From positions 6,768,793-6,832,792 of the forward strand of contig NC_049991.1 in NCBI RefSeq assembly GCF_000003815.2: a stretch of 64,000 nucleotides of DNA, read 5' to 3'. The translations under genes and the position numbers were made by a program. Below are positions 1 through 64,000 of this stretch, piece by piece (positions within the stretch are counted from its first letter, which is position 1; each line of letters starts with the position of its first letter). The notes beneath the pieces were generated by a model. The model saw nothing but the letters and a program-made list of their open reading frames with translations. It had not been told where the DNA came from and made no database searches. This DNA is from Branchiostoma floridae (Eukaryota > Chordata > Leptocardii > Amphioxiformes > Branchiostomatidae).

Positions 1-12
1 CTATGCCGTATA

Positions 13-110
13 AGTAACGAATCATAAATGCCTGGCAGACGATATCGGCCCCCGTCTCTGTTGAGTGTCGGCTGATGTGCTCTTATGCCAGGCATTTATG
101 ATTCGTTACT
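13..110. repeat. Short inverted-repeat element (hairpin) in an intron
   Basis: A perfect 25-bp inverted repeat lies at 13-37 and 86-110, separated by 48 bp. It would fold into a stem-loop and looks like a very small MITE. It lies in the intron before the first visible exon of the MFSD11-like copy A. A second short dyad built on CACGTG follows at about 114-138. Confidence 0.7.
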
Positions 111-297
111 CGAATCACGTGTCTCTAAGTCACGTGATCAGAGTAACTGAATCGTCACTCCTGAAGAAGGTCGACGGAAGAGCGACTGAAAATTCGAGGT
201 GAGAATAATTTGTGTTGTACTACAGTTGAAAAACTTCAATTATGTATTTTATCAACACAGATGAGCTTTCATGCTAATTTTTTTTGCTGTCTTTTAG

Positions 298-3200
298 AAC
301 GATCTATCCAGCTTCTCAAGACAAAAGAGATGCTACTCCTGGGAGTGTGTTTTGCATACACAGGTAAGAATGCACTGATGTCATCTACATTGAACAGACA
401 TTAGCCTTGATATATTGTAAGCTATCACCTATAGATTGACCACAGAAATCACAATACTTCTTGTTGATCTATCATACAGTTTATCGGTAGGCCAGTGCTA
501 GGAAAATGAAATCTTAGTAAAATTCACGTTTAAAAATTCTAAAAATTTAATTTTTAAATCAATTTCCTACTGTGAATTTTTGATTTAACAATATTGTGGC
601 ATTGCAGAAAGGACCTCCAAGTATTGGCAAGAGCTTTTTGATGACGACATCTCTACCTTTTGCCAATTTTTTCCACTAAAGAAATTGCAGTAGACAGTTT
701 TGTACATGCATGATACGTTAGTTTTTGGCACTTAAAGTACAACATGTTCAAAAGAATTATTTATCTGAGTGTATAAAATCATTCTTTGTAATGTCAACTA
801 AATCATTGCATTTTCTTTTGGTTTTTTTTGGGGGGGGGGGGGGTAGAATAACAGACAATTCTTGTGTACTACTAAAAGCTTGGTTGATACATAGAAGACA
901 AAGATAAAACTAATATCAAAGTCTTTGGTTTTCTTTCAGGATTTGAGCTGACGTTCTTCAGCGGTGTGTATGGTACCTGTATTGGGAACACGAGGGCATT
1001 TGGTGAAGAGGCCAAGTCTCTCATCGGCATCTCAGGTGCCTTTATTGGTGCAGGAGAAATCTTAGGTGAGTTGAAGATAAAAATATTAAAATTGTATGAT
1101 ACAGTAAAACTAGAAAAACACCAATTTAAAAAAAAATGCATAATGTTTTCCCCATAAGCCGCTATATGGCCAAACGCGTGCCGAATCATAGATCAGCCGT
1201 CTGCCGTGGCCGTAATCGGCAGTGTTTCTGTATCAACGGGACCGGAAATCGTGTGGCCGTGGCCGCGTTGGACGGGTGGCCGCTACGCCTATTTCTTAAT
1301 CATTACGAATCCAAGGGACCGACAAAAAGTGGCCACTATGGCCAGGTGGCCGGTATGCAAAGGTGGCCGCTAATACAGGTTTGACTGTACCACTTACCAG
1401 AGGGGATTGACTAGCAATATTGTCTCTTCCCACAGGCGGAGCGGCGTTTGGCCTGGGCGGGAAACTGACCAACCGGCACGGACGGGACCCAATCATCCTG
1501 TTCGGATTCATCGTCCACATGACGGCGTTTTATCTGATCTACATCAACCTGCCGCAGTCTTCACCCATCTCTGAGATAGTCACTGATGCCAGCTACTATC
1601 CTGTACTCATTCACTCCAAGTATGTATCTTCATTAAGATATAGTAGTTAATCTGACATTTGCAGGGGTTTGAACCCTTTTTGAAGCTTACAGAAAATCCA
1701 GGTTCAGGTCCAGTTCAGATCTAGATTATCAAGTCCAGACCTAAACCTCAACATCTTTGAAAACTTTTATAACGGCAATGCTTAAAACAATGGTCCACTT
1801 TGCTACAATCTGTTTGGTTAAGTATTTTGACTCCCACTGGCATTTTAAAACCCTGTCTTCATGTAAACAGTAGAACTGCTTCATATGTTTGACTGAAAAA
1901 CTAGTCTTGCAGATTGCACAAAGTTATAGTTGTTTGATTTGTTCATTTGAATTATTCTAAGTACTTCTTACATTGTGTATAATGGAAACCAACCTGAAAT
2001 GCATGACAGATCTACAACAGTCTTCCATCCATTTCTCCATCAATTCTTTCATTTCTTCATTCACTTACTCACATATTAATCCATTCATTTGTTTCATCGA
2101 TTTATTCATCTGTTAGAAAAGTGCAGTCATTCATCCATATGCCCATCCATCCACCAATTCATTCATCCACCCAGTTATTTCATTCATTCATTTTAGCTTT
2201 TTCTTAAGTTTCTAACACAACAGGCATCTTTATAACTGTCTCTGACATCACTGAACTTGGTACCTTTTCCCTCCACAGTAAGTACGTTGCTATCCTGTGC
2301 AGTTTCCTGCTGGGACTAGGAGACAGTAGTTTTAACACACAGGTGTACTCAATCCTGGGCTTCATGTTCCCTGAGGACAGCGCACCTGCGTTCGCACTCT
2401 TCAAATTTGTTCAGGTGAGAATTCAGGGGAGGGGCTTCTAAATCGGATTTCCCATTCCCTACATGGTTATACCATGCAAAACAATCAAAAACACAATGTC
2501 ATTTACCTACATTTCAAACCTCACGTTTTTACCCCCACTGCAAAGCTGGATTTGTCAGATTTGTTTGGGTTAAAAAAGCCCGAGTTCAACTCTGGCATTT
2601 TAACGAGCTACAGCCAGATGATTGTCATGATGTCAGGATTTCACCCCTCTCCTAATGGATCAGTCCATGTCTCCCAATTGAATATGAAGGTCACTCACAG
2701 ATCTAAACATGCCAAAGGTCACTATTTTTGGCAAGATTTTAAAAATATACATGCTTCTATCCCTCTTGCAGAAACCTCGACCTTTGTGATAAAAATTTGC
2801 CCAGGGAAAAAAATTATTTAAAAGATTAATCAATGAAGAGGCTAAGGGTAGGCACCGGGCACTTTCTGCACAGCTCCGGAAAAGAACTCCCTCCCCAATA
2901 CACCTCTCAACAATGTGCCAATAACAATTCGTACTGGTCAATTAGTATGTTACAAGATTTGTGCTTGCTGTTACAGTAATGCTTGTGTTTTTGTTATAAT
3001 TGCATTAGGATTTAAACCGACTGTTGCATATAAAAGCTTACTTTTTGGACTTTGTTTTTGGAAGTGAGTCTGTTTTGGTTGGTGTATGCCCACATTATTA
3101 GAGACGACTAGTTTTTAGAATGGTATTGTTTTCGGTTTGTTTGTGTTTTCGGAGCGAGTTTTTGTTGTGAGGAAAGCTTAACAAAAATATAAGATATTGT

Positions 3201-4862
3201 GACTTTTGTCTCTCCTACTATCTGCCCATTCATGGGTTATTTCAAAGTCATATACTTTATTTTCTTTGACATTAGAAAACCATACTATTAGATATATATG
3301 TAAGAAACCATAAAGAAGAGGTATTTCATCTCATACAGTCATACAACTGGTATTCCTTTTCATTGAAATTCCAAATTAATTCCTCCAGAGTCCTAGAGAC
3401 ATTTGTAAAGGAGTTTAAGGCAACTACAGTGAATTCCAATTATTTTTGTTATGCCTTTTTGGATAATTCGGGTAATTGACAAAATCAAAACCATTTGCCA
3501 TTCATTCTATTGTTTAAGACATGACAGAATTGGATAACCCACAGTCTCAAACTTTGGGTTTTTGTACTATTAACACAAGAAACGTCTATTTTTCTTTTTT
3601 ATTTGTACTATTAACACAAACATCTATTTTTCTTTTTTATTTTGTACTATTAACACAAGAAACGTCTATTTTTCTTTTTTGTTTGTACTATTAACGCAAA
3701 CGTCTATTTTTCTTTTTTATTTGTACTATTAACACAAGAAACGTCTATTTTTCTTTTTTATTTGTACTATTAACACAAGAAACGTCTATTTTTCTTTTTT
3801 ATTTGTACTATTAACACAAGAAACGTCTATTTTTCTAACGACTTGAATCTAAAATGATGTGCCAATCACATGTACTTTGTTTGTAACCCAATTATATCTC
3901 TATCTCTTGAAGTCTTTGACAGCAGCAGCAGGGTTCTTCTACAGTAAGTACCTCCTGTTGCAGTGGCAGCTGCTCATTCTGGTCGTCTTCGGAGTGGCAG
4001 GGACTTTGGCATTTTTTGAAGTAAGACATTTTGTTTGTATTCCAACAGAACACTTTGTTGATATTGCTATAAGCTCTGTCTGTCAAACAGTTGACTTGAG
4101 AAAAAAAATGTAACTGTATGCTTTGATTTTTTATTGAAATTACTCTATTTCTGTGATTTTTTTTTCTGTTTTTGCATGAACCATAGACTGAAATAAACAT
4201 TGTAGTTGCAGTACATGTTCCTTTTCAGTCAGTCAATGTTACTAGTACTGGCTGGATCATTGAATTTTCTGCCGTACACATCCTGAATTTTCAAATCTTG
4301 GACAAAAGATTCTAAACAACTGACTTATGTCACATGACCTTACAAGAATGTGATGTGTCAGCAATGGGGTCAGAGTGTCCTGGAAGGTTATTATTCCAGA
4401 CAAACACTTTAATTCTGGAAAACCTTAATTATTTCAAAATAGATTAACCAGATGAATTAATATTTGTAGATATGATGTATCAAAGGATAATGAATATGTA
4501 AGCCGCAATTAAATGTCTCCATGAAGAAAGCCAATTCTGGGCTTTCAGAATTCTGGATCCATGAGCAAGAATTCTGGGACCCTGCCAGAATTCTGCAGAC
4601 CTTTCTTCGTGGAGAAATCTTATTGCAACCTACATAATATCCTTTGATATATAGTTATTTTCAGTCTATTTTGATTATTTTGATTATTTTATTTTCAGTC
4701 TATTTTGAAATAATTCAAGTTTTCCGGAATTAGAGTGTTTGTCTGAAATTATACTGCCGCCTGTTAATTCTGAAACTCACTGATACAGAAGCATCTCTTT
4801 AACAACAGGTGGAGTGGAAGACAGCAAGTGCCTCCAGGAAAGGCTATACACAGATAGGGTGA
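298..4862 (+). CDS. MFSD11-like: UNC93-like / MFSD11-like transporter, copy A (3' part, six exons)
   Basis: This is the C-terminal half of a major-facilitator protein of the UNC93/MFSD11 group, multi-pass membrane proteins of unknown substrate. Exons with GT-AG borders are 298-363, 940-1065, 1436-1619, 2279-2414, 3913-4020 and 4809-4862, giving 223 residues to a TGA at 4860-4862. Recognisable stretches are ELTFFSGVYGTCIG, FIGAGEIL, LLGLGDSSFNTQ, EDSAPAFALFKF and the C-terminal KGYTQIG, which follow vertebrate MFSD11 closely. The 5' exons would lie upstream of the window. Exon lengths and phases equal those of copy B at 21.7-31.3 kb (66, 126, 184, 136 and 108 nt), so the two are paralogues in the same orientation. 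No frameshift or stop breaks the visible part. Introns carry a GC-rich repeat fragment, a 41-bp minisatellite and a palindromic MITE. Confidence 0.93.
1150..1388. repeat. GC-rich GGTGGCC-containing repeat fragment in an intron
   Basis: This block of higher GC sits in the second visible intron of copy A. It contains several GGTGGCCGCTA/GTGGCC words and ends in GCTAATACAGGTTTGACTG, which resembles the end of a dispersed DNA-transposon family. Only one end is evident, so it is probably a truncated copy. The ORFs seen here on both strands are incidental. Confidence 0.4.
2020..2196. repeat. Degenerate (TTCA/TCCA)n low-complexity tract
   Basis: A pyrimidine-rich run of degenerate TTCAT/CCATC words in the intron before the 2279-2414 exon of copy A. 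Confidence 0.7.
3555..3836. repeat. 41-bp minisatellite in an intron of copy A
   Basis: About seven tandem units of TTTGTACTATTAACACAAGA followed by AACGTCTATTTTTCTTTTTT, with a 41-bp period (for example unit starts at 3721 and 3762). Two units lack 3-4 bp. It lies 75-360 bp before the 3913 exon. Confidence 0.9.
4385..4760. mobile_element. Palindromic MITE in the last intron of copy A
   Basis: The arms around 4389-4446 and 4700-4757 are imperfect inverted copies about 55 bp long, sharing CAGACAAACACT and AATTATTTCAAAATAGA. The interior is also palindromic (CTCCATGAAGAAAG against CTTTCTTCGTGGAG), so the whole unit can fold back. It has no ORF and the superfamily is not identified. Confidence 0.75.
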
Positions 4863-7800
4863 CTAGATAAGCTCAAAGGGGAGGATCAGGATAGACTACT
4901 GTCTGAAGAAGAGGATGAACTTGAGCTTGAGGCAGCAGGCTTCTCCCAGGGGTTAATGACAACAATGCTGTAAGGGACAAATCATGAATGATGGTGGGGT
5001 AAGGAGTGTGTAAAATGTTCAAATGTTTTACATTGTATTTTCCTAGTGACCTCTCCACCACATCATTTCTGACACTGTAACTATATGCTTAGCATAAAAC
5101 CTGTTTTGGTTAACTACATTATAAACTTAATAGTACAATTTTTAATGATCATTGTCACCTTCTTCAGGATTGATACTGACCAATCCCTTCATAGAATAAA
5201 GGCATATCAGTTAAAGAGTTAATGTTACACCAGGTCCTTGGAGTTGAAAAATGAAAGAAAATACTATGATTACTACCAACACAGATGAGCTTCCAATCAC
5301 TTGCAAGATGCTTTAGAATTAAGGACTTAACTGTCCGAAGACTAGAATGAATGGATTTTATCCAATAGATTTGAGGTCCAAATTGATTCTGCTGTTTGAT
5401 CGTAAACTTGAGTCCTCTGTTCCTTTCTGTAATGTATTCCCAATGTATTACCGCTGTACTACAGAATTTGTTTCAGCCGCAAACATGAAACACAGTGAAA
5501 ACCACCTGAAACTTGTATTTTTGTCCCCCGAGGGAAAACACTCTTTTGTTCCCCCTACTCCCCTACATCCTAGATTTTCCCTGCTCTGTCCCATAGAGAT
5601 TTTTTTGACTGTATCAAATGAAGGCAGGCCTGTTTTAAGTGTTTTACAAAGAATGAGTATAGAAGTCTAAAATGAAATGTACAGAACTTACATGAGATGT
5701 AGTGCATTGTAAAAAATGGCTATCAGTGGAAATACAAGTTGGTATATGCTGCTGGTGTATTTTAGAATTATCAGGTTTGTCCATGTAAAATTCAGGAATT
5801 TTCTTTTAGTTTCATTTAGATATTTGGAAGCCAGGGATCCAGAAATATACTGTAAAGATTAGCCAAATAAACATAATATATTCAATTCCAGATGTTGATC
5901 TCTTAGAAATTTGGATAGTCATATTCTTATTTTGCTTTCCCCCACTTTAAAATTAAGTAACCACAGTATGGAAAATGGCATTGTATTCAGAAAAGCAGTC
6001 ACAGAGTGGCAGTACCTATTTCTATACATTACTGGGCAAAGAAATTTTCAGTGCCAGGTGCACGATACTAATGCGGCCAATATATTTACTATTTTAGAAA
6101 AAAGAGATTACCAACAATTGCAATTTTATTGAATTCTAAATGCTTTGTCACATGGTTCTAACACAAAGACCATTTGTATAGTAGTGCTGCAAAAGTTACA
6201 ACACCCCTAAATGTTTCCAATCAAAAACAAGCTTGTAGGGGCCAATGTGTGAGAGAAAATGCCTTCAAAGTTATAGGTAACAAATGTATATGCCTAACGT
6301 TGTAGAATCTGCTTCCTCTATCGATAAATCATGTAGGTTTCAGAATACAGATATTGTATGAATGGCACAGTTCTGATGATAGGACATTCAACAATGGATG
6401 TTCACGAATACAACTGCACATGTGGTCAAAGTTGAAGACTTTAAACAGGTTTGGACATTGTTAAGCAAATCGACCTGCGGAGGGAACAGCTGTTTACATG
6501 TCAAGTACCCTCACCTGTGCATGTGCATCTGGATCTGGATCTGTGAATAGGCTTATTTCCTTGTTTTACTTTCCGATTCAGATCATGAAGATGTTATGTT
6601 TGTTGGACAAACATTTTGTAAACTGGCTCATGTACACGTTTACGTAATGAGGCCTTTGCTGTTCAAGACTTCTTTCTAAAATGTAAATAGCTCATAGAAT
6701 GTAACTGTGCTTGAACTTGGCTACTTGTATAGTTGTCCTGTAAGTATGATCAACAGCAAAGAATAAAGAATATTTGTCTGTGATGACGTCTTCAACTCTC
6801 TGTGAACAAACTGCAATGGGAAATCTTACAAAGGGCACGGATTTAGAAATTAAGGGTTGTCATAGAAATAAGCTAGAAGCTTACACTGAGTTTAATGAGT
6901 AATATTGATAAATATCAATTATGCAAATGAATGCTTGAAAAGTAAGACAAAGCAGTTTTATAGTCTGTTGTAAATGATGGGAATTTCATGAAGATGAACA
7001 TGTTATGATTTTTAGACATAAATCTTGCAAATATGTGTCACATTTCCATGGTTTATGAGGAAACTGAAATAACCTTAATTCATTTGGGAATATTTGTAAT
7101 ATTGACAGGATGATCATTTAAATATAACAGAATATTTTCAACTATAGAATAATCTTGTCAACATGCAGTGCCTGTTATTGACATGATCACCCTGTCAAGA
7201 GTGTAAATTTGCATACTATAGACTTAATGGTGATATCTTAAAAAAATTCGATGTCTACTAAAAGCAAGTGCAGTTATACATCTTCACTGGTTTTAAAGTT
7301 GGAACAACCTGTATTGCTGCCGCTGTCGTCCACACGCGCCTCCATTTTGTTACCAGGGGAGTGGTGTATCATGGGAAGGGTTGTTGCTACTTTAATGTGT
7401 TGATAGTTATTATCATAACAGGAGAGTACAGACTTCATGTTGAGAACAAACGAAGCACTCTGGACGACTTGCTTAAACCAATTACGTTTATTACACCGCA
7501 AGTAGACACCACACTCCTCTATGTAACCTATATATTCGTTGAAATAAAAGAACAGGCCTACTAGACATTTAGAGTTATCAATTCAACGGGTTTAAATTTC
7601 AAATTGCAATATTTTAATGTACTTCAGTTTGAAACCATGGTCCATGGTACGAATTTGATATGATACATATGTTATCTGTATCTATAGCTTATATTAAAAA
7701 CTCTGAGTAACTAAATACCAAATGATTGTAAGAAGTGACACCCACAAGCAATCCTAAAACCAAGGTTAAAGAAGCAGTCAAAGATCAAGGCACATTTCTG

Positions 7801-7890
7801 TGGTTTTAAACAGACTTGAGTATCTATCAGACGTAAGCGGAAATGACAGCAGAATTTGTGGCCATTCTTTGTAATGGCGACGTATACAGC
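4863..7890 (+). other. 3' UTR of copy A and downstream intergenic sequence
   Basis: The stop codon at 4862 is followed by AT-rich non-coding sequence. Candidate AATAAA signals are at 5195-5200 and 6762-6767, so the transcript may end near 5.2 or 6.8 kb. The open frames in this stretch (for example 107 codons from 5347 and 98 from 7268) have no recognisable domain and no splice context. I see no gene between about 6.8 and 7.9 kb. Confidence 0.5.
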
Positions 7891-7893
7891 TAG

Positions 7894-8402
7894 TCCAAGC
7901 AGATCCTACGGTGTCATAAGATAGTATCAAAGCTGGCGAAGAAGTATAAAGCCGGTCTAAAGCTAGGGGCACAACCCACCGTACTTGCAAGTGCGTGCTG
8001 TCTACGTGCCAAAACGTGGGCAATCTTTTGGTATCCGTAAGTGGTAAGTACCGTCTCCGTACGAACACGTGGCGAATCCCACGGATTTGGGAGCACGCAG
8101 ACACGCCGTAGAAATTTAAGTGCATGCAGAACTTTCTCTGCGTTCGGGCTGTGGATTCGCCCTCCGTACGTGCCAGTACGGGCGACGCACCTGCCATGTA
8201 CAGACTGAACGTTTTCAGGAATACGTGGCGGACGTGGCCTCTACAAAAAAACGTACGGACAAATTGCACGTACGGCGGGTTGTGCCCCAGGCTTAAGGGA
8301 GTCGGACACGTGCGTGCACCGGTAGCAAACACACTCTTTGGCCGGATTCACTCCTCTGCCAGCTTTTGATACTACCTCATGCTACCGTAGGATCTGCTTG
8401 GA
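7894..8402. mobile_element. Nested palindromic MITE at the 3' end of the LU gene
   Basis: Outer arms beginning near 7894 (TCCAAGCAGATCCTACGG) and ending near 8402 are inverted copies about 60 bp long. Inside them is a second inverted-repeat element, 7957-8297, with ends like CTAAAGCTAGGGGCACAACC and its complement. The inner family recurs at 13404-13548 (cut by the gap) and 19826-20118. The 184-codon minus-strand frame here is only this repeat read through. Confidence 0.75.
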
Positions 8403-8412
8403 GATTATACCG

Positions 8413-11400
8413 CTAGAACCCTGCGGCGTTCTTCAGGAGGATCACCATGGTGATGGTTGCCATGGTAACGATGCTGACAGGAGTGGTGACTGCAGCTCCG
8501 GTGGCGGGTTGTCCCACACAGCCGTCAGTGTTACAGCAGTAGATGCACACAGACGTGGTCTCGTTGGGCTTGCAAGCTCCGCTCTTATTGGTTATCTTAC
8601 CTGATGATGTAATCCAAAAGGTCGCACTTAATTAGCATAAAAGCACAATCTCAAAAACCGGAATCAGAATAGCCAAAGCAGTATTCAACAAACTACGTTT
8701 TTTGTCGCCGGTAAATCTATGTTCACGGTTTTATGCCATGTGTTTGTCTAATACCTCCAGGAAGAATAGTGATGCATAGTATTCACATCGTACACACTGA
8801 TGGAGATCTTTTAAATAAACTAATTTGGAAATTAGGTCAGAATCTGAATTGTTGTATGTTTATCTTGCACTGATTGTTGAGATTGAAACACAAATGGTCT
8901 GTGTTCTAACATTAGAATAAGGCTATTTACGTATTGTAAGAAGTGAAGAACACATCGTCGCTCCAACTAAAGTAAGGCCACAATAGATTAGGGGGAAAAT
9001 GTCAAATCCATATTAACTTTTTCGTCGTAAAACTTCGATGTGCAGAAAAAAAAAACTTTTACAGAAAAATGCACTTTCCAAGCAGAGGTTGGTGGAAAGA
9101 TTAAAACCTGTCCACACTCAGGAAACGGGAGACACAAGAAAAAGTGTCACAATCTTTCCCAGAAGTAAAAGGAATAGAAACATTCCGCATAATATAGAAG
9201 ATGTGATCATAACTTCCATGTACCTGCGTCACATGCCGACTTTGTACCACACGCGTTGGTCCACTTCTCCCCTCCAAGGACTTCATTCTCTGAAAAGTCA
9301 AGTTGGCTGGATATGAGTAGCATATCTAATAATTCATAATCAGGTACTAGTATATCAGAGATATTCTATATGATATCATGATGTCCAGTTAACATATATC
9401 TATCTATTTAGGTCAAAGTATGTACAACTCTTTGAAAAAACGATCTAGACAATTCAATAGTTTCATGAAGCAGCATACTAGTAGTTACATAATGTTTTAT
9501 ACATAAGGCCACAGCAAGCCAATTTTATGGATGACATCAGCGCGCTCATTAAAAGAAGAAAAAGACGTTTTTTTTTTCTCTTGGGGATAGTCGGATAGAC
9601 CAAATTAGGCAAACATATTGTGTTGTAGCCTAATAATCATACTTGTAGAAGTGACACTAGGGAGGTAGCCATGACTATAGTTGCAGAAGTGAAAGTTGTT
9701 GGATAGTTGTAAAAGTGTCACCAATATGGAAGCCATGGATGTAGTTGGCAGCTTGGCACGTGATACCAGTGTACCATACATACTAGTATTACTTTTACTA
9801 CGCTAGTTCAATTCTTTTAGATTAAAACATGAATGAGTGCCTTGTTAGTTGCTATGCCATGTTTTGTCACTTCAAATCTTGTTACGACGTTTATGGAGTC
9901 AATTTTGAAAATCTATTTTTTTTTTCATTATTTTCCACTCTGCATAGGATGTCATCCATAAAATTTACTTGCCGTGGCCTAACAGATTATCTTTACTGTT
10001 ATTCAAATATTATATTTATTTAGTTCTTTGAGATTTTTTTATAGAGTCCAGAAACATAGTCGATTTATCATAACATATGCTTGACTCCAGTATACCATTG
10101 CCTCTTGTCATTTTTATGTCAGAATGTAATAAATATGTCCAATTCAGACACTGAAAAAAACTTACTGGCCTGGATGGTCCGACAGTAGGTGTCGGTTCCG
10201 TTGCATGTCACCTGGGCGGCTTGTAGACACGCAGCCCTGCTGTCCAACAACGTGCAGCTTGGGCACTTCAAGGCTCCACCTGGTACAGAAAATAGCCAGT
10301 GTTATACTTGGGTCACAATTTGAAAATGGTAGCCTCTTCCCGACTTCCACAGTTGCTAAAAATAGTAGAAATTGGCCGAATAGATGGGGAAAACATCAGA
10401 GGAATGTGCGTCCGGCCAACCAAATCCTCTGGTGTATTTGCCGTCTATTTGGACAATTTCTACTATTTTTCCAGCGACTTGGCGAGCCTGGTAGAGGCTA
10501 GCAAAAGGGGGCCCTGCCGGGTAGTTCATGGCATGTTTTCTGTTTTTGTTTTACAATGTCGGGCGTGGCCCCTAGACACGATAGACACGATAGACACGAT
10601 AGACACGATAGACACGATGACTTTCCCATGAAAACACCGAGAGGTATCCGGCAGTCTACCGGGACAAATTTGTGACTTCAGAGCCGCCGGCCAGGCCGGC
10701 AACACAAGTGACGGGCATCGGTGCAATTGTGACCGAAGCATTGCACAATCCCTCATTGTCAAGCTAGGGTTGATTGGATCTCCTCTCAAATATCACCCAA
10801 GCAGATCTAGATCTAGAGGTTACGATAGGGGGATAGTAGTGTTCAGGTATATATAGGGGAAATGTTCCCCGCTGATATAGTCCGCTGATAGCCTGGGTAC
10901 CATCTGGAAAGTAGTCACTATATACAGTCGTTACTCTCTCTTACCAAGGAGGTTCAACCTCCTTGCTCTGACATCTAGTAAACATTATATACAGTCTCTT
11001 TTCTACTGGGTAGCTGAAGCGAACATAAAATAAGAGCGAGCTACGGCCGGATGGTATCCAGGTGAGTCCACTGATACATCTGACTGGGAAGCGCTCTCAC
11101 CCACGCGCGGATTTCTACATGTAAAGAAGCGGCGATTTCAAAACTCTGTATCTGTATCTGTATCTATATAGCCGGCATAGCCGCCCTTCGGCGTAACACA
11201 CTAGTACTGGACAGCTTCGCAGGTACAGTGCGCGGCAGCAGCTGGTTCTGTATGATCAATGAACGAATACACCCATTTACTATCAACCGGCCTTAGGGGC
11301 ATTCTAAAAAGGGGGAGGCAAAAGTTCATTTTTTTCTTATATTGAGATCTAAGAAGAAAACGAATTACGAAGTCAACAATGTGTCGTTTATGACTTACAA

Positions 11401-12408
11401 AGTAAACATATGGTTTACGTTTCAAGTAAAGGTAACTAGTAATTACGCCTCAAATGGTGTTACACCCGTAGGCACTTTCAACTCAGCTTCAGTCAGTTAC
11501 CTCATGTAAATGACGGTTTCCATTGTTCACGCAACTGGAGTCCTCTTTCCAAGAAGGAGTCAAGAAGGTTGGCCCAGATTACACACGTTTTCATGTCGGC
11601 CCGATTCACACACGTTTTTTGAGTCGGTACAATTTGAACACGTTTTTAAGTCGGTACGATTTAAACGCGTTTTCGAGTCGGTACGATTTAAGCACATGCT
11701 TTGAGTAGGCCCGATGTATAGACGTGTTTGAGTCGGTACGAATAATACAAATGTTTTGGAGTCGGTACGATGTACACACATGTTTTTGAGTCAGCCCGAT
11801 TTACACACAATCATGCTTAATTCAGTCCGAGCCCGATTTACGCACATGGTTTTGAATCGGTACGATTTAAGTCGGCCCGATTTACACACATATGATTTTG
11901 AGTCGAATGCTTGCGGATAAAAGGGATGTAGCGTAAATTTACTTTAAATCCTACGATAACATTTCGTCTACTCCTGTTGTGTAGATTTGGATATATCACA
12001 TCATTTTTATCGTAGCACAGCTTTTAACGTACGTTTTGAATTCAAGCTGCATCAACGACCAACCATAGAGACCACGCTTTATTCTTGAGAGAGCTTCGTG
12101 TCCTTTCTTTGAAACTATGGAAACTCATAGCATTGGAGTCACTTGAAATTTGTTCGAATTTTGATTTGTGGATTTCTTGGTGCTTCAGCAATAAATTCTA
12201 CTTTTTTGGAACCTTTAAAAACTGCGACCAATTCTCTTAAGCCCGGAGGTCAGAGCATAGCATTAAAATTTGTAACACATGTGTATCTACGGAGGGGAAC
12301 ATAACTGTTGAAAAGTTCTACAATATTTGAAAGACAAAAGGTCAACTCACATGTTATGATAAAGCAGTTAAGAGCCAAGAAGACAACAAAACCGCGACCC
12401 TTCATCAT
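8413..12408 (-). CDS. Ly6/uPAR (LU) domain, GPI-anchored surface protein
   Basis: Three minus-strand exons, 12408-12351, 10279-10166 and 8600-8413, join in phase into 119 codons plus a TAG at 8415-8413. Residues 1-20 form a signal peptide (MMKGRGFVVFLALNC...). Residues 25-85 carry ten cysteines in LU order: C25, C28, C37, C45, C52, C67, C76, C79, C80 and C85, ending CCNTDGC. Sequons occur at N46, N62 and N70. A hydrophobic tail after about residue 100 suggests a GPI anchor. The signal exon plus two half-domain exons is the usual Ly6 gene layout. The fold is that of LU receptors and adhesion proteins, and the ligand is unknown. The tandem ATG at 12406 and 12403 was chosen because a hydrophobic core follows at once; an in-frame ATG at 12468 would add a basic leader. 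The usual CN after the last cysteine reads CV. A near-identical exon 1 lies at 18921-18978. Confidence 0.9.
10327..10502. repeat. Fold-back element in the LU gene intron
   Basis: Imperfect inverted arms, about 60-70 bp each, share AAAAATAGTAGAAATTG and its complement, plus flanking GGTAGCCTCT / AGAGGCTAGC. It lies just upstream of the second LU exon, in the first intron. Confidence 0.65.
10573..10617. repeat. 9-bp microsatellite-like tandem repeat
   Basis: Five perfect units of TAGACACGA in an LU gene intron. Confidence 0.9.
10886..11060. repeat. Inverted-repeat element with internal CAAGGAGGTT hairpin
   Basis: AGCCTGGGTACCATC near 10887 and GGATGGTATCCAGGTG near 11048 are inverted ends of a short element. 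Inside, 10945-10954 and 10956-10965 form a perfect 10-bp stem (CAAGGAGGTT, one-base loop, AACCTCCTTG). Related hairpins occur at 15973-15993 and 48586-48608. Confidence 0.5.
11580..11905. repeat. 27-bp minisatellite (first version)
   Basis: Degenerate tandem units of the form TTTTGAGTCGGTACGATTTA plus about 7 bp. The same array is at 13850-14180 with more regular units (unit starts 13924 and 13951 give 27 bp). Because 27 is a multiple of three it is open in several frames, and I do not regard those frames as genes. Confidence 0.85.
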
Positions 12409-12999
12409 CTTTGACTTTCTTCTTGCAGCAGGTGCAGGTGCGTGTTGTCTATCTGGGCCACACCGCAAAACACTTTATGACTGACCTTTGACCTAGACGC
12501 ATATCCAGACTGGGAGCGGCATAAAGTAATATATCTTACGTTTTTCGAGATTTTTGTTTCTTCCGGTTCACTTATACTACTACTACCACTTTTCAGTATG
12601 GAGTTGCTCCTATAGTTAGACTTTTTCTGCAATTCGGAAATTGAATGTCCAACATTGCAATCTGTTAAAAAGTAATGTTAGACTGGCTTTTGGCAAGACT
12701 TTGTTAAGGAAAGATAAATATTATTCAGAGACGCTCTCGTCCATAAAGCAGAAACCTGTTCTTCTGGAATGTCGAGTTGGGACGTGCTTTCCCCTAATAA
12801 AATCCATCATTCACTGTTAGCTTGAAGCTATCTTCTTAGTCACTGTTAAACTAAAGTCCATCCCAGATTAGATCAGTAGGTTGGCTCAAATAATGAACGA
12901 ATTCATAATCATCATTACATAGTTTAGATGACTACGTTGTCATTCCAAAGACACTTAACGGCTTAACGTCCCTGCAACCCTTTCCGGTAGTGTGCATGT

Positions 13000-13075
13000 T
13001 GCGTGAGTGATCATGACATAGCTGGAATCGAACTCACGATTCGGAACATGGCCGCTAGCACGTTACTTACGGAAA
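13000..13075 (-). repeat. tRNA-like SINE fragment
   Basis: Read on the minus strand this has GAGTTCGATTCC, close to a pol III B box, with a GTGCTAGCGG word 25-35 bp upstream in A-box position. It is present in the first version of the duplicated locus and absent from the second, as expected of a polymorphic insertion. Confidence 0.35.
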
Positions 13076-13548
13076 CGTTAGCACAAGCCAATGAACTTTA
13101 GAGAAAGACAAGGTTTAGGCCATTTTCTGATTAGCTGAGAGCTGATTATTTGCCAAGGAAATGTCGGGCCATTTCGACAGTGCGTGGTTTTACACGGACT
13201 ACGTTCGACTTAGGTCCCATTTCCGTAACGGGGCTCGGACGAGATGTTTGCGGCAGCGAAGAATGTTTACCAAGGAATATACATAAATTATGCTATCGAC
13301 TATGTTTTTTTTACGTTATATGTGTTTTGTTTCCTTTATTATGATATTCTTTTGTTTCCGCAAGCTACCGGCCGGGCCCTGGGTTGGGAAACATGACCTA
13401 GGCCTAAAGCTAAGGGCACAACCCGCCGTACGTGCAAATACGTGCTAAGTGCCAAAACGTGGGCAATCTTTTTGGATCCGTATGTGGTAAGTACCGCCTC
13501 CGTACGAACTCATAGGGAATCCGACGAATTTTGGAGCACACAGACGCG

Positions 13549-13648
13549 NNNNNNNNNNNNNNNNNNNNNNNNNNNNNNNNNNNNNNNNNNNNNNNNNNNN
13601 NNNNNNNNNNNNNNNNNNNNNNNNNNNNNNNNNNNNNNNNNNNNNNNN
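13549..13648. other. Assembly gap of exactly 100 N
   Basis: One hundred consecutive N, the conventional placeholder for a gap of unknown size. The sequence to its left ends inside a MITE whose continuation is found at about 19965. The sequence to its right starts at a point matching about 11377. Confidence 0.99.
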
Positions 13649-13849
13649 TCACAATGTGTCGTTATGACTTATAAAGAAACATATGGCTTACATTTTAAGC
13701 AAAGGTAACTAGTAATTACGCCTCAAATGGTGTTACACCCGTAGGCACTTTCAACTCAGCTTCAGTCAGTTACCTCATGTAAATGACGGTTTCCATTGTT
13801 CACGCAACTGGAGTCCTCTTTCCAAGAAGGAGTCAAGAAGGTTGGCCCA

Positions 13850-14180
13850 GATCACACACGTTTTCATGTCGGCCCGATTCACACACGTTTTTTTGAGTCG
13901 GTACAATTTGAACACGTTTTTAAGTCGGTACGATTTAAACATGTTTTCGAGTCGGTACGATTTAAACGCGTTTTCGAGTCGGTACGATTTAAACTCGTTT
14001 CCGAGTCGGTACGATTTAAACGCGTTCTCGAGTCGGTACGATTTACACACGTTTTTGAATGGGTACGATTTACACACAATTTTTAGTTGTTACGATTTAA
14101 ACACATGTTTTTGATTCGGTCCAATTTACAGAGTCTGACGTTTTTGAGTCGGCCCGATTTACAAACATGTTTTTGAATCT
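13850..14180. repeat. 27-bp minisatellite (second version)
   Basis: About eleven units of GTCGGTACGATTTAAACGCG plus 7 bp. The frames open through it on both strands show 9-residue periodic peptides and have no start or splice context of interest. Confidence 0.9.
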
Positions 14181-15417
14181 AATGTTTGCGGATAAAAGGG
14201 ATGTAGCCGTTAACTTACTTTGAATCCGAGGATAACATTTCGTCCACTCCTGGTGTCTAGATCTGCATATCACATCATTTCCTCCTAGCAAAGCTTTTAA
14301 CTTACGTTTTGAATTCAAGCTGCATCAACGACCAACCATAAAGAGTGACTTTAAATGATATTGAGTTAGGGGCTTTCACTGTGCGAAAGGGTGTCATTTC
14401 CGGACGTTTCTATGTTTGTATACATCCGGATCGGGACCGTTTCCGGATATATCCGGACAATATCCGGACGAAATCTGACATGACTCCCCTGCGTTTTCGG
14501 ATAATTTCAGGAGTCCGGAACGGGACCATTTAATTCCTGCCTCATATCCGGATTTCCAGTAATGGAACGTTTTCGGACTCTTTGGAGACAAAACACGTTC
14601 TGAATACTTCGTATATATCCGGATAATTTCAGGAGTCCGGAACGGGACCAAATAATTACGTCTCATATCCGGATTTCCAGTAATGGAACGTTTTCAGACT
14701 CTTTGGATACAAATCACGTTCCGGATATTTCGTATAAATCCGGATAATTTCAGGAGTCAAGAATGGGACCATATAATCATGTCGCATATCCGGATTCCAA
14801 GCAATGGAACGTTCTAGGACTCTTTGGAGACTAAACACGTTCCGAATATTTAATATTTTCTGAGCGCGTTCGGGGCTATTATGCCCCGGAAAGGTTGCAT
14901 AAACTTAAGATATACTGAAACATCATAGGAACAATACAGCACATTATTTCAGAATATCCAGTAACTTTACGATCATGCTAAATACCTAATATTTAACGTT
15001 TCCTGTCCGTTTTAACCCCGGAAATGCTAACTCGGTAAGGCTACATTTTGTGAAAGCTTTTCAAAGACTTTCCTGTATAAATCAGATGACACAAGTATCA
15101 CAACAAATACATTATGTGGAGGAACAGATCATGTTAACGTCAAAGGGCAAATCAATATGCATTTGTCTCTTAGTCTTACCAAGGACGTTTTAGCTCACTA
15201 CAACACCATTGGTCTTCACAAAAAGTGAAGCTCGAACGAAGCCAAAGTTAAACAGTTCACTGTCAGATCCAATAATATCAAGCCCAAGTCAATAACATCA
15301 TAACAAAACTGATCAGTTTAAATGCACAATATCAAATGTACAGTATCCGACACAAGTCTAACGTTATATACATACTATCAATATTCGTAGGATAAAAATG
15401 TCATTACGATATCAGTA

Positions 15418-15656
15418 CTACAGTCCATTTTCAAGTCCTCTATAACTGTATAAGTCCGTATCGTTGACTGTGGAATCATCGTCCGGGGCGCCCTCTTCTG
15501 CGTCTTTGTGGTAGTGGACGATCATTGGCGACGGAAGATGCTCTGGCAAGACCCCGCAATATCGACGGCACGTCTCGAGGACAGTCCGCTCCATTGCATA
15601 GTCCAGGCACTGTCCGTCTTCAGAGTAGAAACAGTTCTTGCGGGATACAACGGCAC
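15418..15656 (-). CDS. Possible 3' exon with cysteine-rich and acidic segment (inside the CACTA-type element)
   Basis: The frame runs from a good acceptor (TGTGCCAG at 15664-15657) to a TAG at 15420-15418. It encodes about 79 residues with a NCFYSEDGQCLDYAMERT segment, CRRYC, then an acidic tail ending SYRGLENGL. An in-frame stop lies just upstream of the acceptor, so this is only coding if spliced. The acceptor phase fits the donor at 16560 (ACT G | GT GCC), which would join it to the repeat-protein frame upstream. The family is not recognised. The two neighbouring frames also show cysteine-containing peptides, so the correct frame is not certain. It could be a captured host fragment or a decayed exon. 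Confidence 0.35.
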
Positions 15657-15965
15657 CTGGCACAGACTGTCGTAAGTGTTACCAGGAGGTAGGCCTCGGT
15701 CGTGGGTATGGCAGGACAGGCGATTGGGAAACAGAGGCTCAGCGGCTGGAATGAAAAAAAACGGCCAGTAACTGCCCCGAACCAATGAACGGTACATGTG
15801 AAATTATTCAAACAACACGGCCATAAAAATCACAGCAGGACAAGACGGGGACAAAGGCAGGAATCTGGAGTCGGCTATCATCAAAGGGTGCCGGCCACAC
15901 AGATGGCACAGATAAGGACCCCCAAACAACGAATGGAATTTGAATAAGCACACAAATATCACATT

Positions 15966-15998
15966 GGTCCTAGCAAGGAGATTCTCCTCCTTGGTTCT
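15966..15998. repeat. Small CAAGGAG hairpin inside the CACTA-type element
   Basis: CAAGGAG at 15973 and CTCCTTG ending about 15992 form a short stem. It is related to the hairpins at 10945-10965 and 48586-48608. Confidence 0.5.
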
Positions 15999-16446
15999 AT
16001 TAAAGATTTAGCCAGCCAAAACAACAAGACAGGAAAGTTTAGAAGCAACCGTTACGGCACTTACAGCACAAAATAATATGAGAATTTAACTAACTATGGA
16101 ACGGGCAATTTGTAAACAAGCCGGGGATGACACACGGGGGTTCCAACTGAAAGAGAAGTGATCTATCATACAACAATCTTTACAAAAAGATCACACTACT
16201 AATTATTAAATACACAAAACACTAGGAAGGGATAACAGACATTGCTGACAGACATATACGGAACTAAGAACGGTAACTGCTATGTATATACAATCTATGT
16301 ACTAGAGAGCTACACTACTCACTTCTTGGTCCGGTAGCGGCTAGCGGCGGACGGCAACTGATCTAGTTTCAAACCTAACTGCTGTCACCAGCTGGTCTAC
16401 TATTGGTCTAGTCAAGTCATGTGACGTCCTAATATAGCCTTGTTAC

Positions 16447-17481
16447 CTAAGGACTCCTCCAGATGGTTCCAAGCAAGTTAGTGCCATCCATCATGCCTGT
16501 TTCACAGAAACACATGGCATTGTGCATTATTTTTGTGAATAAATGCATCATGTACTTACCAGTTTCAAAGTTGTACACAGCAGCAAACGCTGTGGCGCGG
16601 TGTAGGCTGTTATCTGCAACGACTGCCCCAGTAGGCGCACCGTTGACATGCCAACGTACTGGTCTGCTCGGCACTTTGCACAGCTTGCATAACCGCTTTA
16701 CGAGTGAAGTTGCCTCGTGATATTGTCCGGATATGGACCATTCCCACACAGCAATGCTGGTATTCAATATCATGAGTGACTTTTTGTCATGATATTGTCC
16801 GGATATGGACCTATCCCAAACTGCACCGCTGGGGTGGAGTGTTTTGACTGAACTTTGGTCAAGATATTGTCCGGATATGGACCTATCCCAAATTGCACCG
16901 CTGGTGTGGAGTGTTTTGACTGAACTTTGTTCAAGATATTGTCCGGATATGGACCTATCCCAAACTGCACCGCTGGGGTGGAGTGTTTTGACTGAACTTT
17001 GGTCAAGATATTGTCCGGATATGGACCTATCCCAAACTGCACCGCTGGGGTGGAGTGTTTTGACTGAACTTTGTTCATGATATTGTCCGGATATGGACCT
17101 ATCCCAAACTGCACCGCTGGGGTGGAGTGTTTTGACTGAACTTTGTTCATGATATTGTCCGGATATGGACCTATCCCAAACTGCACCGCTGGGGTGGAGT
17201 GTTTTGACTGAACTTTGTTCATGATATTGTCCGGATATGGACCTATCCCAAACTGCACCGCTGGTGTGGAGTGTTTTGACTGAACTTTGTTCATGATATT
17301 GTCCGGATATGGACCTATCCCAAACTGCACCGCTGGGGTGGAGTGTTTTGAGTGAATGTTGTTCTTGATATTGTCCGGATATGCAAAGAAACAATAATAC
17401 TTGACTCATAATTGTTACCATCGCAAATATTGTTTTCTGTGTCATTTGATTGTAAATGTCGATGTCAATATATTTGCACAT
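16447..17481 (-). CDS. 344-codon frame: signal-like N-terminus, nine 24-aa repeats, cysteine-containing C-terminus
   Basis: The frame starts with ATG at 17481 (a second Met at residue 13) and has a hydrophobic stretch at about residues 18-36 (IFAMVTIMSQVLLFLCISG), like a signal peptide. Nine 24-residue repeats follow, of the type SGQYHEQSSVKTLHPSGAVW + DRSI, then a non-repeat part with RLCKLCKVP, RWHVNGAPTGAVVADN and AFAAVYNFETG. A canonical donor (GAAACTG|GTAAGT) at 16560/16559 lies at the end of that part. Splicing could go to 15656, or to a nearby acceptor before GCATGATGGATGG that keeps the same frame to the stop at 16447. It lies wholly inside the CACTA-type element. The repeat unit is 72 bp and is open in two other frames, so openness alone is weak evidence. 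No family recognised. Confidence 0.4.
   Translation of the reverse strand: MCKYIDIDIYNQMTQKTIFAMVTIMSQVLLFLCISGQYQEQHSLKTLHPSGAVWDRSISGQYHEQSSVKTLHTSGAVWDRSISGQYHEQSSVKTLHPSGAVWDRSISGQYHEQSSVKTLHPSGAVWDRSISGQYHEQSSVKTLHPSGAVWDRSISGQYLDQSSVKTLHPSGAVWDRSISGQYLEQSSVKTLHTSGAIWDRSISGQYLDQSSVKTLHPSGAVWDRSISGQYHDKKSLMILNTSIAVWEWSISGQYHEATSLVKRLCKLCKVPSRPVRWHVNGAPTGAVVADNSLHRATAFAAVYNFETGKYMMHLFTKIMHNAMCFCETGMMDGTNLLGTIWRSP
16725..17390. repeat. 72-bp minisatellite in the CACTA-type element
   Basis: About nine units, each beginning ATATTGTCCGGATATGGACC and containing GGAGTGTTTTGACTGAAC. Successive CATGATATT starts at 17076 and 17148 give a 72-bp period. Outer units are more diverged. The TCCGGATAT core matches the subterminal motif of the host element, so the array probably grew from it. 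Confidence 0.93.
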
Positions 17482-18603
17482 GTATATGGAAGCTTAAGCT
17501 TCAATTACCAGAAAATTAAAGAGTAAACATACATTGACATCGGGCATACTCGTTGTAGAATAAAAACACATCTACAGAAGCAAAAACGTTAATGACGTGT
17601 ATTTCACAAGACAGGAAACCTTTTTTAGGACACCCAACATAACAATCTCGGATTCATGTATGGCAAGAAAAGTAATTTGTTAACCATAAAGTTGTCCGAA
17701 AACTCACCTCTGGAATGTTTCTGTTTTGGACATCTGTCGTAAATGGAACGTAATATGAATTCGGAAGGAGCGAAAATTTCGGCAAAAAATTGCAGTCTTA
17801 TTTGTTCAGATGCGCAATAAAACAATTACCGATTCACAATTCACGTATATAATACCTTTATCGGTAACGGCCAGAATATGCTAACTCCGAATCTGTCCTA
17901 AAACTAATCCATGGAATATCTGTCGCGGATATGTCTCGTAAATGGAAAGAAAAGAAAATAGTATGAATTCGAAAACATGAAACGTCCCTGACACGTATTC
18001 GGAAGAACGGGAAATTCTATCCGTCCGGGCATGTGCTGAAACATTTCATGATTCATGATATTCTGAGACATAATGAATTGAAAGTATCAAATATCATCTG
18101 ACAATGGCCCAGAAATAATGCACATCATGCTTCGTGCAAACTCCTAATTTGTCCGGGTATTCCTTATCGAAATATATGGACCTTGGATATGTAAAGAATG
18201 TAGAACATATCACGTATTCGGAGGCAAGAAACGTCAATGGCGCGTTTCATGAAAAACAGGAAAGTCTTATTTGTCCGGATACATAACAAGACAATTCCTG
18301 ACTCATGATATTTCCAGATATGGGAAATATTGAACATCGTGCCCGGACACAGTCCGAATATTTAGCATGTCCAAAAATATGTCAACTCCGACTTTGTCCG
18401 GAAATCACACCCTTTCGCACAGTGTTTCCGTCCTTCGAATACTAATCCAAAGCTATAAAGACATATGTTAACTGAAAATCGCACTCAGCGTTCTGACGAC
18501 GCATTTTTTTTTGTTTTATGTGTATGTGCGTAGAAAAAAGTAAAATGTTTAAAGAATGACTGAAAAAGCCATAAGCTGGATAGACAGACATAGGACAATT
18601 CTA

Positions 18604-18657
18604 CTAAATGCACTAGATACCCCCCCCCCCCCCCCTACACACACACACACACACACA
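18604..18657. repeat. Poly-C run followed by (CA)n
   Basis: About 15 C followed by a short (AC)n microsatellite, just before the duplicated AGAGCTTCGTG sequence. Confidence 0.9.
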
Positions 18658-18920
18658 AAGAGCTTCGTGTCCTTTCTTTGAAACTATGTAAACTCATAGC
18701 ATTGGAGTCACTTGAAATTTGTTCGAATTTTTATTTGTGAATTTCTTGGTGTTTCCGTAAAAAATTCTAATTTTTTGGAACCTTTAAAAACTGCGACCAA
18801 TTCTCTTAAGCCCGAAGGTCAGGGCATAGCATTAAAATTTGTAACACATGTGTATCTACGGAGGGAGAAGTTAACTGTTAAAAAGTTCTACAATATTTGA
18901 AAGACAAAAGGTCAACTCAC

Positions 18921-18978
18921 ATGTTATGATAAAGCAGTTAAGAGCCAAGAAGACAACAAAACCGCGACCCTTCATCAT
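18921..18978 (-). other. Second copy of LU gene exon 1 (signal peptide)
   Basis: The coding bases match 12351-12408, including the tandem ATG, the donor (ACAT|GTGAG) and the phase. No second pair of LU-domain exons exists in the window. Either the gene has two interchangeable first coding exons, or, as I favour, this is the other allele of the same exon placed in tandem across the assembly gap. Confidence 0.8.
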
Positions 18979-19825
18979 CTTTGACTTTCTTCTTGCAGCA
19001 GGTGCAGGTGCGTGTTGTCTCTCTGGGCCACACAACAAAACACTTTATGACTGACCCTTTGACCCGTGGATGTATGTCCAGAATGGGAACGGCACAAAGT
19101 AAGATATCTTACGTTTCTCAAGATGATTTTTTTCTTTTGCTGTCCACTTCTCAGTATAGAGTTGCACCTACAGTGGTTGGACTTAAGACATATTAGGAAA
19201 TTGAATGTTCAGCGTTAAAATCTGTTAGTAATACAAAAATAATGTTAGACTGACTGAATTCGAGACTTTGCTAAGAGAAGATAACCATTATTCAGAGATG
19301 TCCCCGTCCAAAAAGCAAAAACTCGTTTTTCTTGAATGTTGAGTCGGGACGTGTTTTCCGCTATTAAAATCCATCATTCACTGTTAGCTTGAAGCTATCA
19401 TTCACTGTTATACTGAGGCCTATCTCAGATTAGATCAGTAAGTTGACTCGAATAATGAACGAATTCATAATGATCATTACATAATTTAGATGACTACATT
19501 GTCATTCCAAAGACAGCTGTTACACAGAAGTCATATAACTGCAGCTAAAAGAAGACACTTCGACATTTCTCCATTCTTGATTGAAAAGGACGTAAGGAAA
19601 TGTTGCATAGACTGCAAAATTGCAATATTTAACCCAAGAGTTCCTGGCAAAAGGTATTAAATGTAGCATTCTACGTACTGGATTTAGGCGCGGTATGGAC
19701 AGAAACCCGGTTTGCCTGAATGCTATTATGTCTTTTACGTTCTGTGTGTTTTGTTTCCTTTATTATAATATTTTCGTTTCCACAAGCCACCACCCGGGCC
19801 CTCGGTCGGGAATTATGACCTAGGC

Positions 19826-20118
19826 CTAAAGCTAAGGGCACAACCGTATATGCTGTCTAAGTGCCAAAACGTGGGCAATTTTTGAGGATCCGTACGTAAG
19901 TGGTAAGTACCGCCTCTGTACGAACTCATAGGGAATCCGACAGATTTTGGAGCACACAGACACGCCGTAGAACTTTACGTGCAGGCAAAACTTTGTGTGC
20001 AATCGGGCTGCGGATTTGCAATGTACAGCCTAGACGTTTTTAGAAATACGTGGCGGACGTGGACTCCCCAAAAACGTACATACAAATTGCACGTACGACA
20101 GGTTGTGCCCTTAGCATA
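19826..20118. mobile_element. MITE with GGGCACAACC ends
   Basis: The left end CTAAAGCTAAGGGCACAACC and the right end GGTTGTGCCCTTAGC are inverted. The interior matches 7957-8297 (CCAAAACGTGGGCAAT, GTGGTAAGTACCG, TACGTGGCGGACGTGG). The 138-codon frame here is a shadow of the repeat. Confidence 0.75.
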
Positions 20119-21679
20119 AACCTGGCGTGACGTATTGAGGATGGCGCTGCGCAAACAATTCAAGGTAGCAGAGTACAGTTTTCGGCCTATGGGGCTTCCT
20201 ATAGTTAAGGACCGCAAGGTGACTGACATTGACGCGGATAGAATTATAGTAGGGTGCATTTGGGAAGCACGACAAACGAGTATGCTGAAGTCGAGGGTAC
20301 AGCGTACAAAATAACCGAAAACCAAAAAACATTTTGACGCCCTCTTTAAAATGGGGTAATGCCGGGTCACCCGGAACTGCAGCCGACTCACTTAGACAGC
20401 CAGCTGTAAAGGTCACGCGTATTTATACAACGACAGGCCAAACTGAAAAATCTCATTCGTGCCATCTGAAAGCCGACATATTGTACTACCACACAGTTAA
20501 GTTCATTCCTCGCTTACATGTATCAACGAACGGTTGAAGCTTTCGAACGCACTATGTTTTACCCATACGTCATTGACTCCGGGGTCGCGTAGAAATACTG
20601 TAATCTGCGGCCTTAAACCAACTTGACCTGTCTTTTCTTTTAATTTGTCTATATCAACAACAATTCAGGAATGTGTGTACCAAATATCGCGGAAATCAAA
20701 TGAACCTCCGCACAGATATTGCCAACTTTGTATTTTGTACTTTTCACTGCGGTCCTGTCCTTGGTGCTACCATGCAGGGTGCATGCTATGTAGTGTGTAC
20801 TTAAAGTCTGTGTATTATAGTGTTTTCAATGGAAAATGAACGTTGTTTTTGCTTTATTGACATCCTTTTATGTTTACATGATAGACTTGACAACGGGGCG
20901 GGTGTATGCATCTAGTGTACTTGCGTTGGGTGTGAATGAACTAGATCTAGGAGTTCAGAAAAACTTTGTCATATCATGGATGAATGAATGGAGTTTCCCG
21001 TCACCTATCCTTTCAAATAGCCATGTATAATTGTTTCGTGTATAACGTTTCAAGGGCTGTGTATTGTAAGACGAAATATATGTCGCGGTGAACTGGGGAA
21101 ACGGAGAACGGAAGTAGTATATGTATATATAACTAGTATGCGTATAATAATAACGTTATATTAATCTTTTCTATGTGTAACCTTTCTTAGTAATCTTCAC
21201 ACGGAAGCTGCAACTGTCCTGGGCATTTTAATATGTCCTGAAAACGTCAAGACGTCAACCAAGTTCAGTTATGTATGGCCATAGTCCATGTCTTAGTGCC
21301 GACACGGTCTCAGACGGTAGCGTCTGGATCAGCAGAAGAGAGGCTGGAGCTGGGGTCTCGGGCGGAGAGGCATTCCCGACATACAGACGACGCATTGATT
21401 GGACAGCACTATTCATTCATTCATTCTTTCTTCCATTCGTTCGCCTTTTGCTTTACTTCAAGTATGGGAAGAATGTCTGGTAAGCGATCTAACAAACGTC
21501 GGCAGTGCCGCCGCCCGCAAAGTTTCAAACTTGGAAACACTGTCGCCAAGAAGGATCTGTCAGCGTGCGAGGAGAGACGCGCTACCAGCGGCGAAGTCAC
21601 AGAAGGGGCACCCGACGAGAGCCGTGCGTACAAATACTGTACTCTGCGGCCTCAAAGCTAGGCTGCACCTCGTGACAAA
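20119..21679. other. Intergenic / upstream region of copy B
   Basis: No recognised domain. Frames of 128, 102 and 70 codons overlap at 21271-21707 in three frames on the plus strand, which argues against any one being a gene. The block may include the promoter and 5' UTR of copy B. A short repeat (ATACTGTA.TCTGCGGCCT) occurs at about 20595 and 21637. Confidence 0.4.
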
Positions 21680-21754
21680 ATGGCAAACCTGGACTTTGGA
21701 CCCGTAGGGCCGGCGTGTCATAGGTCAGTCAGAAAGAAACGCTGTACTTTCAAC

Positions 21755-24700
21755 ATGGCGGACAGGGGTTTGATCAATGTTGTTATTTTAGGTGTATCAT
21801 TTATGTTCATTTTCACCGCTTTCAATACGGCGGGTATGATTGAGGTAAGTCAAAATATATGATAATCTTTTACAATTTCATTGAAAATCAAACTGACAAA
21901 AGTACAGTACGTAGGGTAGAACTTGTACAGGAAAGACTCGTGCATTATAGCAGTGCACTAAACTTTGAACTTGGGCCCCAAAGCAAGAAGAATATGCATA
22001 TAGACTTGAGAAAAGGGTAAGTATTACTGTAATACTTAGCTTCGTAACATTTTTCGATACTGATTTCTAAATTTCTAACCCCCATATTATGAACATAAAA
22101 CATGATTATAGTATTGAGCCTTAGATGAGGGTCTGCATGGGGATAGGGGTTGCACTAGCCTGGTTACCAAACCCCAGCCCGATCTCAAGTATCTATTGCG
22201 CAGGGGTCTGGCCGGATGGCATAGGCCGGCTTCTCAATTTTGCCCCTTATAGTGGGCAAAAACCTCACCAATAGAACAGAAGCAGAATCACCCCTACCAT
22301 GATTGGCTAAAGACCCCCAACTGTATTTTTGAATCCATAACAGTAACCACTAACAGATGAAATGTAGCAGTTACTGTAGATAAGACACCCCATGTCCTTG
22401 CTGGGTTAGAGGCTGTTATATTTACCTCATTGAGATCTCAGTTTATCAAACATAACAAACAGAGGTACAAAGCTTGCAGTTTTGAACAAAGTTCTGTTGT
22501 TATTTTGAAAAATGACTCAACACACCATTGAGCCATATCTAGTCCCTGATTCGCTACTGTGATAGCCTGCTGACCAACTGTGGTATATTGTAACTGGCTA
22601 CCTGTGGTGATAGTTTTGCCATCAATCCTAGGTTCTCCTCCCTCTGATCATTAAGGGCCTTCGAGAACATGTCTACAGCCATCCTGCCAGACCCCAACAC
22701 GAAAGATACTTTTGAGGTTGGGGTATGGTATCCAGGCTAGGGTTGTACCGACAACGCTTTACACTAAAATTTAGAAGAACCCCCTACGTATTCCGCTAAA
22801 AACGTAGGAGGTTCTTCTAAATAGAACAGAAGAACTAAATGGAACAGTGCTATGCATAGCACGGCTGTTACGCCAAGGCTTAACAGCCGTAAATAATATG
22901 GCTTTCCCTACGTATTGCATTAACTTAAAATAGGATTCCTACGTCTTACGAAAAAGGGGCAATTTATTTGCTGCCCCTCTTATATAACAAAATTTTGTCG
23001 ACGTCATTATTCTTGATAAAAAATATTGCACTAGAATCACTGAATCAAACAATGCTCCTATTGAATACTTGACATCTTCCACAGTTTGAAGACGCTATCA
23101 GGGATGTAGACTAGTAGCCTATTAGATATTAGAGTGTGAGAAATTACAATTTCCTTGGATTTTTGTTGGAAGAAAAACTGTTTCTTTACACCTATTTTGT
23201 TAATATTATAAATAAAGATATAAGCTAGTCAGCCTATCTTAACTTTAATTATAAAAAGAGCATCACATTTGTTTTTTGTTGATATTTCCTTTTTTTTAGA
23301 TTAGAAAAGTACAAACACCACTTTCTTTGCAGGAAACCGTCATACAAAGTGTTCAGAAAGAAGGGAAGTTCGATGGAGGCAGTGGCTATATCAGGTAAAT
23401 TCTGATTGTTTGTATCATTTTATTAAATATATCCTTTCATCAACAAATACAAGACACTGATATGAGCACTATCATAGCAAACAAATAAATCACGATATTC
23501 AGGTTAAATTGTAAATTAAAAGGTTTAGTAGTTAATTCAGTCAGTCGTTCAGTATCTACAATGCACGTTTGGCTTGAATTAAAAATTTTACTGTTAGTTT
23601 CATTAGAGGGCCCTCAGTAACAGGTAGATACGGGCAGAGTTAGGTAGACTGTTTAAATCAAGGATGGGATGGCCATGGCATTGGGGCCCAATAGGTGTTT
23701 TTCTAAATTTACAATTGGTAATTGGCAAAAAACGACGGAATCTATATACATGTAACTTATTAAGTATGTTGTACCAGATAAAATGGAAATCTGCAAATCT
23801 CGCTATCTTTTCTCTGTATCTGTATACCAGATATAACAATCTTTTGGCGTCATACTCTTCGTGTTTTTTTCTGTGTACCGGTATAATTGCCATTCAGCGT
23901 AACAGGCCTGCTTCTACTTGACAAGCTGATTAAGTTAAAACATACTATCTATTCTACCTACATGTTATCTATCATACCAATTGCAATGCAGTCTGGCTAT
24001 CATCTACACTGTGTTCGCTGCGGCTAACTGGGGTGCCCCACCAGTGGTGAGTGTATGCGGTCCCCGGAACTCCATGGTCCTAGGAGCATTCCTGTACTGG
24101 TAAGGAAGATTAGCACATTCACATTTAATATGTAATGTATGTATGTATTAAATAACATAATATAATATGATATGATATGATATGATATGATATGATATAA
24201 TATAATATAATAATCATTAATCACAAAAATTAGAGGTACGAGTGTTAGAGACTCAGAATGCTGTTACTTTCGGCTGATTAAGGTTACCTATTCTCCTTTA
24301 TGCAGCCTCTTTATAGCCGTGTTCATCTATCCAATGGTTTGGGCTCTGTACCTGGGATCTGTCTTACTCGGACTGGGCGCTGCAAGTAAGGCTGAAAAAA
24401 ATTGAGTCTCTCCTGGTACAGATTGGAATCGGGTATTTGCTAGAACAATGAGTGACTGGAACACAAAGAATACAGCTTGGGTTAGGGTTAATGGTATTGT
24501 ACAGTAAGTCTAACCCTAATCGAAGCCCATTCTGTACTAACTCGTATATAGAAGATTCGCGAATTTGCTTCTACCCCTGTCAAATTATCCACGATCTTCG
24601 GGCGTATCGATGGAAGGTCGGCCATATTTCAGATCAACAGATGGTTGCTAATTTTTCACATGAAAATCGTCCCCGTCAGATATAATCCATACTTCGTACC

Positions 24701-27700
24701 TTGTACAATTGTTATCCAATAAAGTTATTATATAAGCGAGGCTCAGGCGATTGCCGCATACTGGTCTGATCGATTTTCGCGTAATGTGACAGGGGTATTA
24801 GGAGATTCCGATTCCAATCTTTACCTGGAGAATACAATGCTATCCTGGATTTTTATCTCTATAATGATATACGTAATTTCATAATTGTTACCTATGATTT
24901 ATGACATGCTTTTCAAGTATATACCATACTATATATTCGAACTTTGACTCTTTGATGTAATCTAATCAAGGATTTTTGCAAAATCTCATTTCAAGTGTTT
25001 TTCTAATACTTTCCATGTTAAATATAACCTATATGCAATATGCTGTTTGTTACCTTGTCAATCATAGCAGAAACAGACAATGTTAACGTTGATGGAATTT
25101 ACATCTTTGTAACAGTTCTTTGGACTGGAGAAGGATCGTATTTAACGCTGAACTCGACACCAGAAACCATCGGAAGAAACAGCGGCATATTCTGGGCATT
25201 GCAGGCGAGCAGGTGGCGTTTATTTTCCTGACTGATGTTTGTACATCAGCGATGTCTTGCTGCTCCATATTGTTTTGAATTCTTTTTGCTAAAGACGAGT
25301 AACAAGCGCTTTCTTAAACACGTTATGCTATAGGTCAGCATTTGTTTGTAAACGTAGAAAAGAGTTATTACAATATGTATTCGATCATAACCACAAATGG
25401 GCTCCATGTCAACTCTATGTAGATCAGACATATAGAGTTAACGATCCAACACGTAGCGTGCAGGGTGTTATAAGGCCTACAAAGGTCGGTCCCTATAACT
25501 ACTGAATAAACCACCGAGTACGTGAAGCGAAAGAGGTGGTTTATTAGGAGATTATAGGAACTGACCGTGCCTTGCGACACAGTAGAGACTTGCGGAAAGC
25601 GGATCACTCACATAATTATCATATAGCAATAATCATATATCGAACTGGCCCATGAGAAAATCAAGTTCTGTATAACATATAAATCGTTAATCAAACACAA
25701 TGTAGCATTTGTCAATTCATAGACCGAGTTGGACGTTACAGACCCACTTACAGTATAACATGGGAACAAACCATCAAGACTCAACCATTGAATATCTTGC
25801 AAAACAACTGGTCAATACAGAGGTATAGTGATCGGCGATGCCTTCTTATTTCACAACGTTTTTGGCTATATGATAATGCATATAATTGATGGGTATTGTT
25901 TAATACACGTACACAATGGTTAAATTTGGTCTTTTTCTTCGACCTCCAGTTTGATGTTCGGGAACATTTTCGTCTGGCAGGAGTTCACAGGAAAGGAGAT
26001 CATTGATCGTAAGTTGTACATTTATATGTTAATCTGTAAGATAAAGAACACGGCACGGCATTCAAGTTAGTAACTTATTTTCACAGTGCCACATTACAAG
26101 GGCATACAGAAGAAGTCTGTTTGGTACAATTACATTATTTTTACTTATAAGGAACATGTTTGCAGTTTGATCATGACCTGCTAGGCGGTGCTCTTACACA
26201 TTGTTCTTTTACACCTCTTCCTTCAGCCAAAACCCGTATACAGGTGTACGTGGTACTACTGGTTGTGTGCTGTGTGGGGACACTCATGTTGTTTGCACTG
26301 AGAAACAAGAGCCCAGAAGATCGCGCAGACTCCCCAGATGGCAACAGGTATGGGCAGCGACTTTATAAAGCAATTTTTTTGTTTTGGTCAAAGATGGCGT
26401 AGTCTCAGAAGAAGCACCCGTGTAGGATGTCAGTATACTCTCGTAGTAAATCAACGTAGCCGCAGCGGTTCTACTTTCAATTTAAAGTATATCTGTTACT
26501 CGTGATGAAAGTGGTTATGAACATCTTTTTATAATGTTTTTTGGGACTTTGGGACTATTTTTGATAAGGGTATTTCCATTTCTATTTTCATTTTGTTTAA
26601 AAAACCACGTGTTAAGTTTGGCGATCCGTTACATTAGAGGTCAAACAACCCTGCTAAATTGTAATGTTAGTTATTTTACTGACTGAAACTCAGGTAGGTG
26701 CCTTTTTACAGTCTCTGTTACATGAATCCCATTACATGAGTATGGCATCCTATAACTGCAATGTATTCCTATTCATCATAATAAAATTTTGCTCTTTTAG
26801 GGAAAACAAGTCAAATGAAGGGCCACTGCAAGCATTCAGTAAGTTGAAGTGCAATTCAATTCCTCTCACTGCATTTTGCATTGAAAGGAGATTCTTGAGA
26901 AAACTACGTGTAGTTTTCAAACATGTTGTGTGTTGACACTGTACGTGTGTGCGTAAGTTACAAATATCCTTTCGTAATTTCGTCATCAAACTTCACAAAG
27001 TCTGAGCTCTTCTGAAATCCATTCAGCTATACAGCTACGATGTTTCCAATAAGCCTAAAAGCCCCAAACTGCAAAGACGGGAAAGGTCAAAGGTTCAAGT
27101 GTTGCAATACCTGATTACCCAATAGTTTTACTCAACAACACAAAACAACCGATTGTCGATCATGTTAGGACGCGAGAGATGTTTTTTTAACCGTTCTTTG
27201 TGACTACACTTATAGACTGAATGAAATGTCTTTGGTTTGTATGGTATTGACCGTGTTTATTTGATTGTATTGATAAGATGCTTAGAGAATTACACCTTGT
27301 TTACACGATTACAATAAAGTCAAAATAATTTTTTTTAAATCCGGATAAAAATTGATGAGCGCGCATCTAATATCAAACAAATATGGTATTGTTATCAATA
27401 ACAATCAGATGTGTGTCTACAGAACGATCTATTCAACTTTTCAAGACAAAAGAGATGCTTATGCTGGGGCTGTGTTTTGCATACACTGGTAAGTCTACAT
27501 GACATGTGAACAAATGCATGCTTAGTCACATATTATTTTATAACTATGTCTTTTGGGACTCATCTAGTGACGTTGAGATTACCTAAGAACGACGATGGAA
27601 TAAGGATATTTCATTTAACCTCAACTAGATAAAAATCAGATATTTACTTCCGGACCTTAATATCATTTACATGGATGTCCTACCTTCATAGACGAAAATA

Positions 27701-30700
27701 ATTTACATTGCTATTTTTCCAGGTCTGGAATTGAATTTCTACAGCGGCGTTTACAGTACCTGCATCGGTAACACCAAGGCGTTTGGCGAAGAAGCCAAGT
27801 CTCTTATAGGCATTGCTGGTGCCTTTCTTGGTGCTGGAGAAATCATAGGTAAGTACCTAACTACTGTAAGGTTTCCACACGAAAAACTCACAAGAAATAA
27901 AACTTTTCACTGAACAAGATCTAATTCAAAATATGATAAAAGATGGACAAAGATTTTTCCAACTCTATGAGGCCCGTTCCGAACCCCTAATCTGAAGTGG
28001 TAAGTCCCTAAACTGACGTCATTAGGAAACAATATGGCGACATTGTTTGAACCTCAAGGTGTAACCGTACACTTATGCCGCATAAAAAAATCTGCCAAAC
28101 CTTTTATTCATCATCTTGCATACAGATTTTATTGGTATCCTTTTCCTATCTTTTACTTCAATAAATTTAATTGCAAATTCTTGCCGTGTGCTAATTGCAG
28201 GTAACATAGGAGATTCAGACAGTGTAGAAATAATAACACAAATGTCTACTCTAGTCTAAAACTAACAAAAGCTAACTTTAGATCCTGGGTTATTGGGTTC
28301 GACTTTTTTTTCGGAGACATTGGAAGGCGAAATATCCCACCTTTTTATCATGTGTGGGTTTTGTGATGTTACAATGAGAATTGTTTTATTTTTGTAAGTG
28401 AATGTAGAGAAATTTGGGCGGAATTTGGTGGCTTCTTATCTTCACCACCGTGAACTGATTAGGGTTTGCTGAATGTACGTTAACAGGTGGAGCAGCGTTT
28501 GGTCTGAGTGGAAAGTTGGCCAATCGGCACGGACGGGACCCGATCATCCTGTTGGGTTTCATCGTCCACATGACAGCGTTTTATCTCATCTACATCAACC
28601 TGCCGCAGTCTTCACCCATCTCTGAGATAGTCACTGATGCCAGCTACTATCCTGTACTCATTCACTCAAAGTACGTACAACATATAAGAACATATATTCT
28701 ATTAGTTAAGTACTCAATTGTGACAGGAGGGTGCTCGAATACGAAATTCCGTATTACATTTTTCTGTGTATGTTTATACTAACGTGTTGTATTCTCTCAT
28801 GTATAGCGTTGTTAAATTACGATCTTAACATAAGTGAAGCTCCTTATTTACATAGTCATTGTTTATTTCATTATTCAAATTGAACATTAGAATATATGAA
28901 TGTATATTAATTTTCTAAAGCGTGTACGTTAAAAGCATTATGCCTCATGCCTATGTATGGTACTTAAAGTGGCATCGCATATTCAATTGAAATTCAAAGT
29001 TTAATCGTTTTACCCTAATGTGACCAGACAATTCCTGGAAAATTATTCTCCCTGGAACCAGGAAAGGTTGTCCGGTATACGTCGAGACAATAACATTGTC
29101 AGTTTTGTCCTACAACTTTCTGCACGACTTTTTTTCTGCAGTAAGTACGTGGCTGTTCTGTGTGGTTTCCTGTGGGGTCTCGGGGACAGCTGTTACAACA
29201 CCCAGGTGTACTCCCTCCTCGGATCCCTGTTCTCAGAAGACAGCGCGCCGGCATTCTCGCTATTCTTCTTCACCCAGGTAAAAATGAAGATATGAGTAAA
29301 TCTTAATGCAGTGTTTTAATTTTCTGTTTGGTAACAGTAATCCATAACGATATTTATATATTATATACGGCAACAATCATGCTCAAGATATGCCAAAAAG
29401 CAGTTACTCAATGGATATGATTTCGGAAACGGTCAGACGTTTCAGATAGTATCCACTATCTTTCGTCAGTAACACTGAAGTGATATGGAAGAAACTGGTC
29501 TTTTATACCTCATAGTTACAAATGAAGGCAAATTTAAATGTTCATCGACGAATCATGCTCAAGTTTTTTTATTAGCTTCAGCTTTTTACTGATACCAATA
29601 GGTTGATGAGATTTTATGAGATGAGATGAGATTTCCTTTTACCAGCACAAAAAATGTTGATAAATTCCCGTCTCAAAGCAGGAAAGTGATAGAACCATCA
29701 CTTCTGTTTGTTCTTTGTAAGTGACACAGTTGAAATAAGTTACTACCTTAAGCGCACTGCAACATTGCTCTTATCTGTCCTTGGCAAATGAAATTGAAAG
29801 AAAAAGGCTTAAGATTAAGCTGCGCTATCTATTTCCTTTGAATCTATAAATCTTATAACGCAAGTCTACTATCCATTCCTGTATCTTCATTCTAAGACGA
29901 CAAGCGCCAGAAGACAGTACAAGGGGTGATCAATAAGTTATCTGCCTCATTCAGAAATCGTAAGCACAACTCACACGGACAAGTATAGATGTCAAGTACA
30001 AAACCTTTTTTGAATTTGTGCTAAAATTCAAATCATTGTGATCATACTTTACAGGCCACACCCAGTATCGGCAGGTAAGAGAGAAGGGAAAACATGGACA
30101 GTTGAACTGATAGCTGTGGTGTGTGGGTCAACTTGCTCTAATAGAAGTCAGACACACGCTTCTTTCTGCTAGAAAGGGAATCATCATCAAAGTTTGACAA
30201 TGTCTTCAAAGAACTCGACCCACACCTGTCTGATCACAGTTCACCCTTGTTTTTCTCGCAACTTACCTACAGATTTTCATAAAGATGTTGCATGGAAAGA
30301 AATAACTGTAATGATTTGAAATATTTGGAGGATTTTAATAAAAGGCTTCAAAATACATGTATTTGAAGTACATGAAGTTGTGCCTCGAAATTCGAATTAT
30401 GTTTAATTTTTCTGGGTGAGGCCCTGAACTTATTGATCACCCCTCCTGCATAAAGCATAACTACTAAGATCTTCTATTCGCCTAAACAACATTTGATATA
30501 TTAGTACCTTATGATTAGATTTGAATACTTGTAGCTCCAGAACCACTTTTTCTGTCCTGCAGTCCCTGACCGCGGCGGCAGGGTTCTTCTACAGCACGTA
30601 CCTGATACTACAGTGGCAGCTGCTTATAGTGGCAGTCTTCTGTGTAGCTGGAACAATGGCATTCTTTCAGGTAAAAGCAATATCCTGTACCATCCGTAAC

Positions 30701-31257
30701 TTCATCAGGTCGGCAATTCTTCATATAATAAAGTTCTTTAGGCATAACCAGGGAGTACTTACTTTTAACGTTTCGATGTTTATCACACACCATCATCAGG
30801 GTAGAATGACTGGAAACTACTGTTGCTACTTATAGCCAATGTAGGTGGCGCTGCAAGAATGCCGGCCCAAACGTGACTGAGAAAAATCAGCACCAATCAT
30901 GAACAGAGACGAGGGCGGATACAAGCTGAGCCACGTTTGGGACGGCATTCTTGCTGCTGCAGCGCCACCTACATCATCTGTAAGTAGCAGCAAAAATTTC
31001 CAGTCATTCTACCCTGATGATGCTGTCTGATAGAAACGTTGGAAGTACTCCTTGGTTGTGCCTTAAGAACCTTACTGTATGAAGTATCCAGTACCTTTGT
31101 TGCCACTATCAAAGTTAAATCACTTTTTAGCTTGCAGATTGTCTTATATAAACCTACTGAATACAGGACGTCACTGATGACGTTTCTTTTTACTCCACAG
31201 GTTGAATGGATGTCGACCTCACGTCCCTCCAAGAAAGGCTACACCCAAATCAACTGA
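21755..31257 (+). CDS. MFSD11-like: UNC93-like / MFSD11-like transporter, copy B (complete, 14 exons)
   Basis: Fourteen exons join in phase into 443 codons plus a TGA: 21755-21844, 23333-23394, 23992-24099, 24306-24385, 25116-25212, 25950-26008, 26227-26347, 26801-26838, 27423-27488, 27723-27848, 28487-28670, 29142-29277, 30563-30670 and 31201-31257. Human MFSD11 has about 449 residues. Landmarks in order are NVVILGVSFMFIFTAFNTAG (TM1), GSGYIS-LAIIYTVFAA, IGRNSGIFWALQASS, KEMLMLGLCFAYTG, FYSGVYSTCIG, GLGDSCYNTQ, EDSAPAFSLF, AAAGFFYSTY and the C-terminal KGYTQIN. This is a multi-pass MFS-fold protein of unknown substrate. The ATG in CAACATGGCGG aligns with the family start; an in-frame ATG at 21680 would add 25 residues. 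An AATAAA is at 31433. All splice sites are GT-AG and no lesion is seen, so it is probably functional. Confidence 0.95.
22154..22740. mobile_element. MITE with CTAGCCTGG ends in intron 1 of copy B
   Basis: The left arm from 22154 (CTAGCCTGGTTACCAAACCC) and the right arm ending at 22740 (inverted CTAGCCTGGATACCATACCC) run about 65 bp with mismatches. There is no coding capacity. Confidence 0.75.
22771..22890. repeat. Cluster of three small hairpins
   Basis: TTAGAAGAACCCCCTACGT at 22771 pairs with 22802-22820 with one mismatch. GTGCTATGCATAGCAC near 22846 is a perfect 16-bp palindrome. ACGGCTGTTA...TAACAGCCGT follows. Together they look like a decayed fold-back element. Confidence 0.55.
24160..24212. 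repeat. (GATAT)n / (AATAT)n microsatellite
   Basis: A run of ATGATATGATAT units grading into ATAATATAATA in intron 3 of copy B. Confidence 0.9.
24409..24831. mobile_element. MITE with TCTCCTGGTA ends in intron 4 of copy B
   Basis: TCTCCTGGTACAGATTGGAA at 24409 and the inverted TCTCCAGGTAAAGATTGGAA ending at 24831 define terminal repeats of about 25 bp. No ORF of note. Confidence 0.7.
25486..25566. repeat. 80-bp hairpin in intron 5 of copy B
   Basis: GGTCCCTATAACTACTGAAT followed by AAACCACC pairs imperfectly with GGTGGTTTATTAGGAGATTA followed by TAGGAACTGACC. Confidence 0.6.
29922..30444. mobile_element. Fold-back MITE, mariner-like ends, intron 12 of copy B
   Basis: AGGGGTGATCAATAAGTT at 29922-29939 is repeated inverted at 30427-30444, an 18-bp perfect terminal repeat. 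The flanking 20 bp are also similar. The inner sequence is imperfectly palindromic (GTGTGTGGGTCAA against the complement of CTCGACCCACAC). Ends containing GATCAATAAGTT recall Tc1/mariner derivatives, but no clear TA duplication is visible. Confidence 0.65.
30690..31115. mobile_element. Long palindromic MITE in the last intron of copy B
   Basis: About 210-bp arms meet near 30905. Shared blocks are GTTCTT.AGGCA.AACCA, CATCATCAGGGTAGAATGAC and GTAGGTGGCGCTGCA with CAAGAATGCCG. The whole unit lies between exons 13 and 14 of copy B. Confidence 0.8.
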
Positions 31258-31432
31258 TATGACTATTAACATAAACACTAAGTTTTTGGTTGTTTCAAAA
31301 TCTTCTTAAAGTATAACCATTTGGGTTAATCATGCGTATTCTATGAGATCTGTAATGTATGTATGTTTGTATAGGCACACAATATCAGCTAAGCTGTCCG
31401 GGTTTGCCATGTATCCCATTGTCTGCAATTTC

Positions 31433-31438
31433 AATAAA
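31433..31438 (+). promoter_or_regulatory. Polyadenylation signal of copy B
   Basis: AATAAA 176 bases after the stop codon of copy B, in an AT-rich setting. It is the first canonical signal downstream. Confidence 0.6.
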
Positions 31439-31459
31439 TCTAAATCTAAAGTACAGTTA

Positions 31460-33770
31460 ATGGGGAGGTGTTTTCTCGGTTGATACTACATCGTATTCTG
31501 ATCACAAAAAGCTACAGTGCAACTTTTTTGTTGAGTCGACTCTGAATAGATAATGGAACTATTGTACATAAACATCTCTCCGTAGTAATTGTACGGAAAA
31601 GCAGGAAAGATACAGGTGTATGTTTAAACCGGCAGCTCACTTTAAAGCCAGCACTTGTATCATCACCATAGGTAGATAATGATGATGATTGAAATCTATA
31701 AGAAACCAAAGATGTGCCAATTTGTCATCATGATACAGACTTCGATAAAATGATCAAATTTAAACTACAGGACAGTGGTGGAATAGATAAATGGCCGTCA
31801 TTGTCATTTGATGGACCGAATACTCTCTCTTCGCCGACAGGGCCTGAATTAAAAGGAGCATACAACCGACGGGGCTAAATGACAAGGGTCTGTAAAGGCA
31901 GTCTACACAGCGTTAGTAAGACTCCTACTATTTTGGATAAGTTTGTAGGGTTATTTTAAGTGCTTGAGGTATGGCTATCTCAACATGCAGAACAGCAAAA
32001 TATTATCGTTAACTGATACACAGTCGTGTATGAGTGTTCAGGTCTCGCATTTGAAATAAAGTATAAATAAATTGACCAACGTAGGCGGATATGAGTTGCA
32101 CATGAAAGCAGTATATGAAAAATAGGGGAGATCTGTATTTTTGTTCTAATGTTGTGAAACAATGGTTCTTAATTACTTCAGGTAGGACAGGCCAGTGGAA
32201 TTCATATTCGATATTTTCATGACATGTAGGACACAGTGTTTGAGTGAATGGTGTGTTACAGAGAAGACCTTTTTTTTAACAATGCGCGCTAATTCGCAGT
32301 TTTGTAATGCTCTGTGTATTATTTTAAATAAATATTTCAACGAGTTTGCTCAATGCAAGGCCAATGGCCACTTCTAGGCACTGAACTACGCTCGCTGTCG
32401 CACCATCTCTTCACCCTTAATCGGAAACATCGAGCTTCAGCAAGCTTGACTAAATGATTTAATAGGCGAAGCAGGGGTTACGAGGCTGCTCGGGAAATTC
32501 CCTACCCCATTTAGCCGGAATGGTTTGATCCAATCACACCGGGAAGGTCCCCTACTCTTTTCGACAAGTGCGGCGGTTTTACGTGCCCGGTGTATTGCTC
32601 TCCCGAACACGAGACCTCTATTTAACGCCCTATCCGAGGGACGACTAATTTTTCACCTGAGTGAGGTGAGGAAAGTCGTGTAAAGTGGCTTTCCCAAGGG
32701 CACAAGGTCGGTGACATGGCAGGTTTCGAACTCAGGAACTCTTTGGCCTGAGCCCAAAGCGGTGTCGATTACTCCACGAGATCTCACATATATATGATGA
32801 TCTCAATTGATGTAAAATGCATTTTGACTTACGTTTGGAGTTTGCTAGTGCTGTCAAGTTGTTCCCTTCATTGCCTGCGAGTATAAGCTACTGTTCTCGA
32901 CCCTCTATGAAAGCTATAACTGTTCACAGGTACATGTAAAATGCAGATAGGTATTTCAATTATGTACACATGATACACTCTTGAGGGCATTCTAGCACCA
33001 TGCACCTAGCGATTGTTCTTTAGACTGCAGATTGTGTAAGTATAAGGGTAGTTTACTACGCTTTAGTAACACTAACTACAGGTCTACATAACTCCTTGAA
33101 GACAGGGTACGATCCTGTACTACACACAAAAACAACAACAACAACAACAGACCGTTTACCATGAGTGCATTCACGGATTCAATTAAAGACTTACTCTTCC
33201 CTTTAGTAGCAGGGGTGTGAGTAGAACATTGCAAAGCTATGACGACATATCAAGCATAGTATGATTGACGTGTTTTTGTCTGTTCATAGTTGCCAAAATA
33301 TGCCAAAATCAATTATTCCAGACGTTATGTTATCGTTCTGCCATAAAAAAATAGACATAGACCCCCACGATCCTGTCTATGAGCTGTAAATAGGTATATT
33401 ATTGTCGTAAGTCATAATACAGAAAAGGTTGGAAAAATACATAAACAGAGAGATCACAGAGGCAATAACCTAGACAATAATTACTTATTGCACCAATTTT
33501 CTTTCCTAAGTTGCTTCAGTCGCCTTGTAGGCAGTAAAGTGATACTTGCTACGTTCCAACCATACAAACCTACCCTAGCACCCCTTCGGTGGTGTTTCAT
33601 AAGTCTGTATTCATCTGGTTTGAGGAGGATAATAAGAATTGCTCTAATGAAAGGCAGACAGATGAAAAACATGATAACGGCGAACAAAATGATTGTTGTT
33701 TAATGTCAACAGAAGAGTACGTGCAACGCGACGGTCAGATACAGTTTGGCTGATCCCATCGTCTCGAGTG
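31460..33770. other. Intergenic region
   Basis: No supported gene. It contains a probable tRNA-derived SINE (32400-32785, minus strand), an (AAC)n tract near 33128-33150, and otherwise AT-rich unique-looking sequence. Confidence 0.5.
32400..32785 (-). mobile_element. Probable tRNA-derived SINE
   Basis: Read on the minus strand from about 32785, a tRNA-like head has GAGTTCGAAACC in B-box position, with a GTGGAGTAATCGAC word where the A box would be. A body follows that includes TTGTGCCCTTGGGAAAG and CACTTTACACGACTTTCC. No target duplication was identified. Confidence 0.45.
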
Positions 33771-33825
33771 TCTAGCTCTAGCTTCGCGATTTCCGTACTC
33801 GTGGCAATGGCAAAATGCCCAGCAG

Positions 33826-33881
33826 GACGTCATTGATTGGTGGAGAGATGATCATGTGCTGCTTCGAAAATACGGACCAAT
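33826..33881 (+). promoter_or_regulatory. CRE and CCAAT-box cluster, candidate promoter of the lectin gene
   Basis: GACGTCATTGATTGG at 33826-33840 joins a CRE-like ACGTCA to an inverted CCAAT box. A second CCAAT lies at 33877-33881. The cluster lies about 350 bp upstream of the signal-peptide ATG at 34186. Confidence 0.35.
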
Positions 33882-33927
33882 GGGGGCAGCTTAAGTTTGA
33901 AACGGAAAACGGGTTGTACCTGCCACG

Positions 33928-34069
33928 ATGGCATATTTCGACGTCGTCTCCAGACGACTCTACATCGTGTTTCTGACTATTGAGGGGCGCCTGGAACTGA
34001 CAACGGATCAGATCGTCAGCCCTGAAAGATTCGACCACTGTCTCGACATTCTCCAAGACATAGAAAACG
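33928..34069 (+). CDS. Possible upstream exon: 47 codons from a good ATG to a donor
   Basis: CCACGATGG at 33925-33933 starts a frame reading MAYFDVVSRRLYIVF..., then GRLELTTDQIVSPERFDHCL and DILQDIEN, up to G|GTAGGA at 34070. Spliced to the acceptor at 34171-34172 it would continue ETQEEWR and stop at 34193-34195, overlapping the start of the signal-peptide frame at 34186. It could be an overlapping upstream ORF in the 5' leader of the lectin gene, or the first exon of another protein. No family recognised. The donor is not strong. Confidence 0.3.
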
Positions 34070-34185
34070 GTAGGACATCTGGTTAACTCAGGCGCCCCGC
34101 TTCTTTTATTTCTTACCTCGCATTTTGCATACATATCATTTTTTAACAAATGCCCCGTTTGTATTCTCACAGAGACGCAAGAAGA

Positions 34186-37100
34186 ATGGCGTTAGCTGTG
34201 TTGGTCTCAGCTTTCCTGTTGTCTACCATGATTGGTGAAATAAAGGCAGGTGAGTAGATTAGTGATTTGTCGGTGATACGTTGGTTGTTTAGATAATGCT
34301 CTATTTGTACGATATCATGGGTTAGGAGGAAACCAAGGATATGCCAATGCCAAGGTATTAGCAATGATGCAATCAAAGAATAGCACCGCCCAGGAATCGG
34401 CCAGTAAACCAGCCAGGACTCAGCCAGCGTACCGCCCAGGAATCGGCCAGTTAACCGCCCAGGAATCGACCAGGGTACCGCCCAGGATTCGGCCAATGTA
34501 CCGCCCAGGAATCGGCCAATGTACCACACAAGAATCGGCTAGTGAACCACCCAGGAATAAGCCAGTGTACCGCCCAGAAATCGGCCAGGGTGCCACCCAA
34601 GAGTTGGCCAGAGTGCCGCCCAGAAATCAACCAGTGAACCACCAAGAAAACGGCAAGTGTACCGCCCAAGAATTTGTCAGGGTGTCGCCCATTAATCGGC
34701 TAGTGAACCGCCCAGGATTCGGCCAGTGTACCACCCAGAAATCGGCCAGTGAACCACCCAGAAATCGGCCAGGGTGCCGCCAAGAAATCGGCCAGTGAAC
34801 CACCCAGGAATCGGCCAGTGTACCACCAAGGAATCGGCCAGTGAACCACCCAGGAATCGCCCAGGGTGCCGCCCAGAAATCGGCCAGTGTACCGCCTAGA
34901 AATTAGCCAGTGTACCGCCCAGAAATCGGCCAGTGTACCGCCCAAGAATCGGCCAGTGTACCGCCCAAGAATCGGTCAGGGTGCCGCCCAGAAATCGGCC
35001 AGTGAACCACCCAGGAATCGGCCAGTGAACCGCCCAGGAATCGGCCAGTGTACCGCCCAGGAATCGGCCAGTGTACCGTCCAGGAATCGGCCCGTGTACC
35101 GCCTAGAAATCGGCCAGTGTACCGCCCAGAAATCGGCCAGTGTACCGCCCAGGAATCGGCCAGTGTACCGCCCAGAAATCGGCCAGTGTACCGCCCAGAA
35201 ATCGGCCAGTGTACCGTCCAGGAATCGGCCCGTGTACCGCCTAGAAATCGGCCAGTGTACCGCCCAGGAATCGGCCAGTGTACCGCCCAGAAATTGGCCA
35301 GTGTACCGCCCAGGAATCGGCCAGTGTACCGTCCAGGAATCGGCCCGTGTACCGCCTAGAAATCGGCCAGTGTACCGCCCAGAAATCGGCCAGTGTACCG
35401 CCCAGGAATCGGCCAGTGTACCGCCCAGACTGCGGGTAAGTGCCACAGTTGCATTATATCGGGTACAAGTTCGAACGATTCTTTATTTATGGAGTAGCAC
35501 AGCCTACGTATCTATATACGTTTTTGAAATACTTCTTCATTACGCTATGACCAGAGGGTAACTGGAGAGTATTGTGATCGCTGGATATGATGAGTGTTTT
35601 CATCTGTATTTCTACGTTCCTTTTATCGCACTCGTATGTAGTTTGGCATGTCGTCTGCACTCAGTTGCGCGATGATGTACGTTGTTTTTTTAGCGATAGC
35701 TGTTGTTATGATTTATGTAATAATTTCAGATATCCTACGTCTTTCGGTATGTTGGTCCAGGTCTGCGTTATTTCGACGCGTTAGGCGTTGCGGTAATTGG
35801 ATATTGCAAAGCAGATGTTGCGTGATGCAGATACGGGGTTTTGTGAGCAGCTGTCGAGGTAGAAGAATCTCTTAACAGATTTTAGGCTCTCGATTTCTTG
35901 CACATTACATCGATAAACATGATGATAAACAAGTAGATACCTTATCCTGGTAAGCTTGTAAAATTGTCATATAAAGATGTGTGTCAGCTCAGTTTATTAG
36001 AAATACGCACCTTTAGGTCGTCTAGGCAACAAGAAAAAACTTGGCAGTGGGGATTTTCCGCGGATCCGGCTTGGGTGTGGCCAAGGTAACATCGTTGATT
36101 GACATATAGTTGTGGTAATGGTTGCCATTCACCGTGACACTGCGTGACATGCCTTTGTATACATGTGCAAGTCATTGGAAAATAAGATTTCGCAGTTCCT
36201 CATCATCTACCCATGGCATGGCTCAGCTCAACATTGTCATTGCTATAGACATTGTTTTGTCCCAGGGAGTTGCTCCTATGTCTTTTGATCTTGATCGAAT
36301 CTTTTAAATGAGCGTTTAAAAATTATTGTGGAATGTTACTTACGTAGTTTGTTTTCCGAGTTGTGTGCAGCGAGTTGTGGTCGGTACATCCGGATACATC
36401 CCAGTAGAGTGGATTTAGTAAATAGGAATTTGCCTGGTCTATTTAAAACAAAAGATTAGATCTATACATAAAGATAACACAAAGCTGTTAATAGTTTTAA
36501 AGATTATGGTTTTAAGCATCTTTCACTAGATCTGCATCTTTGTAATTAAAGGGTAGACAGTTCAGTTTCAAGTCCTTTGTAGTGTACAGGTTTCACTTAG
36601 CCAAATAATGTTGAAGTCGTCCAGTAGTAAAACTTCTTGATCTGCTTCTAAATAATCATGACTCTGTCTCTCCGGTAGGCTCTCCGGTATTGAACTTGGG
36701 GGCTAGGGCTGGGTACCGGTACAGCGTACCGGTACAAAACCGGTTTTTCTTATTGGACCGGTCCAGAAAAACCGGACCTGAAAAAATTAGGTGAACCGGA
36801 TGTTGGACCGATTAGAAAATTAACATATTATTTTATCAGGTATTCACACGTTTTGGCGCTTGCAGGTGGAAGAAAATGACAAAAGTGAAGTAGAGTAGAG
36901 TTTATAGTAATTTCTACCAAGATTTACAGCCAATCGTACATGTGCAGTTAGCGTTGTAGGATTTTAAAACGCCAGTGTGAGTCTAATACTCCACCAAACA
37001 GATTTCTTTGTGGTGAAATGGACCATTGGTATGAGTCATACTGAATCAGGTCCAGGTTCAGGTCCGGACCTGGACCTGATCCTTTGGACCTGAACCGGAC

Positions 37101-40100
37101 CTGTACCTGAATTTTCTGTACCGGTACCCAGCCCTATTGGGGGCATATTGAGGTACCCGACTAGACTAGGATGGGTTTAACGTAAGGATGGTGAACTTCG
37201 GCCCATATTCATATTTCAGCCATGCCACAGGTATGGTGAAATATATTGTATACGTAATGATTCTTCTTCTTTCTTCTCCTGTCAAAACGCGTCATCTCCG
37301 TCGTCCCTGGACAGAATGACCTGAAATATGGCACAGGGGTAGAGTGGGCCTATACCTCAAGTTTTGTTCTTAATTTTTTTTTCATATCTGACTTTAAAAT
37401 GATTTTTGAGTGTTTTTTTTTTCTTCAATTTATGGATCCAAACCGTATATTTTGTCCCCCAGTACCATGATATTACATCCCAAAGACCTGGTAGTTGGTT
37501 TGAGCTTAAATGATGTATAACATGTGGGGTTGTGAGATAGCGATGTGATAGTTACCTTCGCCAAGAACGTTATATTTTGCGTAGCGTTTGTATGTGCATG
37601 TGTGTGTTTGTAAAAGACCACCATAACTCGAGAACGCCTGGATTGTACTGATATTTGGTATGTGGGTAGGTCTTGTTGAGACCTGGAAACGATTAGATTT
37701 AGGGTCCCATAGCGGCCTGTTACGATACTGCAGCAGAACTTCCTGGTTTGATATCACGAGTTCTGGACATGTTGCGGCTATGAATTTTAAGTGGTAGACA
37801 GCTCTTGAAGCCGTGAGTAATATAAATGGTATAGGTTCGGGCTCTCTAGCGGCTTGTTTTGGTACTGCAGGACAGGTTTAGTATCAGACTTTGAAAGGGA
37901 ATAACTCAATAAGGGGTTGGCGGATTGTTATGATTTTTAGTATGTAGATAGGTTACGTGATGCTTCATATAATTACATATCAATTATGCAGATTGAAAGC
38001 TAATTTGCATAATTAATTGGGAAATTGTCTAAACATGCTCAATTGAATTATAGGACCATCGCAACATGTCAGACCTTTGTAACTGAGTAAGAGAATATTG
38101 ATAGATATATATTATGCAAAATAAAGACCTAATTTGCATAATTAATGAGAAAATGCTTGAGTGTCATTGTGGTAAGCTAGAGAAGATGACCAACTAATAT
38201 GATTTATGTAAATGAGGGTCTGTTTTGTAAAATCGATGAGAAGCATTTACATTATTAGTTCACCCTTCACTCACAAAAGAACCCCTTTTGACAGCAATGC
38301 TCTCTGAACATTAATCGCCAGGCGAATGGAATACGACTATTAACCCTATTCAGACCGGGGGGGGGCTTTTGAGGCCCGCGCTAACTTCGATGCCCTATAA
38401 CGCCAGAACCGCTTATGCTAAAGCCACCAAATTTGGTGAGTTTTCCTAAAATATTGTTGCCAACAATTGTACGAAGTTTGACGAATTTTCCATTTTTTCG
38501 TGTTGCCATGGCAACCGTTTGCTGACAGGCAGTTTTGCCAAAAATCTCTATTTTTGGTTCTAACAATGTATTTTTCACATTTATTTGCTATATTACTGCT
38601 ATTTTGTTACATAAATAAAATGTTATATTATTTAGCATATCTTTTATAATTATATATGCATAAATTATGCTAATTTGATGACGTCATCAGCCCAAAATCC
38701 AAGATGGCGGACCGTTTGGCCAGATCAAGAATAACAAGCTAATTATCCCTTAAAATTTGTAACTACCTGGTATTTTTTCATCAAAAACCATCTAAATGAA
38801 TGAATTTAGTCTATTTCCATTGCCCTTTGTGATAATTTGTTGCCAAAAAAAGTAGTTTTAAAAATTCAAGGTGGTGGATATAATATGGCGGAGCCCAACT
38901 CGTATCTTAGATGTGTATGACGTCATTTAATGACGTCATTATGACGTCATCGATGTTGCTATTGGCAATACAAGTCGTAATAAACATTATCATTCTGTTA
39001 TCTGCACTTGTTGTTACATTTTTGCAGTATAACTTGAAGTTGTCTGAGAATACCCTTTTTTCATGGGTCCGGCCAATATAATCAAATTGATGACGTCATA
39101 ATTACGTCATTTTACGTCAACGTAACGTCAAACGTCATAATCGTCAGATATTATGTCGATATTACGTCCTAAAAATTTGGTGGCCCTACGGCACGTCGTT
39201 CAAGAGTTAGAGGACTTAGAAGTGGAGGGCCTCAAAAGCCCCCCCCCCCGTCCAGGGATGACCAAAAAAGCCCGGTCTGAATAGGGTTAAAAGCCATTAA
39301 TAACAACAATCTTTAATACTTTATAAACAATAAAACCGTCGCCATGGCAATAATTTTCATTGCCACACTTTTTAAAATTTACTTTTAGTATTTGACATAA
39401 GACTATTACTGGGACAGTCCATTCTTGCACTTTTTTTTTTAATTCAATTTTGGACTGGGGTGATGATTCCAAATGCTATTTGTTGAACGGAAGTTGACTT
39501 CTTCTGTACCTGGAGACTGTAGCTGAGGAGGATTCTGCAGCCAATCAGCAAGCCTGGTTTTATCCGGAAGAGTGCATTCATGCACGGGGACTTTATTTTA
39601 AAATCAGTTTTGGACTGGGTTGCTTATTATACAAAGATGATGATGATGATTATACAAAAGACCATGTTTTCAATTTGTGCAATTTTAAACAGGGTGTGCT
39701 GAAAGATTAGCGAAGAGGAGCAATTTTTGTGATTCATTTTGTGGACTTTGGTGATTATGTCAAAGTCCTATTTTGGTGGATGTATTTTTGGATCGCTCCA
39801 CTTTACAGTGGGGTATAACAGGAATAGTCCATTCTTACACAGAGGTTCAAATTCAGTTTTGGACGGCTGATGATTCAAAATTAATTTTTTTAAGCGGAAG
39901 TGTTTTTGGACTGTCTATTTTACCTTTCTACATCGCGTGCACTGGAAGAGTCCATTTTGCTCATAAGTGTGATTAGTAGTCAGAAGTCATTCTAAGCAGA
40001 AGTGTTCCATTTTCTCACATGGGTGATTTTGGAACAGTCTATTGGGATGGAGACGGCTGAAATATACTGTATTTGCTCTCAAGTAAATCCAAATGTCAGC

Positions 40101-43100
40101 CTTTCTAGTATTTCGTTTTGTGTGGGATGTTGTATACGCATATGTACGATAAGTAGTACGGCAATACGATAAGTAGTTATTGAGTTAGTCTCAAAAGTTT
40201 GCACGGCGGTCGGTCGCTAGGGTATTCTTTCCCGTTGCTATGCGCGTTCGACAGAATATCGGGTTACTGGAGGCCTACTTTTGGCTACCCGTAAAATATT
40301 TGGAAATAAACAAAATGTTTTGACAAGGAAAATGTTTTCGAAATAAGATCAAATTAGCAATTTTACATACATTGAATGATGTCGTTTGAATTTAGTTAGC
40401 TGTTTTGTTTCGATGTTACTCAAAAAGACGATCATTTTCTGTTTTCAGGAATGCCTTTAATTTGACCAAACTCTTGATAAGATAGGCCGCATGTATCATC
40501 GAAAATTCTCGTTTTTTATGTTTTTCGTCATCTATGAGGAAAATAAAACTTTCTGTTTTTGGGATTTTTTAATTTCTTATCTTAAGCAAAGTTACAGTCG
40601 AAAATATGCGTAAAAATGGCATTTTTCGCACTTAATTACCAATAATTCAGAATCGAAGGCATTTTTTAAAAATCCCAAAAACAGAAATCTCGGGATAATC
40701 ATGGCGGTCATTTTGAGCCGTCAACGAGTTAATTTGGACTCTTCTTGGTCGCGATCTTAAACGAAGTTTGCAGGCATGTCATGCCGCGCGGATAGTGGGA
40801 AGGTGTAATTGATACCGGTGTGACAGCGATCTCGCCCCCCCGGCAGATATTGACTGACAAAAACACAGAATGATTTTTTTTCAGATCAAAAATGTTCAAA
40901 TAGTACTTTAAAATTTACCCCTGGGCCCCACTCGGGTGTTTGAGGGTTAAGTCTAAGGACAAACCATCTTTAGTAGAACGTAATTGAAACTATTGTTGAC
41001 ATAGGTTTGCAACTAGTCTAATAGTTTATACAAGTATAAGGTATATATATATAAGGTAACAGATTGGAAGCTCCCGTCATTGACCTCTGCGACCATTGGA
41101 AAATGACCCAAAAAAATCCAAAAAAATCATTTTGAAGTGGTTCATGCCATAAATCATACACGGATCAGTGAAAACAGTAAACAGTGAAACAGTGAAAACA
41201 ACCTGTTGTATATGTGTTATATAGAACGATATGACTTGTGTAAAGGTCGATAACACACTTGCGCCTTCTGTCTAAGAAACAAACACTAGGGGAAATTATG
41301 TTTCTTTTCTTTAATCATAAGAAAGGCATTAAGAAGAAGGGTGTTACTGTGTGATAGATTGACAAATAGATTTGGTTTCTGCTTCTAATAAGGCCATGTC
41401 GATTTGATTACATGTACGTCATCCTCTTGTTAAAACCCCAACCCAATTCAATCGAAAACAAAAAAGTTTCGCAAAAAAATTGCATTCCTTATGAAATGGA
41501 CGTAATCAGGTACATTTAACTCTAGTATTCAGTATCTGATATTGTTTTTTTGGCAAGAACGTGCATATATTTCTTAATTTTGTAGCTGCTCTGTATGATT
41601 TACAGAATGATCGAAAATTTCTTTTTGAAAGGGCCGGATTTGAATACTAAAATCCTTGAACCCTCAAACCAGAGTACTTTTTGGCGACGTAGATTATATA
41701 TATACCGTATGGGGCCCTAACTGACCCCACAACGTTTTATACAGATACAGTTTTTTTGGTGACTATTTTTGTGATTTGAATATATGTATAGTTTCATTAA
41801 TCTATGTGGGACAGTTTGACATGATTAGATGAGAACAATAAGCTCATTATCATAATTTATGCAAATGGTCATGAGGACCACAATTTGCACTAACCCTATT
41901 CAGCCGAGTAGGGTTTTTATGTCCCCACCAACTTCAATGTCGCATAGCCCCTGAATGGCTTATGCTAGAGCCACCAAACTTGGTATTTTTTTAAAAATGT
42001 TGATAGCAAACATTATAATTGAACAAAGTAAGTTCATCATTTTTCATGTTGCCAAAGCAACGTAATTCTGACAGGGATATTTATTACGAAAGTTTCTAAT
42101 CTTGGCTTAAACATTCAAGTTTTAAGGTTTTCTTGGCAAAGCACACTTGTTCATGACATCTAATCAAAATTAACGTTGATTTCATGATTCAATATTCAGA
42201 ATTTATGCTAATTTGAAAACGTCATCAGTCAAAATCCAAGATGGCGGTCGATATAAGCTAGATGACGTCATGACGTCGTCATATAACAAAAGTTGTTACC
42301 ATAATTTTGTTTTACATGTACATCATTCTCAGAAAATATTGTGATCATACGATAAGATGTTCAGGTGTGGGTCTCAAAAGATTGTTTAAAACAATGCTGG
42401 GGTCAGTTTTGACCCCACAGGACCATGCATAAACTTTCTAGGATAACTTAATCAACAATGAGCCAATCTCGGTGAAAACGTATGAGAAGTTATAAGACTA
42501 ATTTATAAGCTAAATTATACGATTCATATACAGTAAAAGTTGCTTTGTTTGCTCCTTTGTTTTTGAGCCACAGTGCGTAGTTCCAAACTTTGCGAACACA
42601 GAACACAGAACTGCCTCGATGCGAACACAGTCGGCTTCACCGGGCGCATCGTTGGGTTCACCTTGTGCCCAGTTGTGGTAGACTGACACAATTTCCCCAT
42701 CTATACACCTATGTCCTCCCTCTATTTCATCTGTGATCCCTATCCAGGCGGCGTACTGGTCGTTGCCGGCATTCCGCAATCCCACAATGTGGTCGTTGAT
42801 CGCTTGGTCTTTTGGTTGAGCCAACCTGCCATTATGGGACTCGCACTCTGCTTGTGCTTGGTCGAATGTAAGAGGAGGTGTAGTTGCAGATGGAGTGATA
42901 ATGAATGCTTAATAGCAGTTGGCACCGAGGCCACTCCAGCCAGATGGACAGGCTGTGCGAGGAAGAAGAAGAAAGAAAGAAAGCGAGTCAAGGATCGTAG
43001 TCATATATTGATGATGAAGTGAATATTAGGTAAATATTAGGTACAATACGTTTCAATAAGTAAGAAAAAACTCCCAAACCCTTAAGAAAACTTAGAAACG

Positions 43101-46100
43101 CACAGCATGGAAACATTGCTTCTAAGATAATAAGCATGGTCATGAACATGTATGGACTGGACATAGCACTCTCTTCAACAAAACTCGAGTACACGACCGC
43201 TGACAAACAGAACTAGTTTGAAATCTTAGTACGGTCTACTGCAATGGGTTTTAAACCATGTAGGTACATTCGTGTTTTTATGATTCAATGACTCATTTAC
43301 TACGGGTCGTCCCTTTACTTGAACATTATGCAAACCTGCAGTCTAGATAGGATGGTTGAAAGCTATGACCCAAGAGAATAACAAAGTCATTTTCGTGTAT
43401 TTCTCCTTTATATCTGCAGGCATATCTCTGTATATGGTATTTTCAAATCATGATACTTACCAAAGGATTGGTCTTTAAGGTTGAATCACAATGTATCCTT
43501 CTACTTTTTTGCGAATGTGCTGTCAATTTCGTAATTTTACGAGATGTTATCGATTTGTGCATACTGCTACCGTTTACAGCTGTTGGCGAAATAGTCCGAC
43601 CGTAATAGATGACTGTATCTCATAGGAAGGCAACATTTTAAGCCATAGATTTTTATTCTGCGTCAGTACATTCTTCTTTGCGGTAGGTGACCAACATCGA
43701 CGAGCCGATGGATCTGTCACACTGTTGAGTTGAGTCAGGTCAGAGGTCAGGTCACTAATGAATGCTTGGACATGTCGTAGTTTCATGGTAATCATAAGGT
43801 ATGCTGAAGTAGTTAGTTTAGATGAGCCATCTTTTCCCTGAAGGCTGCTATTGACGGCACGGTTACTGTCTCTGCGGGTAATGAATTCCATTCCAGAATT
43901 GTTCTTGGGAAGAAACTCATTTGTCTATATGTAGTTCTGCAACGAGGGATGACATAGGTCAAGGGATGTACGTTTCTTGTAAGTCGAGTTTGTCGCTTTA
44001 CGGTAGGGGGGCTACTCGTGTTGACAGTTACGATTCCGTGATGGATCTTGAAAAAGGTAATGAGTCTGGCCCTTTTCCTTCTTTGTTGCAATGTTTCCCA
44101 CTGGAGACTTTCTAACATTTCCCCAACACTTGATGTTTGGCGGAAGCGTTGGCAAACCCATCTGGCTGCTCTACGCTGAACTTTCTCTATGGTCATAATG
44201 TCCTTGTCAGTGTATAAGTCCCACACTGAGCTGGAGTACTCTAATGTGGGTCTAACTAAGGCCTTGTATGCTACTTCCCTAATGGCTATGCTGTTTACCT
44301 TAATGTTACGACGTATAAAGCCAAAAGACCTATTTGCTTTGTTTGTGATATTTGTAACATGTGGGCTCCACTTTAGATCCCTCGTAAGGGTAATGCCGAG
44401 GTACTTAACCTGGTCACATGCTTTCAGTTTATGGCCATGGAGTTCGTATTCCCTTTCCATTTGCTTCCTGCTTCTAGACATGTGCACAGTTATACACTTT
44501 TCTGGGTGGAATGACATTATCCATTTCTGCTCCCACAAAGCTAGTTTATGTAGGTCCTCTTGGACGAGGTCTTGGTCTCTAGCAACTTTGATAACCTTTT
44601 GGCATGCTGTGTCATCTGCAAATAATCTTGCAGTTGAAGACAGACCAGCTGGCAAGTCGTTGATAAACAACAAGAACAGGGAGGGCCCCAAGACAGAGCC
44701 TTGTGGGACTCCAGACTCAACTGAGACATATTCCGACCTGGTGCCGTTTACAATGACAGCTTGTTTCCTGTTTGACAGGAAATCCCGGATCCAGGCATTT
44801 ACCTTTCCGTCAATGCCATAATGCTGTAGTTTGTACACCAGGAGACTATGGCAGACTTTGTCGAACGCTTTGGAAAAATCTAAGACCAGTAAATCTTCTT
44901 GGTGACCGTTTTCAAGCGTTGTGGAGACTTCATCTACTAGCCCAAGGAGCTGGGTCTCACACGACCGGCCTTTCCGAAAACCGTGTTGCTGCGTGCATAG
45001 AATGTCATGCTTCTCACAGTACTTCATAATCTCACTTACAAGAATATGTTCAAAGAGTTTACATGGTATGCTGGTGAGAGAAATGGGTCTATAGTTTTCT
45101 GCTTTATATCGCTCCCCCTTTTTGAAGACAGGACAAACGTGGGCACACTTCCAGTCGTCAGGAACAATCCCATTGTCCAGGGAGGCTTGATACAGGAAGG
45201 CAAGCGATGGTGCTAGCTCCGTTGCCACCTCTTTCAGGACACGTGGGCTTATCTGGTCTGGTCCACTTGCCTTTGTCGGATCAAGATTTTGGAGAAGCTT
45301 CTCAACTCCAAAAGTCGTGATGGTAATGTCTTCTAGAAGGGGTTGATTTGGGTTTGGTGGAGGCATTTGAGTTCTAAGCTTGAACTCCTCTAGATCTATA
45401 GTAAGGTCTTCTCTAGAGCTAAAAGCTGACTGAAATTGATGATTTAAGCCCTCTCCTTGTCATCTGTGACAAGCTTGCCTTCCTTTTTGAGAGGTGAAAT
45501 TCCTGTGATTTCGTTTCTCTTTGACTTGATAAATGTCCAAAAATTCTTGGTAGGTTTTGGTTGATCATGGCAATCCTCGGTAATTAAGCCCTGTACGTGT
45601 GACCAGTACTGCTGTCTCAACTGCCGTTGAACTTTACGTTTAAGAGACTTGAATTCGTCTTGCCTTCCAGTTTTCTTGTACTTTTTATGGATTTTGTCTC
45701 TTCTTCTTATAAGCTGCAAGGTTTTGTGGTTTATCCATGATGGACTCTTCCTGGCACGAATTTTCTTGGATGGCACAAATTCCTGAACTCTTTCCTGTAG
45801 GCCAGTCTTCAAATCTGACCACACTGCCTCGACATCAGGTTTGTCTGCATGCGTAGACAAGATTGAGTCAGTCAGTTCTTTTGTTGCCTTCCGTAGGCTA
45901 TCCCAGTCAACTTTGCTGAAACACATAACCTGGCGTTCTTTCTGGCGAACACGAGCGTTTGATATTTGAAGCTCGGCATAGGGAATATCATGGTCGGACA
46001 GACCGGGTACAATCTCAATACGTGGAAACAAAGAAGGATGGTTTGTCACTATGATATCCAGAGTGTTTTCTCCTCTGGTAGGTTTTTCTACTATCTGTTC

Positions 46101-49100
46101 CATGCCAAGGTCACTGATGATATCTATAAACTGCCGATGGATATTTGGGTAGGATGATCCCCGCTTTAGTACTTCACAACACGAAAACAACTTTTTAAGC
46201 AAAGTTTCAGAGATACGTATAAAGCCCTTAAAGGCGGAGAAATATTTCAGCAGATTTTAAGATATATTAAAGGCATCGTAAACATACATTTGGCATACTT
46301 AATCTGTTGTGTTTCTTCATGTGAATTTTACATGTATTTTAGTATGCCGAAAAGACAACTTAAATGTCTCAAAAATATTTTCTGTCAAAACGGACAAATA
46401 CCGTTTCTCTAGATCTGTTACAAAATACATGTTAACCGGCTAAGTCAAATATAATAAGCCTTTGTCTGGTGTTAGATAAAACATTGCGTCATCTGTGTTA
46501 TAACAGTGGCAAGGTTTACAGTCAAAACTGAAAATTATTGCGCTTTCTGGTACAAAATGTTATGTTTATACCTCAGCAAATACAAATACAATACAATACA
46601 AAGTCAAATACAATAATCTTCTGTGTTTTTTAGCTATTCCGAAAGCATTTGACGTATTCAAACTTTCTGTGCGCAGGGTTTGATTCGAACAGGGGAGAAG
46701 CTCTCACGGTTAGCTTATATGCGCTCTTTTACGTTATATGAAATGTTCTGTATACCATGGTCAATATTGACCGAAGGATGCCATATATATAATTTATTTC
46801 GAACCGTCATTTACGCAAAGAAGTTAATATATTTGCCAAGACGTATATGAAATGTTTAATCTTTGAATCCGCGCAGTTTAAGCGAACTAGGGGAGACCTC
46901 CCCCGTTTAGCTTATATGTTGTCAAAACGTATATGAAATGTTGCGTATTTCTGTTAAACATACGACATGTTTAATATTTGAATCCGCGCAGTTTAAGCGA
47001 ACTAGGGGAGACCTCCCCCGTTTAGCTTATATGCTGCCAAAACGTATATGAAATGTTGCGTATTTCTGTAAAACATACAACAAGTTTAATCTTTGAATCC
47101 GCGCGGTTTAAGCGGACTTGGGGAGACCTCCCCCGTTTAGCTTATATGTTGTCAAGACGTATATGAAATGTTGCGTATTTCTGTAAAAATACAACAAGTT
47201 TAATCTTTGAATCCGCGCAGTTTAAGCGAACTAGGGGAGACCTTCCCCGTTTAACTTATATGCTGCCAAAACGTATATGAAATGTTGCGTATTTCTGTTG
47301 AACATACGACATGTTTAATCTTTGAATCCGCGCAGTTTAAGCGAACTAGGGGAGACCTCCCCCGTTTAGATTATATGTTGCCAAAACGTATATGAAATGT
47401 TGCGTATTTCTGTAAAACATACGACATGTTTAATCTTTGAATCCGCGCAGTTTAAGCGAACTAGGGGAGACCTCCCCCGTTTAGCTTATATGTTGCCAAG
47501 ACGTATATGAAATGTTGCGTATTTCTGTTGAACATACGACATGTTTAATCTTTGAATCCGCGCAGTTTAAGCGAACTAGGGGAGACCTTCCCCGTTTAGC
47601 TTATATGTTGCCAAGACGTATATGAAATGTTGCGTATTTCTGTAAAACATACGACATGTTTAATCTTTGAATCCGCGCAGTTTAAGCGAACTAGGGGAGA
47701 CCTCCCCCGTTTAGCTTTTCTGTTGTCAAGACGTATATGAAATGTTGCGTATTTCTGTAAAACATACAACAAGTTTAATCTTTGAATCCGAGCAGTTTAA
47801 GCGAACTAGGGGAGACCTCCCCCGTTTAGCTTATATGTTGCCAAGGTGTATATGAAATGTTGCGTATTTCTGTTGAACATTCGACATGTTTAATCTTTGA
47901 ATCCGCGCAGTTTAAGCGAACTAGGAGAGACCTCCCCCATTTAGCTTATATGTTGCCAAGACGTATATGAAATGTTGCGTATTACTGTTAAACATACGAC
48001 ATGTTTAATCTTTGAATCCGTGTAGCTTAACCAAGCTTGGCGCCACTACCCCCGTTTTATCTATTAGTTAATACCGTCTCAAAGGTTTTATGAAACGTTG
48101 CTTTTTTCTGCTGAACATACGGCATGTTTGAAGCGCAGTTTATGCAAAAAGGAGGAGACCCTTTCCTTTTTTTAATTTATACCGCATATATGTTCTGAAA
48201 TTCCAGGGTCTAAATCAGGGTTAGGCCGCCTGTTTTCTTTGTGGCAACTTGACCCTCGAGCTAAGAGACGGTAGAAATCCCGACTACTGCCATGAATATC
48301 TCCGCGACTCAACCTCTGCTTGAAGAATAAGGATGTAGTAGGTATGGCGTTTTGTGCAGTTAGTTGTGTTTTCTCTATAAAACGGCAAGCAGTTCTTACT
48401 ACACGAAATATGTTTATTTCTTTATCTACAAGCAAGCACAGTTTGAAAGAACAGTTTGTACACACAGGCTTTGTCTTCTCGTGTTGCTCGTGTTTGTTTG
48501 GGTTCATGAGGTTATGGTGATATGCGTGGGTAGGCAAGATGTAAATCTATTTCGTACACGCCATGGGGCGCACGCCTCCGTCCGTCCAAGGAGGTTGAAC
48601 TTCCTTGGTCCGTCTGTGGCACAGCTGTGTCATGTGATAGGATGTATCCAATGGCAGAAAAGAGTGGGGGGTTCAAATTTACGGGCCATACGTACGACAA
48701 GGAGCGGTTATTTTCCAGGCGTTCATTTTTGAAGAGAAGTATTGAAGAAAGTTTGGGCCTGTTCTAGCCCGCAAGTTGTGGCCGCGACACCGCTTTACCG
48801 CCTAGGACCCCCGGTGACGGAATTTGACTCAAAGATACGAGGTGGCTATCATTCTGTACAAGCTGTTGTTGTTGGAAATCGACACAGAATGGAAATCACG
48901 GCCCTTGTACCATCCGGATTAATAGAAGCCGAGACTGCAAGCTGAACATGTTTCGCGTTCACAGAATCCAGGACCATCCAACAACACGAGTCATATCGGC
49001 CACTACTCTAAATCTTACCGGATTCTTATTCCTGTGGTGGCCAGATGGAACTGTGTACTCTTTTTATCTTTCGCCGAGACGCTTCGCCCGACATTCGAAA

Positions 49101-52100
49101 TGGAACTGTGGACTTGGATACTGCACGGAATTGCACAGCCGTTGTGATTGCTTCAACTGTCGACTACATCAGAATAAAAGGCCATACATACCTAGTAGGC
49201 TGTAGTTTTTTTTTACTTTTCCATGTAATATTCTAATAATAGTTCAATAAAATTTCAAAGTTTCATCCATTGTGTTTTCTTGCTTTAAAACGTGCTAATG
49301 ATTAACTTTATTCTGCTAAGTAAAATGGCACCTTTCCACACCTTAGAATCACCTTAATGCACACGTATATGAGACGTAGAAAGGTAACTTTAAACATGTC
49401 TTTAGGGTGTTTTAGGACGTATTTATGACAACTTTTAGCTGCTGAAAGGACAGATATAGACACAGTAAAATCCTCTTAATGCACACGTATAGGAGACGTA
49501 AAGAGGCTTCAGAGAAAATAAAAGGAAACTTTAAACATGTATCAATGATGTTTTTGTAAGTGTTTATGAGAACTTTAAGCTGCTAAAAGGGCAACAATAC
49601 ACATCTTATAAACATCTTAATGCACACGTATATGACACGTATAAAGGCTTCAGTTGAAATTAACGTGAACTTTAAACATATATTAAGGGCGTTTTGATAA
49701 TCATTTACGAAACATTTAAGCTACTGAAAGGCAACTTAAAAAAACGGAAAATACGGATCTATAAGCACCTAATGATAATCTTTGCGCACACGTAAATAAG
49801 CCGTAACGATTCTTAAAGTTTTGAAATACGTAATATTTAAATGCAATTTAAATGAGTTTTAATAATCATTTAAAACATCTTTAAGCTGCTGAAAGGCAAC
49901 TTAAAAAGCCGGAAAATACGGACCTATCCGCACCTATAAGCCACCTAATGATCATCTTTACGCACACGTAAATAAGCTGTAACGATGCTTAAAGTTTTAT
50001 AAACGTAACATTTAAATGCAATTTAAATGTGTTTTAATAATAATTTAAAACACTTTTAAGCTGCTTAAAGGCGACTTAAAAAAACGGAAAATACGGACCT
50101 ATCAGCACCCACGTAAAGACTACGTAACGCCAATCTTTACGTACCCGTATAAGAGGTTTATAGATCCGTAAAGAAGGAAAATACGTCAACGTTAAGCATC
50201 ATTTAAGCATGCTTAAATACCGTTTTTCGTGCCGTGCTTTCTCCTTCCAGTCCCAGTCAGGAAGGTTGAAGTCGCCCCCAAGGACCACTATGGCATTTCT
50301 GGATTGGCAAGCAAGTCTGACTGACTCAGCCATCTCTTTCAGACTTTCCTGTAGACCTTCATGTGGCTGGTAGTAGCTGCCAATCAGTAAGTCCCTTTTC
50401 CCTCTAAGCTTCACCTTGGCCCACACAATCTCACAGTCTCTGTCAAGGCTGGTTTCCATCGTAGCTTCCAGGAGGTCTGACACGGCTACAAGGACTCCCC
50501 CTCCGTACTTGTTCCTGTCTTTTCTGTAAATCTTAGTGTAGCCAGTAGGGAATATTTCACTTGAACTAATTTCAGGTGTTTCCAGCCAAGTTTCTGTACC
50601 GAGGATTATATCTGGCCTAAGGCTCTGGATAAGATTGTCTAGTTCGGGCACCTTACCGCGAACTGATTGGAAATTTACATTTAATATACGAATTGGTCGG
50701 TTTAAGTTCTTGTTTTGCTGGCTCTGACGGGTTGGAGTTGAGCTGTGTGTCGGGTGGAAGGAGTCGTCAGAGCAGAAGGTAAAGTTTCCACCGCTAGCTG
50801 CGTCATGGTCAAAGATTTCACTCTCAACATCAATTACAGGTCATAGGACACAGTGCTGTAATTTGGTGCATTACACAGTTCACAATACCACCTGACATCT
50901 GAGGCGCCAAGGTCGGAATACGTTTGAGTACCAATATTTTGACACGATGCATGGAACCAGCCTCCACAGGTCTCACACTCAATACCCCGGACACTCCATC
51001 CCACTGTTCTTTCACAAATGCCACAGGGAACACAAGATGACTCGTCATGGGGATTGGTGACCTGCGAGGTTGCTGGAGTATTTGGCGGGCTGGACATAGC
51101 TTGGTTTCTTTTTGTTGGTAAGCACACACCTCTAGATGGTATCTGCAGGGATCCAAGTAGGATAACTAACAGAACTGTGGATGGCATGATCTTCTCTGTG
51201 AATTTCGGGTGCAAAAAATATGTGGCATCAAGTTGGGTAGATCCTCCAGCTGTCCGGGTTCAATTTGAAAGCTGTACTCACAGTTTGTTGTCAACAGTTC
51301 ACCAGTCGATAGACAGCCTTTTGCAGGGTAGAGGTCACATTTAAAATAAACTCGTAAACTTAGGAAAAACATCACTGAAATAATAACAAAATGGCGTAGG
51401 GTGGGAGGGGGGCTACTCAGCCATCTCAAAAAGTAAAGTCCCTACCTAAATCAAAATAAACAAAAAATAAAACAAAATGGGTACTGTAAACCCTTTCTAA
51501 AGGAAAGATGGCATGTTATCAGGCCACTAGGAGCCACTGTCTTCATGGATTGCTATGGATTGCAAAACCATGTTGGCAGAGATCTCCTAGGTGGCAGCAA
51601 TCTTTTTCCGTAACCTCTGACCTCTTTCACCGAGGATGTCATTTTTCACCCACGTGCTGCCACTGATATTCAGTCGTGAAGGTGTGAAGGCGGTAGTAGG
51701 TGTCTGTACAGCTTCGACTGTTCAAGTGATTTAGCAAAGTTAACAGACACTTGTTCTCGACGAGACTTGAGTAGGAAGTATAGTTTGTGCCCAAGATAAT
51801 TCGAAGTGCTCGGTGTTGGACGTTCTCGATTTTGTTGCTGAGAGTTGTGGATAATCCGGAGTGGCAAACGGGCGACGCATACTCCAGAATTGGGCGGATG
51901 TAACAGGTGTAAACCGCAAATAGGTCAGTAGCAGGACCTCGGAAGTGCTTCAGTTTGATGAGTAAGTACAGACGTTGGCATGACTTCGTGCACATGGAGT
52001 CAACGCGTGTATTCCATTTTAAGTCCTCCTGGAGGTGCAGACCCACGATCTGCATGACTTTCACATGTTGAAGTTCAATGTTGCTTATCATGAATGGAGG

Positions 52101-55100
52101 TCGCACGAACGATGTCTTGCTAAACTGTAAGTGAAGGGCTTTGCATTTACGGGAGTGGAACATCATGTGGCTTTCACAGTACCAGTTCTCAAGATCCGAA
52201 AGGTCTTCTTGGAGCTTTGTTGACACTAGAGTTGGATTTCTGACTTCGAGGAAGTTGAGATCGTCAACAAACTTCTACCGCCTGGATGCGGCTGGGCTTT
52301 TGTTGAAGAGAGTGCTATAGTCCAGTCCACACATGTTCATGACCATGCTTATCATCTTAGAAGCAATGTTTCCATGCTGTGCGTTTGTAAGTTTCTTGAG
52401 GGTTTGGGAGGTTTTTTTACTTATTGAAACATATTGTACCTAATATTTACCTAATATTCACTTCTGCGTCAATATAGGACTACGATCCTTGACTGTCTTT
52501 CTTTCTTTCTTTCTTCTTCTTCCTCGCACAGCCTGTCCATCTGGCTGGAGTGGCCTCGGTGCCAACTGCTATAAAGCCTTCATCATCACTCCATCTCCCA
52601 CAACACCTCCACTTACATTCGACCAAGCACAAGCAGAGTGCGAATCCTATAATGGCAGGTTGGCTCAACCAAAAGACCAAGCGATCAACGACCACATTGT
52701 GGGATTGCGGAACGCCGGCAACGACCAGTGGGCCGCCTGGATTGGGATCACAGATGAAGTAGAAGGAGACCACAGGTTTCTAGATGGGGAACAAGTGTTA
52801 GTCTACGACAACTGGGCACAGAATGAACCCGACGAAGCGCCCGGTGAAGCAGACTGTGTTCGCATCGAGGCAAACCTGGTTTCTTCACCACAGTTTGCAA
52901 ATCAGTGGAGGGATTATCCATGTAACCTCCCTTCGATTGCCTACATCTGTGAACTACGTAAGTAGCCGCAAATGAGCCTTTAGTTGACCATTCTTACGCA
53001 TTACAGTGGAGCTTGATGCTGACGACACCAATGTCATCAAAATTCATGAAGTTACGTTTGACCATACGTACAATGTTTGATAACGTTGGCATTTGCATGA
53101 AATAAACGCCCTTCCGATGATTTAAAACATCTTGTTATGAAAATATGATACCTTCGAATTCTTCTCACTAGGTAATTAGTTTAATCAATGACCTTTTAGA
53201 TCATAAGGTCACGATGAGCACATCCAGTGTAAAACTATGCACTGCTGCTAACAAAGAAAGTTCTTCTTTTGAGCAAAGAAAGCAACTTTTATGTCTTTGA
53301 ATTGTAAAAAATGTTTTAGCACTGTTTGCTTATCAGAAAATTTCTTTCGCAAGAATCAGTGCTAGTTTCGAACTGCCTGTCGTGCATGTTTGCTCTGACG
53401 TCACATCAGGTTAAGTCAATGTTTATCTTAAAAACCTGGTGGCAGAGTGAAAAGCTGGAATCATCTTTTTATGTGGTTCGATGTGCAATATCTTTAGGGC
53501 TGTCCCTTCAAAGCTCTAAACCATGTATTTTGCTATCTATTAAATTAAAGATTTTGTTCTATTTCCCAAATTTATATGTTCGTTGTTTAGGCCATGTTGA
53601 TTGAATAATTTTAACATTCAATTCCGGCCCTTTCCAAGTGAAATGAAAAAAAAATTCGATTATTCTGCAAATAGTGCAGAGCAGCTGCAAAATCAACAAA
53701 TATATGCACGGTACTGCTAAAAAATATCAGAAACTGAATACTTGTGGTAAACTTACCTGATTACTTAGATTTCATAAGGAATGTAATTTTTTTTGCAAAC
53801 TTGTTTTTGTTTTGAATCCGTTTAGGGTGTTTAAAAGGATGACGTTTATGTGATAAAAACGACAGGACCTTATTACAAACAGAAACCCAGTCTATTGATG
53901 TAAGAAACGCTCTACAGTTGTGTAAAGTTTAAAAATTAAAGTAGAAATATTATCAATTTTGTCAATCTATCTCACAGTAACACCCTTCTCATTAACGCCT
54001 TTCTTATGATGAAAGAAAAGGTACGGAATTTCCCCCAGTGTTTGTTTCTTAGACAGAAGGCGCAAGTGTGTTCACGTCCTTTACACAAGTCATATCGTTC
54101 TATATACAGTCTTACAACAGGTTGTTTTCACTGTTTAAAGCAGCGTCCGAGGTAGGCAAAGGCTCCTGCATTGCTTCTGGATATCTGATTAGTTATATTT
54201 CAGCCATACAACAAAATAACCTAAATTTTGGTACAGGGGTGGACTGGATATTCATTCAAATGGCACATGAATGATTTTTGGCATGAACCATTTGGGGGGG
54301 GGGGGTCATTTTCTAATGACCACAGGGTTCAATGACCCAAAGGCCGCTTACCTCATTTGGAGGCCCTCTAAGGTGCAGGCCTGTATGTCAATATAGCTTC
54401 AGTAAAAGGTAACCAGTCGGGTTGCTTTGGACAGGTCTATTTTGTAATTTTACATTGGGTGCGTTGGAAAAGTCCATTCCTGCAAAGAGGGGGGTATTTT
54501 TAAGATCTATTTTTGGACTTCGGTGATATTTCAATGTCGTATTCTTTTAGAGGGTGTATTTTGGACTGCTCATGCCTGTGGGACCTTTTTGCTAAATTCA
54601 ATTTGGATTAGGTTCCTTATTCAAAAGTGGGAATATATCTGGACTGGTCTATTTTGCAAATGCACATGGGTGCTAATTGTGCAATGGAGTCCATTATAAC
54701 ATCAGGGAATTTTGTTAGATTCATTTCTGGCTTAAACTGGCATAAGTAAAATTAATTTTTCAAATGGGTAATTTTGGAACAGTCTATTGTTGCATGGGAG
54801 GGAGATGGCTGAAATATACTGCATTTGCAAATGTCGGCCATTCTAGTGGAAGTGATATTTCAGTATATCCGCAATTGTTATGCCACTAGTTGTCAGCATT
54901 TTGTTGAAGTCAACTTGTTTCAATGTTACTTTTCGTTTTAGAACGTCATCCAACAACACCTCTACCGACAGGTAAGCTGCGTCTTTTGCATTAATGAAAT
55001 TCTGAAGAGCTTTATTTGGCTGATCATGATGAGAAGTCACGTTTTATTATTATTACAACTAACAAATGTTTTGACTTCGATTGGTGATGTATATAAGTAT

Positions 55101-56745
55101 GCGAAGAAGAGGGCATTCACTTTTGAATTGCCCTGCCAATGCAAATGATCAATTTGTAGGTCACTTGTATTTTATACAAGTCGCGTTCCGTTAACAGCAA
55201 TTTTCACACTTTTTAAAACCAGCTTTCGAGTGGTCTGTATGTTGCATATCCGAAGAAATGACAAACAAAAAAAAATTGAAATGTTCTCTTTCTTTTCTGT
55301 ATTGAGAAGTAAAAAGTATGGCCAATTGAGTAATATCTACCAACTTTAAGACCAATCTATACTGGAGCTTCTCATCTGTTACGTAATAGCTACTTGTATG
55401 TAGACTAGTTGCAAACCTATGTCAACAATAGTTACAATTACATTCTACTAAAGAAGGTTTGTCCTTCGGCTTAACCCTCAAACCTACGAGTGGGGTCCAA
55501 TTAAAAATCTATATTTGTAGCGTTTTGTATGACCCAAATACAAGCAATTTACTATTAGGTAGTTTATTTACTTACTTTATCTTATTTCATTCACATTCAT
55601 TTAAAGAGCATAGAACAAGAAACACATCTGCTCATATGAGTCTTTTGCACAATAAAAAACAAACAGTCAAAGTCATGATATTTGATAAGTGGATAGTAAC
55701 TGGGAAGACGAAGGTCAAGGTCAGGATTTGGTCTCCTGGCATATGAGCTTGGTGTTGCATCAGAATTTCTAGTTTTATATCTTTTGAACTGGGTGTGCTA
55801 TATTCTGACAAAAAACATACATGTGTTTCAAGAACAAACTTGTGTGGTTGGGGCCGGAACAGCTTGATCTGGACCCGCAGGTTGTGCGTAATGAAGTTTT
55901 GCAAATTTGGATTTAATTTGCATAATTTATAAGGAAATTCTAATTTTTCATTGTTTTTCATTGTAGGACTCAAATACATGTCAAATATATAGTTTCTGGC
56001 TAATGTAACAAATACTGATTATGCAAATAATTCCATAGTTTGCATAAGTGTTGCTAATTCTTATAGTAAGCTAATTATTGGATTGTCAACATTTTGACAT
56101 GTGTAAGTTTGTTAAAGGTGAAACCAAGCATAGATTATGTAGATATGAAAGTCAGCATTTTCATAATTGGAATATTTTGGGTTAGTTTCTAAGCTATTTC
56201 AATATAGAGATTCACCATTTGATTTTTATGCAATAAAGATATATTTTTGGATTTTGTCTGTGTTTGTGCGTATGTGAGTGTGTTTCTTGATATTTGTGGT
56301 CAATATAGTGTAAGAACCTTTGATTGGATTTTAATAGTATTTGATCTCTGAATAGCAACTAGAAAGACGAAGGTTAGGGTCCCTTTTTGTACCCCTGTTG
56401 TTAAGTATTATGAAATATATTTACACGATCTTAAACAAATAGTAGATCATTTAAGCTGTTCCTTTTAATGGAACATCAAATACACAGTAGACGATAAGAA
56501 CATATGTAAAATAATTAATTCTTCACGTCCTGCAAAATGTTTCTCCTTCATTTTAGAGGGCTGTCCGGCTGCTCCCCCAGACCACCCTCCATGTGTCGAA
56601 GGAATATGCTTCGACCCGCCTCCCTTCAACAATGGAGACAACTGTATCTACAGGTGCTCCCGTAATTGTACTGGAGCATTATCAGCCACCATCGTGACAT
56701 GCAATAACGGTGCATGGGACGGCGAGGTGCCTGTTTGCGAAAGTG
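34186..56745 (+). CDS. Secreted C-type lectin with sushi-like (CCP) domain, four exons, 3' end open
   Basis: Exons 34186-34249, 52532-52957, 54942-54971 and 56557-56745 have GT-AG borders and matching phases (G|CC, C|AA, G|AG). Residues 1-21 (MALAVLVSAFLLSTMIGEIK + A) are a signal peptide. Residues 23-163 are a C-type lectin domain with CPSGW, WIGITD (91-96), NEPDEAPGEADC, WRDYPC (147-152) and YICE. The Ca/sugar motif is EPD (120-122) instead of EPN. A threonine/proline linker (HPTTPLPT) leads to a CCP-like module at 175-236, with PPPFNNG and TCNNGAWDGEVPVC. The last exon ends in phase 1, so more exons may follow; read into the intron, a stop comes after two codons. Assigning the 34.2-kb exon to this gene across an 18-kb intron rests on phase, signal-peptide junction and strand only. 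The CTLD and CCP exons themselves are secure. Likely an extracellular recognition protein. Confidence 0.65.
34379..35432. repeat. 23-bp minisatellite, about 45 units
   Basis: Units of the form TCGGCCAGTGTACCGCCCAG + GAA (or AAA), with a 23-bp period, lie right after the signal-peptide exon. Higher-order runs recur (GTCCAGGAATCGGCCCGTGT three times). Since 23 is not a multiple of three, the array rotates through all frames and gives long periodic open frames on both strands (231 codons on plus, 156 on minus). I treat these as artefacts. Confidence 0.95.
35433..36695. other. Intronic sequence without recognised features
   Basis: Between the minisatellite and the hAT MITE I see no exon with a known domain. 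Overlapping hydrophobic frames at 35587-35875 occur in two frames and lack clear splice borders. Confidence 0.4.
36704..37136. mobile_element. hAT-type MITE with 8-bp target duplication
   Basis: The ends TAGGGCTGGGTACCGGTACA and their inverted copy (…CCCAGCCCTA) are perfect for at least 20 bp. TTGGGGGC lies directly outside both ends (36696-36703 and 37137-37144). An 8-bp duplication is the hAT signature. The interior holds GGTCCAGGTTCAGGTCCGGA-like palindromes and no ORF. Confidence 0.88.
37545..38230 (+). repeat. Dispersed AT-rich repeat (CTTCGCCAAGAA family)
   Basis: It starts with ACCTTCGCCAAGAACGTTAT, includes AACTCGAGAACGCCTGGAT, and ends in repeated TTTGCATAATTAATGAG words. The same class of tail occurs at 55685-56230 and 57195-57790 in the same orientation, flanking the CCP exon. 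Confidence 0.5.
38344..39286. mobile_element. piggyBac-like MITE between TTAA sites
   Basis: TTAA at 38340-38343 and 39287-39290 flank CCCTATTCAGACCGGG and its inverted copy. TTAA duplications with CCC ends are typical of piggyBac elements. The 943-bp interior has no transposase. It contains five perfect TGACGTCA palindromes (38679, 38918, 38931, 38942, 39091). Confidence 0.82.
39700..40080 (+). repeat. Dispersed repeat shared with 54420-54845
   Basis: Both places share TTTTGGAACAGTCTATT, GAGA.GGCTGAAATATACTG and ...TTTGGACTG... words in the same orientation. No coding potential seen. Confidence 0.5.
40550..40687. repeat. Fold-back sequence
   Basis: TTTCTGTTTTTGGGATTTTT at 40550 pairs with AAAAATCCCAAAAACAGAAA ending 40687. 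Confidence 0.65.
41889..42420. repeat. Degenerate copy related to the piggyBac-like MITE
   Basis: It starts CTAACCCTATTCAGCCGAG and shares GCTTATGCTA.AGCCACCAAA.TTGGT and GTCATCAG...AAAATCCAAGATGGCGG with 38344-38720. It has one TGACGTCA at 42263. The right end is not recognisable. Confidence 0.5.
42510..42952 (-). pseudogene. Broken C-type lectin exon (inverted copy)
   Basis: From a conserved acceptor (exon start 42952, CCTGTCC...) the frame reads like the intact CTLD exon at 52532. A TAA at 42911-42909 follows NCY about 15 codons in. After a second block with WIGITDEIEG, NWAQGEPNDAPGEADC and CVRIEA, the match to the intact exon ends near 42590, so the last cysteines and YICE are missing. 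The frame then runs through unrelated sequence to a stop at 42510. The stop, missing end and opposite strand mark it as non-functional. Unlike the intact exon it keeps the EPN motif. Confidence 0.85.
43480..43640 (+). repeat. Dispersed repeat shared with 58890-59090
   Basis: CTACCGTTTACAGCTGTTGG and TAATAGATGACTG are shared in the same orientation, with similar spacing and a similar preceding TGTGC.GTCA...GTAATTTTACG segment. It overlaps the 3' end of the LINE. Confidence 0.5.
43813..45446 (-). pseudogene. Reverse transcriptase domain of the CR1-like LINE
   Basis: The frame is open from about 45446 (517 codons from the ATG at 45366) to a stop at 43813. RT motifs, numbered from that ATG, are NYRPISLTSIPCK (91-103), LDFSKAFDKV (162-171), SGVPQGSVLGP (218-228), FADD (249-252) and the thumb-region LGITLTRDLKW. 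In the LINE replication cycle this domain copies the element RNA at a nicked target. The domain itself is uninterrupted, but a shift of reading frame separates it from the upstream endonuclease half. The large plus-strand frame at 44189-44821 is its shadow. Confidence 0.9.
45447..46171 (-). pseudogene. C-terminal endonuclease half and linker of the CR1-like LINE
   Basis: From the insertion site at 46174 the minus-strand frame reads LKRGSSYPNIHRQFIDI..., with IVEKPTRGENTLDIIVTN and the endonuclease SDHD motif. A basic linker (WINHKTLQLIRRRDKIHKKY) follows. It ends with TAA at about 45444 after DDKERA, where the next base-shifted frame continues towards the RT. Confidence 0.88.
46850..48035. 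repeat. 115-bp tandem array, about 11 units
   Basis: Each unit contains TTTGAATCCGCGCAGTTTAA, GGGGAGACCTCCCCCGTTTA and TGAAATGTTGCGTATTTCTG. AATCC starts at 46866, 46981, 47096, 47210, 47325 and onward give 114-115 bp. The outer units are most diverged. Confidence 0.93.
48586..48608. repeat. CCAAGGAGGTT hairpin in the second CACTA-like element
   Basis: CCAAGGAGGTT, then GAAC, then TTCCTTGG, forms a stem with one mismatch. It is the third copy of a hairpin also found at 10945 and 15973. Confidence 0.55.
48740..49250 (+). other. Gene-like segment inside the second CACTA-like element
   Basis: Two amino-acid-like stretches lie close together in different frames. One reads RLGPPVTEFDSKIRGGYHS, then VQAVVVGNRHRMEITALVP, to a stop at about 48943. 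The other, between stops, reads DSYSCGGQMELCTLFIFRR, then RNGTVDLDTARNCTAVVIA. AATAAA occurs at about 49244. A captured, decayed gene fragment is possible. No family recognised, and the frames were not resolved. Confidence 0.25.
49340..50210. repeat. Subterminal diverged repeats of the second CACTA-like element
   Basis: About six loosely spaced copies of a unit with GCACACGTATA(T)GA, a TAAACAT or TTTAAATG word and GCTGCTGAAAGG..ACTTAAA. Spacing is roughly 120-180 bp. Confidence 0.6.
50237..50830 (-). pseudogene. N-terminal endonuclease half of the CR1-like LINE
   Basis: The minus-strand frame reads VIDVESEIFDHDAASGG..., NVNFQSVRGKVPELDNLI, the catalytic TETWLE, YRKDRNKYGGGVLVAV and GGDFNLPDWDWKEK. 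It is cut at 50237 by the CACTA-like insertion and then runs a few codons into it. The N, E and D.N motifs of the APE-type endonuclease are present; the matching SDHD is on the other side of the insertion. Confidence 0.88.
50834..51214 (-). pseudogene. PHD-finger N-terminal region of the CR1-like LINE
   Basis: This is a 126-codon frame. Zinc ligands in C4HC3 order are C64, C67, C80, C83, H88, C91, C111 and C114 (CGIC, CETCGGWFHASC, WYCELC). PHD fingers are known in the first coding region of some CR1/L2-type LINEs, where they may bind chromatin or nucleic acid. The frame stops at SYDL; a one-base shift would carry it into the endonuclease frame. Confidence 0.85.
51639..52275 (-). pseudogene. 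5'-truncated reverse-transcriptase fragment of a second LINE
   Basis: The minus-strand frame starts at KFVDDLNFLEV (catalytic FVDD at 52271-52260). It continues with LENWYCESHMMFHSRKCKAL, IVGLHLQEDLKWNTRVD, CYIRPILEYASPVCHSGL and VQHRALRIILG, ending at 51639. The fingers and palm before the FVDD box are missing, so this is a 5'-truncated insertion. Its sequence differs from the RT at 43.8-45.4 kb, so it belongs to another LINE family. Its 3' UTR abuts the 5' end of the CR1-like element near 51.45 kb. Confidence 0.88.
52310..55510. repeat. Right arm of the large inverted duplication
   Basis: Complement-matches 40915-43210 in reversed order. It contains the intact CTLD exon, and it carries about 1 kb (54345-55350) not found in the left arm, including the 30-nt linker exon at 54942-54971. 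Confidence 0.8.
55685..56230 (+). repeat. Dispersed AT-rich repeat upstream of the CCP exon
   Basis: Starts near GGGAAGACGAAGGTCAAGGT. It shares TAGGACTCAA, GATTGTCAA and ACCAAGCATAGATTATGTAG with 57195-57790. Confidence 0.55.
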
Positions 56746-57194
56746 GTAAGTAATAATAAATAAATACACATTCTCAGTCCGAGGCATGTAAGTCAACTGT
56801 TACTTGAACCTAAATATCTCTCAGTTTAGACGCACGTATAACACAACAAACTACCAGTGACAGCATGATAGACCATGTGCACTTCATTTGTGGTAATGAA
56901 AATAGAAGCTATTAACCATTGTATCGGATTGTGCAGATCATATCTGTAACATAGCAAATTAGAGGTTGGCACCCTTATACAACCATGAAATACTTATTAG
57001 GGCATTTGGTAGATGTTATGCGAATAAATAACATATTTACATAATTTATGCATGTCTATTTTCATCACTGATTAGCTTACACATGTCTAAAATTGAAATA
57101 CCACCAATTATCACTAAGCGGTTTTACCATTTTTACATAATTATACAGATCCTTATTTGCATGTTTGATATTTGTGCATGTCCCGCCAGAAGAT

Positions 57195-57790
57195 AGGGAC
57201 TGGGAAGACGAAGGTTAAGGTCAATTTTTGCTCCGCTGACATGTAACCTTGGTACATCACCAGAAATGCTGATGGTTGTATATTTTGACCTGGACGTACT
57301 ATTATCTTATTATTTTGATAACAGATAGGTAGTGTTGTAAGGAAGAAATTTTGTTAGTAAGAACCACTAGCAGCTTGTTCTGAAGCTGCAGGGCTCTAGT
57401 ATTAAAATCTTCTGAGGAAGATAACTGAAGAGAGGAACGACAGATTTCATAACATTTAGTATGCAATTAGCATAGACAGAGTTGTCCGTAATAAAATGAA
57501 AATTAACTGATATTTCATGGGCAGTATCTATATTTGCATTGCTTTTTATTATAGGACTCAATGCATAATTCTTAATGGCAGCTGGAACATTAACAGAAAC
57601 CAATCATGCAAATAAGGTCGTAATTTGCATAATTAATGCACAGGTGTATAACTTGTCAATGATTGGACTGCCTACTTGTGACTTGTGTAAAATAGTTAAA
57701 TGTGTATATAACCAAGCATAGATTATGTAGATGTGGAAGTTATTTTTTTTTCTTCATAATTTTGTATATTTTATGGAAATATGAGGTCTC
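57195..57790 (+). repeat. Dispersed AT-rich repeat downstream of the CCP exon
   Basis: A direct copy of the repeat at 55685-56230, starting GGGAAGACGAAGGTTAAGGT. The pair brackets the CCP exon at 56557-56745. Confidence 0.55.
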
Positions 57791-57799
57791 CTAACTTTT

Positions 57800-59800
57800 G
57801 TGTTAACATGTTCCAACTTTGATACGGTAACTTAGAACCGGGTCAGTCAGCTGGAAAGAGGGCAAATCACACATTTCTGCCCAGAACTGTAAATGTTCTG
57901 TCTGCCATCTTTCCACCAAATAGCTCGAATGGAATCGTAATCGTAACACTTCTGAATATGCTGAACATTGAACTTAGCAAACTGAAAAACACGAAAGGTC
58001 AACCCGTGGATTATACTTTTAGATACCATGGTGATCTATTACGAGTGTGGACCTTACCCTTCATCACAATTATGAATAAGTGGTCACTTAAAGAACAAGA
58101 ACGATTTAGTAAAATTAAAAGAATACTAGGATGACAGGTGTTTTACAGTATCATGCGAAGGTAGTTAACTATTATCATAACAAAACAAAAAAAGTTCAAA
58201 GCTTTAACGTTTGCAGGATGAAGCGCTTTTGTCAATTGTTAACCAATGACTTTGTAACCCTTCCTATCTGCTCATACATAAGTGGGGGTGAATATAGGGC
58301 GAATCAAATATGTATCATATTTCTGCGATCTAGAAATAAACACCACAGGGCGTCCAAAACCAAAAATACGAAACAAGCAAATCGTGCTACAGTACCACAT
58401 TCAGCAACCAGAGGGCCAAATAACACTTAAACATGATCGGGGTCACAGCATCCACCCACAAGTATCATCGTAGTCCATCTACAAATTCATATTTACCGGA
58501 AAGAAAAACATCCACAAAATAAATGATTCTGTAGATTAACAAACGTCTAAGAGGCTGAAACTTAAACCACGTAAGCATCAATTGAACACCTAACCACCGC
58601 CTACAAATCAAGACTACAGCACGTCCAAATAATAAAAAATATGATGCAAGACGTGAGGCTGCAGTACTTAGGTCAACAAACAGGGGGCCCAAAATGGATC
58701 TTCACCATCACTTAACACCCATCTACCAAAAACCATCGCAATCCATATCACGATTCTTTATATATTACATATAACCTCAAATACACGCCCAGACCAAAAA
58801 CAGTATGGCCTCAACAATACCCCAATCTTTATGGACGTAAATGAATCATTATCAATTGAGAATCGTGGAACAGCATTTAAGGACGAATCCAAGGGTGAAT
58901 CATGTTGTATCGTTGTACTTTTTTTTTTAATGTGCCGTCAGTGTTGGTAATTTTACGTTGACGATTTATACATGCTGTTTGTTGGACACGAATATGTTAC
59001 TACCGTTTACAGCTGTTGGTGAGAAAAGGCCATACGGTAATAGATGACTGCGGGAATGTATTCCGCAGTCATAGAAAGGGAACTTGCCTGCTCGTTTCCA
59101 ATCATACATGATTGTATTGTGCGGAAAAAAAAGTTTTCAAACGACAGAATTTTAAGCACCTTTAGTGCATTCACTGAGGATGTCATTTAAAACCCATGGA
59201 ATTAGGATACGATAATTACTAGTATTGTGTCTTGAAAATACAGTATTCACAGATCTGGCCACAGGTATAAGGAGAAAGACAGAAAAACGACTTTGTTGGT
59301 TGCTGGGGTCATAGTTTGTCACCATCCTTTCTGGTTTTCTGATTTGTATAATGTTCTTCACTGGTGAAGGAACATCTAATATTCTTTATACAAATCGGGA
59401 CCGTATTTGCATAACTCATGCCAAACATGATAAACACCACTTAGAAAGGTTAGAATCGTTTGCTAAAGGTATGGCGTCCTGGAACTCTAGTTTAAAACTG
59501 AAGTTTAGAAATTCATAAACACTATAATTCTTCAATTTTGACTGTCGGGTCTCGGTTTGGTTTACTGAATGTTTTATGCTCCCAGAACAATTGTTTCTTG
59601 TGATTGTTTATAGGGGAAGCTAGAGTTTTTCAGTGTTGGTTGGAGATTTAATAAAAGCGAGAGATCATTACTCTTTTGAGTTTTTTAATGAACATATAAC
59701 AGAATCCAAAATAATAAGGGAAAAACCATTTTATTCCCTTTTTTCGACTTGAAAATCAGAAAATGAAGCCATTTATTCTACAAAATTGCAGCCGTTTTAG
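57800..59800. other. Non-coding sequence
   Basis: No supported exon. It contains the 58890-59090 repeat shared with 43480-43640. Downstream exons of the lectin gene, if any, were not found here. Confidence 0.4.
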
Positions 59801-59824
59801 CTTGTCATTTAGGAATCCAAGATG

Positions 59825-60300
59825 TCTTTGAGTCAAATGACTCAAACAGATTTTTCAATAGCCAGCCACAATGGATGGATTTCTGCATTATAAAGGGGCA
59901 CTTTGAGTCATATGACTCAACTCGGAGTCTTTGAGTCACTCGACTCAAGATGGGAAACTTGGAGTCATATGACTCCAGACAGGGCCTTTGAGTCATATGA
60001 CTCCAGACAGGGCCTTCGAGTCATATGACTCCAGACAGGGCCTTTGAGTCATATGACTCCAGACAGGGCCTTAGAGTCATATGACTCCAGACAGGGCCTT
60101 TGAGTCATATGACTCCAGACAGGGCCTTAGAGTCATATGACTCCAGACAGGGCCTTTGAGTCATATGACTCCAGACAGGGCCTTAGAGTCATATGACTCC
60201 AGATTGGGCCTTGGAGTCATATGACTCAACAGTCACTGCACTCACTGACTTCGACTCTGGATAGGGATTTTGAGTCATATGACTCAAAACGGAACCTTTG
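59825..60300. repeat. 28-bp minisatellite built on a 14-bp palindrome
   Basis: Units of GAGTCATATGACTC + CAGACAGGGCCTTT, with a 28-bp period (59961, 59989, 60018...). About twelve perfect palindromes and a few variants are present. Many read TTGAGTCATATGACTC, which contains TGAGTCA, the AP-1 consensus. Confidence 0.95.
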
Positions 60301-63070
60301 CGACACTTGGCTCGAGATAGGGAGTGGTTATAGAGTTAATATATAAACCTAACCTTGATGTATTGCTAGTAAGTGAAATGATTCAGCATCACTCAAAGTG
60401 AAAACGCATTGCATTTTATGCCAATCCTTATTTAATACAGACTTCATGTAGAGATAACAAAGCTTAGTGATACCAAACGGATTTACTAAAGTCCGGTGCA
60501 ATCCATTCTCTCTAAAATATACAACCTACGGCCTGCACTTTGACCTCACAAGAAAGAAAAAGCTGCCGTGATGGCAAAAAAAAAACGCCGTACGCATATT
60601 TCCATAGCAATTTGCTCACAACATGACGATTCATAATTCAAAAAGTGGCCACTAAAGGTATAACATCATTATATTCAATTTCAGGACAGCTGCAGGTTTA
60701 ACTGTAAGTTTTTTGCAAGGGTATACTTAATGTTACATCACCAACACGTCCACAGTATACGTAGATATGGTTGTACACAGGCGGGAACGATGAAGCAGTC
60801 CTACGGATTCTGGTGAGGTGACAGTTTATAATAAATTCTGCGGTTTCTTTTTTTGTCTTCTCCCACGCATCAGGTTACCATATCATGTCCTCTCTTAACG
60901 TCACAATGGTGACTAAATCCCTGAACGGCCGGCTGATCTTGTGGCTTGTAATTTTTTCCCTTGCAAAATGCTGGTTTTAGTGTCTGGCGCATACCACACC
61001 AGGCGGAGGTTCTGACGGGCTGGATTGTCTGGTCAGACATAACCCGCGCCAAAACCTGGTCTCGTGTCGCCACAGTCGTTCACCATCCCAGTAAGAACAG
61101 CAAAGTCACCAGCCTTGTACTACCTCTTCTGCAAACAAAATGTAAAAAAAAAAAAATGTGTAAGCGGAAATAGCATTCGTGGCGGAAAGCACCTACTAAG
61201 CCACCATTTGACATCTCATATCTATGTCACATTTCCATTTCAACGTCTTACAACATTGAGGGGGTGCACGTTGATGCGCGAGAAATACAATGTAGGTTAA
61301 GAACATTCAGCGTCTGCAAGATGATGCAATTTAAGTTAGCACGCACCACCTAAACAGCATTCCGTTTTGACTTTTAGTGGGCCCTGTCAAAAAAGAAAGA
61401 CCGGTTGGAATGCGTGGATCAAAACGGAATTTGTCTTTATTATTTTGTCTTTCCTCTTTTGATTATATGAATGTTTAATTATACTTTGTATAACTACATA
61501 TGATTGATAGCGCACTGAACACCTTGAATGAATAACATGATTCGTATCGAGGAACACATTGCGAGTCAAGTAAGTGAGAATAAACATTTATTTTGCAAAC
61601 AACAAGTAGTTATACTTTCTTCGAAAGTTTCCGTACTACATTTGTTTCACATACCAAAGGAAGCTCCTGCTCGTTAGTTTTCGTCTTGGTGCTGTCAAAT
61701 ACAGGGTTATACTTTTTCTAATGATTTTTTTCAAGTGATGAAACGATGTAGATGTTTGGAAGTAACCATTAACAAGAAAATCATCCTATCTTGTTACATG
61801 CTACTGATGCTCTTAATATGGTACAAAGAAACTTTAATTTATGTATTTGTTTATTTATCTCAAAACAGGCGGGTAGCCCCTTCAATTTTTGAGAATTGAT
61901 TTCTAAGGGGGGGGCACACATGTAAAACAAAACAAAACGTGTTACATTCAGTAAGAGTAAAGACATCCAGCGCACAACATACGATAAGTACATGAAAACC
62001 GAGGCATCATGAGCAAAATCAAGGTCAAACCAAATATGTCAACAGTGGAATGGAGGTAAGAGTTCAAGGTGCTACATGTGGCATGTTCCTTGTTCGAAGA
62101 AGACAATTGGATAATACAATGCTAAGACAACGCAATAACGTTACGTCTTTGGTTGTGATGAGGCCTAAGAAACTCCAATAGTAGAGCGAAACAGACTGTA
62201 TCTTGTTCTATCTTGCTCCGACAGTTTGTAACAATGTAAGATGAGCTATACGTGCAACGTATCGATGTTTCGAGCATTTAGACTTTGAACTTGATGAAAC
62301 GTAGTTCTGAACTTGATCGGGACTGGTTATAAGTAGGGCAACAAGAAGCGCACGGAAACATTTCGTCTGGGTGTGATTGTGACGTCACGCGTACACGCTT
62401 CCTCTCCACAACTAATGGGATCCCATGAGTAGAGTAGAGTAGAGTAGAGTAGAGTAGAGTAGAGCAAAGTAGTCAAAATATTGAGAAAATCTTAATTCTA
62501 CGACAAGCACGTGTGTGACCAAAGTCTTCAGCTGATAAGCGAATAAATCGGATGTTCATTATCTATTTAAACGGTACCTAACAATTACATATACTGTAGT
62601 TATATCTGCTCTAGAACTAACCGTATCGATTTCTTTGCCAGACTTGTGCGATCTTGTGCTCCTTTTCAACGTTTGTAATTTTGTAATGATAGCGATAAAT
62701 TTTTGAGAAGTGGAGAGATACAAATCCTCAACTCTCAAGCTGGGTCTTGGGAAGTTTTTTTTTCCATCTCGCCAAGTAGATCGTGCATCAATAGGCTATC
62801 ATCACCTAATCAACCTGTGATTATCGGATACGTGTTTATTATCCACCACAAGCGGGTCTATCTGCAGGGGTACGGGATTAGAATCCCGCTGTCCGCTGGA
62901 AGTCACACCCCCTCCCCCGGTAGGCAGATGAAACCCTATCACGGTGACTGAGTCGCCCTGCCAAAAGTTCTCCATTTGGCCAACGTAAGATCACGTAATT
63001 GGAGACTTTTTGATACATCCTGCTACAGGCACTATAAAGCAAGCTAACGGAATGATCCGTCATCTAACTA
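60301..63070. other. Non-coding sequence
   Basis: No recognised exon. A short stretch at 60980-61088 has splice-like borders in one frame (WRIPHQAEVLTGWIVW) but no family and no compatible phase with the CCP exon. Confidence 0.35.
62427..62466. repeat. (GAGTA)n microsatellite
   Basis: Seven to eight units of GAGTA. Confidence 0.9.
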
Positions 63071-63074
63071 CTAC

Positions 63075-63350
63075 TGGGCTACCTGAGTCTGGTGGTTAGG
63101 ATTGTTGACTCAGGACCTAAAAGTTTTAGGCCAAATCCCTGACATGGCTTATCGATGTTCATTACCCATTCATTCGGAATTTCCGAAATGTGCGTTTAAC
63201 GTTTTTACTCACATGACCCTCACATGACTCACGGGTTAGAATGGGTGACTATCTGCGTTACTTAGGGTGTATTCCTCGAACAGATGTTACTTGTGCGGTC
63301 GTGGGCTAGTAGTGGCTGCAATATTTTCTTCTGCCTCCCTCCTCCGTAAC
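63075..63350 (+). mobile_element. Possible tRNA-derived SINE
   Basis: GGCTACCTGAGTCTGGTGGT followed by TAGGATTGTTGACTCAGGAC looks like the 5' half of a tRNA-Leu/Ser-type head. CCAAATCCCTGACATGGC is in the B-box region. The body downstream is unassigned. Confidence 0.35.
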
Positions 63351-63703
63351 ATGACACTTAGATGATAATTACGGCGCTCCTAGGCCGGCTCGTTAGGGAG
63401 TCGTTCCAAGCCACGAGCAAACAGCAGGGAAATCTCCAAGCAGAGGTTCATCACCGGTTATTTTTGTCGTATTCGACTTTGGCGTTTTTCTATCTAATAT
63501 GTTTTACTACATCAAGAAAATCGAAAGCCTACAACTGTCCAAAAGGAACCGGAGCACATGAAGAAAAAATACAACATAGAAAGTCCTACAAAAATGCCTA
63601 AAACGCGTATTATAAAACGGTCGGAGCCGAACCTCTGCTTGGAGGGTGACAGCTGAGCAAATCTCAATGTGATTTCCGTGTATCAAATATTCAGTCTTAT
63701 GAC

Positions 63704-63920
63704 CCTACCGAGGTACCCTGGGAGCCAGACAGGACCGGGTAGCTAGCGAGTTTTGTTTGGGGACCCAAGGCAGTCAGCCCGCAGATCTAACATTAGTGGC
63801 TTGTGGTTGTACTTTTCTCAACCCCCCATCTGATAAGTGCTCCAGGGGGAAGGAGTTATCGCTACCCTAGATAAACTGTCCTAGCTGCCCGATCCCGGCT
63901 GGCTCCCAGGGTACTACCGA
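63704..63920. mobile_element. MITE with GTACCCTGGGAGCCAG ends
   Basis: GGTACCCTGGGAGCCAGACA near 63713 and the inverted AGTACCCTGGGAGCCAGCCG ending near 63917 are terminal repeats of about 38 bp with few mismatches. Confidence 0.75.
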
Positions 63921-64000
63921 GGGTGTACTGACTACACTTGAGTTTGCGGGGAAAATAGGCTAGATGCTTTTGCTTTAAAGGGTCCCTAACATAAGGTAGA

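Follow-up and report, generated by a model that had tools for sequence, protein, structure and literature searches.

Introduction

In a heterotype false duplication, two haplotypes of one locus are left side by side in an assembly. For Ko et al. 2022 (PMC9516828), a gap between the duplicated pair is a primary mark of a false duplication. The same study describes genes with only part of their exons doubled. For Branchiostoma floridae, the account of the assembly (PMC7269912) describes two very divergent haplotypes that were assembled apart and then merged using HaploMerger2. According to a further report, duplicated regions may be overestimated in lancelet assemblies (PMC12373286). Heterozygosity in amphioxus is given as 3.2-4.2% (PMC12500494), with 4.39% SNPs in B. 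belcheri (PMC4284660). Among titles and abstract openings, we found no false duplication in an amphioxus assembly, and no such locus, although the locus may still be reported.

Here, we describe a locus in a 64-kb window of the B. floridae genome, the window being the whole stretch of DNA that was analysed. The locus is like the heterotype false duplications of PMC9516828: the copies are adjacent, direct and on the same scaffold, with a gap between them. Further likenesses are partial gene duplication, a heterozygous source and Sanger-era data. The species tabulated in that study differ in their heterozygosity of 0.22-0.95%, far below that of amphioxus. Our analysis makes it highly probable that this locus is itself a heterotype false duplication.

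Results

A run of 100 N is the single assembly gap in the window (Table 1). Three collinear direct blocks, with order and orientation kept, join the end of the left contig to the start of the right contig. Homology begins at base 3 of the right contig. Overall, 83% of the left version aligned and blocks 1 and 2 contributed 1560 of the aligned bases. The extent of block 3 varied with scoring; the first scoring paired 13309-13545 with 19733-19961 and another reached 13548, where the left contig ends. Chance similarity was rejected given BLAST E-values of 0 for blocks 1 and 2 (718 and 879 columns). An earlier note on this DNA had matched the left contig end to about 19965, and the right contig start to about 11377, with the gap exactly between the copies. 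Consistent with this, 13548 pairs with 19964, 11376 pairs with 13651, and the 100 N lie exactly between. The note had also stated that the whole of 11375-13548 is present twice. This holds for about 83% of the sequence, but nothing in the right version corresponds to left positions 12072-12089 and 12954-13308. Likewise, nothing in the left version corresponds to right positions 14345-18658 and 19516-19732. At one shared place, the left version has 12954-13308 and the right version 19516-19732, two segments of unrelated sequence.

Table 1. Positions of features within the 64-kb window
Feature	Position	Strand	Remarks
Open frame containing exon 3, LU-like gene	8413-8631	-	Left contig only; coordinates are those of the frame, not exon ends
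Exon 2, LU-like gene	10166-10279	-	Left contig only; open frame, ends by eye
Left version	11376-13548	.	Final 2173 bases of left contig; overlaps right contig; 1800/2173 aligned
Block 1	11376-12071	+	Partner 13651-14344; holds diverged tandem array (~27-bp unit) and identical run 11428-11579 (152 bp)
Block 2	12090-12953	+	Partner 18659-19515; holds identical first exon
First coding exon of LU-like gene, left version	12351-12408	-	Signal-peptide-like; open frame; start codon and splice donor, picked out by eye, set the ends
Dispersed tRNA-like (SINE-like) stretch	12958-13041	-	Left version only; tRNA likeness and strand by eye
Dispersed element A	13209-13404	.	TAGGTCCC/GGGACCTA ends; left end ~13209-13211; right version keeps 3' half only
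Block 3	13309-13548	+	Partner 19733-19964; end of dispersed element A (to ~13404) and start of element B (from ~13405); truncated by contig end
Assembly gap	13549-13648	.	100 N, separating the two versions
Right version	13649-19964	.	Opening 6316 bases of right contig; insertions apart, matches 11376-13548 by homology
CACTA/EnSpm-type transposon	14377-18424	.	Right version only; 29-bp inverted ends, 3-bp target repeat TTT, internal 72-bp tandem array
First coding exon of LU-like gene, right version	18921-18978	-	Identical to 12351-12408

The element at 14377-18424 shares CACTG-type inverted ends (28 of 29 positions alike), 3-bp target repeats and a high copy number with CACTA/EnSpm transposons. 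Of 127 candidates, 36 were scored, and most of these genomic matches were 89-98% identical. Eleven other copies were examined; 8 had both ends, and 3-bp repeats flanked 7 of these 8 (the exception being L012). Unlike in CACTA/EnSpm transposons, a scan of two open frames of the element gave no transposase domain. The element is probably non-autonomous. A 348-amino-acid frame over the 72-bp array scored above the cut-off for DUF2694, with no single stretch passing, and we take this to be an effect of the repeats. The CACTA-type insertion proposed in the earlier note is confirmed by the 29-bp CACTG inverted ends and the TTT target repeat. A SINE-like insertion had also been proposed and has a measure of support. 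The stretch at 12958-13041 is indeed dispersed, with 39 of 40 matches at other loci (74-88% identity), but its likeness to tRNA was judged by eye. A scan of the window yielded no tRNA by ARAGORN and nothing by Rfam.

Blocks 1 and 2 occur only at these two places among those scored (40 of 2747 candidates). No equally similar second copy of either flank was found among the scored places. For 8800-11375, other matches were short or dispersed (40 of 4013 candidates scored). For 19965-22500, we found dispersed matches and one C8 locus with three collinear pieces at 75-79% identity (40 of 3226 candidates scored). Within the candidates scored, the doubled part is confined to the overlapping contig ends; on the right, the overlap finishes in dispersed repeats.

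Read by eye, a pattern of cysteines and a hydrophobic C-terminus suggest that the gene is LU-like (Ly6/uPAR). The UPAR_LY6 score was below the Pfam cut-off (11.5 compared with 24.8 bits) for an approximate protein joined by hand. Over 140 bp, exon 1 and the adjoining sequence are unchanged amid 11.5% divergence, and the orphan copy shows no decay. Such identity would be expected of two versions that each lead a complete gene, and odd for an orphan first exon. Exons 2 and 3 had no match in the right contig, and exon 2 had no second match among the 40 of 4013 candidates scored for flank 8800-11375. The additional first exon probably does not represent a true copy of the gene.

Substitutions distinguish the versions at 200 of 1746 aligned columns (11.5%). 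By block, mismatches reach 11.1, 13.1 and 13.5% for blocks 1, 2 and 3, respectively, with block ends set slightly wider. The mismatches are unevenly spread, ranging from 0 to 24 per 100 columns, and some 100-column stretches reach 22-24%. When the mismatches were shuffled 2000 times, the longest identical run was 105 bp, compared with observed runs of 152 bp and 140 bp (12311-12450). Overall, the versions diverge about three times as much as the mean of 3.2-4.2% published for amphioxus (PMC12500494). Unmerged regions would be expected to lean towards the divergent tail of allelic differences.

Tandem UNC-93-like paralogues in the same window served as a local control. The pair resembles the copies at the gap in direct orientation, strand and neighbourhood. 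However, only exons and their edges align (662 of 3729 positions, 18% of the span), compared with 83% across the gap, non-coding DNA included. The exons are 76-91% identical. The control pair is older and so has no power against a younger real duplication, which would align in non-coding DNA too. A larger tandem unit, comprising UNC-93 and LU, was rejected. One UNC-93-like paralogue is followed by the LU-like gene, the gap, LU-like exon 1 and then the other UNC-93-like paralogue, an arrangement that does not repeat a single unit. The far greater UNC-93-like divergence outside exons also opposes such a unit.

We examined other gaps across C13:6700001-6882700 (182.7 kb). Overlap was found at one of eight gaps, namely 13549-13648, in a test of limited reach since the outermost contigs are clipped by the ends of the stretch and three contigs are shorter than 2.5 kb. 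Counting this one, four of the eight gaps measure exactly 100 N. The notion that every local 100-N gap conceals an overlap was rejected, as this applies to one gap in eight and to one in four of those with exactly 100 N. Gap-free direct repeats are also found nearby, for example in the cluster C13:6842404-6864180 (matches of 277-470 bp at 80-90%). Hence, real local duplication occurs. In the portion of this cluster that was read (6852701-6862700), open reading frames look like arrays of coding exons.

Elements A and B each have many genomic matches (about 40 per search among the places scored) and the A-B junction is found elsewhere too. The final 240 aligned bases lie in these two dispersed families. 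Hence, other homology stops 595 bp before the end of the left contig. We took seriously the idea that block 3 is merely a common dispersed repeat. Within the repeat core (22 rows representing 21 distinct copies, L008 and L048 being the same place), 8 other rows lie nearer to the left copy than the right copy does. For the right copy, 4 other rows lie nearer than the left copy does. Left and right have 3 rare variants in common; of 231 pairs, one shares more and eight others tie. In a five-copy comparison of element A, left-right identity (85/102) was hardly above that between the left and C17 copies (77/94). None of these comparisons singled out the left-right pair. Among 40 scored places, the highest-scoring non-self match to right positions 19725-19850, across the junction, is the left copy (142 bits, with 111 bits for the next). 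Only this 31-bit lead led us to set the dispersed repeat explanation aside.

Discussion

The reading that two haplotypes of one locus were left side by side fits the suffix-prefix geometry, flanks lacking an equally similar second copy among the places scored, alignment of non-coding DNA, an identical exon 1 without later exons and the history given in PMC7269912 for what appears to be this assembly. On these same grounds, our data support the false duplication proposed in the earlier note. The overlap, the gap between the copies, the flanks and the identical exon are observed, whereas the allelism of the versions and the software step at fault are inferred. In a single, highly heterozygous animal, the two homologues of this chromosome would differ here by substitutions, the CACTA insertion, the SINE-like stretch and small indels. 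A shotgun assembler would have made separate contigs from the two haplotypes. The left contig, from one haplotype, would stop within a high-copy repeat at 13548 and the right contig, from the other, would start at the equivalent of 11376. The merger step would then have missed the allelism, leaving one contig after the other and a placeholder gap in between. In the real chromosome, the region would be present once, as the left form continuing into 19965 or as the right form following the left contig to 11375. The locus is most likely an ordinary assembly artefact and its biology ordinary. Set against this are the divergence of 11.5% compared with 3.2-4.2%, the unrelated segments 12954-13308 and 19516-19732, overlap at just one of eight gaps, the relations between repeat cores and the recurring A-B junction.

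Divergence above the mean allelic level would also suit a real tandem duplication of at least about 2.2 kb. This would include the LU-like promoter and first exon, with the inner ends lost in the gap and the second exon an alternative start of the same gene. The UNC-93-like tandem pair and the gap-free direct repeats nearby favour such an event, and non-coding DNA would align if it were younger than the UNC-93-like pair. The earlier note had argued from the doubling of the first LU exon alone. That observation stands, with exons 2 and 3 unmatched in the right contig. However, the argument is weaker than stated, and compatible with real duplication, because the true gap length could conceal more sequence. 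The note's matching of the left contig end to about 19965 is likewise weaker than stated, as the overlap finishes there in dispersed repeats instead of unique sequence. Real duplication requires that the sole gap in the window falls between the copies and swallows both inner boundaries. It also requires an orphan exon free of decay, and is at odds with the derivation from haplotypes built apart that PMC7269912 sets out, if that is the assembly concerned. We consider this explanation unlikely.

A mixed case can also be envisaged, in which the versions are alleles but one haplotype is rearranged, or carries an insertion, near 13-13.5 kb. The left contig end would then not be exactly allelic to 19964 and there would be no simple overlap at that point. 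The position of block 3 within dispersed repeats, the unrelated segments beside it, the early end of other homology and left and right repeat cores that are not mutually closest all agree with this. Conversely, elements A and B abut in both versions, in equal order and orientation, and no scored place in the genome matches the right copy better across their junction than the left copy does. The mixed case is very improbable.

If the locus is indeed two haplotypes of one region, a phantom first exon and promoter would be removed from the reference chromosome. It would also be a worked example: in very heterozygous animals, near-duplicates separated by a gap are best regarded as alleles until reads say otherwise. 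It would likewise show that base-identical exons within diverged non-coding DNA can mimic gene duplication. As alleles, the versions would be unusually old, given the overall divergence, the stretches at 22-24% and the unrelated segment, with the signal exon and 152-bp element unchanged. There is a small chance that they are balanced haplotypes, maintained over a long time, of the region controlling the LU-like gene.

The contig ends overlap across the gap

We compared the contigs on either side of the 100-N gap using BLAST. Three direct, collinear blocks were identified. The right contig is homologous from its third base onward. Under other scoring, homology extends to the very end of the left contig (13548 with 19964). 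Hence, the geometry is a dovetail overlap, the tail of the left contig matching the head of the next. The end-to-end homology claimed in an earlier note is borne out, with blocks spanning 11376/13651 to 13548/19964. That all of 11375–13548 exists twice applies to 1800 of the 2173 left bases (83%), 1560 supplied by blocks 1 and 2, and not to the remainder. A 1403-N gap (C13:6767390–6768792) stops immediately before the window's first base. Hence, the left contig spans just 13,548 bases.

Features of the two versions and the gap between them (window positions)
Feature	Left version	Right version	Orientation	Identity (BLAST)	Remarks
Assembly gap	13549–13648				100 N, between the versions
Block 1	11376–12071	13651–14344	direct	85%	
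Block 2	12090–12953	18659–19515	direct	86%	
Block 3	13309–13545	19733–19961	direct	85%	
Signal-peptide-like exon	12351–12408	18921–18978	minus		inside 140-bp identical run
Element A	~13209–13404				ends TAGGTCCC/GGGACCTA; far end seen in solo C17 copy
Second dispersed element	starts ~13405				

Block 3 probably represents a shared pair of insertions

Block 3 falls within two dispersed elements. Hence, non-repeat homology stops at 12953/19515, 595 bp short of the left contig end. We asked whether block 3 could simply reflect two separate landings of these repeats. Neutral or adverse outcomes came from three tests: core identity with shared variants, element A identity and junction recurrence. 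In a repeat-core comparison of 22 rows, two of them one and the same place, the left copy had eight other rows nearer to it than the right copy, and the right copy had four nearer to it than the left. The left–right pair has three rare variants in common; among 231 pairs, one scored higher and eight tied. For element A, left–right identity (85/102) was little higher than that between the left and C17 copies (77/94). The two elements also meet at this junction in contigs C2 and C10. A search with 19725–19850, which crosses the junction, found several further rows extending up to 16 bases beyond it. Here, the best non-self match of the right copy was the left copy, at 142 bits versus 111 for the next (40 of 143 candidates scored). 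Weighing the adverse and neutral tests against this favourable search, both versions probably hold the same insertion pair. The proposed overlap to the left contig end is weakened in that the last block rests on dispersed repeats, but favoured in that the left copy tops the scored matches across the junction.

The abutting elements (13209–13548, 19733–20115 and copies L004 and L006) are two short inverted-repeat elements, the first type ending in GGTCCC and the other in CTAAGGGCACAACC. The same junction occurs in left, right, C2 and C10 copies, and probably at further places. It looks as if the elements spread jointly or one targets the other's end.

Only the first exon of the LU-like gene has a match in the right contig

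The LU-like gene has three exons on the minus strand, with exons 2 and 3 within the left contig. No match to exons 2 and 3 was found in the right contig, in agreement with the claim that only the first exon is doubled. The UPAR_LY6 Pfam score of the protein is 11.5, under the cut-off of 24.8. Hence, the name 'LU' is our judgement from the cysteine pattern.

Among the gaps and places compared, the overlap is confined to one gap and one pair of places

Genome-wide searches covered an assembly of 513,431,437 bases in 431 contigs, on which the window corresponds to C13:6768793–6832792. Blocks 1 and 2 occurred at just these two places among those scored (40 of 2747 candidates). For the flank 8800–11375, including LU-like exon 2, other matches were all short or dispersed (40 of 4013 candidates scored). 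For 19965–22500, they were dispersed stretches and one locus, C8:352518–353998 (40 of 3226 candidates scored). This locus matches window 20164–21576 in three collinear pieces at 75–79% identity. It would be a distant relative, too diverged to count as a further copy belonging to that haplotype pair.

The contiguous 182.7 kb C13:6700001–6882700 contains eight gaps, four of exactly 100 N. Contig ends were compared at all eight, using up to 25 kb per side, less where contigs were short or truncated by the limits of this region. End overlap was found at one, 13549–13648. The same region was compared with itself for direct matches of at least 200 bp, 200–20,000 bases apart. Besides the left–right pair, tandem-type repeats, with spacing up to ~1 kb, occurred at several places. 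Inside the window lay two weak pairs (67 and 70%), and gaps separated the members of two repeat pairs (74% each), in one case gap 13549–13648. A gap-free cluster, C13:6842404–6864180, contained matches as long as 969 bp (74%), along with some of 277–470 bp at 80–90%. Open reading frames in the part of this cluster that was read (C13:6852701–6862700) resemble arrays of one repeated coding exon. The similar exons have a W..W-type cysteine-rich motif, and the array resembles a mucin-like gene.

The repetition is very likely a false duplication

UNC-93-like genes flank the LU-like gene on the plus strand (296–4024 and 27421–30674; PF05978 in the second copy, E = 4.6e-48). The two are tandem paralogues. 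Across this pair, 662 of 3729 bases (18%) can be aligned, in and directly beside the exons, compared with 83% for the left–right pair. Exon identity is 76–91%, with little else alignable. The UNC-93-like pair is the older, and the contrast shows that the left–right pair differs from it in both age and kind. Because it is older, it leaves room for a younger real duplication of the LU-like locus. Such a tandem duplication, whose two inner ends would have disappeared into the gap, is the main rival, to which we assign a small probability. We consider it very likely that the repetition is a heterotype false duplication. In passages of Ko et al. (PMC9516828), gaps between duplicated pairs are a primary mark of false duplications, and genes with only some exons doubled are shown among them. 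For B. floridae, the published assembly used HaploMerger2 to join haplotypes first assembled apart (PMC7269912).

Left and right versions differ at 200 of 1746 aligned columns (11.5%). If they are alleles, this divergence is the sole point of mild interest. Amphioxus heterozygosity is given as 3.2–4.2% (PMC12500494). For B. belcheri, one account (PMC4284660) gives SNPs at 4.39%, small indels that add up to 9.29% of genome length and large indels over 6.51%, with transposons blamed for 65–77% of the latter. Local polymorphism there follows a geometric distribution, and 11.5% would fall in the tail. Regions left unmerged by a merger tool are expected to come from this divergent tail.

Mismatch density is patchy, at 0–3 per 100 columns in places and 22–24 in others. 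Identity is unbroken for 152 bp (11428–11579) and 140 bp (12311–12450) in the two longest runs, whereas runs in 2000 mismatch shuffles did not exceed 105. The 152-bp run, whose right-version counterpart is the 152 bases ending at 13852, is possibly a conserved regulatory element within intron 1 of the LU-like gene. Left 12954–13308 and right 19516–19732 occupy equivalent positions with unrelated sequences.

Each version carries its own insertion

Of the insertions claimed previously, the CACTA-type one was confirmed and the SINE-like one has some support. A dispersed SINE-like stretch (12958–13041) occurs in the left version only. The right version alone has a 4.05-kb CACTA-type transposon (14377–18424). 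Its inverted CACTG ends are 29 bp long and its target repeat is TTT. Most matches to this family are 89–98% identical (36 of 127 candidate places scored). Both ends were located in 8 of 11 other copies examined, with 3-bp target repeats in 7 of the 8. The element holds an inner 72-bp tandem array. Among the copies compared (L010–L020), matches end at 2607, 2679, 2751, 2823, 2895, 2967 and 3039; array length seems to vary by multiples of 72 bases. On the minus strand, the element also contains a cysteine-bearing open frame (15418–15678). No Pfam match was found for this frame, which could be a captured exon.
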